A DNA stretch of 64,000 nucleotides from an uncultured Oscillibacter sp. (GTDB lineage: Bacteria; Bacillota; Clostridia; Oscillospirales; Oscillospiraceae): NCBI GenBank assembly GCA_945868085.1, contig CAMBKF010000004.1, forward strand, positions 1 through 64,000. The letters run 5' to 3'. Below the pieces are notes generated by a model. The model ran no database searches. It saw only the letters and a program-made list of their open reading frames with translations, and was not told the origin of the DNA. Of the stretch, positions 1 through 64,000 are shown in pieces. How positions within the stretch are numbered: the stretch's first letter is position 1; each line of letters starts with the position of its first letter. The position numbers were made by a program, and so were the translations under genes.

Positions 1-896
1 GCGGCAACGTGGTCATCCCCTCCTTTGCCGTGGGCCGCACCCAGGAGCTGCTGTACTTCATCCGGCAGATCAAGGATGAGAACCTGGTGAAGTCCGTGCC
101 CAACTTTGACGTGTATGTGGACAGCCCCCTGTCCAAGGCCGCCACCACCATCTTCTGCGGCGACCTGCGGGGCTATCTGGACGAGGAGGCCCTGGCCCTG
201 GTGAAGGACGGCACCCATATGTTCAACTTCCCCGGCCTGCACCTGACGGAGACGGTGGACGAGTCCAAGAACCTGAACCTGGATCCCTCCCCCAAGGTCA
301 TCATCTCTGCCTCGGGCATGTGCGACGCGGGCCGCATCCGCCACCACCTGAAGCACAACCTGTGGCGGCCGGAGAGCGCCATTGTATTCGTGGGCTTCCA
401 GTCCCCCGGCACCCTGGGCCGGCACCTGCTGGAGGGGGCCGAGAGCGTGAAGATGTTCGGCGAGGAGATCGCCGTCCGGGCCAAGATCGTGAACTTCCAG
501 GGTCTCAGCTCCCACGCCGACCGGGATCATCTGCTGAACTGGATCGACCAGTATCAGCCCGCCAAGCCCACCCATGTGTTTGTGGTTCACGGCGATAGGG
601 AGGTAGCCCCCGCCTTTGCCGCCGATGTGGCCGCCCGGGGCTTTGCCGCCCACGCGCCGCAATACACCGAGGTCTATGACCTGCTGGAGGACCGCATTGT
701 GGAGCAGGGCTACCTGCCCGAGCCCAAGAAGAAGGCCTTCGAGGGCGCACCCCGCATTTCCTCCGCCTACAAGCGGCTGGTGGATCTGGGCGACGCACTT
801 ATGGCCCTCATCCGCCGCAGCCAGGGGCGGGACAACAAGATCCTGGCCGACTTCGCAGACAGCCTGCGGAAGATTTTGGAGAAGTTCAAGTTCTGA
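1..896 (+). CDS. MBL-fold beta-CASP nuclease, 5' partial
   Basis: This is the C-terminal 297 or so residues of a metallo-beta-lactamase/beta-CASP RNA-processing hydrolase. The reading frame is open to the window edge, so the HxHxDH zinc motif lies upstream of the window. Visible beta-CASP signatures are the DSPL stretch, the His-rich SGMCDAGRIRHHL motif, the late zinc-site motif SSHADRDHLLNW, and the terminal VVHGD. Family members act as exo- or endoribonucleases in the cytoplasm; the exact substrate cannot be told. The GTG at position 9 lies inside the conserved core and is not the start. The gene is followed after 63 bp by rlmD on the same strand, with a stem-loop between them. Confidence 0.85.
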   Translation, partial: GNVVIPSFAVGRTQELLYFIRQIKDENLVKSVPNFDVYVDSPLSKAATTIFCGDLRGYLDEEALALVKDGTHMFNFPGLHLTETVDESKNLNLDPSPKVIISASGMCDAGRIRHHLKHNLWRPESAIVFVGFQSPGTLGRHLLEGAESVKMFGEEIAVRAKIVNFQGLSSHADRDHLLNWIDQYQPAKPTHVFVVHGDREVAPAFAADVAARGFAAHAPQYTEVYDLLEDRIVEQGYLPEPKKKAFEGAPRISSAYKRLVDLGDALMALIRRSQGRDNKILADFADSLRKILEKFKF

Positions 897-909
897 TACT
901 AAACACAAC

Positions 910-943
910 GCAGCAAGCCACGGTCTCCCCGTGGCTTTGCTGC
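910..943 (+). other. intercistronic stem-loop
   Basis: A 14-bp inverted repeat (GCAGCAAGCCACGG and its near-complement) sits between the nuclease and rlmD. It has no U-tract, so it may be a processing or partial-termination structure rather than a strong terminator. Confidence 0.45.
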
Positions 944-959
944 CGAAAGGAACGCTTTT

Positions 960-2579
960 ATGACATCCCCGGTGAAGAATCAAGTTTATACCGCCGAAAT
1001 TCTGGGCTACTCCACCGAGGGCCTGGGCATTGCCCGCATCGACGGGCAGGTGGTGTTCGTCCACGACGCCATAGCGGGCGAGGTGTGCGACATCCTCATT
1101 ATGAAGGTGCTGAAAAACGCCGCCTTCGGCAAGGCGGTGGCATGGAAAACCGTCTCCCCCCACCGCCGGGAGCCGGACTGCCCCTACTACCGCCAATGCG
1201 GCGGCTGCGCCTTCCGCCACATGGACTACGCCGAGGAGCTGCGGGCCAAGGGCCAGCGGGTGCAGGATGCCCTGACCCGCCTGGGCGGCAGCGGCGTGAC
1301 GGTGGAGGATGTCCTGGGAGCGGCGGAGCCGCTGCACTACCGCAACAAGAGCCAGTATCCTGTGTCCGCGGACGGCAGGGTAGGCTTTTACCGGGCACGG
1401 ACCCACCAGGTGACGGACCTTTCCGCCTGTCTCATTCAAAAGCCCCAGGCGGACGCGGCGGCCGGGGCTCTGCGGCGCTACATGGCCGAGCACCATGTGC
1501 CGGGGTATGACGAGAACACCGGCAAGGGGCTGGTGCGGCACCTGTATGTGCGCACCAACGCCAAGGGGCAGGCCCTCATCTGCGTGGTGATAAACGGCGA
1601 AAGTCTCCCCCGGGAGGACGCGCTGGTGGCGGCTATGCGCCAGGCGATGCAGTCGACCGTGGGCGTGGTGCTGAACGTCAACACCCGGCGCAGCAACGTG
1701 ATCCTGGGCGACCGATACCGGACGCTATGGGGCGAGGACACCCTGACAGACACCCTGTGCGGGCACAGCTTCCGGCTGTCCATCCCCGCCTTTTACCAGG
1801 TGAACCGGGACCAGGCGGAGGTGCTGTACCGCAAGGCGGTGGAGTACGCGGGCCTCACAGGGACAGAGCTGGTGCTGGACCTGTACTGCGGGGCCGGGAC
1901 CATTACCCTGACCATGGCGGACCGGGCAAAAAAGGTCATCGGCGCGGAGATCGTCGCCCCGGCGGTAGAAAACGCACGGGAGAACGCCGTGGCAAGCGGC
2001 ATAGAGAACGTGGAATTTTTCTGCGGCGATGCCGGGGACGTTGCGGCCAGGCTGGCGGCGGAAAAGCTGCGTCCGGAGGTCATCTGCGTGGATCCGCCCC
2101 GGAAGGGCCTGGCCCCGGAGGTCATCGACGCCATGGCGCAGATGGGGCCGGAGCGCATTGTGTACGTCTCCTGCGACCCGGCCACCCTGGGCCGGGATGT
2201 GAAGCTGCTGGCCCAGCGGGGCTATGCCGCCCGGCGGGCCGCGGCGGTGGATCTGTTCCCGGGGACGGCCCATGTGGAGACGGTGGTCCTCTTGTCACGG
2301 GAAACAAATCCACTGACGGTTGAAGTCAGAATGGAAGTGGAAACCGGCGAGGTCAAGGAGCATCCGACCTATAAGCGTATTCAGGAATATGTGCAGGAGA
2401 AGTACGGCTTCAAAGTCCATACTGCATATATTGCCGAGGTCAAGCGTATGGTCGGACTGGATATGCACAAAGCGCCGAACGCAGTGGAGCAGAGAAAACA
2501 TGAGTATCATCCCTGCCCGCCTGAAAAGGTTGAGGCGATCAAAGATGCGCTGCGGCATTTTGGCTTAATTGCTGAGTGA
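960..2579 (+). CDS. rlmD: 23S rRNA (uracil-5-)-methyltransferase with element-derived C-terminal tail
   Basis: RlmD/RumA family enzyme that methylates C5 of a 23S rRNA uridine using SAM. It has an N-terminal TRAM domain (about residues 5-60), an iron-sulfur cluster set C74, C80, C83 and C157, the SAM motif DLYCGAGT (307-314), and the catalytic SCDPATLGRD loop with nucleophile C405. The family normally ends near VETVVLLSR (439-447 here). In this gene the frame continues for about 92 further residues of lower-GC sequence ending in ALRHFGLIAE. This tail is not part of the methyltransferase fold and coincides with the left end of the integrated element. The enzyme core looks intact and is probably active. 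Start ATG follows AAGGAACG. Confidence 0.93.
   Translation: MTSPVKNQVYTAEILGYSTEGLGIARIDGQVVFVHDAIAGEVCDILIMKVLKNAAFGKAVAWKTVSPHRREPDCPYYRQCGGCAFRHMDYAEELRAKGQRVQDALTRLGGSGVTVEDVLGAAEPLHYRNKSQYPVSADGRVGFYRARTHQVTDLSACLIQKPQADAAAGALRRYMAEHHVPGYDENTGKGLVRHLYVRTNAKGQALICVVINGESLPREDALVAAMRQAMQSTVGVVLNVNTRRSNVILGDRYRTLWGEDTLTDTLCGHSFRLSIPAFYQVNRDQAEVLYRKAVEYAGLTGTELVLDLYCGAGTITLTMADRAKKVIGAEIVAPAVENARENAVASGIENVEFFCGDAGDVAARLAAEKLRPEVICVDPPRKGLAPEVIDAMAQMGPERIVYVSCDPATLGRDVKLLAQRGYAARRAAAVDLFPGTAHVETVVLLSRETNPLTVEVRMEVETGEVKEHPTYKRIQEYVQEKYGFKVHTAYIAEVKRMVGLDMHKAPNAVEQRKHEYHPCPPEKVEAIKDALRHFGLIAE
2274..2300 (+). other. left attachment site (attL) of the integrated element
   Basis: These codons encode VETVVLLSR at the natural end of RlmD. 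The same motif (VETVVLMSR) is encoded at 21701-21727 at the end of the serine recombinase. Both copies share TGTCA near the likely crossover. Composition drops in GC just after this point. The 3' end of rlmD/rumA is a known insertion site for clostridial and streptococcal conjugative elements. The exact crossover dinucleotide is not determined. Confidence 0.7.
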
Positions 2580-2817
2580 ATTGACTATGAGGCAGTAAAA
2601 ACGCCGTGCTAAAATCGAGCGTAGTGAAAACAGCAAATTTCTTTCTTCTTGCGCAAAATAGTATATTAGAAAGCAAAGCACGATAGAGTGTACGCGGTAC
2701 GCTTCTGTGCGTAGGATTTTGCGAAACAGTACATTTCCGCACCAAACAGCAAAATGCGAAAGAGCTGTTTGCAAGCAGAGCATTGCTTCACCCGCTGAAA
2801 ATCGCTGTAATCAGACA

Positions 2818-2862
2818 AAGCCCAGCACCACTTTAATGGCGTGGTGCTGGGCTTCTTTTTTG
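2818..2862 (+). terminator. intrinsic terminator downstream of rlmD
   Basis: A 14-bp perfect stem (AAGCCCAGCACCAC with its complement) and a 9-nt loop are followed by TCTTTTTT. It lies about 240 bp after the fused rlmD stop. The stretch 2580-2817 holds no gene that I can support. Confidence 0.8.
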
Positions 2863-3092
2863 TCATGCTTCGGGTTTTTTTGAGGATAAAACCGACTGTG
2901 TGCCGTTTGCTTTTCTTTGCCATATTGACACGCTGCCCTCGGTTCATCACGGCAACTGTACGTTTTCGGGATAGAAATGAACACTTTTCTTTGTATAGGG
3001 AGAAAGCCGGAGAGGAAAAAGAGGGTGAGCGCAGGCTGTGGGAACGGTGCGTAAACCGCTTGCGGTTTTCCACGGTTTCCATAGCCGCAGCG

Positions 3093-3165
3093 AGGGAGAA
3101 AAGGGAGAGGTGGCTTTCTCGCTCAGGCGGCTTGCCGCCGCTCTTTTGCTCTCCCTTTTCTCCCT
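3093..3165. repeat. 17-bp perfect inverted repeat with inner hairpin
   Basis: Arms lie at 3093-3109 and 3149-3165 (AGGGAGAAAAGGGAGAG and its exact complement), separated by 39 nt. The spacer contains an inner GGCGGC-TT-GCCGCC hairpin. A further AAACCGC/GCGGTTT hairpin lies at 3053-3068. The region 2880-3177 otherwise has no supported gene. Possible roles are termination of the leftward gene at 3178 or a DNA-processing site of the element. Confidence 0.6.
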
Positions 3166-3177
3166 GAATATCAGGGA

Positions 3178-3495
3178 TTATTCTGCGTCATTGCTCGGCG
3201 TAACAGGGCGAAAGTCCTCCTGAACCCCTTCATTGAGGTCAAAGCACATGGTTTTTGCATCAGCAACCCAGAACCCACGCACCTTGTAGCGCTTGCCGGG
3301 AATCCAGTCCTCGCCAGTGACAGCGCGAAGCGGGTCAAGCAGATTCTTGTTGGAGATCGTAACAACACCTTTCTGTTCGCCTCTCGGCTTGGAGAACTTG
3401 AAGCCCTTCGGTTCGTTGCTCTTGCAGGAACGGATCGCAAATACCCTCGCTTTCGCATACAACGATGGTCGCAGCGCTGGTGGATCGACTGACAT
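3178..3495 (-). CDS. hypothetical protein, 5' end uncertain
   Basis: I do not recognise the family. The reading frame has a protein-like C-terminal part with charged and aromatic stretches such as GEDWIPGKRYKVRGFW and TMCFDLNEGVQEDF. The open frame continues upstream to 3804, but beyond about 3530 it is only antisense to the ImmA-like gene. I used the internal ATG at 3495; no clear ribosome site precedes it. The natural N-terminus may have been lost at a recombination junction near 3530, where another truncated gene begins on the opposite strand. No membrane segment or signal peptide is visible. Confidence 0.45.
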   Translation of the reverse strand: MSVDPPALRPSLYAKARVFAIRSCKSNEPKGFKFSKPRGEQKGVVTISNKNLLDPLRAVTGEDWIPGKRYKVRGFWVADAKTMCFDLNEGVQEDFRPVTPSNDAE

Positions 3496-3519
3496 ACCGA
3501 TCTCATGTACTGGATATGA

Positions 3520-4056
3520 GTGGTCCATGCCGATACAGAGTACACCATAGAGGAACAGGGCGTTAAGCGGACAATCCCGCTGAAAGCAAATCAGGTTCTT
3601 TTGGATTTGAGCTTTATTCAGCCTGGACAGGTTCATGCTTTGTGCGGGAAGCGCAGATTTACCCTTGCCCATGAATGCGCTCATCAAATCCTGTTCGGGA
3701 TGGAAAGCGACAATGATAAGAGAACGCACGAAAGCAAATATGCCCCCAGAGCGGCATATTCGCTCCGTGATCTCAAGACCCGCGAGGATTGGAATGAATG
3801 GCAAGCTAATGTGTTAGGCGCTGCCATTCTGATGCCCCAAAAGGAAATCGACATTGCCATGAGGCAATTTGCCCGTGGCCGTGTCCTCAGGAACTACGAG
3901 GGGAGGTTTAATTATATTGATTGTTTATCCCTGACTCTGCTGTGCCAGTCTCTTGGAGTTTCCAAGTCCGCAGCCATTATCCGGCTGAGACAACTCGGCT
4001 ACATCGAGGACCGCCCCTTTGCGGAGTATGACGATCCGTTGGAGGTGTGGTTGTGA
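3520..4056 (+). CDS. ImmA/IrrE-family metallopeptidase, probably N-terminally truncated
   Basis: The zinc peptidase core is clear: FTLAHECAHQILF carries HExxH, and the helical C-terminal part (NEWQANVLGAAILMP ... AAIIRLRQLGYI) is typical of ImmA/IrrE proteins of mobile elements. Such proteins cleave element repressors to induce transfer. The family usually has about 60-80 more N-terminal residues; here the start is in the middle of the expected N-domain, and no ribosome site precedes it. The next gene (zinc ribbon) overlaps its stop codon, a typical backbone arrangement. Because the N-terminus is missing, activity is doubtful; it may be a pseudogene. Confidence 0.7.
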   Translation: MVHADTEYTIEEQGVKRTIPLKANQVLLDLSFIQPGQVHALCGKRRFTLAHECAHQILFGMESDNDKRTHESKYAPRAAYSLRDLKTREDWNEWQANVLGAAILMPQKEIDIAMRQFARGRVLRNYEGRFNYIDCLSLTLLCQSLGVSKSAAIIRLRQLGYIEDRPFAEYDDPLEVWL

Positions 4057-4301
4057 GCAGAAACATCCGGGTTTCCGAGCCTTCGCCGGAAATGCAGATA
4101 AAGATACAGAGGGCGCGACGCGCCATAACAAGTCAAAAGATGCGCATGGTGAAATGCCCCTATTGTGGGCATAATTCCATCGCCGTATTTGAGGACACAA
4201 GAGGCCATGTCCAAGCAAAATGTAAGGCTTGTGGGCGTGAGACAGTCTTTGATGTCCTCAGCATGAGAAGGTTAAAACTCCGTCTGAAAGGCCGGAGATA
4301 A
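4053..4301 (+). CDS. small Cys4 zinc-ribbon protein
   Basis: This 82-residue basic protein has two CxxC pairs (CPYCGH and CKACG) spaced about 22 residues apart, a zinc-ribbon pattern. Its C-terminus is very basic (RRLKLRLKGRR), suggesting nucleic-acid binding. I chose the GTG at 4053 because GGAGG lies 7 nt upstream and the start overlaps the preceding stop codon (GTGA), indicating translational coupling to the ImmA-like gene. Similar small ribbons accompany ImmA-type genes in clostridial conjugative elements. The exact function is unknown. Confidence 0.65.
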   Translation: MSRNIRVSEPSPEMQIKIQRARRAITSQKMRMVKCPYCGHNSIAVFEDTRGHVQAKCKACGRETVFDVLSMRRLKLRLKGRR

Positions 4302-4365
4302 TAACATACAACAAAATATTATGATAGCTGTGCTGTGGAGCCGCTGATTGGTGAGTCTTCCTAAT

Positions 4366-4440
4366 GCCGCATGAACAGAGTTTTCGGACTCTGTTTTATC
4401 GGCATGGGATTCAAGCTCACCGTCATGCGGCTCTATTTTT
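4366..4440 (+). promoter_or_regulatory. structured leader / attenuator-like hairpins upstream of the sigma-like gene
   Basis: An outer stem pairs GCCGCATGA (4366-4374) with TCATGCGGC (4423-4431), followed by TCTATTTTT. Inside it lies a second hairpin, CAGAGT-TTTCGG-ACTCTG, followed by TTTTA. The arrangement 45 bp before the start at 4485 looks like a termination/antitermination leader. A short reading frame runs through it. Confidence 0.45.
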
Positions 4441-4484
4441 GTCTCGTCCATCCGCTGCTCCGCGCCAGCGGAAAGGACAAGACA

Positions 4485-4970
4485 ATGAAAAGAATCCCAA
4501 AAACCCCTATCGAGTTCGACTATGACCTCTGGACTACGGAGGACGGCAAGTGCATGGTGCGCGTAAAGCTGACTGGCGAAGTAACGGAGGTTGACCGCGA
4601 GGTCATGAAAAGCCTCCGCGCTGAGGAAAAGAAACTCAGACGCTCTTATGGAACTGTCGGTACATCCGATGACGAGAACGGCGAAGAAAAATCTTCTGAT
4701 ACTGTTCTGTCACTGGATGCTCTGCCGGAAGACGATGTGAAATCTTCTGCTTGGTTGGCTGATCCTGCCAACAACATTGAAATGGCTCTGACGGAAATGT
4801 GCATCGAAGACTTCCGAAAGTCCCTTAGCTCCATTCAGCTTGAGATATTTGATGTTGTCATGCTCGGTGGAGTAGGGGTTCGTGAGTATGCAAGGCAGAA
4901 AGGGATTAACCACAAAACGGTTGTTGAGGCTATTGCATCCATGAGGAAAAAACTCAAAAATATTTTTTGA
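4485..4970 (+). CDS. sigma-70 region-4-like regulator of the mobile element
   Basis: This 161-residue protein has an acidic N-terminal half and a C-terminal helix-turn-helix resembling sigma region 4 (LEIFDVVMLGGVGVREYARQKGINHKTVVEAIASMRKKLK). Such proteins are common backbone regulators in Tn916/Tn1549-like elements, where they are thought to control element genes. The start at 4485 follows GGAAAGGACAAGACA; the frame extends upstream to 4371, but that part overlaps the hairpin leader and looks non-coding. No region 2 is present, so it is not a full sigma factor. Confidence 0.7.
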   Translation: MKRIPKTPIEFDYDLWTTEDGKCMVRVKLTGEVTEVDREVMKSLRAEEKKLRRSYGTVGTSDDENGEEKSSDTVLSLDALPEDDVKSSAWLADPANNIEMALTEMCIEDFRKSLSSIQLEIFDVVMLGGVGVREYARQKGINHKTVVEAIASMRKKLKNIF

Positions 4971-4997
4971 GCAGACCCCCCCAATCAGCAAAAAAAA

Positions 4998-5014
4998 GTC
5001 CGTTGTAAAGTGAA
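4998..5014 (+). repeat. 17-bp repeat shared with the mobC leader
   Basis: GTCCGTTGTAAAGTGAA occurs here and again, exactly, at 17159-17175 just before mobC. Both copies follow A-rich tracts and precede element backbone genes or their remnants. It may be a duplicated leader or a breakpoint homology used in a deletion. Confidence 0.6.
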
Positions 5015-5179
5015 GGGGCAAACAACAGCCTCCTTCGCGGTTCCTTGACAACTGAATAGTCAGTGCTGCGGATCTTTCCTCTTTTCTCGAAGCGACTTGT
5101 CTTCTGCCGCCATGACCTCCAACCGGAGCGAGCGATCAACAGAGAGGCTAAACAGCCGTGTGGTGCGGCTGCTTGCGAT

Positions 5180-5467
5180 GATGGAGAAGTTGGGTACGGT
5201 AAAGGCATCATCAATAATGCAAAAACGAAGATCCTGCTCAATCTGGAGGAAGAGGAAGCACGCCGGGTTCAGTCCATCCTGCATCTGTCTGAGGCAGAGG
5301 TCATGGAGATCACCCACTTTGAACGGGGCAACGGCCTGATCAGCACCAATAACAACAATGTGACGGTGGAGATCAAGTGCAGCCAGATGGAAAAAGACCT
5401 TATCACCACAGACCGGCGCGAATTGCAGGAATTGTTGTCGCAGAGTGATGGCGTGGATATCGCTTGA
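5180..5467 (+). pseudogene. C-terminal fragment of a VirB4-like conjugation ATPase
   Basis: The frame from about 5196 reads GYGKGIINNAKTKILLNLEEEEA and then ITHFERGNGLIS, NNVTVEIK and LITTDRRELQELL. This resembles the tail of VirB4-like (CD1110-type) ATPases of clostridial conjugative elements. The ATPase core with Walker motifs is absent. Upstream in the same frame the sequence is unrelated, so a deletion joined foreign sequence near 5190. It marks the lost transfer module. Assignment is from remembered family sequence and not certain. Confidence 0.55.
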
Positions 5468-5509
5468 TCCTAATACGCACAGAGTACGACTTTAATACGC
5501 ATAAACGAT

Positions 5510-5887
5510 TGCAATATCTATGAGCTTTCCAATGCTTTTTTGCGGCAGGATGATATCGTTCTACTTGAAAAAAAGGATTATCTTGCCAATCCGAAACGCA
5601 ATGGATACCGCAGTCTTCATTTGATCATTCAGATCCCCATCTACTTACATAGTGAAAAGAAAATGATGAAGGTCGAGGTGCAGTTTCGCACGATCTCGAT
5701 GGATTGGTGGGCAAGTCTGGAGCATAAGATCCGCTATAAAAAGGACGTGGAAGTCCCCCTGCATATTGCAAAAGAACTGCGCGAATGCGCAGAAGAAGCC
5801 GCCTTGTTGGATTATCGAATGGAGAATATTCAAAAAAATCTCGGTACTTACCTAAAGCCAGACACACAGACACCAGAACAACGATGA
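5510..5887 (+). pseudogene. small alarmone synthetase (RelQ-like) fragment, N-terminus missing
   Basis: The frame matches the second half of RelA/SpoT-type (p)ppGpp synthetases: NPKRNGYRSLHLI, VEVQFRTISMDWWASLEHKIRYKK, and a helical tail. In the family the first half supplies the nucleotide-binding part (around 90 residues); here similarity begins only near IYELSNAFLRQDD at about 5513 and no start codon with a ribosome site is seen. It is therefore a remnant and likely inactive. It flanks the left edge of the stress cargo. 5888-6102 holds only a terminator. Confidence 0.75.
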
Positions 5888-6019
5888 CCTGTTGAACAAG
5901 CCAATTAGGCGATTCCATAAAACGATCATCAGACCTCCCAATGAAAACGGTATAGCCACCTACACGTTTTTGCGAAAAAACGCATGGCTAAAGAAATCAA
6001 ATACTATAGCAAATCAAAT

Positions 6020-6050
6020 GTCCCGCCCTTGATCATTTCAAGGACGGGAC
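6020..6050. terminator. terminator hairpin 3' of the LysR gene
   Basis: A 13-bp stem with one mismatch (GTCCCGCCCTTGA / TCAAGGACGGGAC) and a 5-nt loop is followed on the plus strand by CCTATTTTA. It lies between the convergent relQ-like remnant and the LysR gene and could serve both. Confidence 0.65.
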
Positions 6051-6102
6051 CCTATTTTATGTTCCGTTCATTTGTGCGAGTCTTTGGTTAGGACGTAAAT
6101 CC

Positions 6103-6984
6103 TCATACAGCATAGGCTTTTTGTGTGAGGCTAACAAAAGCTTTCAAGGTGTCGTCTCGATCTTGTTCGTTATAAAAGAGCCCGAAGGTCAGTTCTGGAA
6201 CCCCCGACAGTCGATACAAGGCCAGATCATCACAGTTATGGGCATAGATTTCTGGAACCAGGGCAAGACCATATCCAGCACGCGCCAGGGTAATCGCACC
6301 GGCAACGGAATCGGAGAAATGAATGTTGCTTCGGTTTCGATTCCTGATCAGTTCCATTTGCAGGCTCAAAACTTCCGATGACAAGAAAACCGGGTCATGA
6401 ATGATTATGGCTTGCTGTGAAAGCTGTTCGGCAGAAAGACTCTGTTCCGGCTCTTTATAGAGTCCCGGTTTTCCGAGACAGACAATGCTTGTTTTGCAAA
6501 GCGGAGCAAAAACCATATGTTCTCGCTTGGGAATAATATCCTGAAAACTGAATGCCACACGTACGGAATCGTTGTCCAACATGTGAAATAGCCTTTCATG
6601 GGTTGCAACAAACAGTTTTGGATGCAGGTTCGGATGGTGGTTTGCCAGTTCTGCCAGAATTGGCACCATATCCGAAAAAAGAGTGTGGCTGCCAGTTCCG
6701 ATGGACAATAGTTCAAAGGAGTGGCCCTTCGGATCTCCAAAACGCATCTTCGCCTGTTGCTCTGTTTCTATCATTTTCTGCGCATAAGAAATAAACGCCT
6801 GCCCATCCAATGTCAATTCAACCAGCCGGGTGGATCGCCTGAACAACTTTGTGTTCAGTTCGTTTTCCAGTGTCTGTATCTGATGGGTGATGGCAGGTTG
6901 AGACACACTCATTTGCTCTGCGGCACGTGCAAAGCTCAGCGAATTGGCTACGGCCAGAAAGCATTGAATCTGAAATGTGTTCAT
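6103..6984 (-). CDS. LysR-family transcriptional regulator
   Basis: This 293-residue protein has the standard length and layout: an N-terminal winged helix-turn-helix (MNTFQIQCFLAVANSLSFARAAEQMSVSQPAITHQIQTLE) and a periplasmic-binding-like effector domain. The start is supported by AAGGAGGAGGGCT. It is divergent from the hsp20-groESL operon with a 215-bp AT-rich intergenic region, so it may act on that operon, on itself, or on cargo genes further away. LysR members usually sense a small metabolite; which one is not evident. Its presence beside a CIRCE-controlled operon suggests a second layer of control. Confidence 0.9.
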   Translation of the reverse strand: MNTFQIQCFLAVANSLSFARAAEQMSVSQPAITHQIQTLENELNTKLFRRSTRLVELTLDGQAFISYAQKMIETEQQAKMRFGDPKGHSFELLSIGTGSHTLFSDMVPILAELANHHPNLHPKLFVATHERLFHMLDNDSVRVAFSFQDIIPKREHMVFAPLCKTSIVCLGKPGLYKEPEQSLSAEQLSQQAIIIHDPVFLSSEVLSLQMELIRNRNRSNIHFSDSVAGAITLARAGYGLALVPEIYAHNCDDLALYRLSGVPELTFGLFYNEQDRDDTLKAFVSLTQKAYAV

Positions 6985-7109
6985 AGCCCTCCTCCTTCAA
7001 AAGAAATGACTGCGCTATCAAATATAACATAGAAACCAGTTCACAACAAGACGATTTCAATTATTTAATAAATTATTTTTATTATAAATAATAAACTTGA
7101 TACAATAAT

Positions 7110-7136
7110 TTAGCACTCACCCATTGCGAGTGCTAA
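7110..7136 (+). promoter_or_regulatory. CIRCE operator (HrcA site)
   Basis: TTAGCACTC, nine bases, GAGTGCTAA: an exact match to the CIRCE consensus bound by the heat-shock repressor HrcA. It lies 64 bp upstream of hsp20. No hrcA gene is in the window, so control would depend on the host repressor. Confidence 0.95.
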
Positions 7137-7151
7137 AAATGGTGGTATAAT
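7124..7151 (+). promoter_or_regulatory. promoter of hsp20-groES-groEL
   Basis: TTGCGA, 16 bp, TATAAT. The -35 box overlaps the right arm of CIRCE, so HrcA binding would block RNA polymerase. The start codon of hsp20 lies 49 bp after the -10 box. Confidence 0.75.
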
Positions 7152-7199
7152 AGGAACATCAAAACAGATCGCCTATAGCGACCGGAAGGAGTCTTATCT

Positions 7200-7619
7200 A
7201 TGTTAACACCGTACACCCTCGCAAGAAGCATGTTTGAAGAACTCGCCGATTCCGCTTTTGGAAATCACAACAGTTCCGGGCTTATGCGAACCGATATCCG
7301 CGAGACAGAAACCCGATACGAGGTTGCCATTGATCTTGCCGGTATCAAAAAAGAGAACCTGACCATTGAACTGAAGAACGGCAACCTTGTCATCAGCGCC
7401 ATCGTCGAACAGGATCCCGTTCCCGAAGGAGAAAAATTCAGATACCTTCGCCGTGAGCGCTTCGTCGGTACCATGCAGAGAAGCTTCTATGTCGGCGAAA
7501 AGGTTCGCCAGGAGGACATCCATGCAAAGTATGAAAACGGCACCCTGTATCTGATCATCCAGAAGGAAATTCCCGTACCTCAGATCGAATCTCGAAACCT
7601 GATCGCAATCGAAGATTAA
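7200..7619 (+). CDS. hsp20: small heat-shock protein, Hsp20/alpha-crystallin family
   Basis: This 139-residue ATP-independent holdase binds unfolding proteins in the cytoplasm. The alpha-crystallin domain covers about residues 32-120 (DIRETETRYEVAIDLAGIKKENLTIEL ... ENGTLYLIIQKE), with a short IPV-containing C-terminal extension that could serve as the oligomer-anchoring tail. The start follows GGAAGGAGTCTTATCT. It is first in an operon with groES (38 bp away) and groEL, under a CIRCE promoter. Coupling hsp20 to groESL in one operon is less usual than separate control and suggests a dedicated protein-rescue set. Confidence 0.94.
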   Translation: MLTPYTLARSMFEELADSAFGNHNSSGLMRTDIRETETRYEVAIDLAGIKKENLTIELKNGNLVISAIVEQDPVPEGEKFRYLRRERFVGTMQRSFYVGEKVRQEDIHAKYENGTLYLIIQKEIPVPQIESRNLIAIED

Positions 7620-7657
7620 CATGAATCCGTTAAAACCAAGATAGGAGGCAATCACAC

Positions 7658-7930
7658 ATGACTATTAACCCTTTGGCTGACCGCGTTGTTGTCCAGTACG
7701 CCAAGCCGGAAGAGAAAACGCAGGGAGGGATCATCCTTACCGCTTCAACACAGGAAAAACCCCAGGTCGCGACTGTGACCGCTGTTGGCCCCGGCAAGAA
7801 TGGCGAACCCGTTTCTGTCAAGGTTGGCGATCAGGTTCTGGTAGGCAAGTATGCCGGAACTGAGATCAAAGTTGGCGATGAAGAGTACACCATCGTCAAC
7901 GCAGGCGATATTCTGGCAATCATTGAGTAA
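7658..7930 (+). CDS. groES: co-chaperonin GroES
   Basis: 90 residues, slightly shorter than the usual 94-97. It has the N-terminal PLADRVVV strand, the mobile loop KTQGGIIL that contacts GroEL, and the C-terminal GDILAII. GroES caps the GroEL chamber during ATP-driven folding in the cytoplasm. The ribosome site is AGGAGG before ATCACACATG. It lies 26 bp before groEL. Since almost every bacterium has a chromosomal groESL, this is probably a second, element-borne copy. Confidence 0.95.
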   Translation: MTINPLADRVVVQYAKPEEKTQGGIILTASTQEKPQVATVTAVGPGKNGEPVSVKVGDQVLVGKYAGTEIKVGDEEYTIVNAGDILAIIE

Positions 7931-7944
7931 TAACAGAGACGTAA

Positions 7945-9582
<1,638 letters not shown>

Positions 9583-9669
9583 TCCCAAGCCCTCTTGTCT
9601 CCCGTCTGTAGTGATTATGATACCATTCTCTTGCCATAGAGTATCGTCTTCTACTGCCATTCTGGGAAC

Positions 9670-9704
9670 AGCCGGAGCAGCTCCTTGCTGCTCCGGCTAT
9701 TTTG
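9670..9704 (+). terminator. terminator after groEL
   Basis: Perfect 12-bp stem AGCCGGAGCAGC / GCTGCTCCGGCT with a 5-nt loop, followed by ATTTTG. It separates groEL from the small gene at 9723, which may be expressed by read-through. Confidence 0.75.
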
Positions 9705-9722
9705 ATAAACAGAGGTGATCTC

Positions 9723-10001
9723 GTGAGGATTGAATATAACAAAGATACTCCGCATTTTAGTTCGGAGGAGCTTCGGGAAATCTACCGGAACACAGAAGAA
9801 AAAACATCGAAGGCACTCCGCCAAACGGCCCATCGCTTGTACCCGGGAAGAGACTCCGTTACCTACGAAAATCTTTTTATCCGAGAAGGTTATGCCAGAG
9901 CTTACATGCATAAAGGAGAGTACCGCAAGCCCAAATGGACGATCACAGCATGGCCGCTGATGTTAGGCGTTATGGATGACGACACAATATATGATAGCTG
10001 A
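9723..10001 (+). CDS. hypothetical small protein downstream of groEL
   Basis: 92 residues, basic and hydrophilic, with no membrane segment and no motif that I recognise. I took the GTG at 9723 because GAGGTGATCTC precedes it; the frame also runs upstream to a TTG at 9702 inside the terminator tail. It ends in WPLMLGVMDDDTIYDS. It lies 140 bp after groEL, beyond a terminator and before another strong hairpin, so it belongs to the same transcription block and is a candidate accessory factor of the chaperone cargo. Function unknown. Confidence 0.55.
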   Translation: MRIEYNKDTPHFSSEELREIYRNTEEKTSKALRQTAHRLYPGRDSVTYENLFIREGYARAYMHKGEYRKPKWTITAWPLMLGVMDDDTIYDS

Positions 10002-10058
10002 ACTCATCCATTGTGATTTACCATCATAACTGCAAGATATTCTATATCTTGGGCATTG

Positions 10059-10095
10059 AAGAAGCACCCTGTTCACAGTGAACAGGGTGCTTCTT
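10059..10095. terminator. strong bidirectional hairpin
   Basis: A near-perfect 17-bp stem (AAGAAGCACCCTGTTCAC / GAACAGGGTGCTTCTT) with a 3-nt loop ends the rightward block. Another small inverted repeat (AAGATAT/ATATCTT) lies at 10034-10050. No gene is seen between 10002 and 10233. Confidence 0.7.
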
Positions 10096-10233
10096 GATGT
10101 ATTCGTTTTATAAGTTGATTTTGATCCCTACACAAGTTTGTTGTGGATGGCAATTGTATCAGTGCCATGCTTAAACGGAGAATATAGTAATCGGGGGGTT
10201 AGATTCCAATGACAGAATCAACAGGCATTGACA

Positions 10234-10458
10234 TTACAACACCTTCCGCTTTACTGCGCATACCGCATCCATAATTTTCAATGGTATTGTTCCAGTTTCT
10301 ACATCAAAGCCGATAAAGCTTATGTCAGCGCCCCCAGCGGCTTCCCCTTTTGCCAAATCTACAACTCTGGTGTCTTCGGGAGGAAGCATGGACGCAATCG
10401 TTTCCGCAAGTATCGTTGCGTTGCCGGACTTGCTTAAATAACTGATTTCATATTTCAA
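10234..10458 (-). pseudogene. flavodoxin-family N-terminal fragment
   Basis: The frame begins with a flavodoxin-like FMN phosphate loop (MKYEISYLSKSGNATILAETI) and a second strand (ADISFIGFDVETGTIPLKIMDAV), but stops after 74 residues, while such flavodoxins need about 150. AAGGACTC precedes the start. The reading frame ends abruptly in VKRKVL, so the gene is broken or truncated by rearrangement and can not form a full FMN fold. It lies between the chaperonin block and the leftward transporter operon. Confidence 0.6.
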
Positions 10459-10525
10459 TTTGAGTCCTTCTTTCTATCATCTAAAAATCCTTCGGGACAA
10501 CAGCCCGTGTACATAAGATAAAAGA

Positions 10526-10642
10526 CAGACCGGCAAAGCGAATCCGCTCCACCGGTCTGCTATGCTCGAATAAAGCACGCGGCATATGTAATAGGGAGGG
10601 ATATGGCAACGTATCAAAAGAGGGTTTTATACGCGTGCTTTA
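10526..10642 (-). terminator. paired hairpins 3' of the symporter gene
   Basis: An 11-bp inverted repeat (TAAAGCACGCG at 10571-10581 and CGCGTGCTTTA at 10632-10642) is followed, in the leftward direction, by a CAGACCGG/CCGGTCTG hairpin (10526-10559). They lie just after the symporter stop codon and probably end the leftward operon. Confidence 0.5.
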
Positions 10643-10666
10643 CAGAACACCGCTGCTTAAACTACT

Positions 10667-12112
10667 TTATAACTGCGGTGCGCTCTCCAGATACACCGAC
10701 GGTTGCTTCTTGCAGGTGATAAGGCTTACGCAAATCAGAGCAACCGCACAGGCGATCGTACCGGGCAATGCCGCTCCCAAACCGAACGGCTGCCCCAGCA
10801 ATTTCCAACCAACGCACACCACGAAACCACCGATCATTCCCGCGATGATACCGGACTTTGTTGCCTTCTTCCAATAGAGTGCCGCGAATGCAGGAATGCC
10901 GGCAGCAGCCGCATAGAAGGACCAGGAGAACATCAAAATGTTATAGGCGTTCTGCATATAGAGGGCAATGATAAGTGCACCGATGGGAAGGATAATCGAG
11001 AAGATTCTGGACAACTTCATTTCGGTCTTTTCGTGCATTTCCGGCTTTACTGTCTTTCCGATATCCCGAACACAGGTCTGGACTGAAACCAGCAGATAGC
11101 TGTCAGCGGTAGACATCATAACGGACAGCATACCGGCAAGGGCAAGTCCGGTGAGACCCGCAGGCAGCACTTTAATTGCCAAGGCGGGAACAGCAGCATC
11201 GGTCGTGCCATATTGAGCCAGAATGTCATCGCCTACGATCTGGTGTGCTACAATTCCCATAAAAAACACAAGAATGATCGTTACACCATAGACAGCCGTT
11301 CCAAGGAACATTCCTTTTTTAGCGGATTTCCGGTCTTTTGCCGAAAAGGCACGCTGCCACATCTCAGCACCGGCCATGGTGAATACCAGATAGGTTACGA
11401 TGTCGCCTACAATGTTACCGTCAATATAAGGCTTTACCAAACTCGAATCCAGGTTGGCAGTGAAATTGGAAAAGCCTCCCACATGGATCAGGGACGATGT
11501 TGGTATCAGGATGTAGACAAAAATGAGGAGCATAAAGAATTGCAGCACATCCGTATAAACAACACCGAACAAACCGGACGTTGCCGTATAGACCATAAAG
11601 ACGATGCAGGCTATAACGGCACCAATTTCATAGGACAGTCCGATCTCACCACCAAGCATATTGATGATCGTTCCAGTTGCTGTAATTTGGGATGCCACGG
11701 TTCCCATCATTGTGAAGGCGATAAGTGCGGAAATGATCAGCTTGGCGGTTTTTCCGAAGCGCATTTCAAACAGTTCAGGAATAGAGCCGATGTTATATTT
11801 CATGCCAATGTCGGAGATTTTTCCTGCAATGCCGGAGAAAATAAACATTCCCAGCAAATACGGGATCGCGGTCATAATGGCCTTAAAACCACTGGAATAC
11901 GCAACACCTGCCCGCCCCATCAATCCGCTGCCGCCGATGATTGTGGCGCAGACAGTTGCCATCAGCACAATCGGCCCAAAGGATCGTCCTGCCAGATAGT
12001 AGTCATCACTATTCTTGATCTTTTTCGATGTGATGACGCCAACAACAACCATAACAACAAGGTAGATGCCGACAATAGCGAGGTCTAATCCGGTTATTTG
12101 CTCGTGATTCAT
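10667..12112 (-). CDS. sodium:solute symporter (SSS family)
   Basis: This 481-residue integral membrane protein has the SSS layout with about 13 predicted membrane segments. Visible features are the N-terminal SDDYYLAGRSFGP motif, the G-rich TIIGGSGLMGRAG segment, and the LAGMLSVMMSTADSYLL signature containing the Na+-site Ser/Thr pair typical of the family. It would import an organic solute with Na+. Substrate cannot be fixed; proline, pantothenate and sugar carriers share the fold. The start is preceded by AAGGAGATTTTT. It follows htpG by 44 bp on the same strand, so it is probably co-transcribed. If it imports a compatible solute it would fit a stress-tolerance cargo, but that is speculation. 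Confidence 0.88.
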   Translation of the reverse strand: MNHEQITGLDLAIVGIYLVVMVVVGVITSKKIKNSDDYYLAGRSFGPIVLMATVCATIIGGSGLMGRAGVAYSSGFKAIMTAIPYLLGMFIFSGIAGKISDIGMKYNIGSIPELFEMRFGKTAKLIISALIAFTMMGTVASQITATGTIINMLGGEIGLSYEIGAVIACIVFMVYTATSGLFGVVYTDVLQFFMLLIFVYILIPTSSLIHVGGFSNFTANLDSSLVKPYIDGNIVGDIVTYLVFTMAGAEMWQRAFSAKDRKSAKKGMFLGTAVYGVTIILVFFMGIVAHQIVGDDILAQYGTTDAAVPALAIKVLPAGLTGLALAGMLSVMMSTADSYLLVSVQTCVRDIGKTVKPEMHEKTEMKLSRIFSIILPIGALIIALYMQNAYNILMFSWSFYAAAAGIPAFAALYWKKATKSGIIAGMIGGFVVCVGWKLLGQPFGLGAALPGTIACAVALICVSLITCKKQPSVYLESAPQL

Positions 12113-12156
12113 AAAAATCTCCTTTCACATTGATTTGAACTGGTACTGATTCAATT

Positions 12157-14049
12157 TTAGAGCATCAGGCTGCACACAAGGTCGCTGATCTCGGCAGGGT
12201 TGTCAAGCGGTACACCGCTGACAAGGCGAGCCTGTGCCAAGAGAATTTTGCTGTATGTAGCAAGCTTATCCTTGTCAGATTCAAACAACTCCTTGATTCT
12301 TGCAGCCAGAGGATGATCGATATTGATCTCCAATACGATTTCAGCTTTAATATGATGCTCTTCCGCTCCCGGCATTTTATTCAATGCTTTTTCCATGCCA
12401 AGAGAGACATTGCCTTCACTCGAAAGGCTGACGGGATGATTGCCCAGGGTGTTTGTAAACTGAACCTTGGATACGTCGTCCCCTAGGCTTTCCTTCATAA
12501 ACTTCAAGAGTTCTTCAGCCGCCTCGTTTTCGGCTTTGAGCGTTTCCTTTTCCTCATCCGTGGAGAGGTCAAGATTTTCTTCGCACACATTGAGAAATTC
12601 CTTTTCGGAGTATGTGCGGAGCATCTGCAAGGTAAATTCGTCAATATCCTCAGTCAGATACAGCACCTCATAGCCATGGGCAATTACCGATTCGACCTGC
12701 GGCAGGAGAGCAATCTTTTCCACGGTGTCTCCGGAAGCAAAATAGATCTTTCCCTGACCCTCTTTCATACGGGATACATACTCATGGAGCGTTACATAGT
12801 TGCCTTCATCAGAAGATCTAAAGAGGAGAATATCCTGAAGCATATCTTTATTGGAGCCATAGCTGGAGTAGATCCCCCATTTGAGTTGTGCACCGAAGGC
12901 CTTAAAGAACTGCTCGTATTTCTCGCGTTCGTTTTCCAGCATCTTTTTCAACTCGCTGGCAATTTTCTTTTCAAGCGCCTTGGCAATGATGCGAAGTTGA
13001 CGATCCTGCTGCAGCATCTCACGTGAAATATTGAGCGACAAATCGGAACTGTCAACCAAGCCCCTTACGAAGCTGAAATGATCGGGCAACAGATCCTTGC
13101 ATTTTTCCATTATTAGTACGCCGCTGGAGTAGAGTTGCAGCCCCTTTTCAAAATCCTTGCTGTAGTAGTCATAGGGGGCATGAGCAGGAATAAACATCAG
13201 CGCTTCAAAGGTAGAGGTGCCTTCCGCCTTTTGACGAATCACCTTGAGAGGCGCTTCATAATCGTAATATTTGTCCTGATAGAACTGCGCGTATTCTTCG
13301 TCACTCACCTCAGAAGCAGGTTTTTTCCAAAGAGGAACCATACTGTTGAGCGTTTCATCTTCTGTTACGGTTTCATATTCATCCTCGCTGCCGTCTTTCA
13401 GTTGGCTATGCTCGGTAAGCATACGGATCGGATAACGGATATAGTCGCTGTATTTTTTAATCAGGCTGCGAAGGTGATATTCCTCCAAGTAGTCGCTGTA
13501 TCTTTCATCATCGGTGTCAGGTTTGAGATAAATTGTAATGACCGTACCGGCAGTTTCTTTTTCGCAGGGAGTGATGGTGTACCCATCTGCACCCTCGGAC
13601 TCCCAGCAGAACGCCTCATCGACTCCGTACACACGGCTCTCAACAGTAATTTTTTCTGCTACCATAAATGCGGAATAGAATCCGACACCGAACTGACCGA
13701 TAATGTCAACTTGCTCACCATTCTTGTGCTCGGGATCATTTTTAAAATCAAAGGAACCGCTCTTGGCAATGGTGCCGAGATTATTTTCCAGTTCTTCTTT
13801 GGACATGCCGCAGCCGTTATCCGCAACAGTCAGAGTGCGAGCGGCCTTATCTGCTGTCAGACGAATTTCATAATCATCGTGAACCAACTTCACGGTATCG
13901 TCTGTCAGAGAACGATAATAGAGCTTATCAATGGCATCACTTGCATTTGAGATCAGCTCGCGCAGGAAAATTTCTTTATGGGTATAGATAGAATTGACCA
14001 TCATATCCAACAACTTTTTGGATTCCGTTTTGAATTGCTTCTTTGCCAT
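12157..14049 (-). CDS. htpG: molecular chaperone HtpG (Hsp90)
   Basis: 630 residues, full length for bacterial Hsp90. The N-terminal GHKL ATPase carries ELISNASDAIDKL (catalytic Glu and Asn), DNGCGMSKEEL and GQFGVGFYSAFMV. The middle domain has SLNISREMLQQD with the ATP-contacting Arg. The C-terminal dimerisation domain is present. It remodels late-stage folding clients in the cytoplasm using ATP. The ribosome site is weak (AAAAGAGTTAATTTTT). It lies 21 bp downstream of an HdeD-like membrane protein gene and upstream of a symporter, forming a leftward operon whose first gene carries a MarR-type operator. Confidence 0.96.
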   Translation of the reverse strand: MAKKQFKTESKKLLDMMVNSIYTHKEIFLRELISNASDAIDKLYYRSLTDDTVKLVHDDYEIRLTADKAARTLTVADNGCGMSKEELENNLGTIAKSGSFDFKNDPEHKNGEQVDIIGQFGVGFYSAFMVAEKITVESRVYGVDEAFCWESEGADGYTITPCEKETAGTVITIYLKPDTDDERYSDYLEEYHLRSLIKKYSDYIRYPIRMLTEHSQLKDGSEDEYETVTEDETLNSMVPLWKKPASEVSDEEYAQFYQDKYYDYEAPLKVIRQKAEGTSTFEALMFIPAHAPYDYYSKDFEKGLQLYSSGVLIMEKCKDLLPDHFSFVRGLVDSSDLSLNISREMLQQDRQLRIIAKALEKKIASELKKMLENEREKYEQFFKAFGAQLKWGIYSSYGSNKDMLQDILLFRSSDEGNYVTLHEYVSRMKEGQGKIYFASGDTVEKIALLPQVESVIAHGYEVLYLTEDIDEFTLQMLRTYSEKEFLNVCEENLDLSTDEEKETLKAENEAAEELLKFMKESLGDDVSKVQFTNTLGNHPVSLSSEGNVSLGMEKALNKMPGAEEHHIKAEIVLEINIDHPLAARIKELFESDKDKLATYSKILLAQARLVSGVPLDNPAEISDLVCSLML

Positions 14050-14070
14050 AAAAATTAACTCTTTTATTTT

Positions 14071-14682
14071 TTAATTTTCAATTATACAGTTGTTTTTCTG
14101 TTGTTTAAGCAATTTTGCATCCTGCAGAATACGCCAGCCAACCAACAGCAACTCGACGCCGAGCAAAAAGATATGGTGCTGTAAAGCTGCCGGGGCATCA
14201 ATCAACAGCAGAATGCCTAATAGCAGTTCAACGAGAGCTCGTATCAGCTTTTTTCCAAAGGGTTTCTTCAGGTATGCCTTATGAAGAGCACTGTTAAGTT
14301 CCTCTGAGCCTTTCAACACACCTAAAATACCCCAGAGCGCCCCGATGATATGGTCGGAGTTCTTTCTGTGGTACAGAATAGCGAAGCCAAGAATAATATA
14401 TACGATCCCGTTGGCAAGAACCTTGGTTTCTTCCGACGCATACTCGCGTGTTTTGATGCCGCGGAAAATATCAAAGCTTCCCGCAAACAGGAGAAAACTG
14501 CTCGCTATATAGGGGAATATCTCATATATTTGTTCCGGCCAAAAGAGAAGCAGGCTGCCAATTCCTGCAAAAATCATTGCAGCTATGCAGCCGTTTTTTA
14601 CCGAAGAAAGCTGGTACGTCTTCTTTGTGTGTGCGCTTGGAGTTGGCGCTCTTTCCATCAGTCTTTCAAAAATTTCACTCAC
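14071..14682 (-). CDS. HdeD/DUF308-like membrane protein
   Basis: This 203-residue protein has about six hydrophobic segments in pairs (GCIAAMIFAGIGSLLLFWP, IFPYIASSFLLFAGSFDIF, GIVYIILGFAILY, ALVELLLGILLLIDAP, IFLLGVELLLVGWRIL), the pattern of HdeD/DUF308 proteins. HdeD is linked to acid resistance in enterobacteria, and an HdeD-like protein is also carried by the proteobacterial transmissible locus of stress tolerance. It is 21 bp before htpG on the same strand. A MarR-like operator (14694-14708) lies 12 bp upstream of its start codon. The family assignment rests on topology and is moderately sure. Confidence 0.7.
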   Translation of the reverse strand: MSEIFERLMERAPTPSAHTKKTYQLSSVKNGCIAAMIFAGIGSLLLFWPEQIYEIFPYIASSFLLFAGSFDIFRGIKTREYASEETKVLANGIVYIILGFAILYHRKNSDHIIGALWGILGVLKGSEELNSALHKAYLKKPFGKKLIRALVELLLGILLLIDAPAALQHHIFLLGVELLLVGWRILQDAKLLKQQKNNCIIEN

Positions 14683-14693
14683 GCCCCTAATTC

Positions 14694-14708
14694 GCTAACT
14701 TTGTTAGT
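14694..14708. promoter_or_regulatory. MarR-type operator before the HdeD-like/htpG unit
   Basis: GCTAAC-TTT-GTTAGT is nearly identical to the operator before marR (GCTAAC-AAT-GTTAGC at 15204-15218). It lies just upstream of the HdeD-like start, suggesting that the MarR protein represses this unit too. Confidence 0.65.
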
Positions 14709-14720
14709 TAAATGCGTATT

Positions 14721-14751
14721 ATGAAAACGATAGCGGTACTATCGTTTTCAT
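14721..14751. terminator. 13-bp perfect inverted repeat after marR
   Basis: ATGAAAACGATAG, loop CGGTA, CTATCGTTTTCAT. It lies just after the marR stop on the minus strand and ends in TTTTCAT, so it could be a modest terminator or attenuator between marR and the HdeD-like gene. Confidence 0.55.
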
Positions 14752-14757
14752 TCAGGT

Positions 14758-15186
14758 TTACTTTCTAATTTCTGAGCAGTTCTGGCAAATCTTCTCCTGA
14801 ATTCTGATATATTCCTTTGCGTCATCTACTCCAAGATTTTCGAGCATACGGGTAGTGTGTTCCAGAACTTTCTTGCGGATATGGTCGATCTCAGATGCAC
14901 CTTGCTCCGTCATCCGCACCACAACCTGTCTGGAGTCATTTGCGTCTGTAAAACGAACGATCGTCCCCTGTTCCTCCATGTGCTTGAGCAATCTGGCGAT
15001 ACGAGCTGTGCTCACCGCCAATTTCTCACTTAATTCCTTCGGATGAACAACACCGTCATGCTCCTTCAAGTAGTTTAACACAAACATCTCTCCCCTCATC
15101 AGTTTGGAGATCTCCTTATGAGCGGGAACCTGAAGCATTTTTACACGCAAATTCAGCAGTTGATAAGCAAGCGACTCGTAGTACAT
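14758..15186 (-). CDS. MarR-family transcriptional regulator
   Basis: 142 residues with the family's winged helix: VLNYLKEHDGVVHPKELSEKLAVSTARIARLLKHMEEQGTIVRFTDANDSRQVVVRMTEQG contains the recognition helix and the wing. Flanking helices would form the dimer interface. The C-terminus has two Cys (QEKICQNCSE), possible redox or metal sensors. Its own promoter (TTGACA, 17 bp, TATAAT) has a palindromic operator immediately downstream, the classical autorepression layout. A matching operator lies before the HdeD-like/htpG unit. It is therefore a likely local repressor of part of the stress cargo. Confidence 0.9.
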   Translation of the reverse strand: MYYESLAYQLLNLRVKMLQVPAHKEISKLMRGEMFVLNYLKEHDGVVHPKELSEKLAVSTARIARLLKHMEEQGTIVRFTDANDSRQVVVRMTEQGASEIDHIRKKVLEHTTRMLENLGVDDAKEYIRIQEKICQNCSEIRK

Positions 15187-15203
15187 AATCTTTCACCTCT
15201 TTA

Positions 15204-15256
15204 GCTAACAATGTTAGCATTAATCTTATTATATATTCCGAACACTGAGGTGTCAA
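15204..15256 (-). promoter_or_regulatory. marR promoter and operator
   Basis: On the minus strand TTGACA (15251-15256), 17 bp, TATAAT (15228-15233): a consensus promoter. The palindrome GCTAAC-AAT-GTTAGC (15204-15218) sits between the -10 box and the marR start, suited to repression by MarR. Confidence 0.85.
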
Positions 15257-15374
15257 GCTATTCTTTATATTCCTGTATTGCTGATGCGATGCACTAAGCT
15301 ATCACTATGTCCCGGCATTACGCGCTGTAAAAGCCACGGACTTTTGATAACCCATGGCTCTCTTGAACAGCTAA

Positions 15375-15995
15375 TTACTGAATTACAATGCTTTTTATCA
15401 CAGGCTGCTCTTCAGCGGCAATGGAGCCATTGTTGTCCGAAGGTCCCGCATCCGCACAGATAGCATCTACTACATCCATTCCCTCCGTCACATAGCCAAA
15501 GCAAGCATAACTTCCATCCAGATAAGTGCTGTCCTCATGGACGATGAAGAACTGGGAACTCGCACTGTCGTAATCATTTGAACGAGCCATGGAAATGGCA
15601 CCACGGGTACGGGACAAATTGTTTTCCACACCGTTATTGTTGAATTCACCCTTGATAGTCTGTTCGCTGCCACCGGTACCGTCTCCGTCTGGATCTCCAC
15701 CTTGGATCATAAAACCATCCATAATACGATGGAAGGTCAAACCGTCATAAAATCCCTCATTTGCCAGCGCTACGAAGTTCTCAACGGTTTTCGGAGCTGT
15801 TTCAGCATCCAACTCCACTGTGATCGAACCATAGTCTGCCACATCAATGATGGCGGTATAAGCAACAGAAGGTTCTTCTGACTTCACCGGGACCTCCTGC
15901 TTTTCCTTGCCAGCTTCATACTCCTGTGAACAGCCGGAGATTGCTATTGTCAGGCAGGCGGCAAGAACAACCGATAAGCATTTCTTTTGTCTCAG
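15375..15995 (-). CDS. cyclophilin-type peptidyl-prolyl isomerase lipoprotein, start codon lost
   Basis: The C-terminal 165 residues are a cyclophilin: FHRIMDGFMIQGGDP (active-site Arg and Phe), GAISMARSNDYDSASSQFFI and DGSYACFGYVTEGMDVVD. It is preceded by a lipoprotein signal peptide (CLSVVLAACLTIAISGC, lipobox ISGC), so it would act outside the membrane on proline peptide bonds of secreted proteins. The expected MKK start is replaced: the frame upstream reads HIQLRQKK and then runs into a dam-like gene fragment with no ATG or GTG and no ribosome site. A rearrangement near 16066 removed the start, so expression is doubtful. Confidence 0.75.
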   Translation of the reverse strand: MRQKKCLSVVLAACLTIAISGCSQEYEAGKEKQEVPVKSEEPSVAYTAIIDVADYGSITVELDAETAPKTVENFVALANEGFYDGLTFHRIMDGFMIQGGDPDGDGTGGSEQTIKGEFNNNGVENNLSRTRGAISMARSNDYDSASSQFFIVHEDSTYLDGSYACFGYVTEGMDVVDAICADAGPSDNNGSIAAEEQPVIKSIVIQ

Positions 15996-16065
15996 TTGTA
16001 TATGTAAGTGAAAGGGGTGCAGAGAGCTTGATCGATCAATACATAAGGCAATATGGAAAACGACT

Positions 16066-16263
16066 GTAAGTATCAATTAGATCTGCATTGATATCTGACA
16101 AATAAGCGTGTTTCGGTGGAGTGAGCGAGAAGAAAACAGCTGCGCCGCCAAGAAAAGGTTCATAGTAATTCTTGTATTTCAAATCCTGCGTCAGCTGTTT
16201 CATAAAGGGGACAAGCCATGTTTTCCCTCCTGCCCAGCGGATAAACGGTTCTATGTGTGACAT
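16066..16263 (-). pseudogene. DNA adenine methylase (Dam) N-terminal fragment
   Basis: The first 67 or so residues match Dam-type N6-adenine methyltransferases: FIRWAGGK (the SAM-binding FxGGK), YYEPFLGGAAVFF, and AYLSDINADLIDTY. The target-recognition domain and the catalytic DPPY motif are missing; after LIDTY the frame changes to unrelated sequence at the cyclophilin junction. It is a broken restriction-modification or phage-type methylase marking the right edge of the stress cargo. 16264-16616 has no gene that I can support. Confidence 0.8.
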
Positions 16264-16616
16264 GAGTTCACCTCATTTGGATTAACTTTCTTGTAGTTGT
16301 TATAGCCTCAATTATTGTCTGTCGAATAGACGATTTAAGAAGAGTTGTAAGCCAAGGGGTTAGTGCGCCCATTCGCACCCTTGAGGTGGAATACACCCCA
16401 TTATTTCGAGTCGTTCTCGTTATGACCACTTCGATACGTCTCCGTATTTATCTCAACATCAGCACCTCAGAAAACGGGGAGAACTGATGGGGAGAACAAA
16501 GAAAAATATTCAGTTAAAGATACCCGAAAAACCCCGTAAAATCAAGGGTTTCCGGTCAGGGAGCTACCGGATAGCGACCACGATTTCGAGTCAGAGTCGC
16601 TGATATAATCTGCGGC

Positions 16617-16820
16617 TTATTTTTCATTTTCGGCAGTTTTTTTGATATACTTGCCGTTCTTGATTCTCGCGTCCGCTGGCTTCTCTGCGTCCTCTGGAAT
16701 CCCCCAGACCGAGCCAATGCGGATAGCACCGGGGACGCGCCCCTCGCCGCACAAAATCTGAATACGGCGGGTGGAGATGCCCCAGCGTTCGGCGGTTTGC
16801 GCGATAGATAAATATTTCAT
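16617..16820 (-). CDS. small helix-turn-helix protein (excisionase-type)
   Basis: 67 residues. The N-terminal MerR/excisionase-like HTH (YLSIAQTAERWGISTRRIQILCGEGRVPGAIRIGSVWGIP) is followed by a basic tail. AGGAGTACTGCCC precedes the start. A promoter (TTGCTT, 17 bp, TATAAT) lies at 16876-16904. Proteins of this kind serve as DNA-bending excision factors or small regulators in integrative elements; its location next to the oriT-like region and facing away from mobC fits that. The exact role is inferred. Confidence 0.75.
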   Translation of the reverse strand: MKYLSIAQTAERWGISTRRIQILCGEGRVPGAIRIGSVWGIPEDAEKPADARIKNGKYIKKTAENEK

Positions 16821-16875
16821 GGGCAGTACTCCTGTTGCAGTTCAGTTCTGCGTCTGCTTATAAAATCACAGTATA

Positions 16876-16904
16876 ATTATAATCGTCAAAGCGAATAAAA
16901 GCAA
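16876..16904 (-). promoter_or_regulatory. promoter of the small HTH gene
   Basis: Minus-strand TTGCTT (16899-16904), 17 bp, TATAAT (16876-16881), 56 bp upstream of the start codon. Confidence 0.6.
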
Positions 16905-16949
16905 GGGCTTTCTGAAAAGTTCAGGAAGTATTTTCAATTCAGACATGAA

Positions 16950-17037
16950 AGGGGTGTGGGGATTCCCCAACAACAAAATGAGCAGTTCGGGCGCAAGGCT
17001 GAACCGCTCATTTTTCCGGTGTGTACGGACACCGGAT
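16950..17037 (+). other. oriT-like region
   Basis: A G-rich inverted repeat (GGGGTGTGGGGATTCCCCAAC) is followed by a hairpin (ATGAGC.GTTC / GAAC.GCTCAT plus TTTTT, 16978-17016) and a CCGGTGT/ACACCGG hairpin (17018-17037). It lies about 150 bp upstream of mobC. G-rich repeats with adjacent stem-loops before mobC are the usual transfer-origin layout in clostridial mobilizable elements. No experimental nic site is known here. Confidence 0.55.
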
Positions 17038-17189
17038 GTGCTTGCTACTCTCTCAAATCTCATATCCGCAGATACAACGCGCTCCCGCTTTCGCAAAAGC
17101 AGGGGCGCATATTTTTTGAAAATCTTCCGTTTCGATACCTGCGTTTCGACGAAGAAATGTCCGTTGTAAAGTGAAAGGAGTTCTTTGAT

Positions 17190-17519
17190 ATGCCAGACCG
17201 CACAAGACCCATCCGTAAGGAAATCTGCCTGAATGAGCAGGAATTGAGCGTGGTTCGCCACAAGATGAACCAACTCGGCACCCGCAACTTCGGCGCGTAT
17301 GCCCGGAAAATGCTGATTGACGGGTACATCATCAAGGTCGATTACACCGAGCAGAAAAAGTTAGCTGCCGCTGTCAGCAGGATTGCCACAAACATCAACC
17401 ACGTCTGCCGCCGCATCAACAGCACCGGGCATTTCTACGATGCCGACGTTGCCGAGCTGAAAGAACGGATGGCTGACGTATGGGAACTGCTGAAAGTGCA
17501 GCAGAGAAACGAATTGTAA
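17190..17519 (+). CDS. mobC: MobC-family relaxosome accessory protein
   Basis: 109 residues. The N-terminal part resembles a ribbon-helix-helix DNA-binding fold (KEICLNEQELSVVRHKMNQLGTRNFGAYARKMLIDGYI), followed by the MobC helix (LAAAVSRIATNINHVCRRINSTGHFYDADVAELKERMADVWELL). It would bind oriT and assist a relaxase in nicking. A strong ribosome site (AAAGGAG) precedes it, within a leader that carries the 17-bp repeat shared with 4998. The relaxase gene that normally follows is absent, so mobilisation would need a relaxase in trans. Confidence 0.85.
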   Translation: MPDRTRPIRKEICLNEQELSVVRHKMNQLGTRNFGAYARKMLIDGYIIKVDYTEQKKLAAAVSRIATNINHVCRRINSTGHFYDADVAELKERMADVWELLKVQQRNEL

Positions 17520-17539
17520 TTCGGGAAAGGAGTACAGAT

Positions 17540-17758
17540 ATGCCGCGCATGAGCAAATCAAAAAAGCTGGAATGGTCGTTCTTCCTGAATGACCGGGGAC
17601 GCAAGGCGTACAACACGCTCTGCCGCCGCTGCGTCCATGATTGCAAGCAGAGTTTCCGGGTGGTTGTCGTTATTTGCCCGCATTATCGGTCCAAGAGGGC
17701 AAAAAAGGGTGGTACATCTGCGCACTCCCCTCGCGGTCCCGATGGAACACCGCCATGA
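17540..17758 (+). CDS. small Cys-rich conserved element protein
   Basis: 72 residues, basic, with three or four Cys in the middle (TLCRRCVHDCKQSFR and VICPHY), possibly a zinc-binding fold. It starts at ATG 17540 behind GGGAAAGGAG and lies 20 bp after mobC. Similar small proteins recur after MobC in related clostridial elements as I recall, with no known function. The C-terminal part (GGTSAHSPRGPDGTPP) looks low-complexity. Confidence 0.55.
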   Translation: MPRMSKSKKLEWSFFLNDRGRKAYNTLCRRCVHDCKQSFRVVVVICPHYRSKRAKKGGTSAHSPRGPDGTPP

Positions 17759-17832
17759 ATACCGCAGACACCGAAAGGAAGTGATGCGCCATCTATATCA
17801 AGATTGATACCTCGCTCCCACCGTTCATTCCT

Positions 17833-18495
17833 TTGCCGCAATTTATGGTAGTCAGCGAACATTCCATCAACGCCAAACTGCTGTATGCCCTCCTGCTGAA
17901 CCGCACGATGCTTTCGCAAAAATCGGGGTGGGTATCAGAGGACGGAAATGTGTATGTCATCTACACAATCAAGCAGATGGCGAATGACCTGAATCGGAGC
18001 GAAAGAACGGTAAAAACTGCCTTGTGCGAACTGGAAAATGCCGGGCTGCTGACTCGCGTCCGACAGGGCTTGACCAAGGCAAACAGGCTGTTTCTGCAAA
18101 TACCCGATGGGGTACAGCTTTCTTCCCCTCTGATGGGCAAAGGCTGCCTTTCAGAAGTGCAGAAAACCGCCCCTCTTGATGGGCAGAAATTGCCCACAAG
18201 TAATACTGATACAGAATATAAAGAACATAGTAAGACCAAAAGAGTAGAGAGTACGCGCCGCCGATATGGAGAGTTTCAAAATGTTTTTCTGTCAGGCGAG
18301 GAATGTACCCGGCTGGAAACGGCTTATCCCGGTAAAGCCGCCGAATACATTGAGCGGCTGTCCCGGTACATGGCTTCCAATGACAGGCACTATGCCAATC
18401 ATTACGCCACCATCAAGAAGTGGTTGGACGAGGACAGCAAGGGCAGGAGCGCGAAAAACTACACCTACGACGATAACGAGGGAGAGTGTCTATGA
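17833..18495 (+). CDS. RepA-like replication initiator, start region apparently frameshifted
   Basis: The product has a winged-helix replication-initiator domain (NAKLLYALLLNRTMLSQKSGWV ... YTIKQMANDLNRSERTVKTALCELENAGLLTRVR) and a variable C-terminus. Related proteins begin with a short strand like YIKIDTSLPPF; that strand is encoded here just upstream (from about 17791) in the same frame, but a stop codon and lack of a start separate it from the good ribosome site and ATG at 17784. Removing one C in CGCC near 17788 would join them, so a one-base insertion is likely. Translation could still begin at TTG 17833 or ATG 17848. The stop codon overlaps the next gene. Confidence 0.75.
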   Translation: MPQFMVVSEHSINAKLLYALLLNRTMLSQKSGWVSEDGNVYVIYTIKQMANDLNRSERTVKTALCELENAGLLTRVRQGLTKANRLFLQIPDGVQLSSPLMGKGCLSEVQKTAPLDGQKLPTSNTDTEYKEHSKTKRVESTRRRYGEFQNVFLSGEECTRLETAYPGKAAEYIERLSRYMASNDRHYANHYATIKKWLDEDSKGRSAKNYTYDDNEGECL

Positions 18496-19337
18496 ATCCG
18501 ATTTTTACGAAAATGGTTGATGCCGTTGAAGCGGCTAATGCCGCACCTGACGATTACATCAATCCCGCCGATGGGCTGAAATACTGCGGCAAGTGCCACA
18601 CGCCGAAAGAAGCCTTTTATCCCGCAGACCTTCAGGCACAGGGCTTTACCAAGCACCCGGTTATGTGCAAGTGCGCTGCCGAACGCCGAGAACGGGAAGA
18701 ATCCGAACGCCGGGAATGTGAGCGAATGTCCTACATGACGATGCTCCGCAGCGAAGCGTTCCGTGATATGCCCGCCGCTGGCTGGCGGTTTGAGTCAGCC
18801 GCAGTTCCGACACCTCAACTTGCAAAGGCGAGGGGCTACGCGCAGAACTGGGACGAGTTCAAAAAAGCGGGAATCGGGCTGCTCCTGTTCGGGAACGTTG
18901 GCACAGGAAAATCCTTTGCCGCTGGCTGTATTGCCAACGCTCTGATTGACCGTCTGGAGTCTGTCCTCTTTGTGGGAATGTCTGATGTAGTCAACCGTAT
19001 GCAGGGCAATTTCGGTGCGGATCGCGACCATTACATGAAATCGCTTATGCGCCCCGACCTCCTCATTCTGGATGATTTAGGGGCAGAGCGTAACACCAGT
19101 TTCGGCAAGGAGCGAGTATTCGATGTGGTTGACAAGCGGCTGCTGACAGGCAAGCCCATGATCGTCACGACCAATATTCCGCTTTCCGTTATGAAGCAAG
19201 CCGCCGATCTGGATGACCGCCGCATTTTTGACCGCATCTTGGAAGTCTGCGTCCCGATTCGCTTCGACGGAGAGAATTTCCGTAAGGACAACGCCAGCGC
19301 AAATGTCAAAAAAGCCGCAAAACTGCTGAATGGGTAA
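18492..19337 (+). CDS. DnaC-like AAA+ ATPase (helicase loader type)
   Basis: 281 residues. It has an N-terminal Cys-rich part (CGKCHTPKEAFYP ... MCKCAAE, possible zinc site), then an AAA+ core with Walker A GNVGTGKS, Walker B LLILDDLG and a sensor-type VTTNIP. It resembles DnaC/IstB loaders found next to RepA-like initiators in integrative elements, and would load the replicative helicase at the element origin. The start ATG overlaps the repA stop (ATGA), with GGGAGAG upstream, so the two are translationally coupled. Confidence 0.85.
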   Translation: MNPIFTKMVDAVEAANAAPDDYINPADGLKYCGKCHTPKEAFYPADLQAQGFTKHPVMCKCAAERREREESERRECERMSYMTMLRSEAFRDMPAAGWRFESAAVPTPQLAKARGYAQNWDEFKKAGIGLLLFGNVGTGKSFAAGCIANALIDRLESVLFVGMSDVVNRMQGNFGADRDHYMKSLMRPDLLILDDLGAERNTSFGKERVFDVVDKRLLTGKPMIVTTNIPLSVMKQAADLDDRRIFDRILEVCVPIRFDGENFRKDNASANVKKAAKLLNG

Positions 19338-19375
19338 GCCGCTGCAACAGCTTACCCACCCATGAGACAGGAATG

Positions 19376-19591
19376 TTATTCAACTGGCTTTCCTGTTTCT
19401 TCTGAAATAAAACGACCCTCAAACCGACAGCCGATCGCCGCTGCAATTTCTTGTAACTCGCTTTCTCTAAAATTATCACGACGCATTTTGCCGCTGATAT
19501 TTTGGGTCGTGCAGCCAAGCTGCCTTGAAAGCTGACTGATGGTTACGCCTTGCTTCTTCATAGCAGCCCGGATAACCTGAGCCATACTCAT
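19376..19591 (-). CDS. small XRE-type HTH regulator
   Basis: 71 residues comprising one Cro/CI-type helix-turn-helix (AQVIRAAMKKQGVTISQLSRQLGCTTQNISGKMRRDNF). GGAGG lies 8 nt before the chosen ATG at 19591; an alternative GTG lies 9 bp upstream. It is transcribed opposite to the replication genes and the recombinase, between them, and is a good candidate for a repressor of element excision or replication. Confidence 0.75.
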   Translation of the reverse strand: MSMAQVIRAAMKKQGVTISQLSRQLGCTTQNISGKMRRDNFRESELQEIAAAIGCRFEGRFISEETGKPVE

Positions 19592-19786
19592 TGACTTCAC
19601 CTCCGGGAATTTTCAAAGTAATTATACATGAGAGCAAGTAGAAATGTCAATTCAGGAGTTACCGGAGAACTGATCCGGAGCTATTGACGAAAGCCTGAAA
19701 ACAGCATATAATAGTAACCAATAAGTTACCAATTAGTAGCGGCACTTCATTCGGCTGACTAACTTAATGTCAAATGGAGTGATTAC

Positions 19787-19969
19787 ATGGTAGAAAATGA
19801 AAACTACAAGAGCTACACCGCAAACAACGGTACCGAGCTTCGCTTTCCCAAGGAGAGTATGGTTCAGATGACAGCAGAGCAGCGGGACTGCTACCAGAAC
19901 TTTATCAATGTTCTGGCACAAATTCTGATTAAGTATGCTGCCGCAGAAAAAGAAAATCAGAAAAGTTGA
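19787..19969 (+). CDS. hypothetical small protein before the recombinase
   Basis: 60 residues, rich in Asn, Gln and Glu, with an amphipathic C-terminal helix (QNFINVLAQILIKYAAAEKENQ). GGAGTGATTAC precedes the ATG. It lies 54 bp upstream of the serine recombinase and is on the same strand. Small genes in this place are common in serine-recombinase elements; I compared it mentally with TnpW-type proteins and saw no match. Function unknown. Confidence 0.55.
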   Translation: MVENENYKSYTANNGTELRFPKESMVQMTAEQRDCYQNFINVLAQILIKYAAAEKENQKS

Positions 19970-19979
19970 ACTGAGTATT

Positions 19980-20002
19980 CCGGGCGGTCATTGACCGCCC
20001 GG
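19980..20002 (+). other. hairpin before the recombinase gene
   Basis: An 11-bp near-perfect palindrome (CCGGGCGGTCA / TGACCGCCCGG) lies 22 bp upstream of the recombinase start with no U-tract. It may limit read-through or translation, or be bound by a regulator. Confidence 0.5.
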
Positions 20003-20023
20003 CTCTGTAACAGGAGGGAATCT

Positions 20024-21739
20024 ATGTATAATACGAAAGAGGGTAAAACGTGTGTTATCTATATCCGCGTCAGCAGTGAACGTCAGGTAAAGGGGTATAG
20101 TCTGGACGGGCAGAAACACTATCTGGCTGAATGCGCCGAGCGTCGGGGTATGACCGTTCTTGATACCTACGTTGAAGAAGGCAAAAGTGGCAAGAGTATC
20201 GAGGGACGGACTGAGTTCCAGCGGATGCTGGATGACATTCAGAGTGGAAAAGTGCATACGGACTATGTGCTGGTTTTCAAATTATCGCGGTTTGGCAGAA
20301 ACGCGCGGGATGTGCTGAACTCCCTTGAGTTCATTATGAAATACGGCGTTCACCTGATGTGCGTAGAAGATGGGCTTGATTCCTCGACCTCTATGGGAAA
20401 AATGATGATTACCATTCTTGGCGCGGTAGCTGAGTTGGAGCGCGAAAACATCATTGCACAGAGCCTTTTGGGGCGCGAGGAAAAAGCAAAATCCGGCGGC
20501 TGGAACGGTGGCTTTGCACCCTATGGGTATCGCCTAGTAAAGGGGGATGACAAGAGTAAAGGAAAATTGGAGACTGTTCCGGAGGAAAAGGCTGTCGTGC
20601 AGTTGGTTTTTGATATGTTCCTGAACCGTAATATGGGCTACACGGCAATTTCGGGCTATCTCAATCGAAACGGTTATACTCGCCCACCGGCAAAGAACGC
20701 AATCCGTCCCAGCTATGGCGAGTGGAGTTCCGACCACATCAAGAGAATGCTCAGCAATCCGGTTTATACGGGGCGCGTGGCATGGGGCAAGCGACGGACG
20801 GAAAAAGTGCCCGGCAGTGACAACGAATATCGACTGGTAAAACAGGACGAATATATTTTGAGCGAAGTTATTTCTCACGAAGAATTTGTTTCCAAAGAGG
20901 ATTTTGACCGGGTTCAGGAGATCAAAGCCATTCGTGGGAAAAAGGGTAATCACAACATTGGTCAGTATAACGCACATCTGTTGTCCGGTATCGTAAAATG
21001 TCCGCAATGCGGCGCACCCATGTACATCGGCATGACCAAGTGGACAAATCAGGACGGTACAGAGCGCCGTACAGAATCTTATGTCTGCTCCTATGCGACA
21101 AAACACCGGGGGACTTCGGTATGCCGCAGGAATGGCGTGGTAGCCAGTCAGGTTGAGGACGAGGTGATGGAGTACACCCGGAAGATTGTTCGCAATCCGC
21201 AGTTTATCAAAGATTTGCAGGAAAAGGTAATGACCGCCGTGGACATGACCGAGGTCGAGAATGACATTACCGCCTACAAAAACCAGCTATCCGCTTTACA
21301 GCGCAGCCGCGACAGTTTGGAGCGGGACATTGACCGCATTGCTCCGGATGACAAGTATGCAGAGCGTCGCCGAGCAGATATGACCCGCCGCCTGAATGAT
21401 CTCTATGACCAGATTTATAAGGCAGAGGATCTGTTGCAGGAGAGTACGATGAAAAAGGCAACTCTGGAAAGTGAGCAGATGTCTGTGCAATCCATGATCG
21501 GAATCCTCTCGTCTTTTGATGCAATCTATGATAGAATGAATGCAGCAGAACGGCGTGACCTAGTGAAATACCTGATTTCTGAGGTTGAGTTGTTCCCGCG
21601 TGAGGAACAAAAGACGCAGAAACGCTTCGTAAAGGCGATTGCGTACAAGTTTCCCATTGAGCAAAAGGTGCTCACGCAATTTGATGAATGCGGGGCATCT
21701 GTCGAGACCGTAGTATTGATGTCAAGGGTTAAGGAATAA
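20024..21739 (+). CDS. large serine recombinase (integrase of the element)
   Basis: 571 residues. The N-terminal resolvase domain begins IYIRVSSERQVKGYSLDGQ with catalytic Ser 17 and continues to about residue 160. A recombinase domain follows, then a zinc ribbon (CPQCGAPMYIG ... YVCS) and a long coiled coil (about 415-490). It would catalyse integration and excision by a double-strand-break mechanism. AGGAGGGAATCT precedes the ATG. The last residues, VETVVLMSRVKE, mirror the C-terminus of RlmD: the attachment site lies within the recombinase gene end, so integration swaps the ends of two proteins. Confidence 0.95.
   Translation: MYNTKEGKTCVIYIRVSSERQVKGYSLDGQKHYLAECAERRGMTVLDTYVEEGKSGKSIEGRTEFQRMLDDIQSGKVHTDYVLVFKLSRFGRNARDVLNSLEFIMKYGVHLMCVEDGLDSSTSMGKMMITILGAVAELERENIIAQSLLGREEKAKSGGWNGGFAPYGYRLVKGDDKSKGKLETVPEEKAVVQLVFDMFLNRNMGYTAISGYLNRNGYTRPPAKNAIRPSYGEWSSDHIKRMLSNPVYTGRVAWGKRRTEKVPGSDNEYRLVKQDEYILSEVISHEEFVSKEDFDRVQEIKAIRGKKGNHNIGQYNAHLLSGIVKCPQCGAPMYIGMTKWTNQDGTERRTESYVCSYATKHRGTSVCRRNGVVASQVEDEVMEYTRKIVRNPQFIKDLQEKVMTAVDMTEVENDITAYKNQLSALQRSRDSLERDIDRIAPDDKYAERRRADMTRRLNDLYDQIYKAEDLLQESTMKKATLESEQMSVQSMIGILSSFDAIYDRMNAAERRDLVKYLISEVELFPREEQKTQKRFVKAIAYKFPIEQKVLTQFDECGASVETVVLMSRVKE
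21701..21727 (+). other. right attachment site (attR)
   Basis: This encodes VETVVLMSR, matching VETVVLLSR at 2274-2300 in protein and partly in DNA (shared TGTCA). Rejoining the left half of 2274-2300 with the right half here would give an uninterrupted RlmD ending VETVVLLSRVKE, which is a plausible native C-terminus. Confidence 0.7.
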
Positions 21740-21783
21740 AGTGTGAAAAACCGCTTATTTCCGGTGCTATTGGCTATATTGGC

Positions 21784-21885
21784 TGACATTCAAATCACTA
21801 ACTCACCTGTTCGGAAATGTGCGAGAGAACATATCTGCGGAAACGGAAAACGAGCAGAAAAGCTGAGTTAGTGGATTATATGTCA
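21784..21885. repeat. MITE-like inverted-repeat unit
   Basis: Imperfect 22-bp terminal inverted repeats (TGACAT.6.CACTAACTCA at the left, TGAGTTAGTG.6.ATGTCA at the right; 18 of 22 positions match) enclose 58 bp. It lies just outside attR. The stretch 21740-22183 has no supported gene and is AT-rich. Confidence 0.4.
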
Positions 21886-22127
21886 CAGACTGACAGCAGT
21901 TCAGCACACCCAACTGTTTGTAAAATTGAGTGTGCGGATTACTTTTCAGGGAAAAAGAGTCTTTAGCCGATGAAGAACCCTCAAATAGGTTTCTCATGAA
22001 AGAAAATTTCCAGTGTTAGGATTCTATTCTTTAAGCATCTGCGATTATGATAGAGTAACACTGGCTGTAGTTTGCGTTACTCAATGCCACAAGAAAATAG
22101 TATGAAGATATATTAAACTCCAAAAAA

Positions 22128-22158
22128 TTCACACAAAGCACGAAAAATATGATATAAT
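22128..22158 (+). promoter_or_regulatory. promoter of the panA-panT pair
   Basis: TATAAT at 22153-22158 with a weak TTCACA 19 bp upstream; the start codon follows 26 bp later. Confidence 0.5.
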
Positions 22159-22183
22159 GTATTTTGGAAAGGAGGATGAGCTA

Positions 22184-22669
22184 ATGGGCTATAATGTATT
22201 AGATGTATGTCGTCATGTGATAAATTATAGTAACGAGAACGATTATGGTATTTCTAATCTTAAGCTTCAGAAAGTACTGTATTTCATTCAAGCTTATTTT
22301 GTAACGAACAAAAAAGACCATGCTCCTTGTTTTGATGAAAAAATTGAGGCCTGGGATTTTGGCCCTGTTGTACCGGAAGCATACCACGAATACAAGCAAT
22401 ATGGAAGTGGAGATATTCCTACTATTGAATCGTATATTTCTTTTGACGAAACAGATATTTGGAAGTCAAAAAGAATCGTATTCAATGATGATGTGATTTC
22501 GGATGAGGATAAAGTTCTGATAAATAAGGTTGTAGATAAGTTTTCTGATTATTCGGCAACAGACCTCGTATCATTGACTCATAGGCAATCACCGTGGATT
22601 GATGCCTACGTTCCTCATCAAAATAATGAGATTACACTAAATGCAATAAGGAAGTATTTTAATGGCTGA
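22184..22669 (+). CDS. Panacea-domain (DUF4065) antitoxin-like protein
   Basis: 161 residues. It has the DUF4065/SocA-like pattern: an N-terminal YFI-containing helix pair (NLKLQKVLYFIQAYF), then AWDFGPVVPEAYHEYKQYG, then a C-terminal LVSLTHRQSPW. The Panacea domain is known as a widely shared antitoxin domain (PanA) that neutralises unrelated toxins (PanT) encoded next to it. AAAGGAGGATGAG precedes ATG 22184. The next gene overlaps it by 8 bp, fitting a two-gene toxin-antitoxin unit. GC content is very low compared with all neighbours. Confidence 0.8.
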   Translation: MGYNVLDVCRHVINYSNENDYGISNLKLQKVLYFIQAYFVTNKKDHAPCFDEKIEAWDFGPVVPEAYHEYKQYGSGDIPTIESYISFDETDIWKSKRIVFNDDVISDEDKVLINKVVDKFSDYSATDLVSLTHRQSPWIDAYVPHQNNEITLNAIRKYFNG

Positions 22670-23462
22670 TGACAAATTGGATGCGCTGCTGCGAACAACG
22701 GATAACGCAACAATGTCGTTGGAGCAGTCGAGAAAATTCAACAATACGAAAAGAAAAATAAATGCTATTTGTAAAGCTTTAACTTTAGAAACGCAGAAGT
22801 ATGCCCCACAGAAGACCGTAGAAAATATTGATGCTTATATTTCCTCGCCAAATAAGTTGGACCGGATCCTGTATTCAGAGATTAGCAGTTTTGTCTTTTC
22901 GCTAGAGATGGAAGAACGCGGAGTTTTTGCGACCAACTTAGAGAAGTTGCTGTTGTATTCTTTGGATGACAATAATAATGTAAGTGAAGACAGCAAAAGA
23001 ATCATAATTAAGATTTATGACCATTTTCAACTTGCGCTACACCAAATAGAAAATGTGAATAATATTTTTGCTAGTAGTATTGAAGAAGCTAAAGAAAATT
23101 TAAAAAAGGAAATTAAAGGTGTTGAGAAAGAGTATATATCAATACTGGGTATTTTTGCAGCTATTGTTTTAGCTTTTGTAGGTGGCATTACTTTTTCAAC
23201 ATCGGTTTTACAGAACATATCATCTGTCAGCGTATTTAGGTTATTATTGATAGTTGATTTTCTGGCGTTTGTTCTTATCAATATTATTTATATTCTCGTA
23301 AAATTTATCTTCACTATAAATGAGAAAGATGCAAAAATTTTTAACGTGAAGGCGTTAAATAAAGCATGCTTAGTAATTGCGTCTGTGATAATAGTTGCAT
23401 GGTTACTTAATGCAAACCAACTACCTGATTTTATATCTAGTTTTCTCCCCTGGAGCAAATAA
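22662..23462 (+). CDS. membrane protein, candidate PanT toxin or abortive-infection effector
   Basis: 266 residues. The N-terminal 150 are helical and charged. The C-terminal part has three hydrophobic segments (about 160-186 ISILGIFAAIVLAFVGGI, 192-218 FRLLLIVDFLAFVLINIIYILV, 233-252 ACLVIASVIIVAWLL). I do not recognise a catalytic motif. Its start lies inside the end of the Panacea gene (8-bp overlap), with AAGGAAG upstream. By position it is the likely partner toxin; the topology suggests action at the membrane, but this is inference. Convergent with the amidase gene, sharing a terminator. Confidence 0.65.
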   Translation: MADDKLDALLRTTDNATMSLEQSRKFNNTKRKINAICKALTLETQKYAPQKTVENIDAYISSPNKLDRILYSEISSFVFSLEMEERGVFATNLEKLLLYSLDDNNNVSEDSKRIIIKIYDHFQLALHQIENVNNIFASSIEEAKENLKKEIKGVEKEYISILGIFAAIVLAFVGGITFSTSVLQNISSVSVFRLLLIVDFLAFVLINIIYILVKFIFTINEKDAKIFNVKALNKACLVIASVIIVAWLLNANQLPDFISSFLPWSK

Positions 23463-23470
23463 TAAATAAA

Positions 23471-23511
23471 CAGCCCTCCCGACCATCAATCATGGTGGTC
23501 AGGAGGGCTTT
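23471..23511. terminator. bidirectional terminator
   Basis: Stem AGCCCTCC.GACCA / TGGTC.GGAGGGCT with flanking AACAG/CTGTT, placed between convergent panT-like and amidase genes. Confidence 0.8.
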
Positions 23512-23523
23512 GCTGTTCTCATA

Positions 23524-24423
23524 CTATTCCGCATCTATATCCACTTTGAGTCCAGACTTCAACTCGACCGTATAATGGTCCTCAAAAATCGTAATCTGCT
23601 TGAACCAACGCCGGACTAGGGTATCGTCGAATTCCGTCAGTTCGGCAGGCTGGCTTCGGATAAAATCCTGAAGCTCCGTATGGACCCTGTAGTTTTCCGG
23701 GTAGACCAGCGTGCCCTTGCTGTCAAATACGCTGTAACACGGATTCGCATCCGCGCACTTCTTTGCGTTGGCCAGAATCTTGTAGGCGCCCTTCTGGGAT
23801 TTGACATCAGACCAGGTCTTGCGGACACGGTAAAGTTCCGCTTTGGCGGGCTCTGGTGCCGGATCGGCTTCCGTGGGAGTCGAGCCAAGAGCGGCGGTGA
23901 CCTTCGCAGCCAAATCGTCCAGGCGGCTGTAGAGCCAGTCGCCCGGACAGGACTTATTGGCAAACCAGCGGTGGACGGTCAGCACCATCTCGTCCTCTTT
24001 GGGGGTGTAGTTCAGCGTCTTGGTCTTATCCGCAAACCAGAGCAGCTTCTTCTTGCCGCTGCGCTGACAGATATCTGTACACAGCTTGACCAGGGACTCA
24101 TAGACCTTACTGTTCATGGCATAGGGCGCAGAGGTGTCGCTGGCGCACTCGATGGTGATGGCTCGCTGGTCATTTTCCCTGCTGGAAGAACACCAGGAAC
24201 GGTTCTTCTCCTCCACGCAGAGAGAAACCCTGCCGTCCGTGCCAATGCCATAGTTGCAGCTGGCCTGACGGTCAGGGCTGATAAAGCAATCGCAGATCCG
24301 TTCAGCGGTGGCTTGTCCCACAACGCAGTGGGGCGTGATGCGATCAATACTGTGCGTTCGTTGCCCGGAGTGGTTGGGGCTGAGTTTGGTGTAGACCACC
24401 AGTGGGCTGTTGGTATAGGCCAT
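23524..24423 (-). CDS. phage-type N-acetylmuramoyl-L-alanine amidase (endolysin)
   Basis: 299 residues. The Amidase_2/PGRP-like domain covers about residues 1-175, with probable zinc ligands H32, H151 and C159 in ITPHCVVG and HRWFANKSCPGDWL. A linker and an approximately 100-residue C-terminal part follow (YRVRKTWSDVKSQKGAYKILANAKKCADANPCYSVFD), probably a wall-binding or regulatory module. It would cut the amide bond between MurNAc and the stem peptide. The start overlaps the stop of the holin gene by one base, the standard phage lysis order. No other phage genes are present, so this is a remnant. Confidence 0.88.
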   Translation of the reverse strand: MAYTNSPLVVYTKLSPNHSGQRTHSIDRITPHCVVGQATAERICDCFISPDRQASCNYGIGTDGRVSLCVEEKNRSWCSSSRENDQRAITIECASDTSAPYAMNSKVYESLVKLCTDICQRSGKKKLLWFADKTKTLNYTPKEDEMVLTVHRWFANKSCPGDWLYSRLDDLAAKVTAALGSTPTEADPAPEPAKAELYRVRKTWSDVKSQKGAYKILANAKKCADANPCYSVFDSKGTLVYPENYRVHTELQDFIRSQPAELTEFDDTLVRRWFKQITIFEDHYTVELKSGLKVDIDAE

Positions 24424-24839
24424 TACTGTCCCTCCTTCCCGTCAGATCGGTCATGGAGCTGCTCCAGCACGGTCTTGATGGCATCCGGCACAGGCAGACC
24501 CAGGTGGGCGGCATTCTCCAGCAGAGACACGCCCTCATTGGAAAGGTAGAAGAAGATCACCGCCGTGCGCAGGACACCGGGCGAACCCAGCACCTGGACA
24601 TCGATGATATTGCCGATGCCCACCAGCAGGAAAATCAGCACCTTGCGGCAGATGCCCTTGAAGCCCACCTCGCTGGACAGGGTCTTATCGGAGATGGCGC
24701 ACATGACTCCGGTGATGTAGTCGATGGCCACGAAGGCGATCAGGGCGTAGAGCAGGCCATCACAGCCGCCCAGGAAGTAGCCAAGCCAGCCGCCCACAGC
24801 GGCAAAGGCCAGCTGAATGGTGTTCCAGAATTCTTTCAT
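24423..24839 (-). CDS. phage holin (toxin-secretion/lysis family), fused to the MATE frame
   Basis: The last 138 residues of a continuous 543-residue frame are a phage holin: MKEFWNTIQLAFAAVGGWLGYFLGGCDGLLYALIAFVAIDYITGV, then a second hydrophobic part, then a charged tail. Such holins of clostridial phages (TcdE/phage_holin_4 type) make membrane pores for endolysin release. No ribosome site is visible before its Met, and the upstream frame is an open MATE gene, so it could be made only as a fusion or by read-through. The amidase gene follows directly. Confidence 0.8.
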   Translation of the reverse strand: MKEFWNTIQLAFAAVGGWLGYFLGGCDGLLYALIAFVAIDYITGVMCAISDKTLSSEVGFKGICRKVLIFLLVGIGNIIDVQVLGSPGVLRTAVIFFYLSNEGVSLLENAAHLGLPVPDAIKTVLEQLHDRSDGKEGQ

Positions 24840-26054
24840 AAGCAGAATGATTTTCCGCCAGACCGTGAGAAAGATCGCCTTGGGCGCTTGGTCCAATGCC
24901 ACAAAGCTGTACTGGCACGCCACCTGCACACCGTAGATAAGGAGCACGGCGAGGTAGATGCGCATGCTCCCGGCCGTGTACCGGATCAGCGCCGTGTCGT
25001 TGGTGAAAATGGAGGCCACCGCACCGGGCGCCGTCATGCAGAGCAGCCAGATCAGGAACGATCCGCCAACGCAGCAAACCAGCAATAAGCGGAATGTTTT
25101 CTTCACCCGGGGGATATTCCCTGCGCCCAGATTATAACTGAGCAGCGGCTGTGCTCCCTGCACCAGTCCCGGCAGAAGCAGCATCACAAACTGCATGACG
25201 CTGCTCAAAATACTCATGGATGCCACCGCTATATCTCCGCCGTAGGTCTGCAGAGCGGTATTGAAGCTGATGGCCACCAGGTTTTCCGTCAGCTGCATCA
25301 GCGCAGGCGACGTCCCCAGCAGGATACACGGCCAGAGGAGGGGTCCCGCAAAGCGGATATTCCGCAGGCGAAGCCGCAGGATGCTTTTCCCCGCGGATAG
25401 ATAGCCGATGACAAGGCAGGCGGACACGCCCTGCGCTATGACGGTCGCCAATGCCGCCCCCTTGACGCCCATGCCGAAGCCATTGATCAGCGCCGCATCC
25501 AGCGCAATATTTGTTACCGCACCTGCAGCTACATTCCCCATACTGACCAGCGTTTTGCCCTGCGCCGTAATGAAGGCGTTCAGCCCCAGTGTCAGTTGGG
25601 TGAACAGCGTGCCGAAGCAATAGATGCCCATGTAGTCTGCCGCGAAAGAGATGGTATCGGCGCTGGCGCCAAACAGCAGCAGGATCGGCCGGCCAAGGGC
25701 CAGCATGATACCGGTCAGAAGCGCGGAGAGCAAAAGCAGCATCCAGGTGCAGCTGCCCATGACCTTTTCCGCCTGCTCGGTTTCCCCCTTTCCGAGCAAA
25801 ATAGACGCCTTGGGTGCGCCGCCCATGCTGACCAGCGCCGCAAAAGCGGAGATGGCCAGGATCACCGGTGTGGTCACGCCAACCCCGGCCAGCGCCTGCT
25901 TGCCTACCGCCGGAATACGGCCGATAAACATTTTATCCACCAAATTATACAGAATGTTGATAAGCTGCGCGGCCACTGCCGGGATCGCCAGCCTGAAAAA
26001 CGCCTTTGGCACCGGCATGGATGCCAGCAGGTCGGCGTCTTTATGCCGCATCAC
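24840..26054 (-). pseudogene. MATE efflux transporter, C-terminally truncated and fused to holin
   Basis: The first 405 or so residues are a MATE-family multidrug/Na+ or H+ antiporter with about ten membrane segments (FRLAIPAVAAQLINILYNLVDKMFIGRIP ... GAQPLLSYNLGAGN ... FVALDQAPKAIFLTVWRKI). The family needs 12 segments and about 440-460 residues; the last two are missing, and the frame runs straight into the holin. Transport is therefore unlikely unless holin segments substitute. The start overlaps the yeiH-like stop by 4 bp (ATGA). Confidence 0.8.
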
Positions 26055-27079
26055 CAGAGACCCATCACATGCTGCATCAGCAGGCTGACGGCGGTGATGC
26101 CCAGCCAGCAGCAGGCACCCAGCAGCAGAGGCTTGCCGCCGTTTTTCACCAGCTTGATGAGATTGCTGTTCAGCCCGATGGCCGCCATTGCCATAACGAT
26201 GAAGAACTTGCTCAGCTCCTTCAGCGGCTTAAACACCGCCGCGGCTACGCCAAAGGAGGTGCAGAGAGTGGTGACCACCGATGCGCAGATGAACCACAGG
26301 ATGAACATGGGGAAGGCATTTTTCAAACGGAAGCCGCCCTTGGCATTTCCGGCTTTCTTCGCCTGCATCAGCGACAGCACCAGGGTGATGGGGATGATGG
26401 CCAGGGTGCGGGTGAGCTTGACGGTCACGGCTTTATCCAGGGTCTGGCTGCCCAGACCCCACATGCTGTCCCAGGTGGAAGCCGCCGCTGTAACGGAGGA
26501 GGTGTCGTTCACCGCCGTACCGGCAAAGATGCCGAAGGCCTCGCCGGAGGTAGTATCAAAGCCGATGGCCTGGCCCAGCAGAGGAAACAACAGCGCCGCC
26601 AGCACATTGAAAAAGAAGATGACCGAGATGGCCTGGGCGACTTTTTCATCATCCGCGTGGATCACCGGCGCCGTGGCGGCAATGGCGCTGCCGCCGCAGA
26701 TGGAGGAGCCCACGCCGATGAGGGTGCTGATATCCCCGTCAATATGCAGCAGCTTATGCATCGCGTAGGCCACCAGCAGCGACGTGGTAATGGTGCAGAC
26801 GATGATGGGCAGGGACTGCTTTCCGGTTTGCAGCACCACATTCAGATTCAGCCCGAAGCCCAGCAGCACCACGGCGGCCTGCAGGATCTTCTTGGAGGTG
26901 AAGCCGACGCCCGGCTTACAGACTGCGCCCGGCGTCCACAACAGGGCAATGATCATGCCCAGGAGGATGGAGAAAACCGGCCCGCCGATGACCGGCACCA
27001 GCTTGCCCAGCAGCCATGACGGAATGGCAATGGCAAGACACACGGCAATTCCCGGCAGGTTTTTCTTGATGGTTTGCAT
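26051..27079 (-). CDS. YeiH/UPF0324 family membrane protein
   Basis: 342 residues with about ten hydrophobic segments. The family signature region is visible: [19 protein letters not shown], then [18 protein letters not shown]. YeiH proteins are proposed sulfate or organic-sulfonate exporters, but the function is poorly tested. The gene lies 18 bp downstream of an HxlR regulator and overlaps the MATE gene, so the three form a leftward operon, hxlR-yeiH-MATE. The HxlR protein may control it. Confidence 0.85.
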
Positions 27080-27097
27080 GATGAATAGCTCCTTTTC

Positions 27098-27472
27098 TCA
27101 GCGATGGTCGCATTTTTGGCACTGGATCATGGGCACATCGCCCTCATCCTTATAAAACGCACCCGCCCACTGGCAGATGCTCTGCAGGATCGGCACCACG
27201 GAGGCACCTTTTTCCGTCAGGGTATACTCCACCCGGGGCGGGATCTCGTCGTAGGACCGGCGCTCCACGATGCCGCTGGACAGGAGGCCCTTCAGGGTGG
27301 AGGCCAGCACCGCGTCGGTGATGTTGCCCATCTCCCGGCGCAGCTCGCTGTAGCGCAGAGTCCCCAGCGCCGCCAGCACGCAGATGATGCGGGAGTTCCA
27401 CTTTCCGCCGAATAACTCCATGCCGTATTCCAGCGGGCAGCGGATGTCCTTTTCCAGCTTTCTTTGATACAT
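27098..27472 (-). CDS. HxlR-family transcriptional regulator
   Basis: 124 residues. It has the one-domain winged helix of HxlR proteins: CPLEYGMELFGGKWNSRIICVLAALGTLRYSELRREMGNITDAVLASTLKGLLSSGIVERRSY. HxlR regulators respond to electrophiles, oxidants or other stress. The C-terminus has CQKCDHR, a CxxC that could sense metals or redox. It is the first gene of the leftward operon with the YeiH-like and MATE genes. Confidence 0.9.
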   Translation of the reverse strand: MYQRKLEKDIRCPLEYGMELFGGKWNSRIICVLAALGTLRYSELRREMGNITDAVLASTLKGLLSSGIVERRSYDEIPPRVEYTLTEKGASVVPILQSICQWAGAFYKDEGDVPMIQCQKCDHR

Positions 27473-27548
27473 GGTTTTCTACCTCGCTTTTGGTTTTCTC
27501 CATTATAGCGGGATATATCGGCAGAAGCAAGTTGCTATGAAATTTATG

Positions 27549-27573
27549 AGCGGGTGCATTTTCGCGCCCGCTC
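27549..27573. terminator. terminator hairpin downstream of the PPOX-fold gene
   Basis: GAGCGGGTGC / GCGCCCGCTC stem with a 5-nt loop immediately after the leftward gene's stop codon. Confidence 0.65.
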
Positions 27574-27580
27574 ATCTGTT

Positions 27581-27976
27581 TTACAGCTCTTTCTTGTTGT
27601 CCGCGCCGGGGGTGGTGACGATGACCTTCTCCGGAGTAATGACAAGCGCACCCTTGGCGGTGGCAGCGCCGCCGAACATCTGCTCCACCATGGCCTTAAA
27701 GGTCGTGACCACTTCGCCTTCGGTAACATACCGGGCCGTACCCTTCACCTGGTAGCCTTCCAGATTCTGGGCATCGTAGACGGAAATGGCGATCTTGCCG
27801 TGATTCTCCGCGATGTTCTTCAGGGTCGTATCCAGGAATACATCGCCCACCACAAGCTTGCCGTCAGGGGTCACATCCTTGAAGGCGACGGGCACCACAT
27901 TGGGCTCACCCTGGGTGCAGGTGGCCAGATCCCACATGCCGCTTTTGAGCAGCTTCACAACATTTTCATTCAGCAC
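27581..27976 (-). CDS. pyridoxamine 5'-phosphate oxidase-fold flavoprotein
   Basis: 131 residues forming a PPOX-like FMN-binding split barrel (VVPVAFKDVTPDGKLVVGDVFLDTTLKNIAENHGKIAISVYD). Members bind FMN, F420 or heme and include general stress proteins. The substrate is not known. It is a single-gene unit; a -10 box TATAAT lies on the minus strand at 28026-28031. The C-terminal half (TTFKAMVEQMFGGAATAKGALVITPEKVIVTTPG) completes the barrel. No signal peptide is visible. Confidence 0.8.
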   Translation of the reverse strand: MLNENVVKLLKSGMWDLATCTQGEPNVVPVAFKDVTPDGKLVVGDVFLDTTLKNIAENHGKIAISVYDAQNLEGYQVKGTARYVTEGEVVTTFKAMVEQMFGGAATAKGALVITPEKVIVTTPGADNKKEL

Positions 27977-28258
27977 GATATGGTCCTCCTTATATCCTGA
28001 GCTTTATCGCTCATTGACTGCGCTCATTATAGAGCAGATACAGGGCCGGCGGAAGATATGGGTCAGTTTATGAGTGACTAATAAATTTGTGAGCGGCCGC
28101 CACACCTGCCTCTGCCGGGGAAACAGTTGTACACCCGAAGCGGAGTGAAGCAGAAAATAATTGACTTATGCGCCGCAAAATGATATGGTTAAAGATACTC
28201 TACTGTGTTATATTGCCGGTTTCCGGCCGGATGATAGAAAGTGAGACCTGTTTGTCTT

Positions 28259-29632
28259 ATGTCACAATATTCTGCCGGCTCCCTGGTGGGCCGCATTACT
28301 GATACAACCGAATCTTTTTGGAACAGCCGTTACTACTTCCCAGCGACCCTGGCCGTCACGGCTGTGTCCCTGTTCACGGGAAACGTGGTGCCGTCCACGG
28401 TGGGTCTGGCCCTCCTGTGCGGGTGGATGCTGATGTTCTGCCGGGATATCCTGGCGGCGGCGACGCCGTTTCTGATGATCTTCCTGCTGTCCACGGTGAA
28501 ATATGATTCCCTGGCGGTTTTCCTGCCCTGCGCGCCCCTGGCGGTGCTGCCCATCGGCGGGCTGCTGGTGCATTTCATCCGGTGGCGGGCGCCCATCACG
28601 GTGGGCCGCAGCGGGCCGGGACTGGCAGCGGTGACCGTTGCCACGCTGCTGGGCGGCCTGGGCGCCATCCCTGCCAAGGAGTACTTCTCCCCCCTGTCGC
28701 TGTACTACACCCTGGGGCTGGGGCTGGGGCTGCTGGTGACCTATGTGCTGCTGCGCTCCGACCTGGCCGCGCCCAGGCTGTACGACCTGCTGCAGCGGCT
28801 GATGCAGATGCTGTACACACTGGGGCTGGCCATGGTGCTGGCCATCGGATGCTTTTACATGGACCACTGGGCGGAGTTCGCCGAAAAATGGGAGATCCCA
28901 CCCATCCTGTTCCGAAACTTTGCGGCCACCATTCTGGTGGCCACGCTGCCGGCGGCCTTCTACATGGCGCGCCGGAGCCGGCTGCATCTAATCAGTGTTC
29001 TGCTGTGGGCTCTGGCTCTCTTTTTCACCGGCAGCCGCACGGCGCTGCTGTTCGGCTCAGTGATGCTGCTGCTGGGTGTGCTGTACCTGGTGCGGTGGAA
29101 AAAGCTGCCCCTGTGGTCATTCTTTGCCGTGCTGGTGACCGCCGCCGTGGCGGTGCTGCTGTTCGGCCAGCAGATCTATGAGCTTTTCTTCGGGTGTAGG
29201 GGGGAGATGGATTTCTTCATCGACCCCAACGAGTCCCGGTGGGCCCTGCTGGCCCGGGGACAGCAGGACTTTCTGCAGCACCCGGTGTTCGGCATCGGTC
29301 TGGGCAACCAGAAAAACCAGGACATCTTTACCGGCGTGCCGGGGAGCATGGTGTTTTACCACAACTCCCTGCTGCAGATCCTGGGCAGCATGGGCCTGGC
29401 GGGACTGGCGGCCTACGGACTGCTGCTGTGGGAGCGGGTGCGCCTGCTGCTGCGCGGCGGTGAGGCGGCCCACTTAGCGGGGCTGTTCTATCTGGGCATG
29501 CAGATGGCTTCCCTGACCAATCCGGGGCTGTTCTGCCCTCTGCCCAGCGCGATGCTGACGGTGCTGGTCTTTGCCGTGCTGGAGCGGTACATGGATGACC
29601 CCGCTTACCTGCCGGGCAGGACAATACGCTGA
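28259..29632 (+). CDS. O-antigen ligase / polysaccharide polymerase (Wzy_C) family protein
   Basis: About 457 residues with 10-12 hydrophobic segments. The Wzy_C signature is visible: a GSRTALLFGSVML segment, a large loop, and HPVFGIGLGNQKNQD followed by YHNSLLQILGSMGLAG. Such proteins polymerise or ligate cell-surface glycans at the membrane. I chose ATG 28259; a GTG at 28241 is possible and neither has a good ribosome site. It stands alone, with a terminator downstream, and no glycosyltransferases nearby. The partner polymer cannot be inferred. Confidence 0.85.
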   Translation: MSQYSAGSLVGRITDTTESFWNSRYYFPATLAVTAVSLFTGNVVPSTVGLALLCGWMLMFCRDILAAATPFLMIFLLSTVKYDSLAVFLPCAPLAVLPIGGLLVHFIRWRAPITVGRSGPGLAAVTVATLLGGLGAIPAKEYFSPLSLYYTLGLGLGLLVTYVLLRSDLAAPRLYDLLQRLMQMLYTLGLAMVLAIGCFYMDHWAEFAEKWEIPPILFRNFAATILVATLPAAFYMARRSRLHLISVLLWALALFFTGSRTALLFGSVMLLLGVLYLVRWKKLPLWSFFAVLVTAAVAVLLFGQQIYELFFGCRGEMDFFIDPNESRWALLARGQQDFLQHPVFGIGLGNQKNQDIFTGVPGSMVFYHNSLLQILGSMGLAGLAAYGLLLWERVRLLLRGGEAAHLAGLFYLGMQMASLTNPGLFCPLPSAMLTVLVFAVLERYMDDPAYLPGRTIR

Positions 29633-29638
29633 ATTGCT

Positions 29639-29674
29639 CGGAAAGCATCCCGCCGGGGTGCTTTCCGGTTTTTT
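29639..29674 (+). terminator. terminator after the O-antigen ligase gene
   Basis: Stem CGGAAAGCA / TGCTTTCCG followed by GTTTTTT. Confidence 0.8.
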
Positions 29675-29698
29675 ACGACACAAAAGGAGTGAGACCCA

Positions 29699-30583
29699 AT
29701 GAAGAAAATCAGCCCCCGGGTCAAGGGGATCATCTGCATACTGTTCGCCGCCTTCGGCTTTTCCATGATGTCGGTATTCATCCGGCTGGCCAGGGATGTG
29801 CCCACGGCGGAAAAGGCCTTCTTCCGCAACATTGTGGCCCTGGTCGTGGTGGGCGTACTGCTGGCGGCGAAGCGGGTGCCGCTGAAGCCGGAAAAGGGCA
29901 GCTGGCCGTTCATTACCGGGCGGGCGGTGTTCGGCACCATCGGGCTGCTGCTGAACTTTTACGCAGTGGACCACCTGGTGCTGGCGGATGCCAACATGCT
30001 CAACAAGCTCTCGCCCTTCTTTGCCATCATCTTCTCCATTTTCCTGCTGCGGGAAAAGCCCTCCGCTGTGCAGATCGGCGGCGTGCTGACGGCACTGCTG
30101 GGCAGCGTGCTCATCATCAAGCCCGGCTTTGCGGGGGCGCCCTTTGTGCCGTCCCTGGCGGGGTTCATCAGTGGCGCAGCGGCGGGGCTGGCCTACACCT
30201 TTGTGCGTAAGCTGGGCAGCCGGGGCGAAAACAGCCTGCGGATCGTGTTCTACTTCTCCCTGTTTTCATCGCTTATGACCCTGCCGTTCTTCCTGCTCAG
30301 CCCCGTGCAGCTGACGGGGCACCAGGTGCTGATGCTGCTGCTGTGCGGGTGCAGCGCCTGTGTGGGGCAGTTCGGCATCACCCAGGCCTACCTCCTGGCC
30401 CCGGCTAAGGAGATCAGCGTCTACGACTACTCCCAGATCCTCTTTGCCGCGGGGCTCGGCTACATTTTCTTCCGGCAGCTCCCGGACGGCTGGAGCGTGG
30501 TGGGCTATGTGCTCATCTGCGGCGCAGGCGTGGGGATGTTCCTCTATAACAAGCACAAGGACGCTGAACAAGGCAGGCAATGA
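29699..30583 (+). CDS. EamA/DMT-family transporter
   Basis: 294 residues with ten hydrophobic segments in two EamA repeats (each about 135 residues). The first contains IICILFAAFGFSMMSVFIRLAR and the second FISGAAAGLAYTFVRKLG. EamA proteins export or import metabolites such as amino acids; specificity is unknown. AAAAGGAGTGAGACCCA precedes the start. The glycerate kinase gene follows 18 bp downstream, so the two are likely co-transcribed; a link between them is possible but not shown. Confidence 0.88.
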   Translation: MKKISPRVKGIICILFAAFGFSMMSVFIRLARDVPTAEKAFFRNIVALVVVGVLLAAKRVPLKPEKGSWPFITGRAVFGTIGLLLNFYAVDHLVLADANMLNKLSPFFAIIFSIFLLREKPSAVQIGGVLTALLGSVLIIKPGFAGAPFVPSLAGFISGAAAGLAYTFVRKLGSRGENSLRIVFYFSLFSSLMTLPFFLLSPVQLTGHQVLMLLLCGCSACVGQFGITQAYLLAPAKEISVYDYSQILFAAGLGYIFFRQLPDGWSVVGYVLICGAGVGMFLYNKHKDAEQGRQ

Positions 30584-30601
30584 CGCCGGGAGGAGAACGC
30601 T

Positions 30602-31744
30602 ATGAGTAAATATATCCTGATCCCGGATTCCTTTAAGGGCTCCCTGTCCTCAGGGGAGATCTGCGGCATCCTGGCCCGGGAGATCCGGGCCCTGGAGCCG
30701 GAGGCGGAGATCCGCGCCATCCCCGTGGCAGACGGCGGAGAGGGCACGGTGGATGCGTTTTTGGCCGCCCTGGGCGGGGAAAAGGTCCCGGTTCCCTGCC
30801 GGGATCCCTATGGGCGGGCCATCACCGCCTGCTACGGTCTTCTGCCGGGGGACGGCACCGCCGTGGTGGAAATGGCTGCGGCGGCGGGACTGCCCTTGGT
30901 GGGCGATGACCGCCGGGCGGCGGACACCACCACCTACGGCGTGGGGCAGCTGATGGCCCACGCCCTGGAGCGCGGCGCAAAAAAGATCGTCCTGGGTCTG
31001 GGCGGCAGCGCCACCAACGACGGCGGCTGCGGCGCGGCTGCGGCCCTGGGCGTGGAATTTCTGGACGAGGCGGGCCGGACTTTTGTGCCCGTGGGCGGGA
31101 CCCTGCACCGCATCGCCCGCATCCGCACGGACGGCCTTACGCCCCGGCTGCGGGAGGCGGAGGTCATCGCCATGTGCGACATCGACAACCCTCTGTGCGG
31201 AAAAAACGGCGCGGCGGCCGTATTCGGCCCCCAGAAGGGCGCGGACGCCCAGACCGTCCGCCTGCTGGATGACGGCCTGCGCCACCTGGCGCAGGTCATC
31301 GAAAGAGACCTGGGCGGCGACCTGCTGGACCTGCCCGGCGGCGGCGCGGCCGGGGGCTTTGGCGCGGGAAGCGCCGCCTTTTTCGGGGCGAAGCTGCAAA
31401 TGGGCATTGAGACGGTGCTGGAGCTGGTGGATTTTGACCGATTGGCGGCAGACGCGGACCTGGTCATCACCGGCGAGGGACGGCTGGACAGCCAGAGCCT
31501 CCGGGGCAAGGTGGTCATAGGCGTGGCGCGGCGGGCCCAAAAGCTGGGTGTGCCGGCGGCTGCGCTGGTGGGCAGCTGTGAGCTGCCTGCCGAAGCGGCC
31601 TACGAGGCCGGCGTGAGCGGTATTTTCCCCATCCATCCGGAGCCGATGCCCCTGGCAGAGGCCATGGCACGCACCCGGGAGCACCTGGCGTTCACCGCCG
31701 GAAATATGCTGCGGTTTGCCGAAGCGGCGAGAAAAACGCGGTAA
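30602..31744 (+). CDS. glxK: glycerate kinase
   Basis: 380 residues, the normal length of the GarK/GlxK-type glycerate kinase. It phosphorylates D-glycerate with ATP (the 2-kinase reaction in GarK/GlxK enzymes), feeding lower glycolysis. Motifs: the N-terminal ILIPDSFKGSLSS, VADGGEGTVDAF, the GLGGSATNDGGCG phosphate loop and VITGEGRLDSQSL. GGGAGGAGAACGCT precedes ATG 30602. It follows the EamA transporter by 18 bp. Confidence 0.95.
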   Translation: MSKYILIPDSFKGSLSSGEICGILAREIRALEPEAEIRAIPVADGGEGTVDAFLAALGGEKVPVPCRDPYGRAITACYGLLPGDGTAVVEMAAAAGLPLVGDDRRAADTTTYGVGQLMAHALERGAKKIVLGLGGSATNDGGCGAAAALGVEFLDEAGRTFVPVGGTLHRIARIRTDGLTPRLREAEVIAMCDIDNPLCGKNGAAAVFGPQKGADAQTVRLLDDGLRHLAQVIERDLGGDLLDLPGGGAAGGFGAGSAAFFGAKLQMGIETVLELVDFDRLAADADLVITGEGRLDSQSLRGKVVIGVARRAQKLGVPAAALVGSCELPAEAAYEAGVSGIFPIHPEPMPLAEAMARTREHLAFTAGNMLRFAEAARKTR

Positions 31745-31749
31745 GACTG

Positions 31750-31778
31750 TTGCCATTCCCATAAATTTCCTGTATACT
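31750..31778 (+). promoter_or_regulatory. promoter for the E2-like acyltransferase gene
   Basis: TTGCCA (31750-31755), 17 bp, TATACT (31773-31778), 30 bp before the start codon at 31809. Confidence 0.75.
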
Positions 31779-31808
31779 GGTTGCAATCATAAAAAGGGGG
31801 AACAGCCT

Positions 31809-32654
31809 ATGCGTCCCGACGGTACCCGCGTGAAAAACCTGCCGCCCCTGGTGGCGGCCATTCCCTACATCATGCCCAAGCGGTATGACGCCTGGAACAC
31901 CATTACGGAAAACATTGACGAGGAGGTCATCAAGGAGTTCATCCGCGACCAGCGGCGCCAGGGGGTGCGGCTCAACCATATGAGCGTGATCATCTCCGCC
32001 TACTACAAGGCCTCCCTGGAGAATCCCAAGCTGAACTACTTTGTGATGAACCGGAAAATTTACAAGCGCAATCACTTCTGCGTGTCCTTCGTCATCATGA
32101 AAAAGCTGGCGGACGGCTCCCCCAGCGAGACCACACTGAAGGTCTATCTGGAGCCGGAGGACACGGTGTTCACCGTGAACGAGAAGATCAAAAGCGCTAT
32201 CGCCGCCAACGAGAAAACGGAGCAGAGCAACAGCACCGACCATTTCGCACGGTTCATGTTCTCTGTACCGGGGCTGCCCCGGTTCGTCATCGGACTGGCC
32301 TATTTCCTGGACAGGCACGGGCTGCTGCCCCGGAAGATCATTGAGCTCTCCCCCTTCCACACCAGCCTGTTTATCACCAACCTGGCCTCCATCAAGACCA
32401 GCTACATCCACCACCACTGCTACGAATTCGGCACCACCAGCGTGTTTGTGTGCATGGGCAAGCCCGTGCCCAACTACATGGCCGGGGATCTGAGCCGGAA
32501 GATGATGCCCCTGGGCATCGTTATGGACGAGCGCATCTGCACCGGCTATGAATACGCCGCATTCTGCCACGATTTCCGGCGCATTCTCCGCAAGCCCCAG
32601 GTGCTGACGGCGCCCTTCAACGCCCCGGCGCAGGCAGCGGCCGTGCAGGAATAA
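31809..32654 (+). CDS. 2-oxoacid dehydrogenase E2-like / CAT-like acyltransferase, degenerate catalytic motif
   Basis: 281 residues with the chloramphenicol-acetyltransferase-like fold of E2 catalytic domains (MPKRYDAWNTITENIDEEVIKEFI ... NYFVMNRKIYKRNHFCVSFVIMK). No lipoyl domain or E1/E3-binding part is present, and no E1 or E3 genes are nearby. In true E2 enzymes the HHxxxDG motif near the C-terminus is catalytic; here the equivalent GIVMDERICTGYEYAAF lacks both the His and the Asp. It is thus either inactive or does something else. AGGGGGAACAGCCT precedes ATG 31809. Confidence 0.8.
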   Translation: MRPDGTRVKNLPPLVAAIPYIMPKRYDAWNTITENIDEEVIKEFIRDQRRQGVRLNHMSVIISAYYKASLENPKLNYFVMNRKIYKRNHFCVSFVIMKKLADGSPSETTLKVYLEPEDTVFTVNEKIKSAIAANEKTEQSNSTDHFARFMFSVPGLPRFVIGLAYFLDRHGLLPRKIIELSPFHTSLFITNLASIKTSYIHHHCYEFGTTSVFVCMGKPVPNYMAGDLSRKMMPLGIVMDERICTGYEYAAFCHDFRRILRKPQVLTAPFNAPAQAAAVQE

Positions 32655-32663
32655 CAGGAAAAA

Positions 32664-32687
32664 ATCCGTACCCCGAGGGGTACGGAT
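32664..32687. terminator. bidirectional terminator
   Basis: Stem ATCCGTACCCC / GGGGTACGGAT with a GA loop and T-tracts on both sides, between convergent genes. Confidence 0.9.
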
Positions 32688-32690
32688 CTT

Positions 32691-33059
32691 TTATTTTACC
32701 GCCAGCTGCGCCAGGGCCACTGCCCCCAGGCCCAAAAGGACGCTCAGGCCCACATACAGCCCGCCCAGGAAGAATTTGCCGGACTGGAACAGCTGCACGG
32801 ATTCCTGGCAGAAGGTGGAAAACGTGGTGAATCCACCGCAGAGACCCACCCGGAGAAACAGCAGAAGCCGGGGATCCGCCGCGCCATGGCGGGCGGCCAG
32901 GGCACCGATCAGCCCCAGGCAGAAGGCACCCGCCACATTGATGCCCAAGGTGGCCAGGGGAAACCCGCTGCCGCTGCGCAGCGGCAGCAAGCCCAGCAGA
33001 TAGCGGGCTACGGCCCCGGCGGCACCTCCCAGCCCAACGAACAGACAATTTACCAGCAT
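32691..33059 (-). CDS. crcB: fluoride channel FluC/CrcB
   Basis: 122 residues with four membrane segments. It has the family motifs GINVAGAF and GGFTTFSTF; the latter lines the fluoride pore. FluC is a dimeric channel exporting F- from the cytoplasm. I chose ATG 33059 because AAGGAGAG precedes it; the longer frame (to 33116) would run into the riboswitch terminator. A fluoride riboswitch and promoter lie directly upstream, which confirms the function. Confidence 0.95.
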   Translation of the reverse strand: MLVNCLFVGLGGAAGAVARYLLGLLPLRSGSGFPLATLGINVAGAFCLGLIGALAARHGAADPRLLLFLRVGLCGGFTTFSTFCQESVQLFQSGKFFLGGLYVGLSVLLGLGAVALAQLAVK

Positions 33060-33077
33060 GCCGCTCTCTCCTTTCCA

Positions 33078-33162
33078 AAAAAAATAGCTGATGCCCCTGC
33101 CCACGGCAGAAGTCATCAGCTTTTCAAGCGGTTCGGTTTCCCGGGGAGAACTTCATTCCCCT
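33078..33162 (-). promoter_or_regulatory. fluoride riboswitch (crcB motif) with terminator
   Basis: On the minus strand the aptamer core reads GGGGAAUGAAGUUCUCCCC, then AACCGCUU, then GCUGAUGACUUCUGCC, as in the crcB consensus. The 3' part can instead pair with GGCAG.CAUCAGC, followed by eight U, an intrinsic terminator at 33078-33123. Fluoride binding should prevent termination. Confidence 0.93.
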
Positions 33163-33191
33163 GTGCGGGCGGGGCCCGCAGCTACAGCGTT

Positions 33192-33220
33192 ATTATACAC
33201 CGATGTGGGAGATTTGGCAA
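33192..33220 (-). promoter_or_regulatory. crcB promoter
   Basis: Minus-strand TTGCCA (33215-33220), 17 bp, TATAAT (33192-33197), directly before the riboswitch. Confidence 0.85.
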
Positions 33221-33347
33221 GCGTAAAGCGCCGCGATGCGCGGTTCTGAGGACAGCGCCCCGGCAGAAGGCGCAATCAAACCAAATGATTTCCGTGACAA
33301 GTTTTACCCCAATCTGAAAGGTTGCGGAAACAAGAGAACAAAGTGGT

Positions 33348-33965
33348 TCAGCCGGAGAGACGGGCGGGCTCCGTCCAGGTGCCGTAACGGGCGGCCACGG
33401 CACCCTGCCGGTCAATGGCCACACCGGCACAGTACACATCCCCCGGGAGCCACTGGGCGCGCAGCAGGAACGGGCCCGTTACGGAAACGGTCTCCGTGCG
33501 GTCGCGGGCGGTGCCGTTGGCGCCGCGCTGGGTATAGGTCAGCTCGCAGCGGTCCAGGACGCCGCTGCGGTTATCGCAGGCGACGATGATGAGGCTCTTT
33601 TGGATCCCATCGCCGCCCTCGCCGGTCTGATAGATCTCAAACACGGCGCCATTGGCGCTGAGGGACGCCGCGCCCTTGGGACGGAGGTAGCTGCGGCCCA
33701 GCCTTTTCTGCCGGACAAGAAACGTCATGGATACCTCGCCGGTGGCGGTATTTTCCCAAATGGTATACAGATAGCCCTCCTCCTGCTGGGTGACGCGCAG
33801 GCGCACATCCTCCTGCCGGACGCCGGCGTACCGGGCGATGCCCTCCTCCGGGGCGCCGTGATACCAGCCGTGGAGCTGCAGAATATAGGCATACGCCAAG
33901 GCGGCCAGCAGGCAGACGCACAGGGAGGCGGCCAGGATGAGCAGGGTCTTCAATCGTGCGTTCAT
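33348..33965 (-). CDS. hypothetical membrane-anchored protein
   Basis: 205 residues. One N-terminal hydrophobic segment (LLILAASLCVCLLAALAYAYIL) anchors it or serves as a signal; the rest (TQQEEGYLYTIWENTATGEVSMTFLVRQKR ... DVYCAGVAIDRQGAVAARYGTWTEP) is likely extracytoplasmic and beta-rich. I do not recognise the family. GGAGGACCCCC precedes the start. It lies at the end of a leftward run of four small membrane-protein genes (33348-35179). Confidence 0.7.
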   Translation of the reverse strand: MNARLKTLLILAASLCVCLLAALAYAYILQLHGWYHGAPEEGIARYAGVRQEDVRLRVTQQEEGYLYTIWENTATGEVSMTFLVRQKRLGRSYLRPKGAASLSANGAVFEIYQTGEGGDGIQKSLIIVACDNRSGVLDRCELTYTQRGANGTARDRTETVSVTGPFLLRAQWLPGDVYCAGVAIDRQGAVAARYGTWTEPARLSG

Positions 33966-34016
33966 AGGGGGGGTCCTCCTTAGTTTTCTCTTTCGGATCA
34001 GGGGGCAAACGCGGGG

Positions 34017-34379
34017 CTACGGGCGCTTATACCGCCGGATGCTTTTATAAAGCCACGCGCCGCTGCAAGCGATCAGGAGGATCGCGGCCACCTGCTCCGC
34101 TATGGACGGGTCATCGGCGTGGGGCAGGTAGATCCCCCGGACGCTGAGGATCAAGAAAGCGGTATTCACAAGCAGGGCAAAGGCCGACACCAGCACGGCG
34201 CTCTTTTTCCCCGCAAAGCGGGCGAAATACAGGGATGTGACCGCGTTGGTGAACACACCGATCCCCACGCAGGAGACGGTAATGCTCCACAGGCTGCCCC
34301 AGAGGATCAGGACGGCCAGGAATACATAGGCCGCGGCGCAGAAGGACGCCGTGACGATCTCTTTCTTACTCAGCTGCAT
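34017..34379 (-). CDS. hypothetical four-helix membrane protein
   Basis: 120 residues with four hydrophobic segments (IVTASFCAAAYVFLAVLILWG, TVSCVGIGVFTNAVTSLYFARF, VSAFALLVNTAFLILSVRG, IAEQVAAILLIACSGAWLY) and a basic tail. Ribosome site GGGAGGTGCCGCC precedes the start. Family not recognised. It is 51 bp upstream of the membrane-anchored gene on the same strand and probably in one operon. Confidence 0.65.
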   Translation of the reverse strand: MQLSKKEIVTASFCAAAYVFLAVLILWGSLWSITVSCVGIGVFTNAVTSLYFARFAGKKSAVLVSAFALLVNTAFLILSVRGIYLPHADDPSIAEQVAAILLIACSGAWLYKSIRRYKRP

Positions 34380-34465
34380 GGCGGCACCTCCCTTTGGGCG
34401 CGCAGACTGTGGGGGCGGTTTCCTTTCTCTTTCATACGGAGCGCTCCTTTCTGAAAAAACAGGGG

Positions 34466-34903
34466 TCAGTGCCGGAAGCTGTTTTCGTAGATATCAATAA
34501 AGCGTGTGACAAACTCCGCCTGCTCCCGAGCCTCGGCCGTGCCGCTGGTGGGCGCCCAGCCGTTCATGGCGTAGGGATAATAGGTATAGGGGGTGAGGGG
34601 CAGCATATGCAGCTCCTTTTGGATGAGCCAAATGCCTTGGCCATAATGCGCGCGCAGGGCCTGGAGGGCCTTGGCGGGGTTTTTGAACACGGCCCAGCCG
34701 TTTTCATCCGCGGCGATGGCAAAGGCGTCGCCCTTCTCCAGGAACTGCGCCGTGTCCACCTGGCCCCGGCAGTTGCTGCTGCCGACCACATACGCCTGGG
34801 CGGCGGGATACTTCACGGGACGCCAGGTGGCAAAAATCGCTGTCAGCAGCACCACGATGGCGGCCACAAGGGCCCATTTCCAATGTTTTTTCAGCGTTTT
34901 CAT
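34466..34903 (-). CDS. hypothetical membrane-anchored protein
   Basis: 145 residues. One N-terminal hydrophobic anchor (WALVAAIVVLLTAIFATW) is followed by a soluble part with a strikingly Tyr/Pro-rich stretch (LPLTPYTYYPYAMNGWAPTSG). The start at 34903 is chosen since AAGGAGAATTTACC precedes it; an in-frame ATG at 34924 lacks a site. Family not recognised. It is part of the leftward run of small membrane proteins. Confidence 0.65.
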   Translation of the reverse strand: MKTLKKHWKWALVAAIVVLLTAIFATWRPVKYPAAQAYVVGSSNCRGQVDTAQFLEKGDAFAIAADENGWAVFKNPAKALQALRAHYGQGIWLIQKELHMLPLTPYTYYPYAMNGWAPTSGTAEAREQAEFVTRFIDIYENSFRH

Positions 34904-34972
34904 GGTAAATTCTCCTTTCTGCATCGTGTGTTTGGGTGAACGGCGGGGCGTGGGCCCTACCGGAGCAAAGGC

Positions 34973-35179
34973 TTAGGGAGTGGTTTCGTTATTCTTGCGC
35001 TTCTTTTTGAAATAGGCGCGGAGCAGCTTGCCGTACTCGATGGCGGCCAGGAGAAGGAAAATGCCGATAAAAAAGTATTCCATAAAAAACCAGGCGTAAA
35101 AATGATCCAGAATACGAGCGCATTGCAAGGCCGTGTAAATACCCGCGGCACAGAGGAGCAGCTTGTCGGCTAATCTCAT
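34973..35179 (-). CDS. small two-helix membrane protein
   Basis: 68 residues with two hydrophobic segments (KLLLCAAGIYTALQC and FFMEYFFIGIFLLLAAIEYGKLL) and a basic tail (KKKRKNNE). AAGGAGATCCCT precedes ATG, which supports it as a real gene. It is upstream of the previous membrane protein in the same orientation. Function unknown. Confidence 0.6.
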   Translation of the reverse strand: MRLADKLLLCAAGIYTALQCARILDHFYAWFFMEYFFIGIFLLLAAIEYGKLLRAYFKKKRKNNETTP

Positions 35180-35285
35180 AGGGATCTCCTTTCATGTAAC
35201 AATAGGTGTGTATATTCATTCAGGGTGACGGGACGGCACGGCACGTCACCCAGCTGTACGGATGATGGGATCGGGGCGGAGTTTT

Positions 35286-35762
35286 TTATTTTTGGCAATT
35301 TTCTCCCGTATCATCGCGCCTTGCATCGCCGTGTTTTCCCAGTAAATACACAGCAAGGAAGCCAATGGACGCGCCTGCAAAGTTCAGGATCACATCGTCC
35401 ACATCACAGGTGCCGATATGGAATACGTATTGGGTCAGTTCTATGAAAATGCTCAACAGCAAAGGGGCCCAAAGAAACCGCTTATATGTTTTCATTTTTT
35501 CGGCAGCAAGCGGGAGCAGCACCCCTAAGGGCACAAGCATCAATAGGTTCAGCACATTATACCTGAGCATATGCCGCACCGATGCCGCGTCCCCTACTGT
35601 GCCCTCTTTCACCACATCCCCGATCATGGTGCGAAACGGCACAAAATTCGCGCCGTAGTTATAGCTGGGCGTTCGGTAATTGCCAATCGTATACCACAGC
35701 AGTATAAGCAGGTATAGGATCAGTGCAAGGATCAGGACGATTTTTTTCATTTTCTTTGCCAT
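35286..35762 (-). CDS. VanZ-family membrane protein
   Basis: 158 residues with four or five hydrophobic segments. The VanZ signature is visible: NFVPFRTMI, YNVLNLLMLVPLGVLLPLA, and SIFIELTQYVFHIGTCDVDDVILNFAGASIGF. VanZ lends low-level teicoplanin resistance in one setting, but most homologues have unknown roles at the cell envelope. The nearest upstream gene on the strand is the DUF4367 protein, 108 bp away. Confidence 0.85.
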   Translation of the reverse strand: MAKKMKKIVLILALILYLLILLWYTIGNYRTPSYNYGANFVPFRTMIGDVVKEGTVGDAASVRHMLRYNVLNLLMLVPLGVLLPLAAEKMKTYKRFLWAPLLLSIFIELTQYVFHIGTCDVDDVILNFAGASIGFLAVYLLGKHGDARRDDTGENCQK

Positions 35763-35870
35763 GGCGGTTGCTCCCTCTGTAAAATATAGACCGGGTCCGG
35801 ACTTGACTGCGCGGGTCTGTATATATAACGGAGAAAGAGGTCGATTTTGGACACTAATTTTTGAAATTTT

Positions 35871-36581
35871 TTATTTTGTAGAATTTGACGAAATTATGCC
35901 CTTGGCTATGTGCAACATTTCCTGCTCCGATATATTTCCTTCTATAATAAATACTACAGCCGCATTCTCATCAACCCAAACCAATGACGAACTCCCACTG
36001 ATCTCGTCCGGTAGATAAAATTTGCCCTGATTGCCATTTATATCATGAATTGTCGGTTCCTCAGTACTGTGTTGTGTGATAGTCATAGCTGAATCTTTCA
36101 TGAAATTGCAGTTAATGTAAAACACCTGTCCTGTTTCTGCGTTTTCATAATAGTAATAGTCAAAACCAAATTCATCGGAATGGTCTCTATCAACAAGGGT
36201 AGAGCCATCTGGTATCCAGGTAGGCTCATATCCGCTGAATACCCCCTCTATATTGCCGCCGTCCAAATGATGCACGATTATCTTATCAACGACTTCCTTG
36301 GTCCACTGGAACAGCTTTTCACGGGCGTGGACATCCACGCTCAGCCAGGTCGCAGCACTGAGGAACACCACCAGGAACACCACGGCCACGCGCTGCCACA
36401 TGCGTTGGGCTGCCGCTCTGCGGCGGCGTTTTTGGAGGAGGACGTCTATTTTCTTCAGGAACAGCTCCGAAAACGCATGTTGGCAGGACGACGGGGCGGG
36501 GAGGGACGAGAGCAGAGACTCCGCCGTCTGCGTCGCCGCGGCCTGCAGCGCCGCGTCATCAAAATACGGTTGCTTTCCCAT
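35871..36581 (-). CDS. DUF4367 protein, probable anti-sigma partner
   Basis: 236 residues. A cytoplasmic N-terminus (about 60-65 residues) is followed by a membrane segment (MWQRVAVVFLVVFLSAATWLSV) and an extracytoplasmic DUF4367 domain (FSGYEPTWIPDGSTLVD ... LVWVDENAAVVFIIEGN). I chose ATG 36581 because AGGAGG lies 9 nt upstream. It overlaps the end of the sigma-factor gene by 23 bp, a typical sigma/anti-sigma arrangement. It may hold the sigma factor at the membrane until an envelope signal arrives. Confidence 0.75.
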   Translation of the reverse strand: MGKQPYFDDAALQAAATQTAESLLSSLPAPSSCQHAFSELFLKKIDVLLQKRRRRAAAQRMWQRVAVVFLVVFLSAATWLSVDVHAREKLFQWTKEVVDKIIVHHLDGGNIEGVFSGYEPTWIPDGSTLVDRDHSDEFGFDYYYYENAETGQVFYINCNFMKDSAMTITQHSTEEPTIHDINGNQGKFYLPDEISGSSSLVWVDENAAVVFIIEGNISEQEMLHIAKGIISSNSTK

Positions 36582-37098
36582 GGGGTTCATCCTCCTGTTC
36601 CAGTTTTTTGCGCAGAGCCGCCTTGGCCCGGGTGAGCAGCTTCTGCACCGCGCCGGGCTTTCTGCCCAGCATGGGGGCCATCTCCCGGACGGTATAGCCG
36701 TGGTAATACCGCAGGAGCAGCACCTCCCGATAGGCAGCCGGCAGCCGGGACATGGCATCCGCCAGGCCGCCATCCCCCGGGAGGGGCAGCTCCACGCCAT
36801 AGGTGCGCTCCTCAAACGCCTCTGGACTGAGCCGGGAACGGCTGCGGAGTATGTCGATGGCTTTGCGCTCTGTTATGATAACGACGTAGGAACGGGTTTT
36901 TGGACACCTGACTTCAGAAATTTTTTTCAAATTTTCTATTATGGACACAAATGCCTGGTGGACCGCGTCCTCCGCGTCCGCCTCGCCGGGCAAAATGCGC
37001 CGGGCTACATAGAACATCAGCCCCCGGTAGAGGGTGTAGAGCTGCTCGAATTTATCCTTGTCCGAGGGGGATGGGAGCATCTGCAGATAGATCATCAC
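36559..37098 (-). CDS. ECF-type sigma-70 family factor
   Basis: 179 residues. Region 2 is at about 10-80 (FEQLYTLYRGLMFYVARRILPGEADAEDAVHQAFVSIIENLKKI) and region 4 at about 115-168 (LPAAYREVLLLRYYHGYTVREMAPMLGRKPGAVQKLLTRAKAALRKKL). It directs RNA polymerase to a small regulon. Translation is coupled to the downstream DUF4367 gene. A possible promoter (TTTCCA, 17 bp, TATACT) lies at 37123-37151 on the minus strand. Confidence 0.92.
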   Translation of the reverse strand: MMIYLQMLPSPSDKDKFEQLYTLYRGLMFYVARRILPGEADAEDAVHQAFVSIIENLKKISEVRCPKTRSYVVIITERKAIDILRSRSRLSPEAFEERTYGVELPLPGDGGLADAMSRLPAAYREVLLLRYYHGYTVREMAPMLGRKPGAVQKLLTRAKAALRKKLEQEDEPHGKATVF

Positions 37099-37280
37099 GA
37101 AATATCACCGCCTGTGTGGCTCAGTATACCATAAGCGGCAGGGGGTGGAAACAGTTTTCCGGCATCTGTAACCGATTTGTATATTTTTTACGCGCAGAAG
37201 CGGGAATTTTGTCATTTTTGCATAATTTATGCAGCAAAAAACCGCCCCGGTGGGGGCGGTATGGGGCAGGGATATTACGG

Positions 37281-37620
37281 ATTGCCACACCAGTGACGTC
37301 GGTCACTGGCTCGCAATGACAGGGGTTTGCGGGGAGTGCGGAGCACGGCGGCACACATGGGTGCCGCCCTACAGGGTATTCTGTAGGGCGGGGGTGCGCA
37401 AACGGGCGGGGTAGAACCCCGCCCCTACGGGGAGCATGGGGACTTGTGCAAGCCCGGCTCGGGCCGTCGGGGACGCCGGCCCCTACGGCTGGAAACAAGG
37501 AGTGCAGTGCAAGCGGGCCGATGTGGGGAGCGAACTGAGCGCCGCCAGTGGCGGATACAGCGAAGTGAGCGAGTGGCCGCGGTCAAAATTTCCAGCGTCC
37601 GCCGTAAGGCAGCGTAGAAA
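37281..37620. repeat. cluster of intergenic palindromic repeats
   Basis: The 580-bp gap 37099-37682 holds no gene. It contains a REP-like palindrome (37281-37316, ATTGC ... CCAGTGAC/GTCACTGG ... GCAAT), CCCTACAG/CTGTAGGG (37369-37390), GGGCGGGG/CCCCGCCC and an AAAATTTC/GAAATTTT pair near 37586-37616. Such GC-rich hairpins are typical interspersed repeats. Confidence 0.65.
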
Positions 37621-37682
37621 TTTTGGGCACCGCAACAGGGCCATCGGCCCCTATGGGGAGAGTGAAAATGCAGCCTGGCGGG

Positions 37683-38132
37683 TCAGGGGGTTTGGCTGCG
37701 CCAATACTTCAGCTTGGGCAGCTTTTCGTTCATATAGGCGCGCATCTGGTCCGGGGTGCAGGCATCCCCGGTAAAGTGCTCCACGCAGAAATCCACCAGG
37801 TCCTCCATGCGGGTATAGGTGAATTTGCCGTCCGCGTAGCACCACTTGCAGTAATCCTCGTTGAACGTGCCGTCCTTTTCCCGGCTGGTGGTGCCATCCT
37901 CCAGCGGCATCCCGCAGCACTGGCAGACCAGCGTCTGCGGCGCGCCCAGAAGCGTATTGATGGACACGTCAAACAGGGTGGACAGCAGCTTCAGGGTGTC
38001 TATCCCCGGGACGGTGTCGCCGGTCTCCCATCGGGACACGGCCTGGCGGGTGACATGGACCTTCTCGGCCAGCTCCTCCTGGGAAAGCCCCGCCTTGCTG
38101 CGGAGGGTATGGATGATCTCTTGGGTCGTCAT
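37683..38132 (-). CDS. XRE-family regulator with C-terminal zinc ribbon
   Basis: 149 residues. The N-terminal HTH (LRSKAGLSQEELAEKVHVTRQAVSRWETGDTVPGIDTLKLLSTLFDVSI) is joined to a putative zinc-ribbon (zf_ribbon_2-like) domain with CQCCGMPL and YCKWCYADGKFTY. I chose ATG 38132 (AAAGGGGCTGAAATT upstream). This combination is common in Firmicutes as a small transcription regulator; target unknown. The frame upstream to 38288 is non-coding. Confidence 0.88.
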   Translation of the reverse strand: MTTQEIIHTLRSKAGLSQEELAEKVHVTRQAVSRWETGDTVPGIDTLKLLSTLFDVSINTLLGAPQTLVCQCCGMPLEDGTTSREKDGTFNEDYCKWCYADGKFTYTRMEDLVDFCVEHFTGDACTPDQMRAYMNEKLPKLKYWRSQTP

Positions 38133-38215
38133 AATTTCAGCCCCTTTCTTTTTGTCCATTTTACCACACGGCGCGCCCCGGGGCAAGCAACCCGCTGTTG
38201 CGGAGCGGAAAGAAA

Positions 38216-38245
38216 GCGGCACACACCTCGGGGGTGTGTGCCGCC
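38216..38245 (-). terminator. terminator of the mgtC pair
   Basis: Stem GCGGCACACACC / GGTGTGTGCCGC with a 6-nt loop and TTTCTTT on the minus strand, just after the leftward gene at 38272. Confidence 0.85.
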
Positions 38246-38271
38246 TTGGGCGGATAGGGCCGGGAAAACCC

Positions 38272-38967
38272 TCAGATCTCCTCCACATTCAGGACGCCCT
38301 CTGTGGCGCAGATGTCGGAGAGGATCGTCCCGGCGCTGTTTTTCCGGTTCAGACGCAGGGTGAAAAGCGCGCAGGCCGCGGCGTTTCCCTCCCGGTCCGG
38401 CTGGTGGGTGATCTCCATGCCGGAGACCTTCACCTGCTTCTCCCGGTAAAGCTGCAGGACACGGTCCAGGGCATGGCGGTCCGTATACTCCACAAAGAGA
38501 TTGATCTCCGGGGCGTTGGCCATGATATGGTACTCCAGCTTGGAAAACAGAAGCTCCGCCAGCAGGATCAGGACCGTGGTCAGCAGGGCGCCCTCATAAA
38601 AGCCCGCGCCGATGGCCAGGCCCACGATGGCCACCGTCCACAGGCCCGCCGCCGTGGTCAGGCCCTTGACCCGCTGGCGGCGGGTGACGATGATGGTACC
38701 GGCGCCGATGAAGCCCATGCCGGCCACGACACCCGCCCCCAGGCGGGTGGTATCCAGGTAGTAATGCATGTAGACCAGCCAGTATTCGCTGATCAGGGTG
38801 GTCATGGCGCCGCCCAGGCAAATGAGGATATGGGTGCGGAAACCGGCGCTGCGGCGCTTGAATTCCCGCTCCAGGCCCACGATGCCGCCGCACAGCGTGC
38901 TCAGCACCAGGCGAAGGGCTATGGAGGCCAGCGTGATCTCCCGCAGCCCGTCAAATAAAGTCAGCAT
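38272..38967 (-). CDS. MgtC/SapB-family membrane protein (copy 1)
   Basis: 231 residues. Four hydrophobic segments form the MgtC N-terminal domain, with the signature ALRLVLSTLCGGIVGLEREFKRRSAGFRTHILICLGGAMTTLIS and GMGFIGAGTIIVT, followed by an ACT-like soluble C-terminus. MgtC proteins modulate virulence-related Mg2+ or ATP-synthase control in pathogens; in this gut organism the role is unknown. It is 19 bp downstream of a second, related gene. GGGAGGGAG precedes the start. Confidence 0.9.
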   Translation of the reverse strand: MLTLFDGLREITLASIALRLVLSTLCGGIVGLEREFKRRSAGFRTHILICLGGAMTTLISEYWLVYMHYYLDTTRLGAGVVAGMGFIGAGTIIVTRRQRVKGLTTAAGLWTVAIVGLAIGAGFYEGALLTTVLILLAELLFSKLEYHIMANAPEINLFVEYTDRHALDRVLQLYREKQVKVSGMEITHQPDREGNAAACALFTLRLNRKNSAGTILSDICATEGVLNVEEI

Positions 38968-38986
38968 ATGGTTCTCCCTCCCTCTG

Positions 38987-39712
38987 TCAAATCTCGTCGA
39001 TCATGGTCACGCCCGTGACCTCGGACAGCGCCGCCAGGATCTGCGGGTGGGGCTGATGGGGCCGGAGCCGCACACTGAGCACCGCGCTGGGATAGCGGCG
39101 GTCCTCCCCGTTGGCCCGGTCGATCTCCACGCTGTAGACCTGGACGCCCAGGGCCTTGACCTGGCCCAGGAGCTCCCCCATGCTCTCCAGTGAGCGGAGC
39201 TCAATATAGATATTCATGTTGCGGGCGTTCTCGACGAGATAGGCCTCCACCGCCGGCAGGAAGTGGATGCAGAAGAACATCAGCGCAAAGGCGATGACCA
39301 CGCACTCATAAAAGCCCGCGCCGATGGCGATGCCCATACAGGCGGACGCCCAGAGGCCGGCGGCAGTGGTGAGGCCCTTGACCTCCTTGCGGCCGGTGAC
39401 GATGATGGTACCGGCGGCCAGGAAGCCGATGCCGCTGAAGACCTTCTCACCGAAGCGGCTCATGTCGATCTGCCGGGCGCTCAGGGACGCGTATTCCAGC
39501 CACACCGTGTTCATCATGACGTGCAGGTATTGGCTCAGGACGCTGGTCATGGCCGCGCCCAGGCACACGAGCATATAGGTGCGAAAGCCCGCCGCCCGGC
39601 GCTTGCGCCCGCGCTCCAGACCGATGAGGCCGCCGAACAGCATGGCCAGCAGCAGCCGCAGCAGCAGCGACAGGGGCGTAAGCGCCCGCAGGGGATCCAA
39701 AGCAGAAATCAT
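38987..39712 (-). CDS. MgtC/SapB-family membrane protein (copy 2)
   Basis: 241 residues, a clear paralogue of the neighbouring gene: LLLRLLLAMLFGGLIGLERGRKRRAAGFRTYMLVCLGAAMTSVLS and GIGFLAAGTIIVTG, then an ACT-like domain. I chose ATG 39712 because GGAGGGAGGTACCCCT precedes it. The tandem pair (this gene first) forms an operon and may make a hetero-oligomer. No Mg2+ leader or riboswitch is seen upstream. Confidence 0.9.
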   Translation of the reverse strand: MISALDPLRALTPLSLLLRLLLAMLFGGLIGLERGRKRRAAGFRTYMLVCLGAAMTSVLSQYLHVMMNTVWLEYASLSARQIDMSRFGEKVFSGIGFLAAGTIIVTGRKEVKGLTTAAGLWASACMGIAIGAGFYECVVIAFALMFFCIHFLPAVEAYLVENARNMNIYIELRSLESMGELLGQVKALGVQVYSVEIDRANGEDRRYPSAVLSVRLRPHQPHPQILAALSEVTGVTMIDEI

Positions 39713-39761
39713 AGGGGTACCTCCCTCCTTCTGAAAGCAAATGGCGAATGGGTAAAACGGA

Positions 39762-39795
39762 AGGAAGCCGGAACGCACTGCTTCCCGGCTTCCTT
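39762..39795 (-). terminator. terminator after the phosphohexomutase gene
   Basis: Stem AGGAAGCCGG / CCGGCTTCCT, followed on the minus strand by TCCGTTTTACC. Confidence 0.8.
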
Positions 39796-39823
39796 ATACT
39801 GCGTATGGGGAAATGCTGCGGAG

Positions 39824-41362
39824 TTAATAGTGAGCGAGACCCTTTTCAACATATCGGTCCGCAATGGCGATGATGACATCGTTCATCTTCTTGCAGAGCG
39901 CGGGATCGGAGGCAACGACCTCCCAACGGGTCATGGCATCCTCCGACCGGGAAATGCGCTGGGCCACCTGGCACCACTCCTGGGGGAACCGGGTATCGGC
40001 GGTGAAGACGGTGGGGAGGTTGAAGCGCATGACGGCAGCGTCCAGGTCGGAGCCGTCGGCCATCTCCTTGATGACCGTGGCTCCCCGGGCGCGCATTTCG
40101 TTTTCTACGTCGGCGATGATGTGGACCATCTCGTCATACACGTTGAAATACAGGGGCCACTCCCGGTAGCGGTAGATGCCCTTTTGCAGCTCGTAGATCC
40201 GCCGGTAGCCCTGGGGATTCTCCTTGAGCGCTCTGGCGGTGAGCAGGGCGAAGAACAGGGAGTTCTCCGTGGCGGCAAAGCCCTTGGACAGGTCCTCCGG
40301 GTCGAAGGGGAAGTTCATGTAATAGTGGGAGGACTCCTCCTCGGACACGATGTAGCCCTCCTGCTGGTACTCCCGGAGCTTTTCCTTGATGAAGGAATGG
40401 CCGTTGCGGATGATGTGCTGCTCGATGCCCGCCCGGGAGATCTCGATCAGCGCCAGGGGGATGGCCTTGACGTCCACAAACGCCTTGAAGGGATAGTTCT
40501 CGCCGAAATAGGGCTTGAAGATCTCCTTGATATAGGGGATCAGCAGGGAGATATTCAGGCCGGGGATCACCTGCTGCCCATCGGGGTACATGAGGTCCAT
40601 CCGGTCGCCGTCGCCATCGAAGCAGTAGCCGATGTCATAGCTGCCTTCGGCCACCTTCTTGCGGGCGGGGGCAATGGACGGCTCCTCCACGGGGTTGGGG
40701 TTGCCGTAGGGGAAGAACCCATCGGGAACCACATGGCTGAGGGTATACGTCGCGCCGGCACGATCCATGGCCAGGGCAAAGTCCGCGCCGGAGGAGCCGG
40801 CCAGGAACTCGCCGAAAACGCGCATTCCACGCAGGTCGCCGGGCTTGACCCCCGCAAGGCGCATGGAGTAGTCCACATAGTCGCTCTGATACTGGGCCAC
40901 ATGGACTCCCGCAGGTGTGCCGGCGGGATAGGGCGCATCGGCCACATAGTTCTTGCGGACCTGCTCCAGGCCGCCGTCGGGGCCGCAGCCCATGGCAATG
41001 GGCGTCACGTCCGGGCCCACCAGCTTGAAGCCGATATAGTCGCTGGGGTTGTGGCTGGCGGTGATCATCATACCGCCGCCGTCCCGATCGCGCATGCAGG
41101 AGTAATAGAACTGACAGGTGGAGATCTGGACGGGGTTAAAGAACACCTCCAGGCCGTAGCGGGGGAAGATCTCCACCGCCATATCCAGAAGCTTTGCGCC
41201 GTAGAGCCGGGCATCCCGGGCAATATAGATGCGGCTGACCCGGACGGAATCCCTGTAATAGAGGGCGATTGCTTTGAGCAAGCGTTCCGAATCCGCGTCG
41301 GACAGGCGCTCGTGCCGGGTGCGGATGTCATACAGCTTGAACATATCGAGGTTAGAAGTCAT
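39824..41362 (-). CDS. phosphohexomutase (phosphomannomutase/phosphoglucomutase family)
   Basis: 512 residues of the alpha-D-phosphohexomutase superfamily. The phosphoserine loop TASHNP has S103; the Mg2+ loop is DGDGDR (249-254); the sugar-binding loop is SEEESSH. It interconverts 6-phospho- and 1-phospho-sugars. Its substrate is uncertain, and the gene lies at the end of a leftward unit after the TctABC and MBL genes rather than with sugar-nucleotide genes. The start lies 14 bp downstream of the MBL gene's end. Possibly it serves a sugar related to the imported substrate. Confidence 0.88.
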   Translation of the reverse strand: MTSNLDMFKLYDIRTRHERLSDADSERLLKAIALYYRDSVRVSRIYIARDARLYGAKLLDMAVEIFPRYGLEVFFNPVQISTCQFYYSCMRDRDGGGMMITASHNPSDYIGFKLVGPDVTPIAMGCGPDGGLEQVRKNYVADAPYPAGTPAGVHVAQYQSDYVDYSMRLAGVKPGDLRGMRVFGEFLAGSSGADFALAMDRAGATYTLSHVVPDGFFPYGNPNPVEEPSIAPARKKVAEGSYDIGYCFDGDGDRMDLMYPDGQQVIPGLNISLLIPYIKEIFKPYFGENYPFKAFVDVKAIPLALIEISRAGIEQHIIRNGHSFIKEKLREYQQEGYIVSEEESSHYYMNFPFDPEDLSKGFAATENSLFFALLTARALKENPQGYRRIYELQKGIYRYREWPLYFNVYDEMVHIIADVENEMRARGATVIKEMADGSDLDAAVMRFNLPTVFTADTRFPQEWCQVAQRISRSEDAMTRWEVVASDPALCKKMNDVIIAIADRYVEKGLAHY

Positions 41363-41375
41363 GGTGCATATCTCC

Positions 41376-42110
41376 TTACAGTGTATATTCCGTCAGTATC
41401 CCGGGCAAATGGGCGGCGGGGAAAAGGGAGCGGGCCTCGCTGAGCAGGGCCTGCTTGGCGGCGGTGCCCCGGGGCAGGTGGCACAGGTACAGCTGCCCTG
41501 CCCCCAGGGCGGCGGCAAGACGCCCGGCGTCCGCGGCGCTGGAATGGCCCTTCTGAATGAGCGTCTGCTCATTGCTCTCCAGGCCGGAGGCCTCATGGAT
41601 GAGGACCTGCGCACCGGACATGAACTCCGGTGCGGCGGGAATGGGGCGGCTGTCGCCGGTGTAGACGAGCTTGCGGCCGCCCTCCTCCACGATCACGCCC
41701 ACGGAGATGGGGGTGTGATCGGTCTTGAAGGTCTGAAAGTGCATCCCGCCCACGGTGAATTGCTCCTCGTGGGAGAGGACAATAGCAAATATATTTTTCT
41801 TGCTGCGGATGCTGAACAGGTCGATCATGCCGTTGACAAACGGATCCAGGCCCGCCGGCAGGTAAATGGTCAGGGGCCGGGTGCGCCCCGTGAGCCAGAG
41901 CTGATGCAGCAGGGACGGCAGGGCGTAGATATGGTCGATATGCTCATGGGTGAGGAGGACTGCGTCGATATCCGCGTCCACAACGCTGGAGATATTGCAG
42001 GCCAGGTCGATGCAGAGGCTCCCGGCGCCATCGGTGAACAGGATCGAGGTGTTGCCGCAGTCGGCATCCTGGCAGGAGCCATTGGCACCCAAAAATTTAA
42101 ACTTTAGCAT
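41376..42110 (-). CDS. MBL-fold metallo-hydrolase
   Basis: 244 residues. The metal motif HEHIDH (H55, H57, D59, H60) follows LGANGSCQDADCGNTSILF; further metal-site motifs are TGDSRPIP and CHLP. The layout resembles RNase Z-like or phosphodiesterase-type members, but substrate is unknown. Its start overlaps the end of tctA by 14 bp, so it is translationally linked to the transporter. It may hydrolyse an imported compound or a nucleotide messenger; this is not shown by the sequence. Confidence 0.8.
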   Translation of the reverse strand: MLKFKFLGANGSCQDADCGNTSILFTDGAGSLCIDLACNISSVVDADIDAVLLTHEHIDHIYALPSLLHQLWLTGRTRPLTIYLPAGLDPFVNGMIDLFSIRSKKNIFAIVLSHEEQFTVGGMHFQTFKTDHTPISVGVIVEEGGRKLVYTGDSRPIPAAPEFMSGAQVLIHEASGLESNEQTLIQKGHSSAADAGRLAAALGAGQLYLCHLPRGTAAKQALLSEARSLFPAAHLPGILTEYTL

Positions 42111-43623
42111 TTTCCGTCTTCTTTCTCTTGATCACAGTGGAAACGACAATGACTACGGACAGGGCAATGAACAGCCAGCAGATGGGAGAGGTATAGAACC
42201 GGGAGAGGGTGCCGGCACCCAGCTTCATGCCGCGGCGGAACTGCTCTTCAAACATGCCGCCCAGGATCAGGCCCAGGACGATAGGTGCGATGGGGTACTC
42301 ATTCTTCTTGGCAATATAACCCACCAGGCCCATGAACAGGGCTGTGCCCACATAGTAGATGCCCTTGGACACGGAGGAGCCTGCCAGCGCATAGGGGCCC
42401 ACAAAGGACAGCACCAGCACGATGGGCATCAGGACCCGCTGGGAGATCAGCAGGATCTTGGGATACAACCGCACGCCGGCCAGCTGGAACACGGCCATGA
42501 ACACATTGGCCACGCACAGCGTGATGAACAGAGAATACACCAGGGGCATATTCTGGGAGAACAGAGAATAGCCGGGGGTAACGCCGTTGATCATCAGCGC
42601 GCCGATCAGCACGGCCGTGGCAGAGTCGCCCGGGATACCGAGGCTCAGAGCCGGGATCAGGGCGCCGCCGGTGACGGCGTTATTGGCTACCTCCGGGGCG
42701 AACACACCCTCCAGGCAGCCAGTGCCGGGCTGGTCAAACTTCTTCTTATTGCGGCTGCAGATGCCGGTGGCGGCATTGCGGGCCATGAACACAGCGATAG
42801 ACGCACCGGTACCGGGGATAGCGCCGATGAGCGTACCGATGCCCAGAGAGGAGAGAATGATCTGCCACATGGAGGCAACTTTCTTAAACGGAGGAAAGAC
42901 TTTACCGATATTGGTACAAACATTGGTGTTTTGTTTTTTTCGAAGGTTAGCAAGCTCGGAGAAAACCTGGCTGACGCCATAGAGGCCGATGAGGGTGGAG
43001 GTCATGTCAAAGCCGTTGGCAAGGGGCGTCTTGCGGAAGATCTCCACAAAGGGAATGCGCAGGGTGCCGGACATGGGGTCAGGGCCCACAAAGGCAAACA
43101 CAAAGCCCAGGGCGCCCATGAGCAGGCCCTTGAGAATGCTCTTGCCGGAGACGGCGGCGATGATCACGATGCCCACCAGGGCCAGGGTGCATTTTTCGGC
43201 GGGGCCGAAGGCGAGAGTCATCTTGGCGATGAGGGGGCTGAAGAAGATCAGGAAAATCTCGGAACCCAGGCCGCCGATGAGAGAGGCGATCACGGCGCCG
43301 CCCAGGGCCTGGCCGGCCAGGCCCTTCTTGGTCATGAGCTGGCCGTCTTCCACAGTGGCGATGGCGTTGGGGTTACCGGGAATGCCCAGCAGGATGGCGG
43401 GGATGGAGGCGCCGGACACGGCGCCGCAGTAGACCGACAGCAGCAGGCCGATGCCGGTGGCGGTATCCAGCTGATAGGAAATGGGGATGACCAGGGCGAT
43501 GCCCATGGTGGCCGTGAGGCCGGGCAGCGCGCCGAGGATAATGCCGAGCACAGAACCGAAGGCGCACCACGCAAAGGTCGCCAGGTGCGCAACCAGGCCC
43601 AGGCCTAAAAGAAAATCACTCAT
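42097..43623 (-). CDS. tctA: tripartite tricarboxylate transporter, large permease TctA
   Basis: 508 residues with about 12 hydrophobic segments. Family marks: GSVLGIILGALPGLTATMGIALVIPISY near the N-terminus and PGTGASIAVFMARNAA plus FGVSQVF-like helices. TctA forms the transport pathway for carboxylated substrates, using an ion gradient. It lies 10 bp downstream of tctB and is followed by the MBL gene. The substrate may be a hexuronate or aldonate, by neighbourhood only. Confidence 0.92.
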   Translation of the reverse strand: MSDFLLGLGLVAHLATFAWCAFGSVLGIILGALPGLTATMGIALVIPISYQLDTATGIGLLLSVYCGAVSGASIPAILLGIPGNPNAIATVEDGQLMTKKGLAGQALGGAVIASLIGGLGSEIFLIFFSPLIAKMTLAFGPAEKCTLALVGIVIIAAVSGKSILKGLLMGALGFVFAFVGPDPMSGTLRIPFVEIFRKTPLANGFDMTSTLIGLYGVSQVFSELANLRKKQNTNVCTNIGKVFPPFKKVASMWQIILSSLGIGTLIGAIPGTGASIAVFMARNAATGICSRNKKKFDQPGTGCLEGVFAPEVANNAVTGGALIPALSLGIPGDSATAVLIGALMINGVTPGYSLFSQNMPLVYSLFITLCVANVFMAVFQLAGVRLYPKILLISQRVLMPIVLVLSFVGPYALAGSSVSKGIYYVGTALFMGLVGYIAKKNEYPIAPIVLGLILGGMFEEQFRRGMKLGAGTLSRFYTSPICWLFIALSVVIVVSTVIKRKKTENAKV

Positions 43624-43633
43624 ATTGTCCTCC

Positions 43634-44335
43634 TTAGTAATTCAAAAGGCCGGGGGCCAGATTCACGTTGAAAAACTGCTTGAAGATCACATACAGGGCA
43701 AGCACCACCGCAAAGGTGATGAGCGCGGATTTGGACAGGCGCTCGCAGCCCTTATTCTTCAGCGCCTTGCAGACGGTCGCGGCAAAGAGGATCGTCAGGG
43801 CGGCGATCAGCACCAGAGAGATGACGCCGTTGAACACGGTGGAGCCGAAGACCCCAGGCAGGGAGCCGACACGGGCCAGGCGCAGCAGCAGCTTGGTGAT
43901 ATAGCGCATGAGCAGGTAGGCGCCCGCTGTTACGGCCGTGGTGCCGATACAGCCCAAAACGCCCTGCTTCCAGCTGCGGGGAGAATCAATGGTAGTGTAT
44001 ATGTATTCCAGCAGGAAAAGAAGCACGACGGACATAAGAACAAAGCCGACGGGCTTGAGCAAAAACAGATATACAAGGGAAAGGCCCAGGGTGATAAGGA
44101 ACAGGATCACGGTGCCCTTTTCCTCATGCTTTCCATCAGGGCGCTCTTTGATCGTGATATAGAGGAAACCGGCAAACATGAAGACGGCCATGATCGTGGG
44201 CAGGATCTTTCCGCCGGGGTCGCCGCCCACGGCATCGGCCGCCAGGACAGTGTCCTCACTCATGCGGACATAGAGCAGATAAAGCGCTGAAAGGACGGTC
44301 ATTACCGCGGGAAAGGGCTTTATTCTTAATTTCAT
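43634..44335 (-). CDS. tctB: tripartite tricarboxylate transporter, small permease TctB
   Basis: 233 residues with about five or six hydrophobic segments (PAVMTVLSALYLLYVRMSED, LPTIMAVFMFAGFLYITI, GTVILFLITLGLSLVYLFLL). Its C-terminal half is longer than in the usual TctB of about 150-190 residues. I chose the second ATG (44335) because GAGG lies 9 nt upstream. It sits between tctC and tctA in the normal order C-B-A. Confidence 0.85.
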   Translation of the reverse strand: MKLRIKPFPAVMTVLSALYLLYVRMSEDTVLAADAVGGDPGGKILPTIMAVFMFAGFLYITIKERPDGKHEEKGTVILFLITLGLSLVYLFLLKPVGFVLMSVVLLFLLEYIYTTIDSPRSWKQGVLGCIGTTAVTAGAYLLMRYITKLLLRLARVGSLPGVFGSTVFNGVISLVLIAALTILFAATVCKALKNKGCERLSKSALITFAVVLALYVIFKQFFNVNLAPGLLNY

Positions 44336-44377
44336 AGTCATATACCTCGTGCTAATGTGATAGTGGGTCTGCGAAAA

Positions 44378-44409
44378 GGCTACCGGTCGATGTGCATCGA
44401 CCGGTAGCC
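44378..44409 (-). terminator. intercistronic stem-loop between tctC and tctB
   Basis: A perfect 15-bp stem (GGCTACCGGTCGATG / CATCGACCGGTAGCC) is followed by TTTTCG on the minus strand. It would raise the level of tctC mRNA over tctBA, as is usual for binding-protein genes. Confidence 0.8.
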
Positions 44410-44425
44410 GATCCTGTCTTATGGC

Positions 44426-45433
44426 TTACTTAGCGTACTCGCCGGCAGCAAGACCAGTGGCCTGGATGATGGGCTTCATGGTCTCGATCATATCGGAATT
44501 GAACTTTTCGAAATCGCCAAGCTTGGAGAACTGGGGCAGCAAACCATTTTCATTGAGGAAGCTCTGGAACTTGTCGGAATTAAAGGCAGCCTCGACGGTA
44601 TCCGCCAGCCACTGCTCCATCTCGGCAGGAGCGCCCTTGGTGCAGCAGATGCCTCTGAAGCAGCCGCCGGGCACGTTCAGATCGCCGTAGCCGGCCTCGG
44701 CCAGGGTGGGAACGGACTTGAACTCATCCAGCACGGAGTGATCCTGGCCCAGGAACACCAGGGGCTTGAGGCCGTCGGCATTGGCAAGGACCTCGGACTG
44801 GGAGAACACGCCGATGTCGCAGTGACCGCCCAGGACGGCGGGGATCAGCTCGGAGCTGCCGTTGAAGGCAACCACGTTGAAGGCATTGTCGCAGGCAATG
44901 TTCATACCGTAAGCGACCACGCCGGTGGTGGCGGTGGCGCCGGCGTTACCCAGAGTGACGGAGCCGGGATTGGCCTTGGCGGCCTTGATGACATCGTCCA
45001 GGGAGTTGTAGGGGGAGTCAGACTTCACAGCCAGCATGAAGGGCTCCAGGGACAGGCCCGCGATGAAGTCCAGGCCCTTATAACCGTCGGTATAGCCGGT
45101 CATGGTGCCGCAGACAACGTAAGTGCCGTACATGAGCAGGGTGTAGCCGTCCGCCTCGGCATCGATGACCTGGTTGGTGCCGATACCGGTGGAACCGCCG
45201 GTGACGTTCTCAACAATGATGTTCTGGAAGCCGGAAACTTCCTTCATGGCCTCCACCAGCTGACGGGCCTGGGTATCCGTGCCGCCGCCGGCGCCCTGGG
45301 GAACGATCAGGGTGATGGTCTTTTCGGGGTCGGGCGCAAAGTCTTTGCTGGTGCCGCCCTGCTCCTTCTGTCCGCAGGCACAGAGAGCGAGGACCATGCA
45401 CAGGGAGAGAACGATCGCTAGAATCTTTTTCAT
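44426..45433 (-). CDS. tctC: tripartite tricarboxylate transporter substrate-binding lipoprotein TctC
   Basis: 335 residues. Lipoprotein signal peptide (MKKILAIVLSLCMVLALCACGQ) with lipidated C20; the mature part matches the Bug/TctC family (TITLIVPQGAGGGTDTQARQLVEAM ... GNAGATATTGVVAYGMN). It captures substrate outside the membrane for TctAB. GGAGGAAAAACAG precedes ATG 45433. It follows lacI on the same strand, separated by 87 bp, so the transporter may be in the LacI regulon. Confidence 0.92.
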   Translation of the reverse strand: MKKILAIVLSLCMVLALCACGQKEQGGTSKDFAPDPEKTITLIVPQGAGGGTDTQARQLVEAMKEVSGFQNIIVENVTGGSTGIGTNQVIDAEADGYTLLMYGTYVVCGTMTGYTDGYKGLDFIAGLSLEPFMLAVKSDSPYNSLDDVIKAAKANPGSVTLGNAGATATTGVVAYGMNIACDNAFNVVAFNGSSELIPAVLGGHCDIGVFSQSEVLANADGLKPLVFLGQDHSVLDEFKSVPTLAEAGYGDLNVPGGCFRGICCTKGAPAEMEQWLADTVEAAFNSDKFQSFLNENGLLPQFSKLGDFEKFNSDMIETMKPIIQATGLAAGEYAK

Positions 45434-45520
45434 CTGTTTTTCCTCCATAATATTGATTTGTGTATCTATAAAACCCAGCCCACGGGGGAGCGGATCTTAT
45501 ACAAAGGGAAAGGGGCGGGA

Positions 45521-46582
45521 TCAGATGCTCAGATCCCACTGGCCCACGCCGCCGGTGTAATTCTCCACATTCTGGCGGAAGGCAATGCGCGACTCAATGA
45601 ACAGGCGGTCCTGGGGGGGCAGCCACCCATCGAGCACGTGGCGGCACAGGAGCTTGGTGGCCTGATAGCCCTGCTGATGGGGGTCCTGATAGATCAGCGC
45701 CTGGCACCAGCCCTCCTGCACCATCTGCGCCGTCTTGTCGCAGACGTCGTAGCCGACGACGGTGAGGGAGCGGCAGTCCATCCGCTTCAGGGCCTCCACA
45801 GTGCCGATGGTGGTGGAAAGGCCCGTGCAGAAGATGCCCCGCAGGTCCGGCGCCTGGGTCAGCAGATTCTGAATATTGCGCTCGGTAAGCTCAGGGTCCA
45901 GCTTGCAGTCGGGTGAGGAATAGATGGTCACGTCGGGATAGTTGTCGCGCACCACCTGGCAGAAGCCGTCAAACCGCTCGAAAAAGGGCATGGTGTGGTT
46001 GAAATTGCCCAGCACGGCAATGCCGCCGCTGCCGCCGATGAGCGTACCCAGCACATCGCCGGCCATGCGGCCGGACTGATAGGAGTTGCACCCCACATAG
46101 AACAGGCGCTTGCTGTTGGGCAGGTCATTATTAAAGGTGACCACGGGAACGCCCTTTTCGACGAATGCGTTGATATACTCGGCGCAGCCGGAGCCCAGGG
46201 GGTTGATGGCGATGCCGGCATAGCGGGAAATGTCCAAGCTCCCCAGCAGGTCCAGCTCCGACGAGGGGGTCATGGCATCAAAGAAAAGCTGCTCGATCTC
46301 GATGCCCGCGGAGGCCATTTTCCGGGCCGCCTTGTCGATCCCGTGGGCGATGCAGCTGTAAAACTCCTCGGGCTTGCGGGGATAGATCACCGCGATGCGG
46401 CGTTTGCCGCCCGACCGGGATGCGGAGACCTTGCGCTGATAGCCCAGCTGCTCAGCAGTTTCGAGGATCAGCCGCTTTGTCTCGGGATTGATCTCCGCAC
46501 GATCGTTCAGGGCCCGGTCCACCGTACCGATGGAGGTGCCGCAGGCCTCGGCGATCATAGTCATAGTAACACGTTTGCGCAT
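45521..46582 (-). CDS. LacI-family transcriptional regulator
   Basis: 353 residues. N-terminal HTH (TMTMIAEACGTSIGTVDRALNDRAEINPETKRLILETAEQLGYQ) and a periplasmic-binding-like effector domain (IAVIYPRKPEEFYSCIAHGIDKAARKM). It is divergent from the uxaC operon and upstream of tctCBA, so it likely controls both. Its own promoter is at 46633-46661. The effector is predicted to be a hexuronate or breakdown product. Confidence 0.92.
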   Translation of the reverse strand: MRKRVTMTMIAEACGTSIGTVDRALNDRAEINPETKRLILETAEQLGYQRKVSASRSGGKRRIAVIYPRKPEEFYSCIAHGIDKAARKMASAGIEIEQLFFDAMTPSSELDLLGSLDISRYAGIAINPLGSGCAEYINAFVEKGVPVVTFNNDLPNSKRLFYVGCNSYQSGRMAGDVLGTLIGGSGGIAVLGNFNHTMPFFERFDGFCQVVRDNYPDVTIYSSPDCKLDPELTERNIQNLLTQAPDLRGIFCTGLSTTIGTVEALKRMDCRSLTVVGYDVCDKTAQMVQEGWCQALIYQDPHQQGYQATKLLCRHVLDGWLPPQDRLFIESRIAFRQNVENYTGGVGQWDLSI

Positions 46583-46632
46583 AGCCGCCCTCCGTTAATT
46601 TCCGTGTGTTTTGTTGCGTTCTTGATGGGTTT

Positions 46633-46661
46633 ATTATAACCACTCCCTCGGCGTTTGTCTA
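46633..46661 (-). promoter_or_regulatory. lacI promoter
   Basis: Minus-strand TAGACA (46656-46661), 17 bp, TATAAT (46633-46638). Confidence 0.8.
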
Positions 46662-46728
46662 CATTTTTTTGAAAAAATGGCAAAAAATTTTCATTTAGAC
46701 ATTTTGAACAGAAAAAATAGGAACCATC

Positions 46729-46757
46729 TTGACAGGCGGCACAAATGAAAGTAAAAT
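46729..46757 (+). promoter_or_regulatory. uxaC operon promoter
   Basis: TTGACA (46729-46734), 17 bp, TAAAAT (46752-46757), 118 bp before the uxaC start. Confidence 0.8.
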
Positions 46758-46803
46758 GAACTGGAAATAGGCGTGGAAAGTTTCATCTGCACTTCACGTA
46801 AAT

Positions 46804-46819
46804 TTAACGTTAATTAACG
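46804..46819. promoter_or_regulatory. candidate LacI operator
   Basis: TTAACGTTAA (46804-46813) is a perfect palindrome followed by another TTAACG (46814-46819). It lies about 45 bp after the -10 box in the uxaC leader and is suited to a LacI-type repressor. Confidence 0.55.
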
Positions 46820-46874
46820 GATCCCGTGTGAAAGGCAAATGCGCTCTTCCCCCCAAATCTGCCGGAGGCGAATT

Positions 46875-48308
46875 ATGAAAAAGTTCAACGACAGCGAGTT
46901 TCTGCTCGGTTCAGGCACAGCCAGAACGCTCTATCACAGCTTTGCGGAAAACGCTCCGATCATCGACTACCACTGCCACATCGACCCCAAGGAGATCTAT
47001 GAGGACAAGCGCTACCCCAACATTGCGCAGCTTTGGCTCGGCGTGGGCGGTTCCAATTTTGGCGACCATTATAAATGGAGACTGATGCGCTCGTTCGGCG
47101 TGGAGGAAAAATACATCACCGGCACCGAACCCGACGAGCTCCGCTTCCAGAAATGGGTGGAGTGTCTGGAGCGGGCGGTGGGCAGCCCCCTGTACCACTG
47201 GAGCCACCTGGAGCTGAAGAAATACTTTGGCTTCGAGGGAGACCTGAACAGCGAAAACGCCGCCGAGGTCTATCGCATTTGCAATGAAAAGCTGGCCCAG
47301 GGCGGCCTTTCGGTGCGTGAAATTATCAGAATGAGCGGGGTGAAGCTCATCTGCACCACCGACGACCCCGCCGATTCCCTCCAGTGGCACCGGCTGCTCC
47401 GGGAGGACGAGAGCTTCGACGTGCAGGTGCTGCCCGCCATGCGGCCCGACAAAGCAAAGAACATCGAAAAAGACACCTTTATTCCCTATCTTGCGCAGCT
47501 TGGCGCAGCCAGCGGCGTCTCCATCGACAGCTTTGCGGCCCTGAAGGAGGCCCTGATCCGCCGGATGGACTATTTTGCCTACCTGGGCTGCCGGGTATCC
47601 GACCACGCCCTGGAGTACATTTCCTGCGCGCCGGCCAGTGAGGAGGAGATCGAGGACATTTTTGCCCGCCGCCTGCGGGGCGAGGTCCCCAGCGCCCAGG
47701 AGTGTGAAAAATACCACTGCGCGTTCCTGCTCTTCTTGGGCCGGGAGTACAGCCGGCGCGGATGGGTCATGCAGCTGCATTACGGGGCGAAGCGGGATGT
47801 GAACTCCCGGATGTTCTACGCCCACGGCGCCGACACCGGCTATGACTGCATCGGCTCCGGCGCACCCATGGCCCAGCTGGCCGATTTCCTTGACCTGCTG
47901 GAGCGCACCGGCCAGCTGCCGAAGACCATCCTCTACTCCCTGAACCCCACCGACAACGCGGCCATCGACTCCATCATCGGCTGCTTCCAGAATTCCGATG
48001 CCTGCTCGAAGCTGCAGCACGGCGCCGCCTGGTGGTTCAACGACCACATTGACGGGATGACCGCGCAGATGAAGTCCCTGGCAAACCTGGGGAACCTGGC
48101 GAGCTTTGTGGGGATGCTGACGGATTCGCGCAGCTTCCTCTCCTACACCCGGCACGACTACTTCCGCCGGCTGCTGTGCAACATGCTGGGCGACTGGGTG
48201 GAGCGCGGCCTCTATCCCGCCCGGATGGCGACTCTGGGCAGCATCGTGAAGGACATCAGCTACAACAACGCCGTGCGGTACTTCGACTTTGACCTGAAGG
48301 AGATATGA
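46875..48308 (+). CDS. uxaC: uronate isomerase
   Basis: 477 residues. It isomerises D-galacturonate to tagaturonate (or glucuronate to fructuronate), the first cytoplasmic step. The amidohydrolase-like metal motif is DYHCHIDP (H33, H35); other marks are RLMRSFGVEEKYI and WWFNDHIDGM. I chose ATG 46875, which has GGAGG upstream; the frame extends to 46839. It starts the rightward five-gene pathway operon and overlaps the next frame by 4 bp. Confidence 0.95.
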   Translation: MKKFNDSEFLLGSGTARTLYHSFAENAPIIDYHCHIDPKEIYEDKRYPNIAQLWLGVGGSNFGDHYKWRLMRSFGVEEKYITGTEPDELRFQKWVECLERAVGSPLYHWSHLELKKYFGFEGDLNSENAAEVYRICNEKLAQGGLSVREIIRMSGVKLICTTDDPADSLQWHRLLREDESFDVQVLPAMRPDKAKNIEKDTFIPYLAQLGAASGVSIDSFAALKEALIRRMDYFAYLGCRVSDHALEYISCAPASEEEIEDIFARRLRGEVPSAQECEKYHCAFLLFLGREYSRRGWVMQLHYGAKRDVNSRMFYAHGADTGYDCIGSGAPMAQLADFLDLLERTGQLPKTILYSLNPTDNAAIDSIIGCFQNSDACSKLQHGAAWWFNDHIDGMTAQMKSLANLGNLASFVGMLTDSRSFLSYTRHDYFRRLLCNMLGDWVERGLYPARMATLGSIVKDISYNNAVRYFDFDLKEI

Positions 48309-48364
48309 CGGCACGGCCTTCTCCGGTGCGGCGCGCCGGGGAGGGCAGAAAACGGGGGATCAAA

Positions 48365-49849
48365 TTGGAACGATTGAATTATCAGACATTGCAGGCGCTG
48401 GACTACCGGGGCTACCTGCTCCGCCAGGCGCCCGAGCGGGTGCTCCAGTTTGGCGAGGGCGGCTTCCTGCGGGCTTTCGCGGATCACTTTATTGACATCA
48501 TGAACGAAAAATGCGGCTTTGACGGGAAGATCCTCGTGTCGCAGCCCCGAGGCGGGCACCCGGAGGTCACGGAGCGTTTTGCCGCGCAGGATGGGCTATA
48601 CACCCTGGTGCTGCGGGGGCGCGAAAACGGGCAGAAAAAGAGCATCACCCGGGTGATCTCCAGCATCTCCCGCTGCCTGGACCCCCAAAGCGACTGGGAG
48701 GCCCTCCTGGACGCCGCGGCCAATCCGGCCCTGCGGTTCATCCTCTCCAACACCACGGAGGCGGGCATCGTCTTTGACCCCTCCTGCCGGATGCAGGACG
48801 CTCCGCCGGCCTCTTACCCGGCCAAGCTGGCCGCCTTTCTCCTGCGGCGCTACCAGCTGGGCCTGCCCGGATTCTGGATCCTGCCGTGCGAGCTGAACGA
48901 CGACAACGGCGGCCTGCTCTGCCGCTGCCTGGAGCAGTATTTCGATTTCTGGCAGCTGGGGGCGGATTTCCGCCACTGGTTCGCCCGGGAAAACCACATC
49001 TGCTCCACGCTGGTGGACCGGATCGTCACCGGCTATCCCCGGGGGGAGGCGCAGGAGCTCTGCCGCGGCTTCGGCTATGAGGACGAGCTCATGGACGCCG
49101 GGGAGGTGTTCGCCTTTTGGGTCATCGAGGCGCCCCAGACGCTGCAGGAGGAACTGCCGTTTGAAAAAGCGGGCCTGCCCATCCTCATTACGGACGACCA
49201 CCGGCCCTACAAGCAGCGCAAGGTGCGCATCCTGAACGGCGCGCACACGACCATGGCCCTGGGCGCGTATCTCGCGGGCAAGGACATCGTCCGCGCCTGC
49301 ATGGAGGATGAGGTCATCCACAGCTTTATGAACCGGGCCATCTACGACGAGATCATCCCGACGCTGGACCTGCCCGCCCAGGAGCTCACCGGCTTTGCCG
49401 CCGCCGTGAGCGAGCGCTTCAACAACCCCTACATTGACCATTCCCTGCTGGCCATCGCCCTCAACTCCACCGCCAAGTGGCAGGCAAGAGTGCTGCCCAG
49501 CGTGCGTGAATACCAGCGCCGCGCCGGAAAGCTGCCGGCCTGCCTGGTCATGTCCTTTGCCCTGTACGCCGCCTTCTATCACAACGCAAAGGAGCGGGGC
49601 GAGGGATGTCTCGTCGGGTACAGGGGCGCAGACCGCTATGAGGTCCGGGACGAGGCGTGGTGCCTGGACTTTTTCTACGATCACCGAAATGACAGCGCCC
49701 CGGAGCTGATCCACGCGCTGGTACACAATGAGCGCATGTGGGGCGAAAGCCTTGCGCAGCTGGAGGGATTTGAAGACGCCGCCGCCCGGGCCCTGGCCGA
49801 CATAGAGGAAAAGGGCGCTTACGAAGCCATGAGGGAGTGTCTGAAATGA
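48365..49849 (+). CDS. uxaB: tagaturonate reductase (mannitol dehydrogenase family)
   Basis: About 494 residues. It reduces tagaturonate to altronate with NADH. The Rossmann region is VLQFGEGGFLRAFADHFIDIMNE; the C-terminal domain has KVRILNGAHTTMALGAYLAG. I prefer the TTG at 48365 (MERLNYQTL start, GGGGG upstream), which matches the family N-terminus; an ATG at 48305 overlapping the uxaC stop would add 20 residues. The pairing with altronate dehydratase supports UxaB rather than UxuB. Confidence 0.9.
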   Translation: MERLNYQTLQALDYRGYLLRQAPERVLQFGEGGFLRAFADHFIDIMNEKCGFDGKILVSQPRGGHPEVTERFAAQDGLYTLVLRGRENGQKKSITRVISSISRCLDPQSDWEALLDAAANPALRFILSNTTEAGIVFDPSCRMQDAPPASYPAKLAAFLLRRYQLGLPGFWILPCELNDDNGGLLCRCLEQYFDFWQLGADFRHWFARENHICSTLVDRIVTGYPRGEAQELCRGFGYEDELMDAGEVFAFWVIEAPQTLQEELPFEKAGLPILITDDHRPYKQRKVRILNGAHTTMALGAYLAGKDIVRACMEDEVIHSFMNRAIYDEIIPTLDLPAQELTGFAAAVSERFNNPYIDHSLLAIALNSTAKWQARVLPSVREYQRRAGKLPACLVMSFALYAAFYHNAKERGEGCLVGYRGADRYEVRDEAWCLDFFYDHRNDSAPELIHALVHNERMWGESLAQLEGFEDAAARALADIEEKGAYEAMRECLK

Positions 49850-51300
49850 AGCTGATACAGATCGATCCCCAGGACAATGTGGCCGTTGCCGTGGAGGCTC
49901 TGGCCCCGGGCGAGGAGGGCGCCGCCCAGGCGATCCCGGCGGGGCACAAAATGGCCCTGTGCGACATTCCCGAAAACGGGAGGATCATTAAATACGGCTG
50001 CACCATCGGCCGGGCCAGCGTTCCCATCCGGGCCGGCCAATGGGTACACACCCACAACGTCACCACCTGTCTCACTGAGCAAAGCGAGGCCCGCTATGGC
50101 CACGTGGTCTATCCGCTGCCGCAGGTGCAGGCGCGGACCTTTGAAGGGTATCTGCGGCCCGATGGCCGCGCCGGCATCCGCAATGAGCTGTGGATCCTGC
50201 CCACGGTCGGGTGCGTCAACGGCATCGCCGAGCAGCTGGCCGGGAGCAATCAGCACCTGGTGGGCGGCAGCGTGGAGGGGCTATACGCCTTCACCCACCC
50301 CTTTGGATGCAGCCAGACCGGCGACGACCACGCCCAGACCCGGCGGCTGCTGGCCGCGCTGGCGCGGCATCCCAACGCCGGCGGCGTGCTGGTGCTGGGC
50401 CTGGGATGTGAAAATCTGACCATGGAGCAGTTCAAGGCGGAGCTGGGCAGCTGGGATGACCGGCGCATCAAGTTCCTGGTCTGCCAGGAGGCAGAGGACG
50501 AGCTGGCCGCCGGAAGCGCGCTGCTGCGCGAACTGGCGGACTATGCCGCCTCCTTTACCCGGCAGACTCTGCCGGCGGCGAAGCTGGTGGCCGGCATGAA
50601 GTGCGGCGGCTCGGACGGGCTGTCCGGCATCACGGCGAACCCGGCCGTGGGGCGGTTTTCCGACCGGCTGGTGGCCATGGGCGGCAGCACGGTGCTCACG
50701 GAGGTGCCGGAGATGTTCGGCGCGGAGCCGATCCTGTTCGGCAAATGCGCCGACGAGGCGGTCTATAAAAAAGCGGCCGCCATGATCGACGGCTTCAAGC
50801 ATTACTTCACTGTCCACGGGCAGGCCGTATATGAAAACCCCAGCCCGGGCAACAAGGCCGGTGGCATCACCACCCTGGAGGACAAGTCCTGCGGCTGCGT
50901 GCAGAAGGGCGGCCACGCGCAGATCGTGGACGTGCTGCCCTATACCGGCAGCGTATCCAGACCCGGGGTGAATCTCCTCTGCGGGCCGGGCAACGACCTG
51001 GTCAGCGCCACGGCCCTGGCCGCCGCCGGCGCCCAGCTCATCCTCTTTACGACCGGCCGCGGCACGCCCTTCGGCGCCCCGGTGCCTACCATCAAGATCT
51101 CCAGCAACACGCCGCTCTTTGAGAAAAAGCGGAACTGGATCGATTTTGACGCCGGCACCGCCGTGAGTGGCGAGAACCTGGACAGCATCGGCGACCGGCT
51201 GCTGGACGCGGTGCTGGCGGTGGCCTCCGGCAGGCAGACCCGGGCCGAGGAGCACGGGTGCCGTGGCATTGCCATCTTCAAGGGCGGAGTCGTGCTGTAA
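49846..51300 (+). CDS. uxaA: altronate dehydratase
   Basis: 484 residues. It dehydrates altronate to 2-keto-3-deoxygluconate. It has the N-terminal SAF-like domain (about 1-90, with MALCDIPENGRIIKYG and VHTHNV) and the large C-terminal domain (FHPFGCSQTGDDH-like HPFGCSQTGDDHAQT, GLGCEN, MKCGGSDGLSGITANPAVG, GGITTLEDKSCGC) with conserved Cys typical of the iron-dependent UxaA/GarD family. The ATG overlaps the uxaB stop (ATGA). Confidence 0.93.
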   Translation: MKLIQIDPQDNVAVAVEALAPGEEGAAQAIPAGHKMALCDIPENGRIIKYGCTIGRASVPIRAGQWVHTHNVTTCLTEQSEARYGHVVYPLPQVQARTFEGYLRPDGRAGIRNELWILPTVGCVNGIAEQLAGSNQHLVGGSVEGLYAFTHPFGCSQTGDDHAQTRRLLAALARHPNAGGVLVLGLGCENLTMEQFKAELGSWDDRRIKFLVCQEAEDELAAGSALLRELADYAASFTRQTLPAAKLVAGMKCGGSDGLSGITANPAVGRFSDRLVAMGGSTVLTEVPEMFGAEPILFGKCADEAVYKKAAAMIDGFKHYFTVHGQAVYENPSPGNKAGGITTLEDKSCGCVQKGGHAQIVDVLPYTGSVSRPGVNLLCGPGNDLVSATALAAAGAQLILFTTGRGTPFGAPVPTIKISSNTPLFEKKRNWIDFDAGTAVSGENLDSIGDRLLDAVLAVASGRQTRAEEHGCRGIAIFKGGVVL

Positions 51301-51336
51301 CGGCATACGGATATTTCAGACAAGGAAGGTACAAAA

Positions 51337-52365
51337 ATGAAACGGATCATTACATTCGGTGAGATCATGATGCGCCTGAATCCGGAGGGCTACCTCCGCT
51401 TTGTGCAGGCAGACAGATTTGAGGCATCCTACGCCGGGGGTGAGGCCAACGTGGCCGTCTCCTTGGCCAACTACGGCATGGACGCCGCCTTTGTCAGCAA
51501 GGTCCCCGCCCACGAGATCGGCCAGTGCGCCGTCAACGAGCTGCGCCGCTACGGGGTGGACACCTCCCTGATGCTGCGGGGCGGTGCGCGGCTGGGCATT
51601 TATTTCTGCGAAAAGGGCGCCTCCCAGCGCCCCAGCAAGGTTATTTATGACCGCGCAGGCTCCTCCATCGCAACGGCCGAGGCATCGGAGTTCGACTGGG
51701 ACAAGATCTTCGCCGGCGCCGACTGGTTCCACTGGACCGGCATCACCCCGGCCCTGGGCGGCCAGCTGCCCGAGGCCTGTCTGGCCGCCTGCAAGGCCGC
51801 CAGGGAAAAGGGCCTGACCGTTTCCTGCGACCTGAACTACCGCAAAAAGCTCTGGACGCGCCAGGAGGCCGGCGAATGCATGGCCAGGCTCCTGCCCTAT
51901 GTGGACGTGTGCATCGCCAACGAGGAGGACGCCAAGGACGTGTTCGGTATCGAGGCGAAGAACACCGACATCGACTCCGGCAAGCTGGACCGGGAGGGCT
52001 ACATCAGCGTGGCGCAGCAGCTGGCCGCGCGTTTCGGCTGCAAAAAGGTGGCCATCACCCTGCGCGGCTCCCTCTCGGCATCGGACAACGACTGGGCCGG
52101 CATGCTCTACGACGCCGCCACGGACAAAGCGGTATTCTCCAAGACCTACCGCATGCACATCGTGGACCGCGTGGGCGGCGGCGACAGCTTCGGCGGCGGG
52201 CTGATCTACTCCCTGCTGGCCGGGAAGGACGACCAGCAGGCCATCGACTTCGCGGTGGCGGCCTCCTGCCTCAAGCACGCCGTGGAGCACGACTTCAACC
52301 ACATGAGCGCCGCCGAAGTCGAAGCCCTTGCCGCAGGCAACGGCTCCGGCCGCGTGCAGCGCTGA
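51337..52365 (+). CDS. kdgK: PfkB-family sugar kinase, 2-keto-3-deoxygluconate kinase
   Basis: 342 residues. It is a ribokinase-fold enzyme with the N-terminal YAGGEANVAVSLANYGMDAAFVSKV motif and the C-terminal DRVGGGDSFGGGLIY motif holding the catalytic Asp. By its place between uxaA and eda it should phosphorylate KDG to KDPG. AAGGAAGGTACAAAA precedes the start; 36 bp separates it from uxaA. Confidence 0.92.
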   Translation: MKRIITFGEIMMRLNPEGYLRFVQADRFEASYAGGEANVAVSLANYGMDAAFVSKVPAHEIGQCAVNELRRYGVDTSLMLRGGARLGIYFCEKGASQRPSKVIYDRAGSSIATAEASEFDWDKIFAGADWFHWTGITPALGGQLPEACLAACKAAREKGLTVSCDLNYRKKLWTRQEAGECMARLLPYVDVCIANEEDAKDVFGIEAKNTDIDSGKLDREGYISVAQQLAARFGCKKVAITLRGSLSASDNDWAGMLYDAATDKAVFSKTYRMHIVDRVGGGDSFGGGLIYSLLAGKDDQQAIDFAVAASCLKHAVEHDFNHMSAAEVEALAAGNGSGRVQR

Positions 52366-52379
52366 GGAGGGAATGCAGA

Positions 52380-53009
52380 ATGACAGCATTAGACAGACTT
52401 CATAAAGCCGCCGTGGTACCAGTGGTTGTACTGGACGACGCGGCGGACGCGGTACCCACCGCCAAAGCCCTGCTGGCAGGCGGCGTGGACGTGATGGAGA
52501 TCACCTTCCGCACGGCGGCGGCTGCCGAGTCCATCGAGGCGGTGGCCAGGGAGTGCCCCGAGATGTTCGTGGGCGCCGGCACGGTCATTACCCTGGATCA
52601 GTGCAGGGACGCCGTGGCCCGGGGCGCGAAATTCATCGTGTCCCCCGGCTTTAACAAGGAGGTCGTCACCTGGTGCATCGCCCACGACATCGGGGTGACC
52701 CCCGGCTGCGTGACGCCCACCGAGATCATGGAGGCCATGGCCTGCGGGCTCAAGGTCGTGAAGTTCTTCCCCGCCAACGTCTACGGCGGACTGACGGCCA
52801 TGAAGGCCCTCTCCGGCCCCTTCGGCGGCGTGAAGTTCATCCCCACCGGCGGGGTGAATGAAAAGAACCTGGGCGAGTACCTCTCCGTCCCATTCATCCA
52901 CGCCGTGGGCGGCAGCTGGCTGTGCGCCAAGGCGGATATCGCCGCGCACAATTTTGAGAAGATCACCGCCCTGTGCCGGGAGGCCCGGCAGATCGCCGGC
53001 CGCTCCTGA
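52380..53009 (+). CDS. eda: KDPG / 4-hydroxy-2-oxoglutarate aldolase
   Basis: 209 residues, typical length. It splits KDPG into pyruvate and glyceraldehyde 3-phosphate. Catalytic residues are the Schiff-base Lys 128 in VVKFFPAN and Glu 40 in MEITFRT; TPGCVTPTEI and PTGGVN are further marks. GGAGGGAATGCAGA precedes ATG 52380. The frame is open far upstream inside kdgK, but that part is a shadow. It ends the operon, with a strong terminator following. Confidence 0.95.
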   Translation: MTALDRLHKAAVVPVVVLDDAADAVPTAKALLAGGVDVMEITFRTAAAAESIEAVARECPEMFVGAGTVITLDQCRDAVARGAKFIVSPGFNKEVVTWCIAHDIGVTPGCVTPTEIMEAMACGLKVVKFFPANVYGGLTAMKALSGPFGGVKFIPTGGVNEKNLGEYLSVPFIHAVGGSWLCAKADIAAHNFEKITALCREARQIAGRS

Positions 53010-53029
53010 GTCGGAAATTTATAGGCAGA

Positions 53030-53072
53030 AAGGCCGCCGCAGTCCCCCGTTCGGGACTGCGGCGGCCTTTTT
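53030..53072 (+). terminator. terminator of the uxa-kdgK-eda operon
   Basis: GC-rich stem AGGCCGCCGCAGTCCC / GGGACTGCGGCGGCCT followed by TTTTT. Confidence 0.95.
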
Positions 53073-53222
53073 TGCATCACCGGGCAGGCAAGCGCGGCAA
53101 ATACTAACCACTGGTTAATGGAAATGCGAAACGTCCCGCCGTACAATATTTATAATGCAGGGCTTTTTCACCACCGACGAAAGGGCAAAGCAGCAGGAAT
53201 CTGAAAGCAAGGGGATGTTTTT

Positions 53223-53975
53223 ATGAAATACGGAAAAATTCTGACAGCGCTTATGCTGGCCCTGGCCATGTGCCTGGGACTGACCGCCTGCGGCGGCGGC
53301 AATAACGACGTCGACAACAACGACAACACCGATCCCATCCAGACGGCCCCGCCCGTCATCGAGGGCGCCGCCTATGACAGCGCCGCCGATGCCTCCGCCT
53401 ACGACGAGTATTACGGCCTTTGGGAGGGCGCAAGCGGCGCCGAATGCGACACCCTGGAGGTCAGCGCCACGGAAGGCGGCATGTACTTCACCTTCTACAA
53501 GGCCGGCGAGATCGCAGCCAGCGGCAGCGCCCAGGTCATTGAGGAATACGGCAAGCTGTACTTCTTCAACGAGCACGACGGCTGCGCCTATCTGGCCCAG
53601 GGCAGCGCCACCGAGCTGGCCATCGAGTCTCTGGGCACCTACGCCATCAGCAGCTCCGGCAGCAAGAGCGCAGACGAAGCCTTCGCCGACATCGCCGATG
53701 TGTGGTACCTGGACGGCGAGAAGGACGGCCTCAGCTGTATTGTCATCCTCTCTGACGGCCAGTGGGGCCTGGGTGAGCGCACCGAGGCCGGAGAGGACTT
53801 TACCACCGTGGACCGCGGCCAGCTGGAGCAGGACCCCAATGATGCGGACCAGTATTACGCCCACTCCAGCGACTTTGAGGGCGTCACCTACGACATGCGC
53901 ACCACCGCCGAGAAGGACACCTTCTGGTGGGGCGGCGAAAACGACACCTACCTGCGCCAGGCCAACAGCCAGTAA
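53223..53975 (+). CDS. hypothetical lipoprotein
   Basis: 250 residues. Lipoprotein signal (MKYGKILTALMLALAMCLGLTACGGG; lipidated C23), an Asp/Asn-rich linker, then an acidic domain with repeated Tyr, Gly and Trp (YYGLWEGASGAECDTLEVSATEGGMYFTFYKAGEI). I do not recognise the family. Codon use is like the host. It precedes another lipoprotein by 12 bp. Confidence 0.8.
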   Translation: MKYGKILTALMLALAMCLGLTACGGGNNDVDNNDNTDPIQTAPPVIEGAAYDSAADASAYDEYYGLWEGASGAECDTLEVSATEGGMYFTFYKAGEIAASGSAQVIEEYGKLYFFNEHDGCAYLAQGSATELAIESLGTYAISSSGSKSADEAFADIADVWYLDGEKDGLSCIVILSDGQWGLGERTEAGEDFTTVDRGQLEQDPNDADQYYAHSSDFEGVTYDMRTTAEKDTFWWGGENDTYLRQANSQ

Positions 53976-53987
53976 GCGAGGGGCGGC

Positions 53988-54431
53988 ATGAAAATGGGAA
54001 AACGCCTTATGGCGCTGCTGCTGGGGCTATTGGTGAGCCTGAGCGCCGCCGCCTGCGCCCGGCAGCCCCAGGAGGAGGTGCCCGGCGAGGACTGGCGCAC
54101 CCGGGGGACCGTCCAGGGCAGCGGCATCATTACCCGCAGCGGTGAGGACACCCCGGTGCTGGTATGTGTTCACCAGGACGGAGCCAGCTTTTACTATGAC
54201 ACCCGGGAGCAGACCTCCTACGGCGGCGTGGACTATCCCGACATCTTCCCGGGCAACGCGCAGGAATCGTTCCAATACATCGACTTTGCCGACCGGAACG
54301 GGGACGGCTGCAGCGATGTATCCATGCTTTTTGAGGGCGACATACTGATGGTATGGTACTGGGACAGCGCCCAAGGGACGTTTGTGTTCCAGCCGGAGGA
54401 ATCCCAGGTCCCGGAAAATCCGCAGCCATGA
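53988..54431 (+). CDS. hypothetical lipoprotein with a possible Ca2+-binding repeat
   Basis: 147 residues. Lipoprotein signal (LMALLLGLLVSLSAAACARQ; lipidated C23). The segment FADRNGDGCSDVSM resembles an FG-GAP/EF-hand-like DxNxDG calcium loop. GAGGGGCGGC precedes the ATG. It forms a pair with the previous lipoprotein and ends before a bidirectional terminator. Function unknown. Confidence 0.75.
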   Translation: MKMGKRLMALLLGLLVSLSAAACARQPQEEVPGEDWRTRGTVQGSGIITRSGEDTPVLVCVHQDGASFYYDTREQTSYGGVDYPDIFPGNAQESFQYIDFADRNGDGCSDVSMLFEGDILMVWYWDSAQGTFVFQPEESQVPENPQP

Positions 54432-54451
54432 CACCGCGGAGGAAAACAGAT

Positions 54452-54491
54452 AAAATACCCCTCTGCCTGCGCACAGGCAGAGGGGTATTTT
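54452..54491. terminator. bidirectional terminator
   Basis: Perfect 18-bp stem (AAAATACCCCTCTGCCTG and its complement) with a 4-nt loop, between the lipoprotein pair and the leftward catabolic locus. Confidence 0.92.
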
Positions 54492-54515
54492 GCTGTATAG
54501 TCCGGCCAGGGGCCG

Positions 54516-55631
54516 TTATAGAATCACCAGCTTATGGCCGCATTTTTTCTGCAGGACCTCGGCCACGTCCTGGCTGAGCGCATCCAGGGGCGCCCCGTTA
54601 AGGGAGTGGATCTCCAGCCGGCAGGCCCGCTTCCCTGTGCAGAGGCCGGTTATCAGGTCCATAAAGGCCTCCGCTATGCGCACCATGGGCACGGAAGCAG
54701 GCGCCTGAGCGGGCAGGATGGGCTGGAAATAGGCCAGGTCCGAGAGCTGCTGCTCCGTCAGGTAGTCGCTCCAGGTGATCTTGCCGCTTTGGCAAAGCGC
54801 CTTCAGCACCTGGGACATCCAGCCGCCGGGGAGAGAGGGAATGGTGCAGACCTCCAGGCGCAGCACCCGTTCCTCCGCGTCCTTGGTTTTCTGCAGATGG
54901 AACTGCCTGCTCAGCTCCTGCAGCTCCGGAGAGGGCTCGGCTCCCACATCCCGCACCAGGCGGCTGTAGAACGTCTGATAATACTGCGCGGCATCCCGCC
55001 AGGCGCTCCGCCGGATCAGGATCTCCAGGCGGATCCGGGCAATGTCCTCGTTATAAGGGTCAATCTCCTCGCAGGCGGACATGAACTGCAGGCAGTCGTC
55101 ATCCAGCGCGTTTTCATAGGTCAGCCGGATCAGCCGGTGGTAGACCACCAGCTTCCGGTTTTCCAGATAGTACCGGCGCTGGATGATATACTCCAGGAAA
55201 TTTTCACAGTTATGCAGGCTGCAATTTTCAAAGAAGTCGCCCCGGAACAGGGACAGCAGACGCTTCAGCTCCGCGATGGAGTCCATGGCCTCCAGCTGGG
55301 CCTGCTCGATCTCGGATATATCGCACAGGAAGCTGAAGCTGGGATTGACCCGGATGAGGTCCTTGGACACCAGCAGGAACGACTCGCCATCCGCCTGCAC
55401 GAGGGTCTTCTTGATCTGCCAGAGATTGAAGCGCAGGTTGTATTTGGCGGCGTCATCGCTGCTCTCGCTCCAAAGAAAGCTGATGATGTCGCTGCGGCGC
55501 ATCTGCCGGGTCTCCTTCATCAGGACCAGGGCGATGATGGCCGCCGCCTTGCCGCTGAGCTGGTCACTGACATCCAGGCCGTCCAGCAGGAAGCGGGGTC
55601 CACCCATAAATGTAATATACAACATACTCAT
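54516..55631 (-). CDS. BTAD/SARP-type transcriptional activator
   Basis: 371 residues. The N-terminal winged helix (ITFMGGPRFLLDGLDVSDQLSGKAAAIIALVLMKETRQMRRSDIISFLWSES) and the bacterial transcription activation domain (YHRLIRLTYENALDDDCLQFMSACEEIDPYNEDIARIRLEILIRRSAWRDAAQYYQTF) match the SARP family. The C-terminal 130 residues are unknown. Such activators are better known from Actinobacteria. Its start overlaps the amidohydrolase stop by 4 bp, so it belongs to the catabolic operon and likely controls it. Confidence 0.85.
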   Translation of the reverse strand: MSMLYITFMGGPRFLLDGLDVSDQLSGKAAAIIALVLMKETRQMRRSDIISFLWSESSDDAAKYNLRFNLWQIKKTLVQADGESFLLVSKDLIRVNPSFSFLCDISEIEQAQLEAMDSIAELKRLLSLFRGDFFENCSLHNCENFLEYIIQRRYYLENRKLVVYHRLIRLTYENALDDDCLQFMSACEEIDPYNEDIARIRLEILIRRSAWRDAAQYYQTFYSRLVRDVGAEPSPELQELSRQFHLQKTKDAEERVLRLEVCTIPSLPGGWMSQVLKALCQSGKITWSDYLTEQQLSDLAYFQPILPAQAPASVPMVRIAEAFMDLITGLCTGKRACRLEIHSLNGAPLDALSQDVAEVLQKKCGHKLVIL

Positions 55632-57172
55632 GCATTCCGGTCAAATACGACCCGTCCGTCTTTGATGGTCATATCCACTTGAACGTCCTTCAGCTGCCGG
55701 GGATCCATCTGCGTTATATCCCGGTCCAGGATCACAATGTCGGCGTCCTTCCCCTCCCGGAGGCTCCCCTTTTTCTTTTCCAGGAACAGGGCATAGGCTC
55801 CGTGGCTGGTGTACATCTCCAGCGCCTCCTGCAGCGTTACGCCGTTGGCGGCAACGGGATGATTGACCGCATAGTGGATGCCCTGGAAGGGATCGGGGCT
55901 GGTGATGGGCGGGTCCGAGCCGCCGCAGACGGTAATGCCGCTGTCGATGATCCGGCGGAAGCGGTTGGTGGTGCCGTAGTGGGTGCCCAGGCGCTGCTGG
56001 TACATGCCGCCGGGATAGCCCCACAGCCCCTCATAGGCGGGCTGCATGCACAAAATGACGCCCAGGCGGGCGGCCCGCTGCATCTGCGCGGGGGTGATGA
56101 GCTCCGCATGCTCGATGCGGTGGCGCATGGCGCCCACGTCATAATGATCCGCGGCGGCCTCCAGGGCCTGGAGCACCGCCTCGATGGCGGCGTCGCCGAT
56201 GGCGTCAAAGCCGATCTGCAGGTCGTGTCGGCAGCACTCCATGGTAAACTGCGTCAGCGCGTCCTGGGTCATGTAGATCCACCCCTTGCGGTGGGGGGCA
56301 TCGGCATATTCAAAGGACAGGGCCGCCGTCCGGCCGCCCATGGTGCCGTCGATATACAGGGCGCCGCCGATGCGCTTGAGGCCGTGCTGCAGGGCGCGCT
56401 TATACTCCGTGGTCTGATAAAACAGCTCTATAGTCAGAGGATAGCGGTCCTTATAGCGCACCAAAAATTCGCTGGTGCGCAGGGGGCTCTGCTCCGCCTG
56501 GGCGCCCCGGCACTCCATGGCGGCCACGGTGGTCAGGCCATAGGAAAAGGCCATGTCCACCACCCGGGAGGCAGCGGTATCGAAATCATCGTAGGAATAG
56601 GCGTCCAGCACGTTACTCTCCAGCCGGTTTTCCGCCTGGTTGGTAAAGACCCCCGTGGGGATGCCGCTGTCATCCGTATGGATGCCCGGCAGAGTGAAGG
56701 GGATCTTGTAGTACAGGATGCCCACGGTATTGAGGATGATGGTGTGATAGTCCAGGGAGAAGATCAGCACCGGCTTATCGGCACAGTAGCGGTCCAGGAC
56801 CTTGCGGTCCGGAAGGGTCTTTTCCTCCAGGCGGCTGCTGTCCAGCCGATAGGCGGTGATGACGCTGCGGTTGGCCGCCTCCCGCCGGAGAATCTGCCCG
56901 ATCTCGTCATAATTGCGCACATGGGACAGGTCCACATACCCGTACTCCAGGCCAATACGTACCACCTGAAAGTGGTTGTCAATAAACCCCGGCAACACCG
57001 TCCGGCCCTTGGCGTCAATGGTCTGCACGGTGCCGGAGATATACTCCGGGTCGCACTTCCCCACGCCCAGGCGGGCGATCTTGCCGCCCTGGGTCAAAAG
57101 CCAGTCGGCCCGCAGATCCCCGTCCATGCAGAGGATCTTTCCGTTTTTGATGAGAAGATCTCGTTGATCCAT
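55628..57172 (-). CDS. YtcJ-type amidohydrolase (copy 2), altered metal motif
   Basis: 514 residues of the amidohydrolase-3 group. N-terminal beta-sandwich (LLIKNGKILCMDGDLRADWLLTQGGKIARLG), then the TIM barrel (VLPGFIDNHFQVVRIG ... HRIEHAELITPAQMQRA ... CGGSDPPITSPDPFQGIHYAV). The expected HxH metal pair reads HFQ, with the second His replaced by Gln. I chose ATG 57172 (GGGAG 8 nt upstream). It may hydrolyse an N-acyl or formyl amide. It follows the beta-lactamase-like gene and precedes the SARP gene. Confidence 0.85.
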   Translation of the reverse strand: MDQRDLLIKNGKILCMDGDLRADWLLTQGGKIARLGVGKCDPEYISGTVQTIDAKGRTVLPGFIDNHFQVVRIGLEYGYVDLSHVRNYDEIGQILRREAANRSVITAYRLDSSRLEEKTLPDRKVLDRYCADKPVLIFSLDYHTIILNTVGILYYKIPFTLPGIHTDDSGIPTGVFTNQAENRLESNVLDAYSYDDFDTAASRVVDMAFSYGLTTVAAMECRGAQAEQSPLRTSEFLVRYKDRYPLTIELFYQTTEYKRALQHGLKRIGGALYIDGTMGGRTAALSFEYADAPHRKGWIYMTQDALTQFTMECCRHDLQIGFDAIGDAAIEAVLQALEAAADHYDVGAMRHRIEHAELITPAQMQRAARLGVILCMQPAYEGLWGYPGGMYQQRLGTHYGTTNRFRRIIDSGITVCGGSDPPITSPDPFQGIHYAVNHPVAANGVTLQEALEMYTSHGAYALFLEKKKGSLREGKDADIVILDRDITQMDPRQLKDVQVDMTIKDGRVVFDRNA

Positions 57173-57244
57173 TGCATTCGCTCCCATCTTGCAGTGTTCT
57201 TTATAGACCGAAGTATAGCAGACTCAGCCCGGAAAAGGAAGCCT

Positions 57245-58255
57245 TTATTCCGCCGAGGCGATGAAGGCGGCCATGGGCGCCAGGAAATCCGCATCCGTCA
57301 GCTCCGCCGCCAGGTCATAGCACAGAGAGCGGCCGTTGTCACTGTTGGTGATGACCACCAGGCCGTCCCCCGTCTGCTGGTCCCACAGGGCCAGGGACTT
57401 GAAGCCGTCATTATCGCCCCAGTGCCACCGGACGGAAGGCTGGTTCCGTACGAGGCCCACGCCCAGGCCCCAGGCGATGCTGTCATCCGCCGCATTCTGC
57501 GCAGCGGTCATCTGCCCATAGGTCTCCTCCGTCAGGCCGCCCCGGGTGCGGAGCAGGGCGGAGACAAACCGGGCGTAATCCGCCGCGTTGGAGTACAGGG
57601 ACCAGGCAGCATTGGGCTCCGGGGCGTTGCCGGTGAGGTCCACGCAGTCCCGCACGCGGCAGGGGCTGCCCTGGGCGTTAAAGCCCGGGGAAATGACGCG
57701 GCCCACCTCCGGCGTCCAGAGGACGGCGGAGCGGCGCATCTGAAAGGGCGTGAAAATATGGGCAGCGAACAGCTCCGGGAGGGACTGCCCCGTAATCTTT
57801 TCCGCCAAATGCTGCAGCAGGTAATAGCCCTGGCCGGAATAGCTGTAGGCCGTGCCCGGGGCGAAAAGCATGGGCATAGGGCGGCTGTGCCAGTCCGGCA
57901 GGCCGGAGCCGTGGCTGAGGATGTGGCGGGGGGTAATCTTCGTGAAATTCGGGTCATGGGACCAGGGCTCGCCCCCCAGGCGGCCGGGCACCGGCTCATC
58001 CAGGGCCAGCAGGCCCTCATCCGCCAATTGCAGGGCCAGCACGGCAAACAGGGGCTTTGTCAGGGACGCGCACTCAAAGAGGGTGTCCTCTGTCACCGGG
58101 GCGGCACCGGCCGTACCGCTGACGATGGAAAAGGTTATCTCGCCCCCCTGCAGCAGGGCCATGCTGCACCCGGGCACGCCCCGGCGGGCCATCCGGCGGG
58201 AAAGCTCCTCCGGGTCCCCGCAGAAGCACTTTGCTTTTTCCTTTATAATTTGCAT
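57245..58255 (-). CDS. class-C beta-lactamase-fold serine hydrolase
   Basis: 336 residues. SxxK is S64-L-T-K67 in FECASLTKPLF; the YxN motif is in LYSNAADYARF; the HxG-type motif is in RWHWGDNDGFKSL. No signal peptide is visible, so it is probably cytoplasmic and not a resistance beta-lactamase; members include esterases, D-aminopeptidases and D-stereospecific amidases. Gene spacing to the racemase is 10 bp. It may process the D-configured or amide substrate of the locus. Confidence 0.85.
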   Translation of the reverse strand: MQIIKEKAKCFCGDPEELSRRMARRGVPGCSMALLQGGEITFSIVSGTAGAAPVTEDTLFECASLTKPLFAVLALQLADEGLLALDEPVPGRLGGEPWSHDPNFTKITPRHILSHGSGLPDWHSRPMPMLFAPGTAYSYSGQGYYLLQHLAEKITGQSLPELFAAHIFTPFQMRRSAVLWTPEVGRVISPGFNAQGSPCRVRDCVDLTGNAPEPNAAWSLYSNAADYARFVSALLRTRGGLTEETYGQMTAAQNAADDSIAWGLGVGLVRNQPSVRWHWGDNDGFKSLALWDQQTGDGLVVITNSDNGRSLCYDLAAELTDADFLAPMAAFIASAE

Positions 58256-58265
58256 AGGATCCCCC

Positions 58266-58970
58266 TCACATTTTTTTCACAGGATAGCCCGCATAGGACA
58301 CGGCGGCTTCGGCCAGGATCTGCGTGGGGTCCGCCACGGGATAGGGCAGGTCGCACTGGGCGAACACAATGGGCAGCTCCGTGCAGCCCAGGACGAAGCG
58401 CTCTGCCCCCCGGGCCGTCATGTCATCCAGGGTGCGGCGCAGAGCCGGCACGTCGATGGCATCTATGCTCCCGGCCTTGACCCCATCATAAATGGCGGAC
58501 ATGACCCGGCGCTGGCCGGGGGCATCGGGCTTGATGACCCGGATGCCCCGACCGGTGAGGAGCTTTTCATAGATGCCGGTCTGAATGGTGCCGTCCGTCG
58601 CCAGAAGGCCCACGGCCCGGACGCCCTCCCGCTCCAGGCGGTCCGCCGTCAGGCGCAGCATGTGCAGCACCGGCAGGCGGGTCTGCAGGCAGAGGTCGTC
58701 GTAAAACCAGTGGGCCGTGTTGCAGGGCATGACCAGGACGTCGGCCCCGGCAGCCTCCAGGGCGTGGGCCGAACGAGCCAGCTGGGGCACCGGGTCCTCA
58801 CCGCCGCCGAGAATGGCCGCCGTGCGGTCGGGAATATCCGTGTTGCAGTCCACAATAACGTGGGGAAAGTCCTGGTCCCGGGCGGCGTCGGTGGCGCGGA
58901 TGATCTTTTCAAACAGGTCCGCCGTGGCCAGAGGGCCCATGCCGCCGATGATACCGATAATCTTTTTCAC
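58266..58970 (-). CDS. Asp/Glu racemase family protein
   Basis: 234 residues. Two catalytic-type Cys are present: VMPCNTAHW and LGCTELPIVF. The N-terminus IIGIIGGMGPLATADLFEKII is typical of aspartate/glutamate racemases. It would invert the alpha carbon of an acidic or related amino acid; broad-specificity members exist. It lies 14 bp downstream of the P1 peptidase gene. The context suggests that it handles a D- or L-amino acid released by the hydrolases. Confidence 0.9.
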   Translation of the reverse strand: MKKIIGIIGGMGPLATADLFEKIIRATDAARDQDFPHVIVDCNTDIPDRTAAILGGGEDPVPQLARSAHALEAAGADVLVMPCNTAHWFYDDLCLQTRLPVLHMLRLTADRLEREGVRAVGLLATDGTIQTGIYEKLLTGRGIRVIKPDAPGQRRVMSAIYDGVKAGSIDAIDVPALRRTLDDMTARGAERFVLGCTELPIVFAQCDLPYPVADPTQILAEAAVSYAGYPVKKM

Positions 58971-58984
58971 AGCCGGTCCCCTTC

Positions 58985-60031
58985 TTACTTTTCGGATTTT
59001 TTCTCGGGCATGTAGAGGTCGGCCAGGCTCTTATAGTGGCTGCCGGCCCGACCCGTGACGGCATTGGCATGGAGCATGGAGCTGATGATGGCCTCGTCCA
59101 CGCTCTCGATGGCGGCCCGGAATACCTCGTCAATATCCTCCTCGTACACCAGGCGGATGGATTCCAGCCGGTCGCTGCTGTAATGGGCCAGCTTGTTGCC
59201 GGTGGTGAAGGCCAGGGCAATTTCACCGCTGCCGTTGCCGGAGATGCCGCCGGTGCGGGCAATGCCGGACTGGGCGCGTTTTGCCACACGCTCCAGCTGC
59301 CGGGCAGACAGGGGCACATCCGTAGCGATGACGACGATGATGCTGCCCTTATCCTTTTGCTCGGCCTCCTGCCAGAACAGCCGCTCGCCCACGGGGTCTC
59401 CCGCGACCCGGAGGTCCCGGAGAGTGCCGAAATTGGTCATGACCAGGGCGCCGACGGTATAGGTCTCGCCATAGAGTCGGCACAGCCGGGAGGCAGAACC
59501 GATGCCGCCCTTGAGGGAATAGCACACCATGCCCGCGCCGGCACCCACATCGCCCTCGGCAAAGGTCTCCGCCGCCGCGTCCAGAGCCGCACGGGCGTGC
59601 TCCTTGGTGACGTGCAGGCCCCGGATGTCGCTGAGCCGGGCGTCATTGCACTCCATGACCAGGGAATTGACGGTGCCGGCGTCCAGCCCGATGTCGTCGT
59701 TCCGCTCCAGCATGTACTCTACCAAAGCCGTGGCGACCGTGCCCACGGACAGGGTATTGGTCAGCAGGATGGGAGTCTCCAGGGTACCCAGTTCCTGCAC
59801 CTGGACCAGGCCGATGCTCTTGCCGAAGCCGTTTATCACATGGGCACCGGCCAGGCACTTCTCGTGAAATACATCACCCGGATGGGGGATGATGGCAGTG
59901 ACGCCGGTGTGTACCTCGCCGTCGTGGAGCGTCACATGGCCCACACGCACCCCCGGCACATCCGTGATCAGGTTGCGGGGCCCATGCTCCATGTAACCAA
60001 ACTTCAGACCGTATTTGCTCTCTACGCCCAT
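58985..60031 (-). CDS. P1-family peptidase (DmpA/BapA-like aminopeptidase)
   Basis: 348 residues. P1 enzymes cleave N-terminal residues, including D-Ala and beta-amino acids, and activate by self-cleavage before a nucleophilic Ser. Here the site is GGISGNGSGEIALAFTTGN with S268; DVPGVRVGHVTLHDG is the N-terminal signature. It heads the second leftward unit after a terminator at about 60090-60143. It may remove a D- or beta-residue from the substrate. Confidence 0.9.
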   Translation of the reverse strand: MGVESKYGLKFGYMEHGPRNLITDVPGVRVGHVTLHDGEVHTGVTAIIPHPGDVFHEKCLAGAHVINGFGKSIGLVQVQELGTLETPILLTNTLSVGTVATALVEYMLERNDDIGLDAGTVNSLVMECNDARLSDIRGLHVTKEHARAALDAAAETFAEGDVGAGAGMVCYSLKGGIGSASRLCRLYGETYTVGALVMTNFGTLRDLRVAGDPVGERLFWQEAEQKDKGSIIVVIATDVPLSARQLERVAKRAQSGIARTGGISGNGSGEIALAFTTGNKLAHYSSDRLESIRLVYEEDIDEVFRAAIESVDEAIISSMLHANAVTGRAGSHYKSLADLYMPEKKSEK

Positions 60032-60087
60032 AATCGTATTCCTCCATGTTTGCCCGGGGCCACTGTGCTCCGGGCGATATTTGTGTG

Positions 60088-60143
60088 AAAAAAGGGCCGC
60101 CCGCTCAGGCTCGCGTAAGCGGACGCGCTGAAACGAGCGGCCT
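60088..60143 (-). terminator. terminator between the amidohydrolase and P1 peptidase genes
   Basis: Minus-strand stem GGCCGCTC ... GAGCGGGCGGCC followed by CTTTTTT, 22 bp after the upstream amidohydrolase stop. Confidence 0.75.
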
Positions 60144-60164
60144 ATATGTGTGATGTTTCGCGCT

Positions 60165-61787
60165 TCAGCGCTGATAGACGACCTGGCCGCCCACGATGGT
60201 CATGACGGGCAGGATGTCCTTGATCTCCATAGGATCCACGGTGAAGATGTCCCGGTCCAGCAGGACCATGTCCGCGTAGTAGCCGGGCTTCAGGCGGCCC
60301 TTGACGTCCTCCTGGAACTCCGCATAGGCACTCTCCATAGTGTAGGCATCGATAGCCGTTTCCACATCCACGCACTCGCCGGGATAGAATCCGCCGGCAG
60401 GCCGGCCCTGCTTATCCTTGCGGGTGACCGCCATGTAGATATTGGGGAAGGGATTGCAGTCCTCCACAGGGCAGTCGGTGCCATAGGACAGGTGGACACC
60501 CATGCGCAGAAGGGTGCCGAAGGCGTAGGAAGTAGAAGCCAACTCCTTGCCGCAGAGCTTTTCCACGATGTTCATATCGTAGTCCAGGAAAATGGGCTGG
60601 GCAAACACCAGAATATCGTCCCTGGCGATGCGCTCCAGCAGGGCGCGGTCGGTGATCTGGCAGTGGACAACGGCGTGACGGAGCTTATTCTTTCCGTCCA
60701 CAAAGGCCCGCTCGTAGCACGCCACGGTGCGGCGCACGGCCTCGTCGCCGATGCAGTGGGTGACCACCTGCAAATTGTGCTCCCTGGCCAGCTGGCAGTA
60801 GCGGTCCATATCCGCCTCGGTGATCCACTCCAGACCGTGGTTACCCGGATCATCCACATAGCCATGGGACATGAGTCCCGTGCGGGCGCCCAGGCTGCCG
60901 TCCTTGAACAGCTTCAGAGGACCCAGCGTGAGCCAGGAGCCCTTCTTATACTCGCCCACGGCGTACTCGCCCCGGGTCAGGTAGTCCTCGAAATCCGCCA
61001 GGCTGTTGAAGCAGACCTGGTGGCGATAGCGGACCTTGCCCTCGCCGCTATTATAGATCTCATGCAGCAGCCGGAAGGCGGCGGGAGTATCCAGGAAGGT
61101 AGTGCCCACGTCGTTGCTCTGGACGCTGGTAAGGCCGTGGGAGACCGCATAGTCCATGGCGTCCAGCATGAAGGCATGGCGCTCGTCCATGGTGAAGTCC
61201 GGGATCAGGCGCTTGGCGATGTTGCAGCCGTTGCCGGTAAAGATGCCGGTGGGGATGCCGTTTTCATCGGTGAGGCAGTCCTGGCCCTTGCACTCATGGA
61301 TCTCGCCGCTTTCCTGCAGCATCTCGATGAGCTTGGTATTGGTGGAGACGATATGGCCGCAGACACGCTCCAGGACGATGGGATATTCGGTGCTGATCTT
61401 ATCCAGGTCGTGCCGGTCGGGCAGGCGGTCGCTGTCCGTGAAATAGTCCTGGTTCCAGCCGATGGCGTGCAGGCCGTTTTTCACATGCCCGGGATGCCCG
61501 GCGGCGAACTTGCGGCAGACGTCGATCATCTCCTCAATGGATCTTACGTCGGCGATCTGGGCCTGGTTCAGCGTCTCGCTGAACTGGGCAAAGTGCAGGT
61601 GGGAGTCGTTGAGGCCGGGGATCATGGTGCGGCCGCCGCAGTCCACGCGGGTAGTGCCCGCGGGCGCGTCAGATAGCAGCTGCTCGCTGCTGCCCACCTG
61701 TCGGATGATGCCGTCCTCTACCAAAACAGCTTGCTCATAATGACCTTTTTCCACATAGACCTTGGCATTATAGTAGAGCTCAGCCAT
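60165..61787 (-). CDS. YtcJ-type amidohydrolase (copy 1)
   Basis: 540 residues of the amidohydrolase-3 group. The metal motif is intact: MIPGLNDSHLHFAQFSETL (HLH). Later motifs: HCIGDEAVRRT, HAVVHCQITD and YGTDCPVEDCNPFPNIYMAV. It probably hydrolyses an amide with one or two metal ions. AAGGAGGAAAACA precedes the start, which overlaps the end of the permease gene by 8 bp, so import and hydrolysis are translationally coupled. Confidence 0.9.
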   Translation of the reverse strand: MAELYYNAKVYVEKGHYEQAVLVEDGIIRQVGSSEQLLSDAPAGTTRVDCGGRTMIPGLNDSHLHFAQFSETLNQAQIADVRSIEEMIDVCRKFAAGHPGHVKNGLHAIGWNQDYFTDSDRLPDRHDLDKISTEYPIVLERVCGHIVSTNTKLIEMLQESGEIHECKGQDCLTDENGIPTGIFTGNGCNIAKRLIPDFTMDERHAFMLDAMDYAVSHGLTSVQSNDVGTTFLDTPAAFRLLHEIYNSGEGKVRYRHQVCFNSLADFEDYLTRGEYAVGEYKKGSWLTLGPLKLFKDGSLGARTGLMSHGYVDDPGNHGLEWITEADMDRYCQLAREHNLQVVTHCIGDEAVRRTVACYERAFVDGKNKLRHAVVHCQITDRALLERIARDDILVFAQPIFLDYDMNIVEKLCGKELASTSYAFGTLLRMGVHLSYGTDCPVEDCNPFPNIYMAVTRKDKQGRPAGGFYPGECVDVETAIDAYTMESAYAEFQEDVKGRLKPGYYADMVLLDRDIFTVDPMEIKDILPVMTIVGGQVVYQR

Positions 61788-63177
61788 TGTTTTCCTCCTT
61801 ATTTTCCTTCTTCAGCTTTCGGTCAAAGATCCAGTAAACAATCGCGCCGAGGGCAGGCACGCTGAAACCGATGGAGCCCAGGATGGGATTCTCAATGGCG
61901 GAGTTGACAAACAGGGCCACGAACACGATGGCGGTGAAGATGATGGACACGGGATAGAGCCACACCTTGTAGGGGCGCTCGATGTTGGGGAACTTCTTGC
62001 GCAGGATGGGCACAGCCAGGACGATGAGGACGTTGAAGAGCATGTTGCTCAGCACCACCATGTCGGTCAGCTGGCTGAGGTTGCGCACCAGCACCAGAAC
62101 GATGGAGATGACGGCCTGGACGATGATGGCCACATAGGGGGTCTTCTGCTTATTCAGCTTGGTAAAGCTCTGGAAGAAGTGGCCTTCCTTGGCCATGGCA
62201 TAGTACATTCTGGGCTGGGCCAGGATCAGGCCGTTGAGGCTGCCGAACATGGCCAGGACCATACCCACGGTGACGATGACAGCGCCTGCGCTGCCCAGCA
62301 GCTTCTTGGCAACGGCGGTACCCAAATACAGGTCGCCGGCACCGATCATGGAGACGATCTCCTCGTGGGGCAGGACCTTCATGATGGCGAAGTTAAAGAG
62401 CGTGTAGAGGATCGTCACGCCGCCAATACCGATGATAAGGGCCAGGGGCAGATTTTTGCGGGGGTTGCGCATTTCTTCTGCCACGGTGTTCAGATTGGTC
62501 CAGCCCTCATAGGCCCACAGGGAGGCCACAACGGCCAGGGCGATCATGCTGAAAACACTGGTGTTGTTCTCGGCGGCATAGGTGCCGGCGGAAGCAAAGG
62601 ACAGGTCGGGGGAAACGTGGCCGATAAACAGGGCGGCCAGCAGGATGATGGCCACGGGCACCAGCTTTGCCACCATGGAGATGTTCTGCACCACGGAAGC
62701 CAGCTTCACGCCCACCAGGTTATAGGCGGTGATGCCGATGATGAGCACGATGGCGGCGGCCTTGCAGCCAAAGTCGCTGATGTTCAGGATAGGCTGGAAC
62801 ACGCCCATCAGCGCCAGGGCCAGGGCGGCCACGGAGCCGGGGCCTGCAATGAGCCAATCCACAAAGCCGCACATAAAGCCCACGATGGGGTGATAAGCCT
62901 CATTCAGATAGACGATACGGCCGCCGGACTGGGGCATAGCCGCGCCCATTTCCGCGTAGGCCAGGCCGCCAAACAGGGAGATGACGCCGCCGATGATCCA
63001 GCACAGCAGCGCCAGGCCGCTGTTCATGCCCACGCGCTCCAGGACGTAGGCGCCCAGGTAGAAGATACCGGAGCCAATCATGATACCAGCAATAATGCTA
63101 ACACCACCAAAGGCACCTATTTCTCGCTTGAGTTCTGTTTTTTCTGTTGTCAAATCGTTGATAGTTTCTTTTTTCAT
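61780..63177 (-). CDS. APC-superfamily amino acid permease
   Basis: 465 residues with 12 predicted membrane segments. The first segments match the amino-acid/polyamine/organocation family: LKREIGAFGGVSIIAGIMIGSGIFYLGAYVLERVG and WIIGGVISLFGGLAYAEMGAAMPQSGGRIVYLNEAY. It likely imports an amino acid, peptide-like or amide compound with H+. AAGGAGGCGCATCCC precedes the start. It leads the leftward locus. Confidence 0.92.
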   Translation of the reverse strand: MKKETINDLTTEKTELKREIGAFGGVSIIAGIMIGSGIFYLGAYVLERVGMNSGLALLCWIIGGVISLFGGLAYAEMGAAMPQSGGRIVYLNEAYHPIVGFMCGFVDWLIAGPGSVAALALALMGVFQPILNISDFGCKAAAIVLIIGITAYNLVGVKLASVVQNISMVAKLVPVAIILLAALFIGHVSPDLSFASAGTYAAENNTSVFSMIALAVVASLWAYEGWTNLNTVAEEMRNPRKNLPLALIIGIGGVTILYTLFNFAIMKVLPHEEIVSMIGAGDLYLGTAVAKKLLGSAGAVIVTVGMVLAMFGSLNGLILAQPRMYYAMAKEGHFFQSFTKLNKQKTPYVAIIVQAVISIVLVLVRNLSQLTDMVVLSNMLFNVLIVLAVPILRKKFPNIERPYKVWLYPVSIIFTAIVFVALFVNSAIENPILGSIGFSVPALGAIVYWIFDRKLKKENKEENNG

Positions 63178-63369
63178 GGGATGCGCCTCCTTTTCTAGCT
63201 ATAAAAATAGCCTGTATGTAAACTTATTGTAAAAAAAGCATGTGCAAGGAGGTGTTTATCTGAAATTTTTGTTTATTTTCCCATATAAACGGTTTTTTAA
63301 ACCTGAGTAAAGCATAGCAGACTCCCGGCAAACTTTCAATTATAAAGTTTGCAGGGGAGCCGTCGGCAT

Positions 63370-63423
63370 TTGCGTAAACAGCGCGTTTTGCGCAGATCTG
63401 CGCAAAACGCGCTGTTTACGCAA
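63370..63423. repeat. 54-bp perfect palindrome
   Basis: Arms TTGCGTAAACAGCGCG and so on meet at a central AGATCT; every base is paired. Positions 63369 and 63424 do not pair, so the palindrome is exactly 54 bp. It lies between divergent APC permease and YhgE genes. It could form a cruciform, a protein-binding site, or a strong transcription stop. It has no T-tract. Confidence 0.9.
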
Positions 63424-63478
63424 GATTCGGAAGAAGCGGTCTTTTTCATACTGGTTTTTTATATGGATTTTTGTTAAA

Positions 63479-63493
63479 ATGGTATGATACCAT
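63479..63493 (+). promoter_or_regulatory. operator-like palindrome and -10 box before yhgE
   Basis: ATGGTAT-G-ATACCAT is a perfect 15-bp palindrome overlapping a TATGAT -10-like box (63483-63488). A -35 box is not clear. YhgE genes are often controlled by TetR-type repressors, so this is a plausible operator. Confidence 0.5.
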
Positions 63494-63570
63494 CGGTTGG
63501 CAAGGGCAGACATGGATTCGCCCTTATCAATCGATGGCAGGATTAATAAAAAACACAGACAGGAGGCACT

Positions 63571-64000
63571 ATGCGGAATATCTGGATGGTTTTTAAGACC
63601 GACGTCAAAACGTTGAGCAAATGCTTTTTTGCCTGCGCAGTGGTGGTAGGCATTGTGCTGCTGCCCAGCCTGTATGCGTGGCTGAACATTTACTCCAACT
63701 GGGATCCCTACGGCAACACCGGTGGGATCTCCATCGCCGTGGCATCCCTGGACCAGGGCTATACCGACGAGGACGGCGTATACACCAACAAGGGCGACGA
63801 CGTGGTAGCGGACCTGCGGGAGGCCACCAGCATCAACTGGGTGGTGGCGGACAGCGAGGAAGCGGCCCGCCAGGGCGTGTATGCCGGGGATTACTACGCC
63901 GCAGTAGTCATTGACAAAGACTTCACCTATAAGATGTTCCACATGCTGACGGAATGGACCGGCAAGCCCGCCATCACCTACTACGAAAACGCCAAGAAGA
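63571..64000 (+). CDS. YhgE/Pip-family membrane protein, 3' partial
   Basis: The first 143 residues are in the window. The N-terminal membrane segment (CFFACAVVVGIVLLPSLYAWLNI) is followed by the extracytoplasmic motif NWDPYGNTGGISIAVASLDQGY, a Pip/YhgE signature. Members are phage-infection proteins or ESX/lytic-system components with an ABC-2-like C-terminus. AGGAGGCACT precedes ATG 63571. The frame is open to the window edge. Confidence 0.88.
   Translation, partial: MRNIWMVFKTDVKTLSKCFFACAVVVGIVLLPSLYAWLNIYSNWDPYGNTGGISIAVASLDQGYTDEDGVYTNKGDDVVADLREATSINWVVADSEEAARQGVYAGDYYAAVVIDKDFTYKMFHMLTEWTGKPAITYYENAKK

Follow-up and report, generated by a model that had tools for sequence, protein, structure and literature searches.

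A 19-kb mobile element in rlmD of an uncultured Oscillibacter carries a second hsp20-groES-groEL operon and htpG

Results

A chaperone block within an element inserted in rlmD

The window, a 64,000-nucleotide stretch of a draft Oscillibacter genome (84.5% complete, 60 contigs), contains a 19-kb mobile element inserted into the 3' end of rlmD, with a serine recombinase at its far end. Features are given in window coordinates.

960..2579, + strand: rlmD (rumA), RlmD-type methyltransferase domains; C-terminal part from about codon 440 supplied by the element
2271..2300, + strand: left attachment site, core GAGAC at 2277-2281
3520..4056, + strand: IrrE/ImmA-like peptidase domain protein, left backbone (PF06114)
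5063..5467, + strand: VirB4-like C-terminal fragment (NF045971 positions 679-735 of 752, E 2.4e-5; weak, below cut-off)
5540..5887, + strand: relQ/YjbM fragment lacking the N-terminal half (PF04607 positions 50-111 of 113)
6103..6984, - strand: LysR regulator (PF00126, PF03466)
7110..7136, + strand: CIRCE operator, candidate HrcA site, 0 mismatches, upstream of hsp20-groES-groEL
7200..7619, + strand: hsp20 (PF00011)
7658..7930, + strand: groES (PF00166, Cpn10)
7957..9582, + strand: groEL (PF00118, Cpn60; TIGR02348, 819 bits against a cut-off of 582)
9702..10001, + strand: 99-aa ORF, no match in Pfam or NCBIfam
10234..10458, - strand: flavodoxin N-terminal fragment (PF12641 positions 2-56 of 160, below cut-off)
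10667..12112, - strand: sodium:solute symporter (SSF; PF00474)
12157..14049, - strand: htpG, Hsp90 (PF00183; NF003555)
14071..14682, - strand: DUF308/HdeD-like membrane protein (PF03729, 33.2 against 25 bits)
14695..14707, unstranded: likely MarR operator (predicted), copy 1, CTAAC-N3-GTTAG, before hdeD
14758..15186, - strand: marR (PF12802, PF01047)
15205..15217, unstranded: likely MarR operator (predicted), copy 2, before marR
15375..16076, - strand: cyclophilin (PF00160), frame listed from a TTG
16036..16263, - strand: dam (D12 methylase) N-terminal stub (PF02086 positions 1-59 of 253)
17190..17519, + strand: MobC/NikA-like relaxosome protein (PF21983, PF05713)
17833..18495, + strand: RepA_N replication protein (PF06970)
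18486..19337, + strand: DnaC/IstB-like ATPase (PF01695; NF005992)
19991..21739, + strand: large serine recombinase (PF00239, PF07508, PF13408)
3' end of the recombinase gene: right attachment site, core GAGAC at 21704-21708

The first-pass annotation had read Hsp20, GroES, GroEL, HtpG, an HdeD-like protein and a cyclophilin, with LysR and MarR regulators and a symporter, as cargo of one element at 6103-16263, and Pfam placed each of these above its curated cut-off. The block's edges lie at about 5500, at the relQ/YjbM fragment, and about 16030, at the cyclophilin, whose N-terminus appeared lipoprotein-like by eye. That the relQ-like and dam genes there are fragments, as also proposed, was borne out by Pfam and NCBIfam profile coverage: the relQ-like piece (5540-5887) matched NF053588 (YjbM) at positions 94-192 of 201, below the model cut-off. 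The dam stub is likely left over from the element's slot for modification genes. Judged by length, the chaperone genes seem intact: among the matches listed, most of the closest relatives of GroEL (541 aa) and of HtpG (630 aa) are equally long. Signs of erosion are seen in the relQ, flavodoxin, dam and virB4 fragments. Identification of the flavodoxin piece and MarR as BilS/BilQ was rejected, both falling far under the bilirubin-operon model cut-offs (30.5 of 155 and 51.5 of 125 bits).

Attachment sites and transfer between genera

Alignment with nine same-genus rlmD genes revealed that host similarity stops at 2269-2313; from 2271 onward the window is 99.6% identical to Oscillibacter sp. ER4, versus 68% DNA identity for rlmD itself. 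Left-end differences from ER4 lie at 2273, 2276 and 2285, with two more up to 3449. Of the 30 bases at 2271..2300, 20 are the same in the 3' end of the recombinase gene at 21698, a match seen nowhere else on the window's + strand. The attachment core is short and imperfect: the longest exact run common to rlmD and the recombinase is 5 bp, GAGAC at 2277 and 21704, and blastn of the rlmD 3' end against the window picked up no repeat. The right flank (22-46 kb) was scattered in V. fastidiosa, away from rlmD there and not syntenic, and the empty-site comparison is limited to the left side.

Window positions 4400-12353, about half of the element, recur in ER4 with 3 differences in 7,954 bases. ER4 belongs to another genus, as seen in its rlmD and in the resident groEL (83.2%). 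Near-identity despite such divergence points to a recent transfer between genera. The full 2,531-bp operon was present, among the matches listed, in 2 of 400 family genomes: the window's own and G210, also of another genus, where the coordinates of the operon match equal those in ER4. In ER4 the element's left end lies behind rlmD, after the recombinase of another element and on a separate contig from the block; we infer a join of the two contigs over roughly 0.7 kb of missing sequence. The window's element runs 9 kb past what the ER4 contig has. Because htpG is truncated in the ER4 copy and hdeD, marR and the cyclophilin are missing, the full proteostasis set is found in the window's genome only; either the missing genes are dispensable or the block is decaying in ER4.

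The element's reach into another genus agrees with the first-pass description of transmissible cargo. Among the element ORFs scanned there was no relaxase, coupling protein or T4SS, only MobC and the VirB4-like fragment at 5063..5467, likely a conjugation-module remnant. Since no relaxase or mating apparatus was found among these ORFs, self-transfer is unlikely, and a decayed or mobilizable element is more likely than a self-transferring one.

Second chaperone copies and a divergent GroES

Resident copies of groEL (C11:39393), htpG (C25) and hsp20 (C45) were found elsewhere in the same genome, so the element's genes are not the sole ones. Protein identity between resident and element copies is 84% for GroEL, 57% for GroES, 52% for HtpG and 29% for Hsp20. 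The first-pass annotation had set against its own reading the case of sole copies, syntenic in relatives that lack the element; with second copies present, and with the cluster confined among the genomes examined to the window's genome and ER4/G210, this case does not apply.

We compared the element proteins with 29 residents (L001, L095 and L100-L126). Element GroES is 50-61% identical to these GroES, which are 71-100% identical to each other, and it is without four residues present in all 29. Element GroEL is 77.6-87.1% identical to the residents, which are 78.3-100% identical to each other, and a near-identical GroEL (P0252) occurs on 41 contigs among the matches listed. Listed relatives of Hsp20 and GroEL at 78-94% identity share the same longest-contig size in four cases (8123, 20679, 8408 and 8467), which suggests a long-standing hsp20-groESL association. 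In the search that gave the Hsp20 loci below, other matches were at most 55% identical, except for one partial match at 59%. The arrangement is not a common operon: groES/groEL lay near 1 of 80 Hsp20 loci, that of ER4 (80 kept from 86, E<=1e-10, some loci short).

A host-type operator on the element

HrcA and CIRCE make up a heat-shock regulon of Gram-positive bacteria. Upstream of hsp20-groES-groEL, positions 7110-7136 form a perfect CIRCE, TTAGCACTC-N9-GAGTGCTAA (expected by chance 0.01; mean, up to 3 mismatches), overlapped by a promoter-like TTGCGA-16-TATAAT (7124-7151). The sole change from ER4 within the CIRCE falls in its spacer. This site and the VirB4-like fragment are additions to the first-pass annotation. 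The window's own draft genome holds four perfect CIRCE copies, one of them on the element, and none of the reversed-pattern control; allowing up to 2 mismatches, counts were 2-3 in six same-genus genomes without the cargo and 4, the cargo's included, in G210. A resident hrcA was identified (PF01628, 173 bits versus a 22.2 cut-off), adjoining grpE-dnaK by eye. The locus thus resembles the known regulon in having a perfect CIRCE before hsp20-groESL and a resident hrcA, and differs in that one operon of the regulon here sits on a mobile element.

The palindrome CTAAC-N3-GTTAG had two matches in the window and none in 100 shuffles, and a 12/12 consensus promoter (15256-15228, - strand) is followed just downstream by operator copy 2.

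A cargo slot in sibling elements and the origin of the block

Backbone matches were found in 14 genomes; besides the window's own, the regions of four of these were taken up, and the slot was read in three of them (G032, G126 and G119, not G272). These carry restriction-modification genes beside the same backbone, of type III in G032 and G126 and type I in G119, at the position held in the window by the dam stub and chaperone block. This supports the first-pass suggestion that the cargo was put into a pre-existing element. In an older integrative and conjugative element, the block has likely displaced the conjugation genes and taken over the slot for modification genes.

GroEL was placed, with support of 100/100, in a clade of 13 rows whose sister clade includes Dysosmobacter-named sequences, and its nearest genomes among the matches listed (79-81% DNA) are of the same family. 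HtpG grouped with a fragment from another family's genome (100/98), far from the HtpG of its own family; this tree used 11 of 15 chosen loci (L148, L150, L154 and L156 gave no usable frame), and in it the genome's own resident HtpG sits on a long branch. The nearest HtpG genome among the matches listed, G1044 (80% over 790 bases), belongs to another family of the class. As these ancestries differ, the block looks composite by its phylogeny and probably draws on two or more sources.

No single collinear donor appeared, among the matches listed, in 400 family genomes, 389 scored of 394 order genomes or 391 class genomes, apart from the window's own genome and, within the family sample alone, ER4/G210; E-value limits in the order and class searches were 1e-250 and 1e-200, strict values that are out of reach for single short genes. 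The block could also have come from one unsampled donor, had that donor earlier taken up htpG. A viral origin was rejected, the IMG/VR Hsp20 search giving one relative at 55% with no groEL match in its DNA compared; phages gave two backbone matches only, of 47 and 41 bases. A plasmid origin was rejected as well: six records had groEL-region matches only, HtpG matches on 310 plasmid records, most of them rhizobial, did not reach 60%, and the HdeD-like protein had no match in plasmid records.

Discussion

We propose, with a probability of about 0.58, that the second hsp20-groES-groEL, with its CIRCE, htpG, HdeD-like protein and cyclophilin, would serve, on the rlmD-integrated element, as a booster of protein quality control that can be passed on and is switched on under stress by the host's HrcA. 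Through the element, one bacterium would probably be able to hand additional stress protection to the next. HrcA would hold down the element operon until misfolded protein occupies GroEL and the repressor is freed, while MarR would repress marR-hdeD-htpG through the palindrome until a ligand comes. The extra chaperones may make the host more tolerant of heat, acid, bile or oxygen. Movement would depend on another conjugative element as helper, because a recombinase and MobC were found, and no relaxase or mating apparatus.

The main alternative, which we consider unlikely, is that donor chromosomal pieces were caught by chance in a decaying element and spread along with it, and that the chaperones are useless and on their way to loss. 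The truncated relQ, flavodoxin and dam genes at the edges and inside would fit such a history, as would an ER4 copy without most of htpG and what lies beyond, and an operon limited to 2 of 400 family genomes among the matches listed. However, both genera retain intact hsp20, groES and groEL, and the perfect CIRCE has changed in its spacer only; the 41 listed contigs with near-identical GroEL, and Hsp20 and GroEL relatives that seem to have stayed paired in four cases at 78-94%, also argue against passive carriage.

Phages bring their own co-chaperonins. With this precedent, the outlying GroES (50-61% to the 29 residents, without four residues that all of them have) could suggest that the element's GroESL folds the element's own proteins, or keeps HrcA active and damps the host response, and so serves the element instead of the host. 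We regard this as improbable, as GroEL itself is ordinary (77.6-87.1% to residents), and Hsp20, HtpG and the cyclophilin have no obvious element-specific role. That assembly or binning joined a Vescimonas rlmD to another organism's element is very improbable: the genome is a draft, almost identical to ER4 over 8 kb, with a right flank not syntenic with V. fastidiosa, but ER4 is a separate record, not titled a MAG, and there too this left end follows the resident rlmD; moreover, the window's element is 9 kb longer than the part on the ER4 contig, and near-identical GroEL is found on many listed contigs.

The first-pass annotation had likened the locus to the transmissible locus of stress tolerance (tLST), as an analogue in a Gram-positive anaerobe. 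Both are mobile islands in which extra chaperones accompany core-genome homologues, and both have an Hsp20. The analogy is sustained to that extent, and weakly for HdeD: the element's candidate passes the DUF308 cut-off, and its match to the HdeD equivalog (25.8 of 189 bits, NCBIfam) is far under that model's cut-off. Thioredoxin is part of the tLST. The element is not itself a tLST, since ClpG/ClpK, FtsH, YfdX1/2, KefB, thioredoxin and DegP were all lacking among the block's scanned ORFs; unlike the tLST, it has GroES, GroEL, HtpG, a cyclophilin and an HrcA/CIRCE site in a Gram-positive anaerobe, and GroEL is not named in the tLST paper. A fuller version of the analogy is tentative: a Gram-positive anaerobe counterpart in which a composite chaperone island occupies the siblings' restriction-modification slot, a long-separate hsp20-groES-groEL would supply a shortened GroES capping a client-specialised chaperonin, and plugging into HrcA would give instant tolerance.

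ClpL of Listeria has a plasmid location. Like the block, it is an extra quality-control gene of a Gram-positive and, in the accessible part of its report, is linked to heat resistance (PMC11006417); it differs in being an AAA+ disaggregase rather than GroESL/HtpG. ICEs and dICEs with a single serine integrase in rumA/rlmD are described in the portion available of PMC4701971, with rumA/integrase direct repeats of 2-21 bp (here the 5-bp GAGAC), and CTn5 in rumA of C. difficile in that of PMC4320837. The element shares with them the target gene, an attachment site in the serine integrase gene, swapped 3' ends and a hybrid RumA C-terminus, whereas its chaperone cargo, and a conjugation module down to the VirB4-like fragment and MobC, set it apart. 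In titles and abstract openings of the open-access literature, a coverage outside which subscription papers fall, no paper appeared to deal with an element of this sort carrying GroESL or HtpG.

If the block works as predicted, gut anaerobes could gain tolerance to heat, acid, oxygen or bile, and with it passage between hosts, in a single transfer. The contrast between carriers and non-carriers makes the booster idea directly testable. If true, chaperonin genes would also count as accessory cargo, and the perfect CIRCE would show how a mobile element can have its genes correctly regulated in a new host, through a repressor that hosts conserve.

The chaperone block lies in an rlmD-integrated element and duplicates host genes

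Domain profile searches recovered all genes of the block exactly where the first-pass annotation had placed them, with the chaperone frames intact. Since the draft genome behind the window (1.96 Mb, 60 contigs, 84.5% complete) carries a second groEL on contig C11 (protein 84% identical to the window GroEL), a second htpG on C25 (52%) and a second hsp20 on C45 (29% over 122 residues), the groESL and htpG described here are not its sole copies, which speaks against the refutation that the annotation had named for its own reading (sole copies, syntenic in relatives without the element); the resident GroES is 57% identical to that of the window. G+C content is 65% in the left host flank, 50% in the left part of the element, 47% in the block and 61% beyond 23.5 kb.

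The alignment of rlmD to 9 same-genus genomes ends at window 2269-2313, and a serine recombinase stands at the opposite end, bearing out the claim that the block is carried by a mobile element:

19991-21739, large serine recombinase, with the repeat partner in its 3' end

The 30 bases at 2271 match this 3' end, at 21698, at 20/30 positions with GAGAC in common, no equally good plus-strand place exists elsewhere in the window, and the core-to-core span is ~19.4 kb; a blastn search with the rlmD 3' end missed so short a repeat. MobC, RepA_N and DnaC-like genes adjoin the recombinase, a fragment resembling the VirB4 C-terminus (weak profile match) lies on the block's other side, and scanning the ORFs turned up no relaxase or mating-pore gene. 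One study describes elements flanked by a repeat, one copy inside rumA (another name for rlmD) and the second inside the serine integrase gene at the opposite end, with exchange of the 3' parts (PMC4701971), and the window element has this same layout; it is also comparable to CTn5, as described in PMC4320837. On the right, the host region is scattered in V. fastidiosa and so gives no empty site to compare with.

At one further locus (L219, genome G370), rlmD stops shortly past the core, and the letters behind it resemble, by eye, the final codons of the C-terminal part that the element supplies, as though a deletion had removed an element. Between element and host flank, in a stretch of ~35% G+C, lie a gene for a SocA/Panacea-domain protein and then an ORF whose family assignment is uncertain (weak DUF4271; both within 22157-23462, plus strand). 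Beyond it (23527-26054, minus strand), an Amidase_2 protein sits beside a 543-aa fusion of MatE domains and a full Phage_holin_4_1 domain, which resembles what is left of a phage lysis cassette after insertion into a MATE gene.

Three sibling elements carry restriction-modification genes at the position of the block

The backbone was matched in 14 genomes, the window's included, and the slot was read in three siblings. Over 16583-19285 the backbone shows 96-98% identity to G032 and 89-94% to G126, both with a type III restriction-modification pair directly beside it; in G119, its first 0.9 kb (from 16583) is 91-94% identical and adjoins a type I system. In the window, a dam gene cut down to its first 75 codons takes this place, followed by the block. 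The proposal that the cargo was inserted into an existing element thus gains from the dam stub and the sibling slots; on the most economical reading of these three siblings, the block would have taken the place of the modification slot and of most conjugation genes.

The hsp20-groESL operon is common to two genera

Searching 84,980 species genomes with Hsp20 (80/86 relatives kept) returned one identical protein (100%), from Oscillibacter sp. ER4, and others at ≤59%. The ER4 contig differs from window 4400-12353 at 3 of 7,954 bases, against DNA identities between the two genomes of 68% for rlmD and 83% for resident groEL. On a second ER4 contig, rlmD is followed first by an element that bears type III restriction genes and has a serine recombinase of its own, then by the left end of the window element (1,174/1,179 bases identical, plus 240 to the contig end at 99.2%); the two contigs would join across ~0.7 kb. 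On the block contig, htpG is broken off, with residues 567-630 alone remaining; past the break come part of a recombinase, which has a zinc-ribbon domain, and another element left end, at 86.8% identity to that of the window. This contig lacks hdeD, marR and cyclophilin. The contig order and the additional left end make a tandem array of serine-recombinase elements likely at ER4 rlmD (L214, L216; ER4/G210), the first of them bearing type III restriction genes.

Among matches listed, 2 of 400 family genomes have the full operon: the genome of the window itself and G210, which belongs to another genus and has match coordinates equal to those of ER4. The block's second half (6,451 bases) is complete in 1/400, with 2,764 of its bases in G210. 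In samples of the order (394 genomes, 389 of them scored) and of the class (391 genomes), searched under strict limits, no other genome among matches listed carried the block. More carriers seem to exist, since P0252, a GroEL ~100% identical, lies on 41 contigs in a set of 5.8 billion proteins. The hsp20-groESL operon is mobile, extra, intact and common to two genera, with a host-type operator; the operon accompanied by intact htpG, HdeD-like protein, MarR and cyclophilin was seen in one genome only.

Ancestry of the chaperones

Window GroEL falls in a 13-row clade (support 100/100; 62-row tree) with the ER4 copy and unnamed database proteins; the sister group includes Dysosmobacter-named GroEL (100/98), and resident Vescimonas GroEL lies elsewhere. 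For Hsp20 and GroEL relatives at 78-94% identity, the longest contigs are exactly equal in size in four cases (8123, 20679, 8408, 8467), which suggests that hsp20 and groEL are an old unit. Window GroEL, at 77.6-87.1%, comes close to the range among the residents (78.3-100%), whereas window GroES is 50-61% identical to 29 resident GroES that share 71-100% among themselves. It lacks four residues present in all 29, at the same place as gaps in alignments to several solved GroES, which we take to be the roof loop. Window HtpG groups with a fragment from an other-family genome and five unnamed proteins (100/98; 24-row tree), far from its own family's HtpG.

Elsewhere, htpG lies near a marR-like gene and citrate synthase at L254 (G1113; Pfam) and L257 (G1044; marR-like just below the Pfam cut-off, citrate synthase by eye); G1044 also has an intact flavodoxin near htpG, where the window likewise has a flavodoxin fragment. 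On an IMG/VR contig classed as viral (L013, 9884-10366), an Hsp20 gene sits between genes that by eye look like those of phage replication.

Putative control by HrcA and MarR

Four CIRCE sites (0 mismatches) precede hrcA, groESL, hsp20 and the element's hsp20-groESL in the genome; a reversed-pattern control gave 0. Six same-genus genomes, with no cargo-level match among matches listed, have two or three sites each (≤2 mismatches), and G210 has four (≤2 mismatches), the element's included. Between the two genera the element's CIRCE differs at one base, in the spacer only. It overlaps a promoter-like TTGCGA-16-TATAAT, although the number of such sites in 5400-16400 does not exceed chance (18 against an expected 14.6). 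Two copies of the palindrome CTAAC-N3-GTTAG are present, one ahead of hdeD and the other ahead of marR, where it lies just downstream of a 12-of-12 consensus promoter; 100 shuffles gave none. Judging by CIRCE and the repeated palindrome, HrcA and MarR would control block genes. HrcA is active when GroEL is free.

Comparison with the transmissible locus of stress tolerance

At L258 (G759, another family of the class; 9.7-kb contig), hsp20, marR, ftsH, a short ORF and htpG cluster at 2828-8394, resembling the proteobacterial tLST in grouping Hsp20 with FtsH, in Clostridia. The window island differs from tLST: no ClpG/K, FtsH, YfdX or KefB was found in the scanned ORFs. The island therefore does not count as a tLST. 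Hitchhiking of the block on the element is a serious rival account. Under the reading that we favour, the block may confer stress protection, and the element would act as a mobile stress island.
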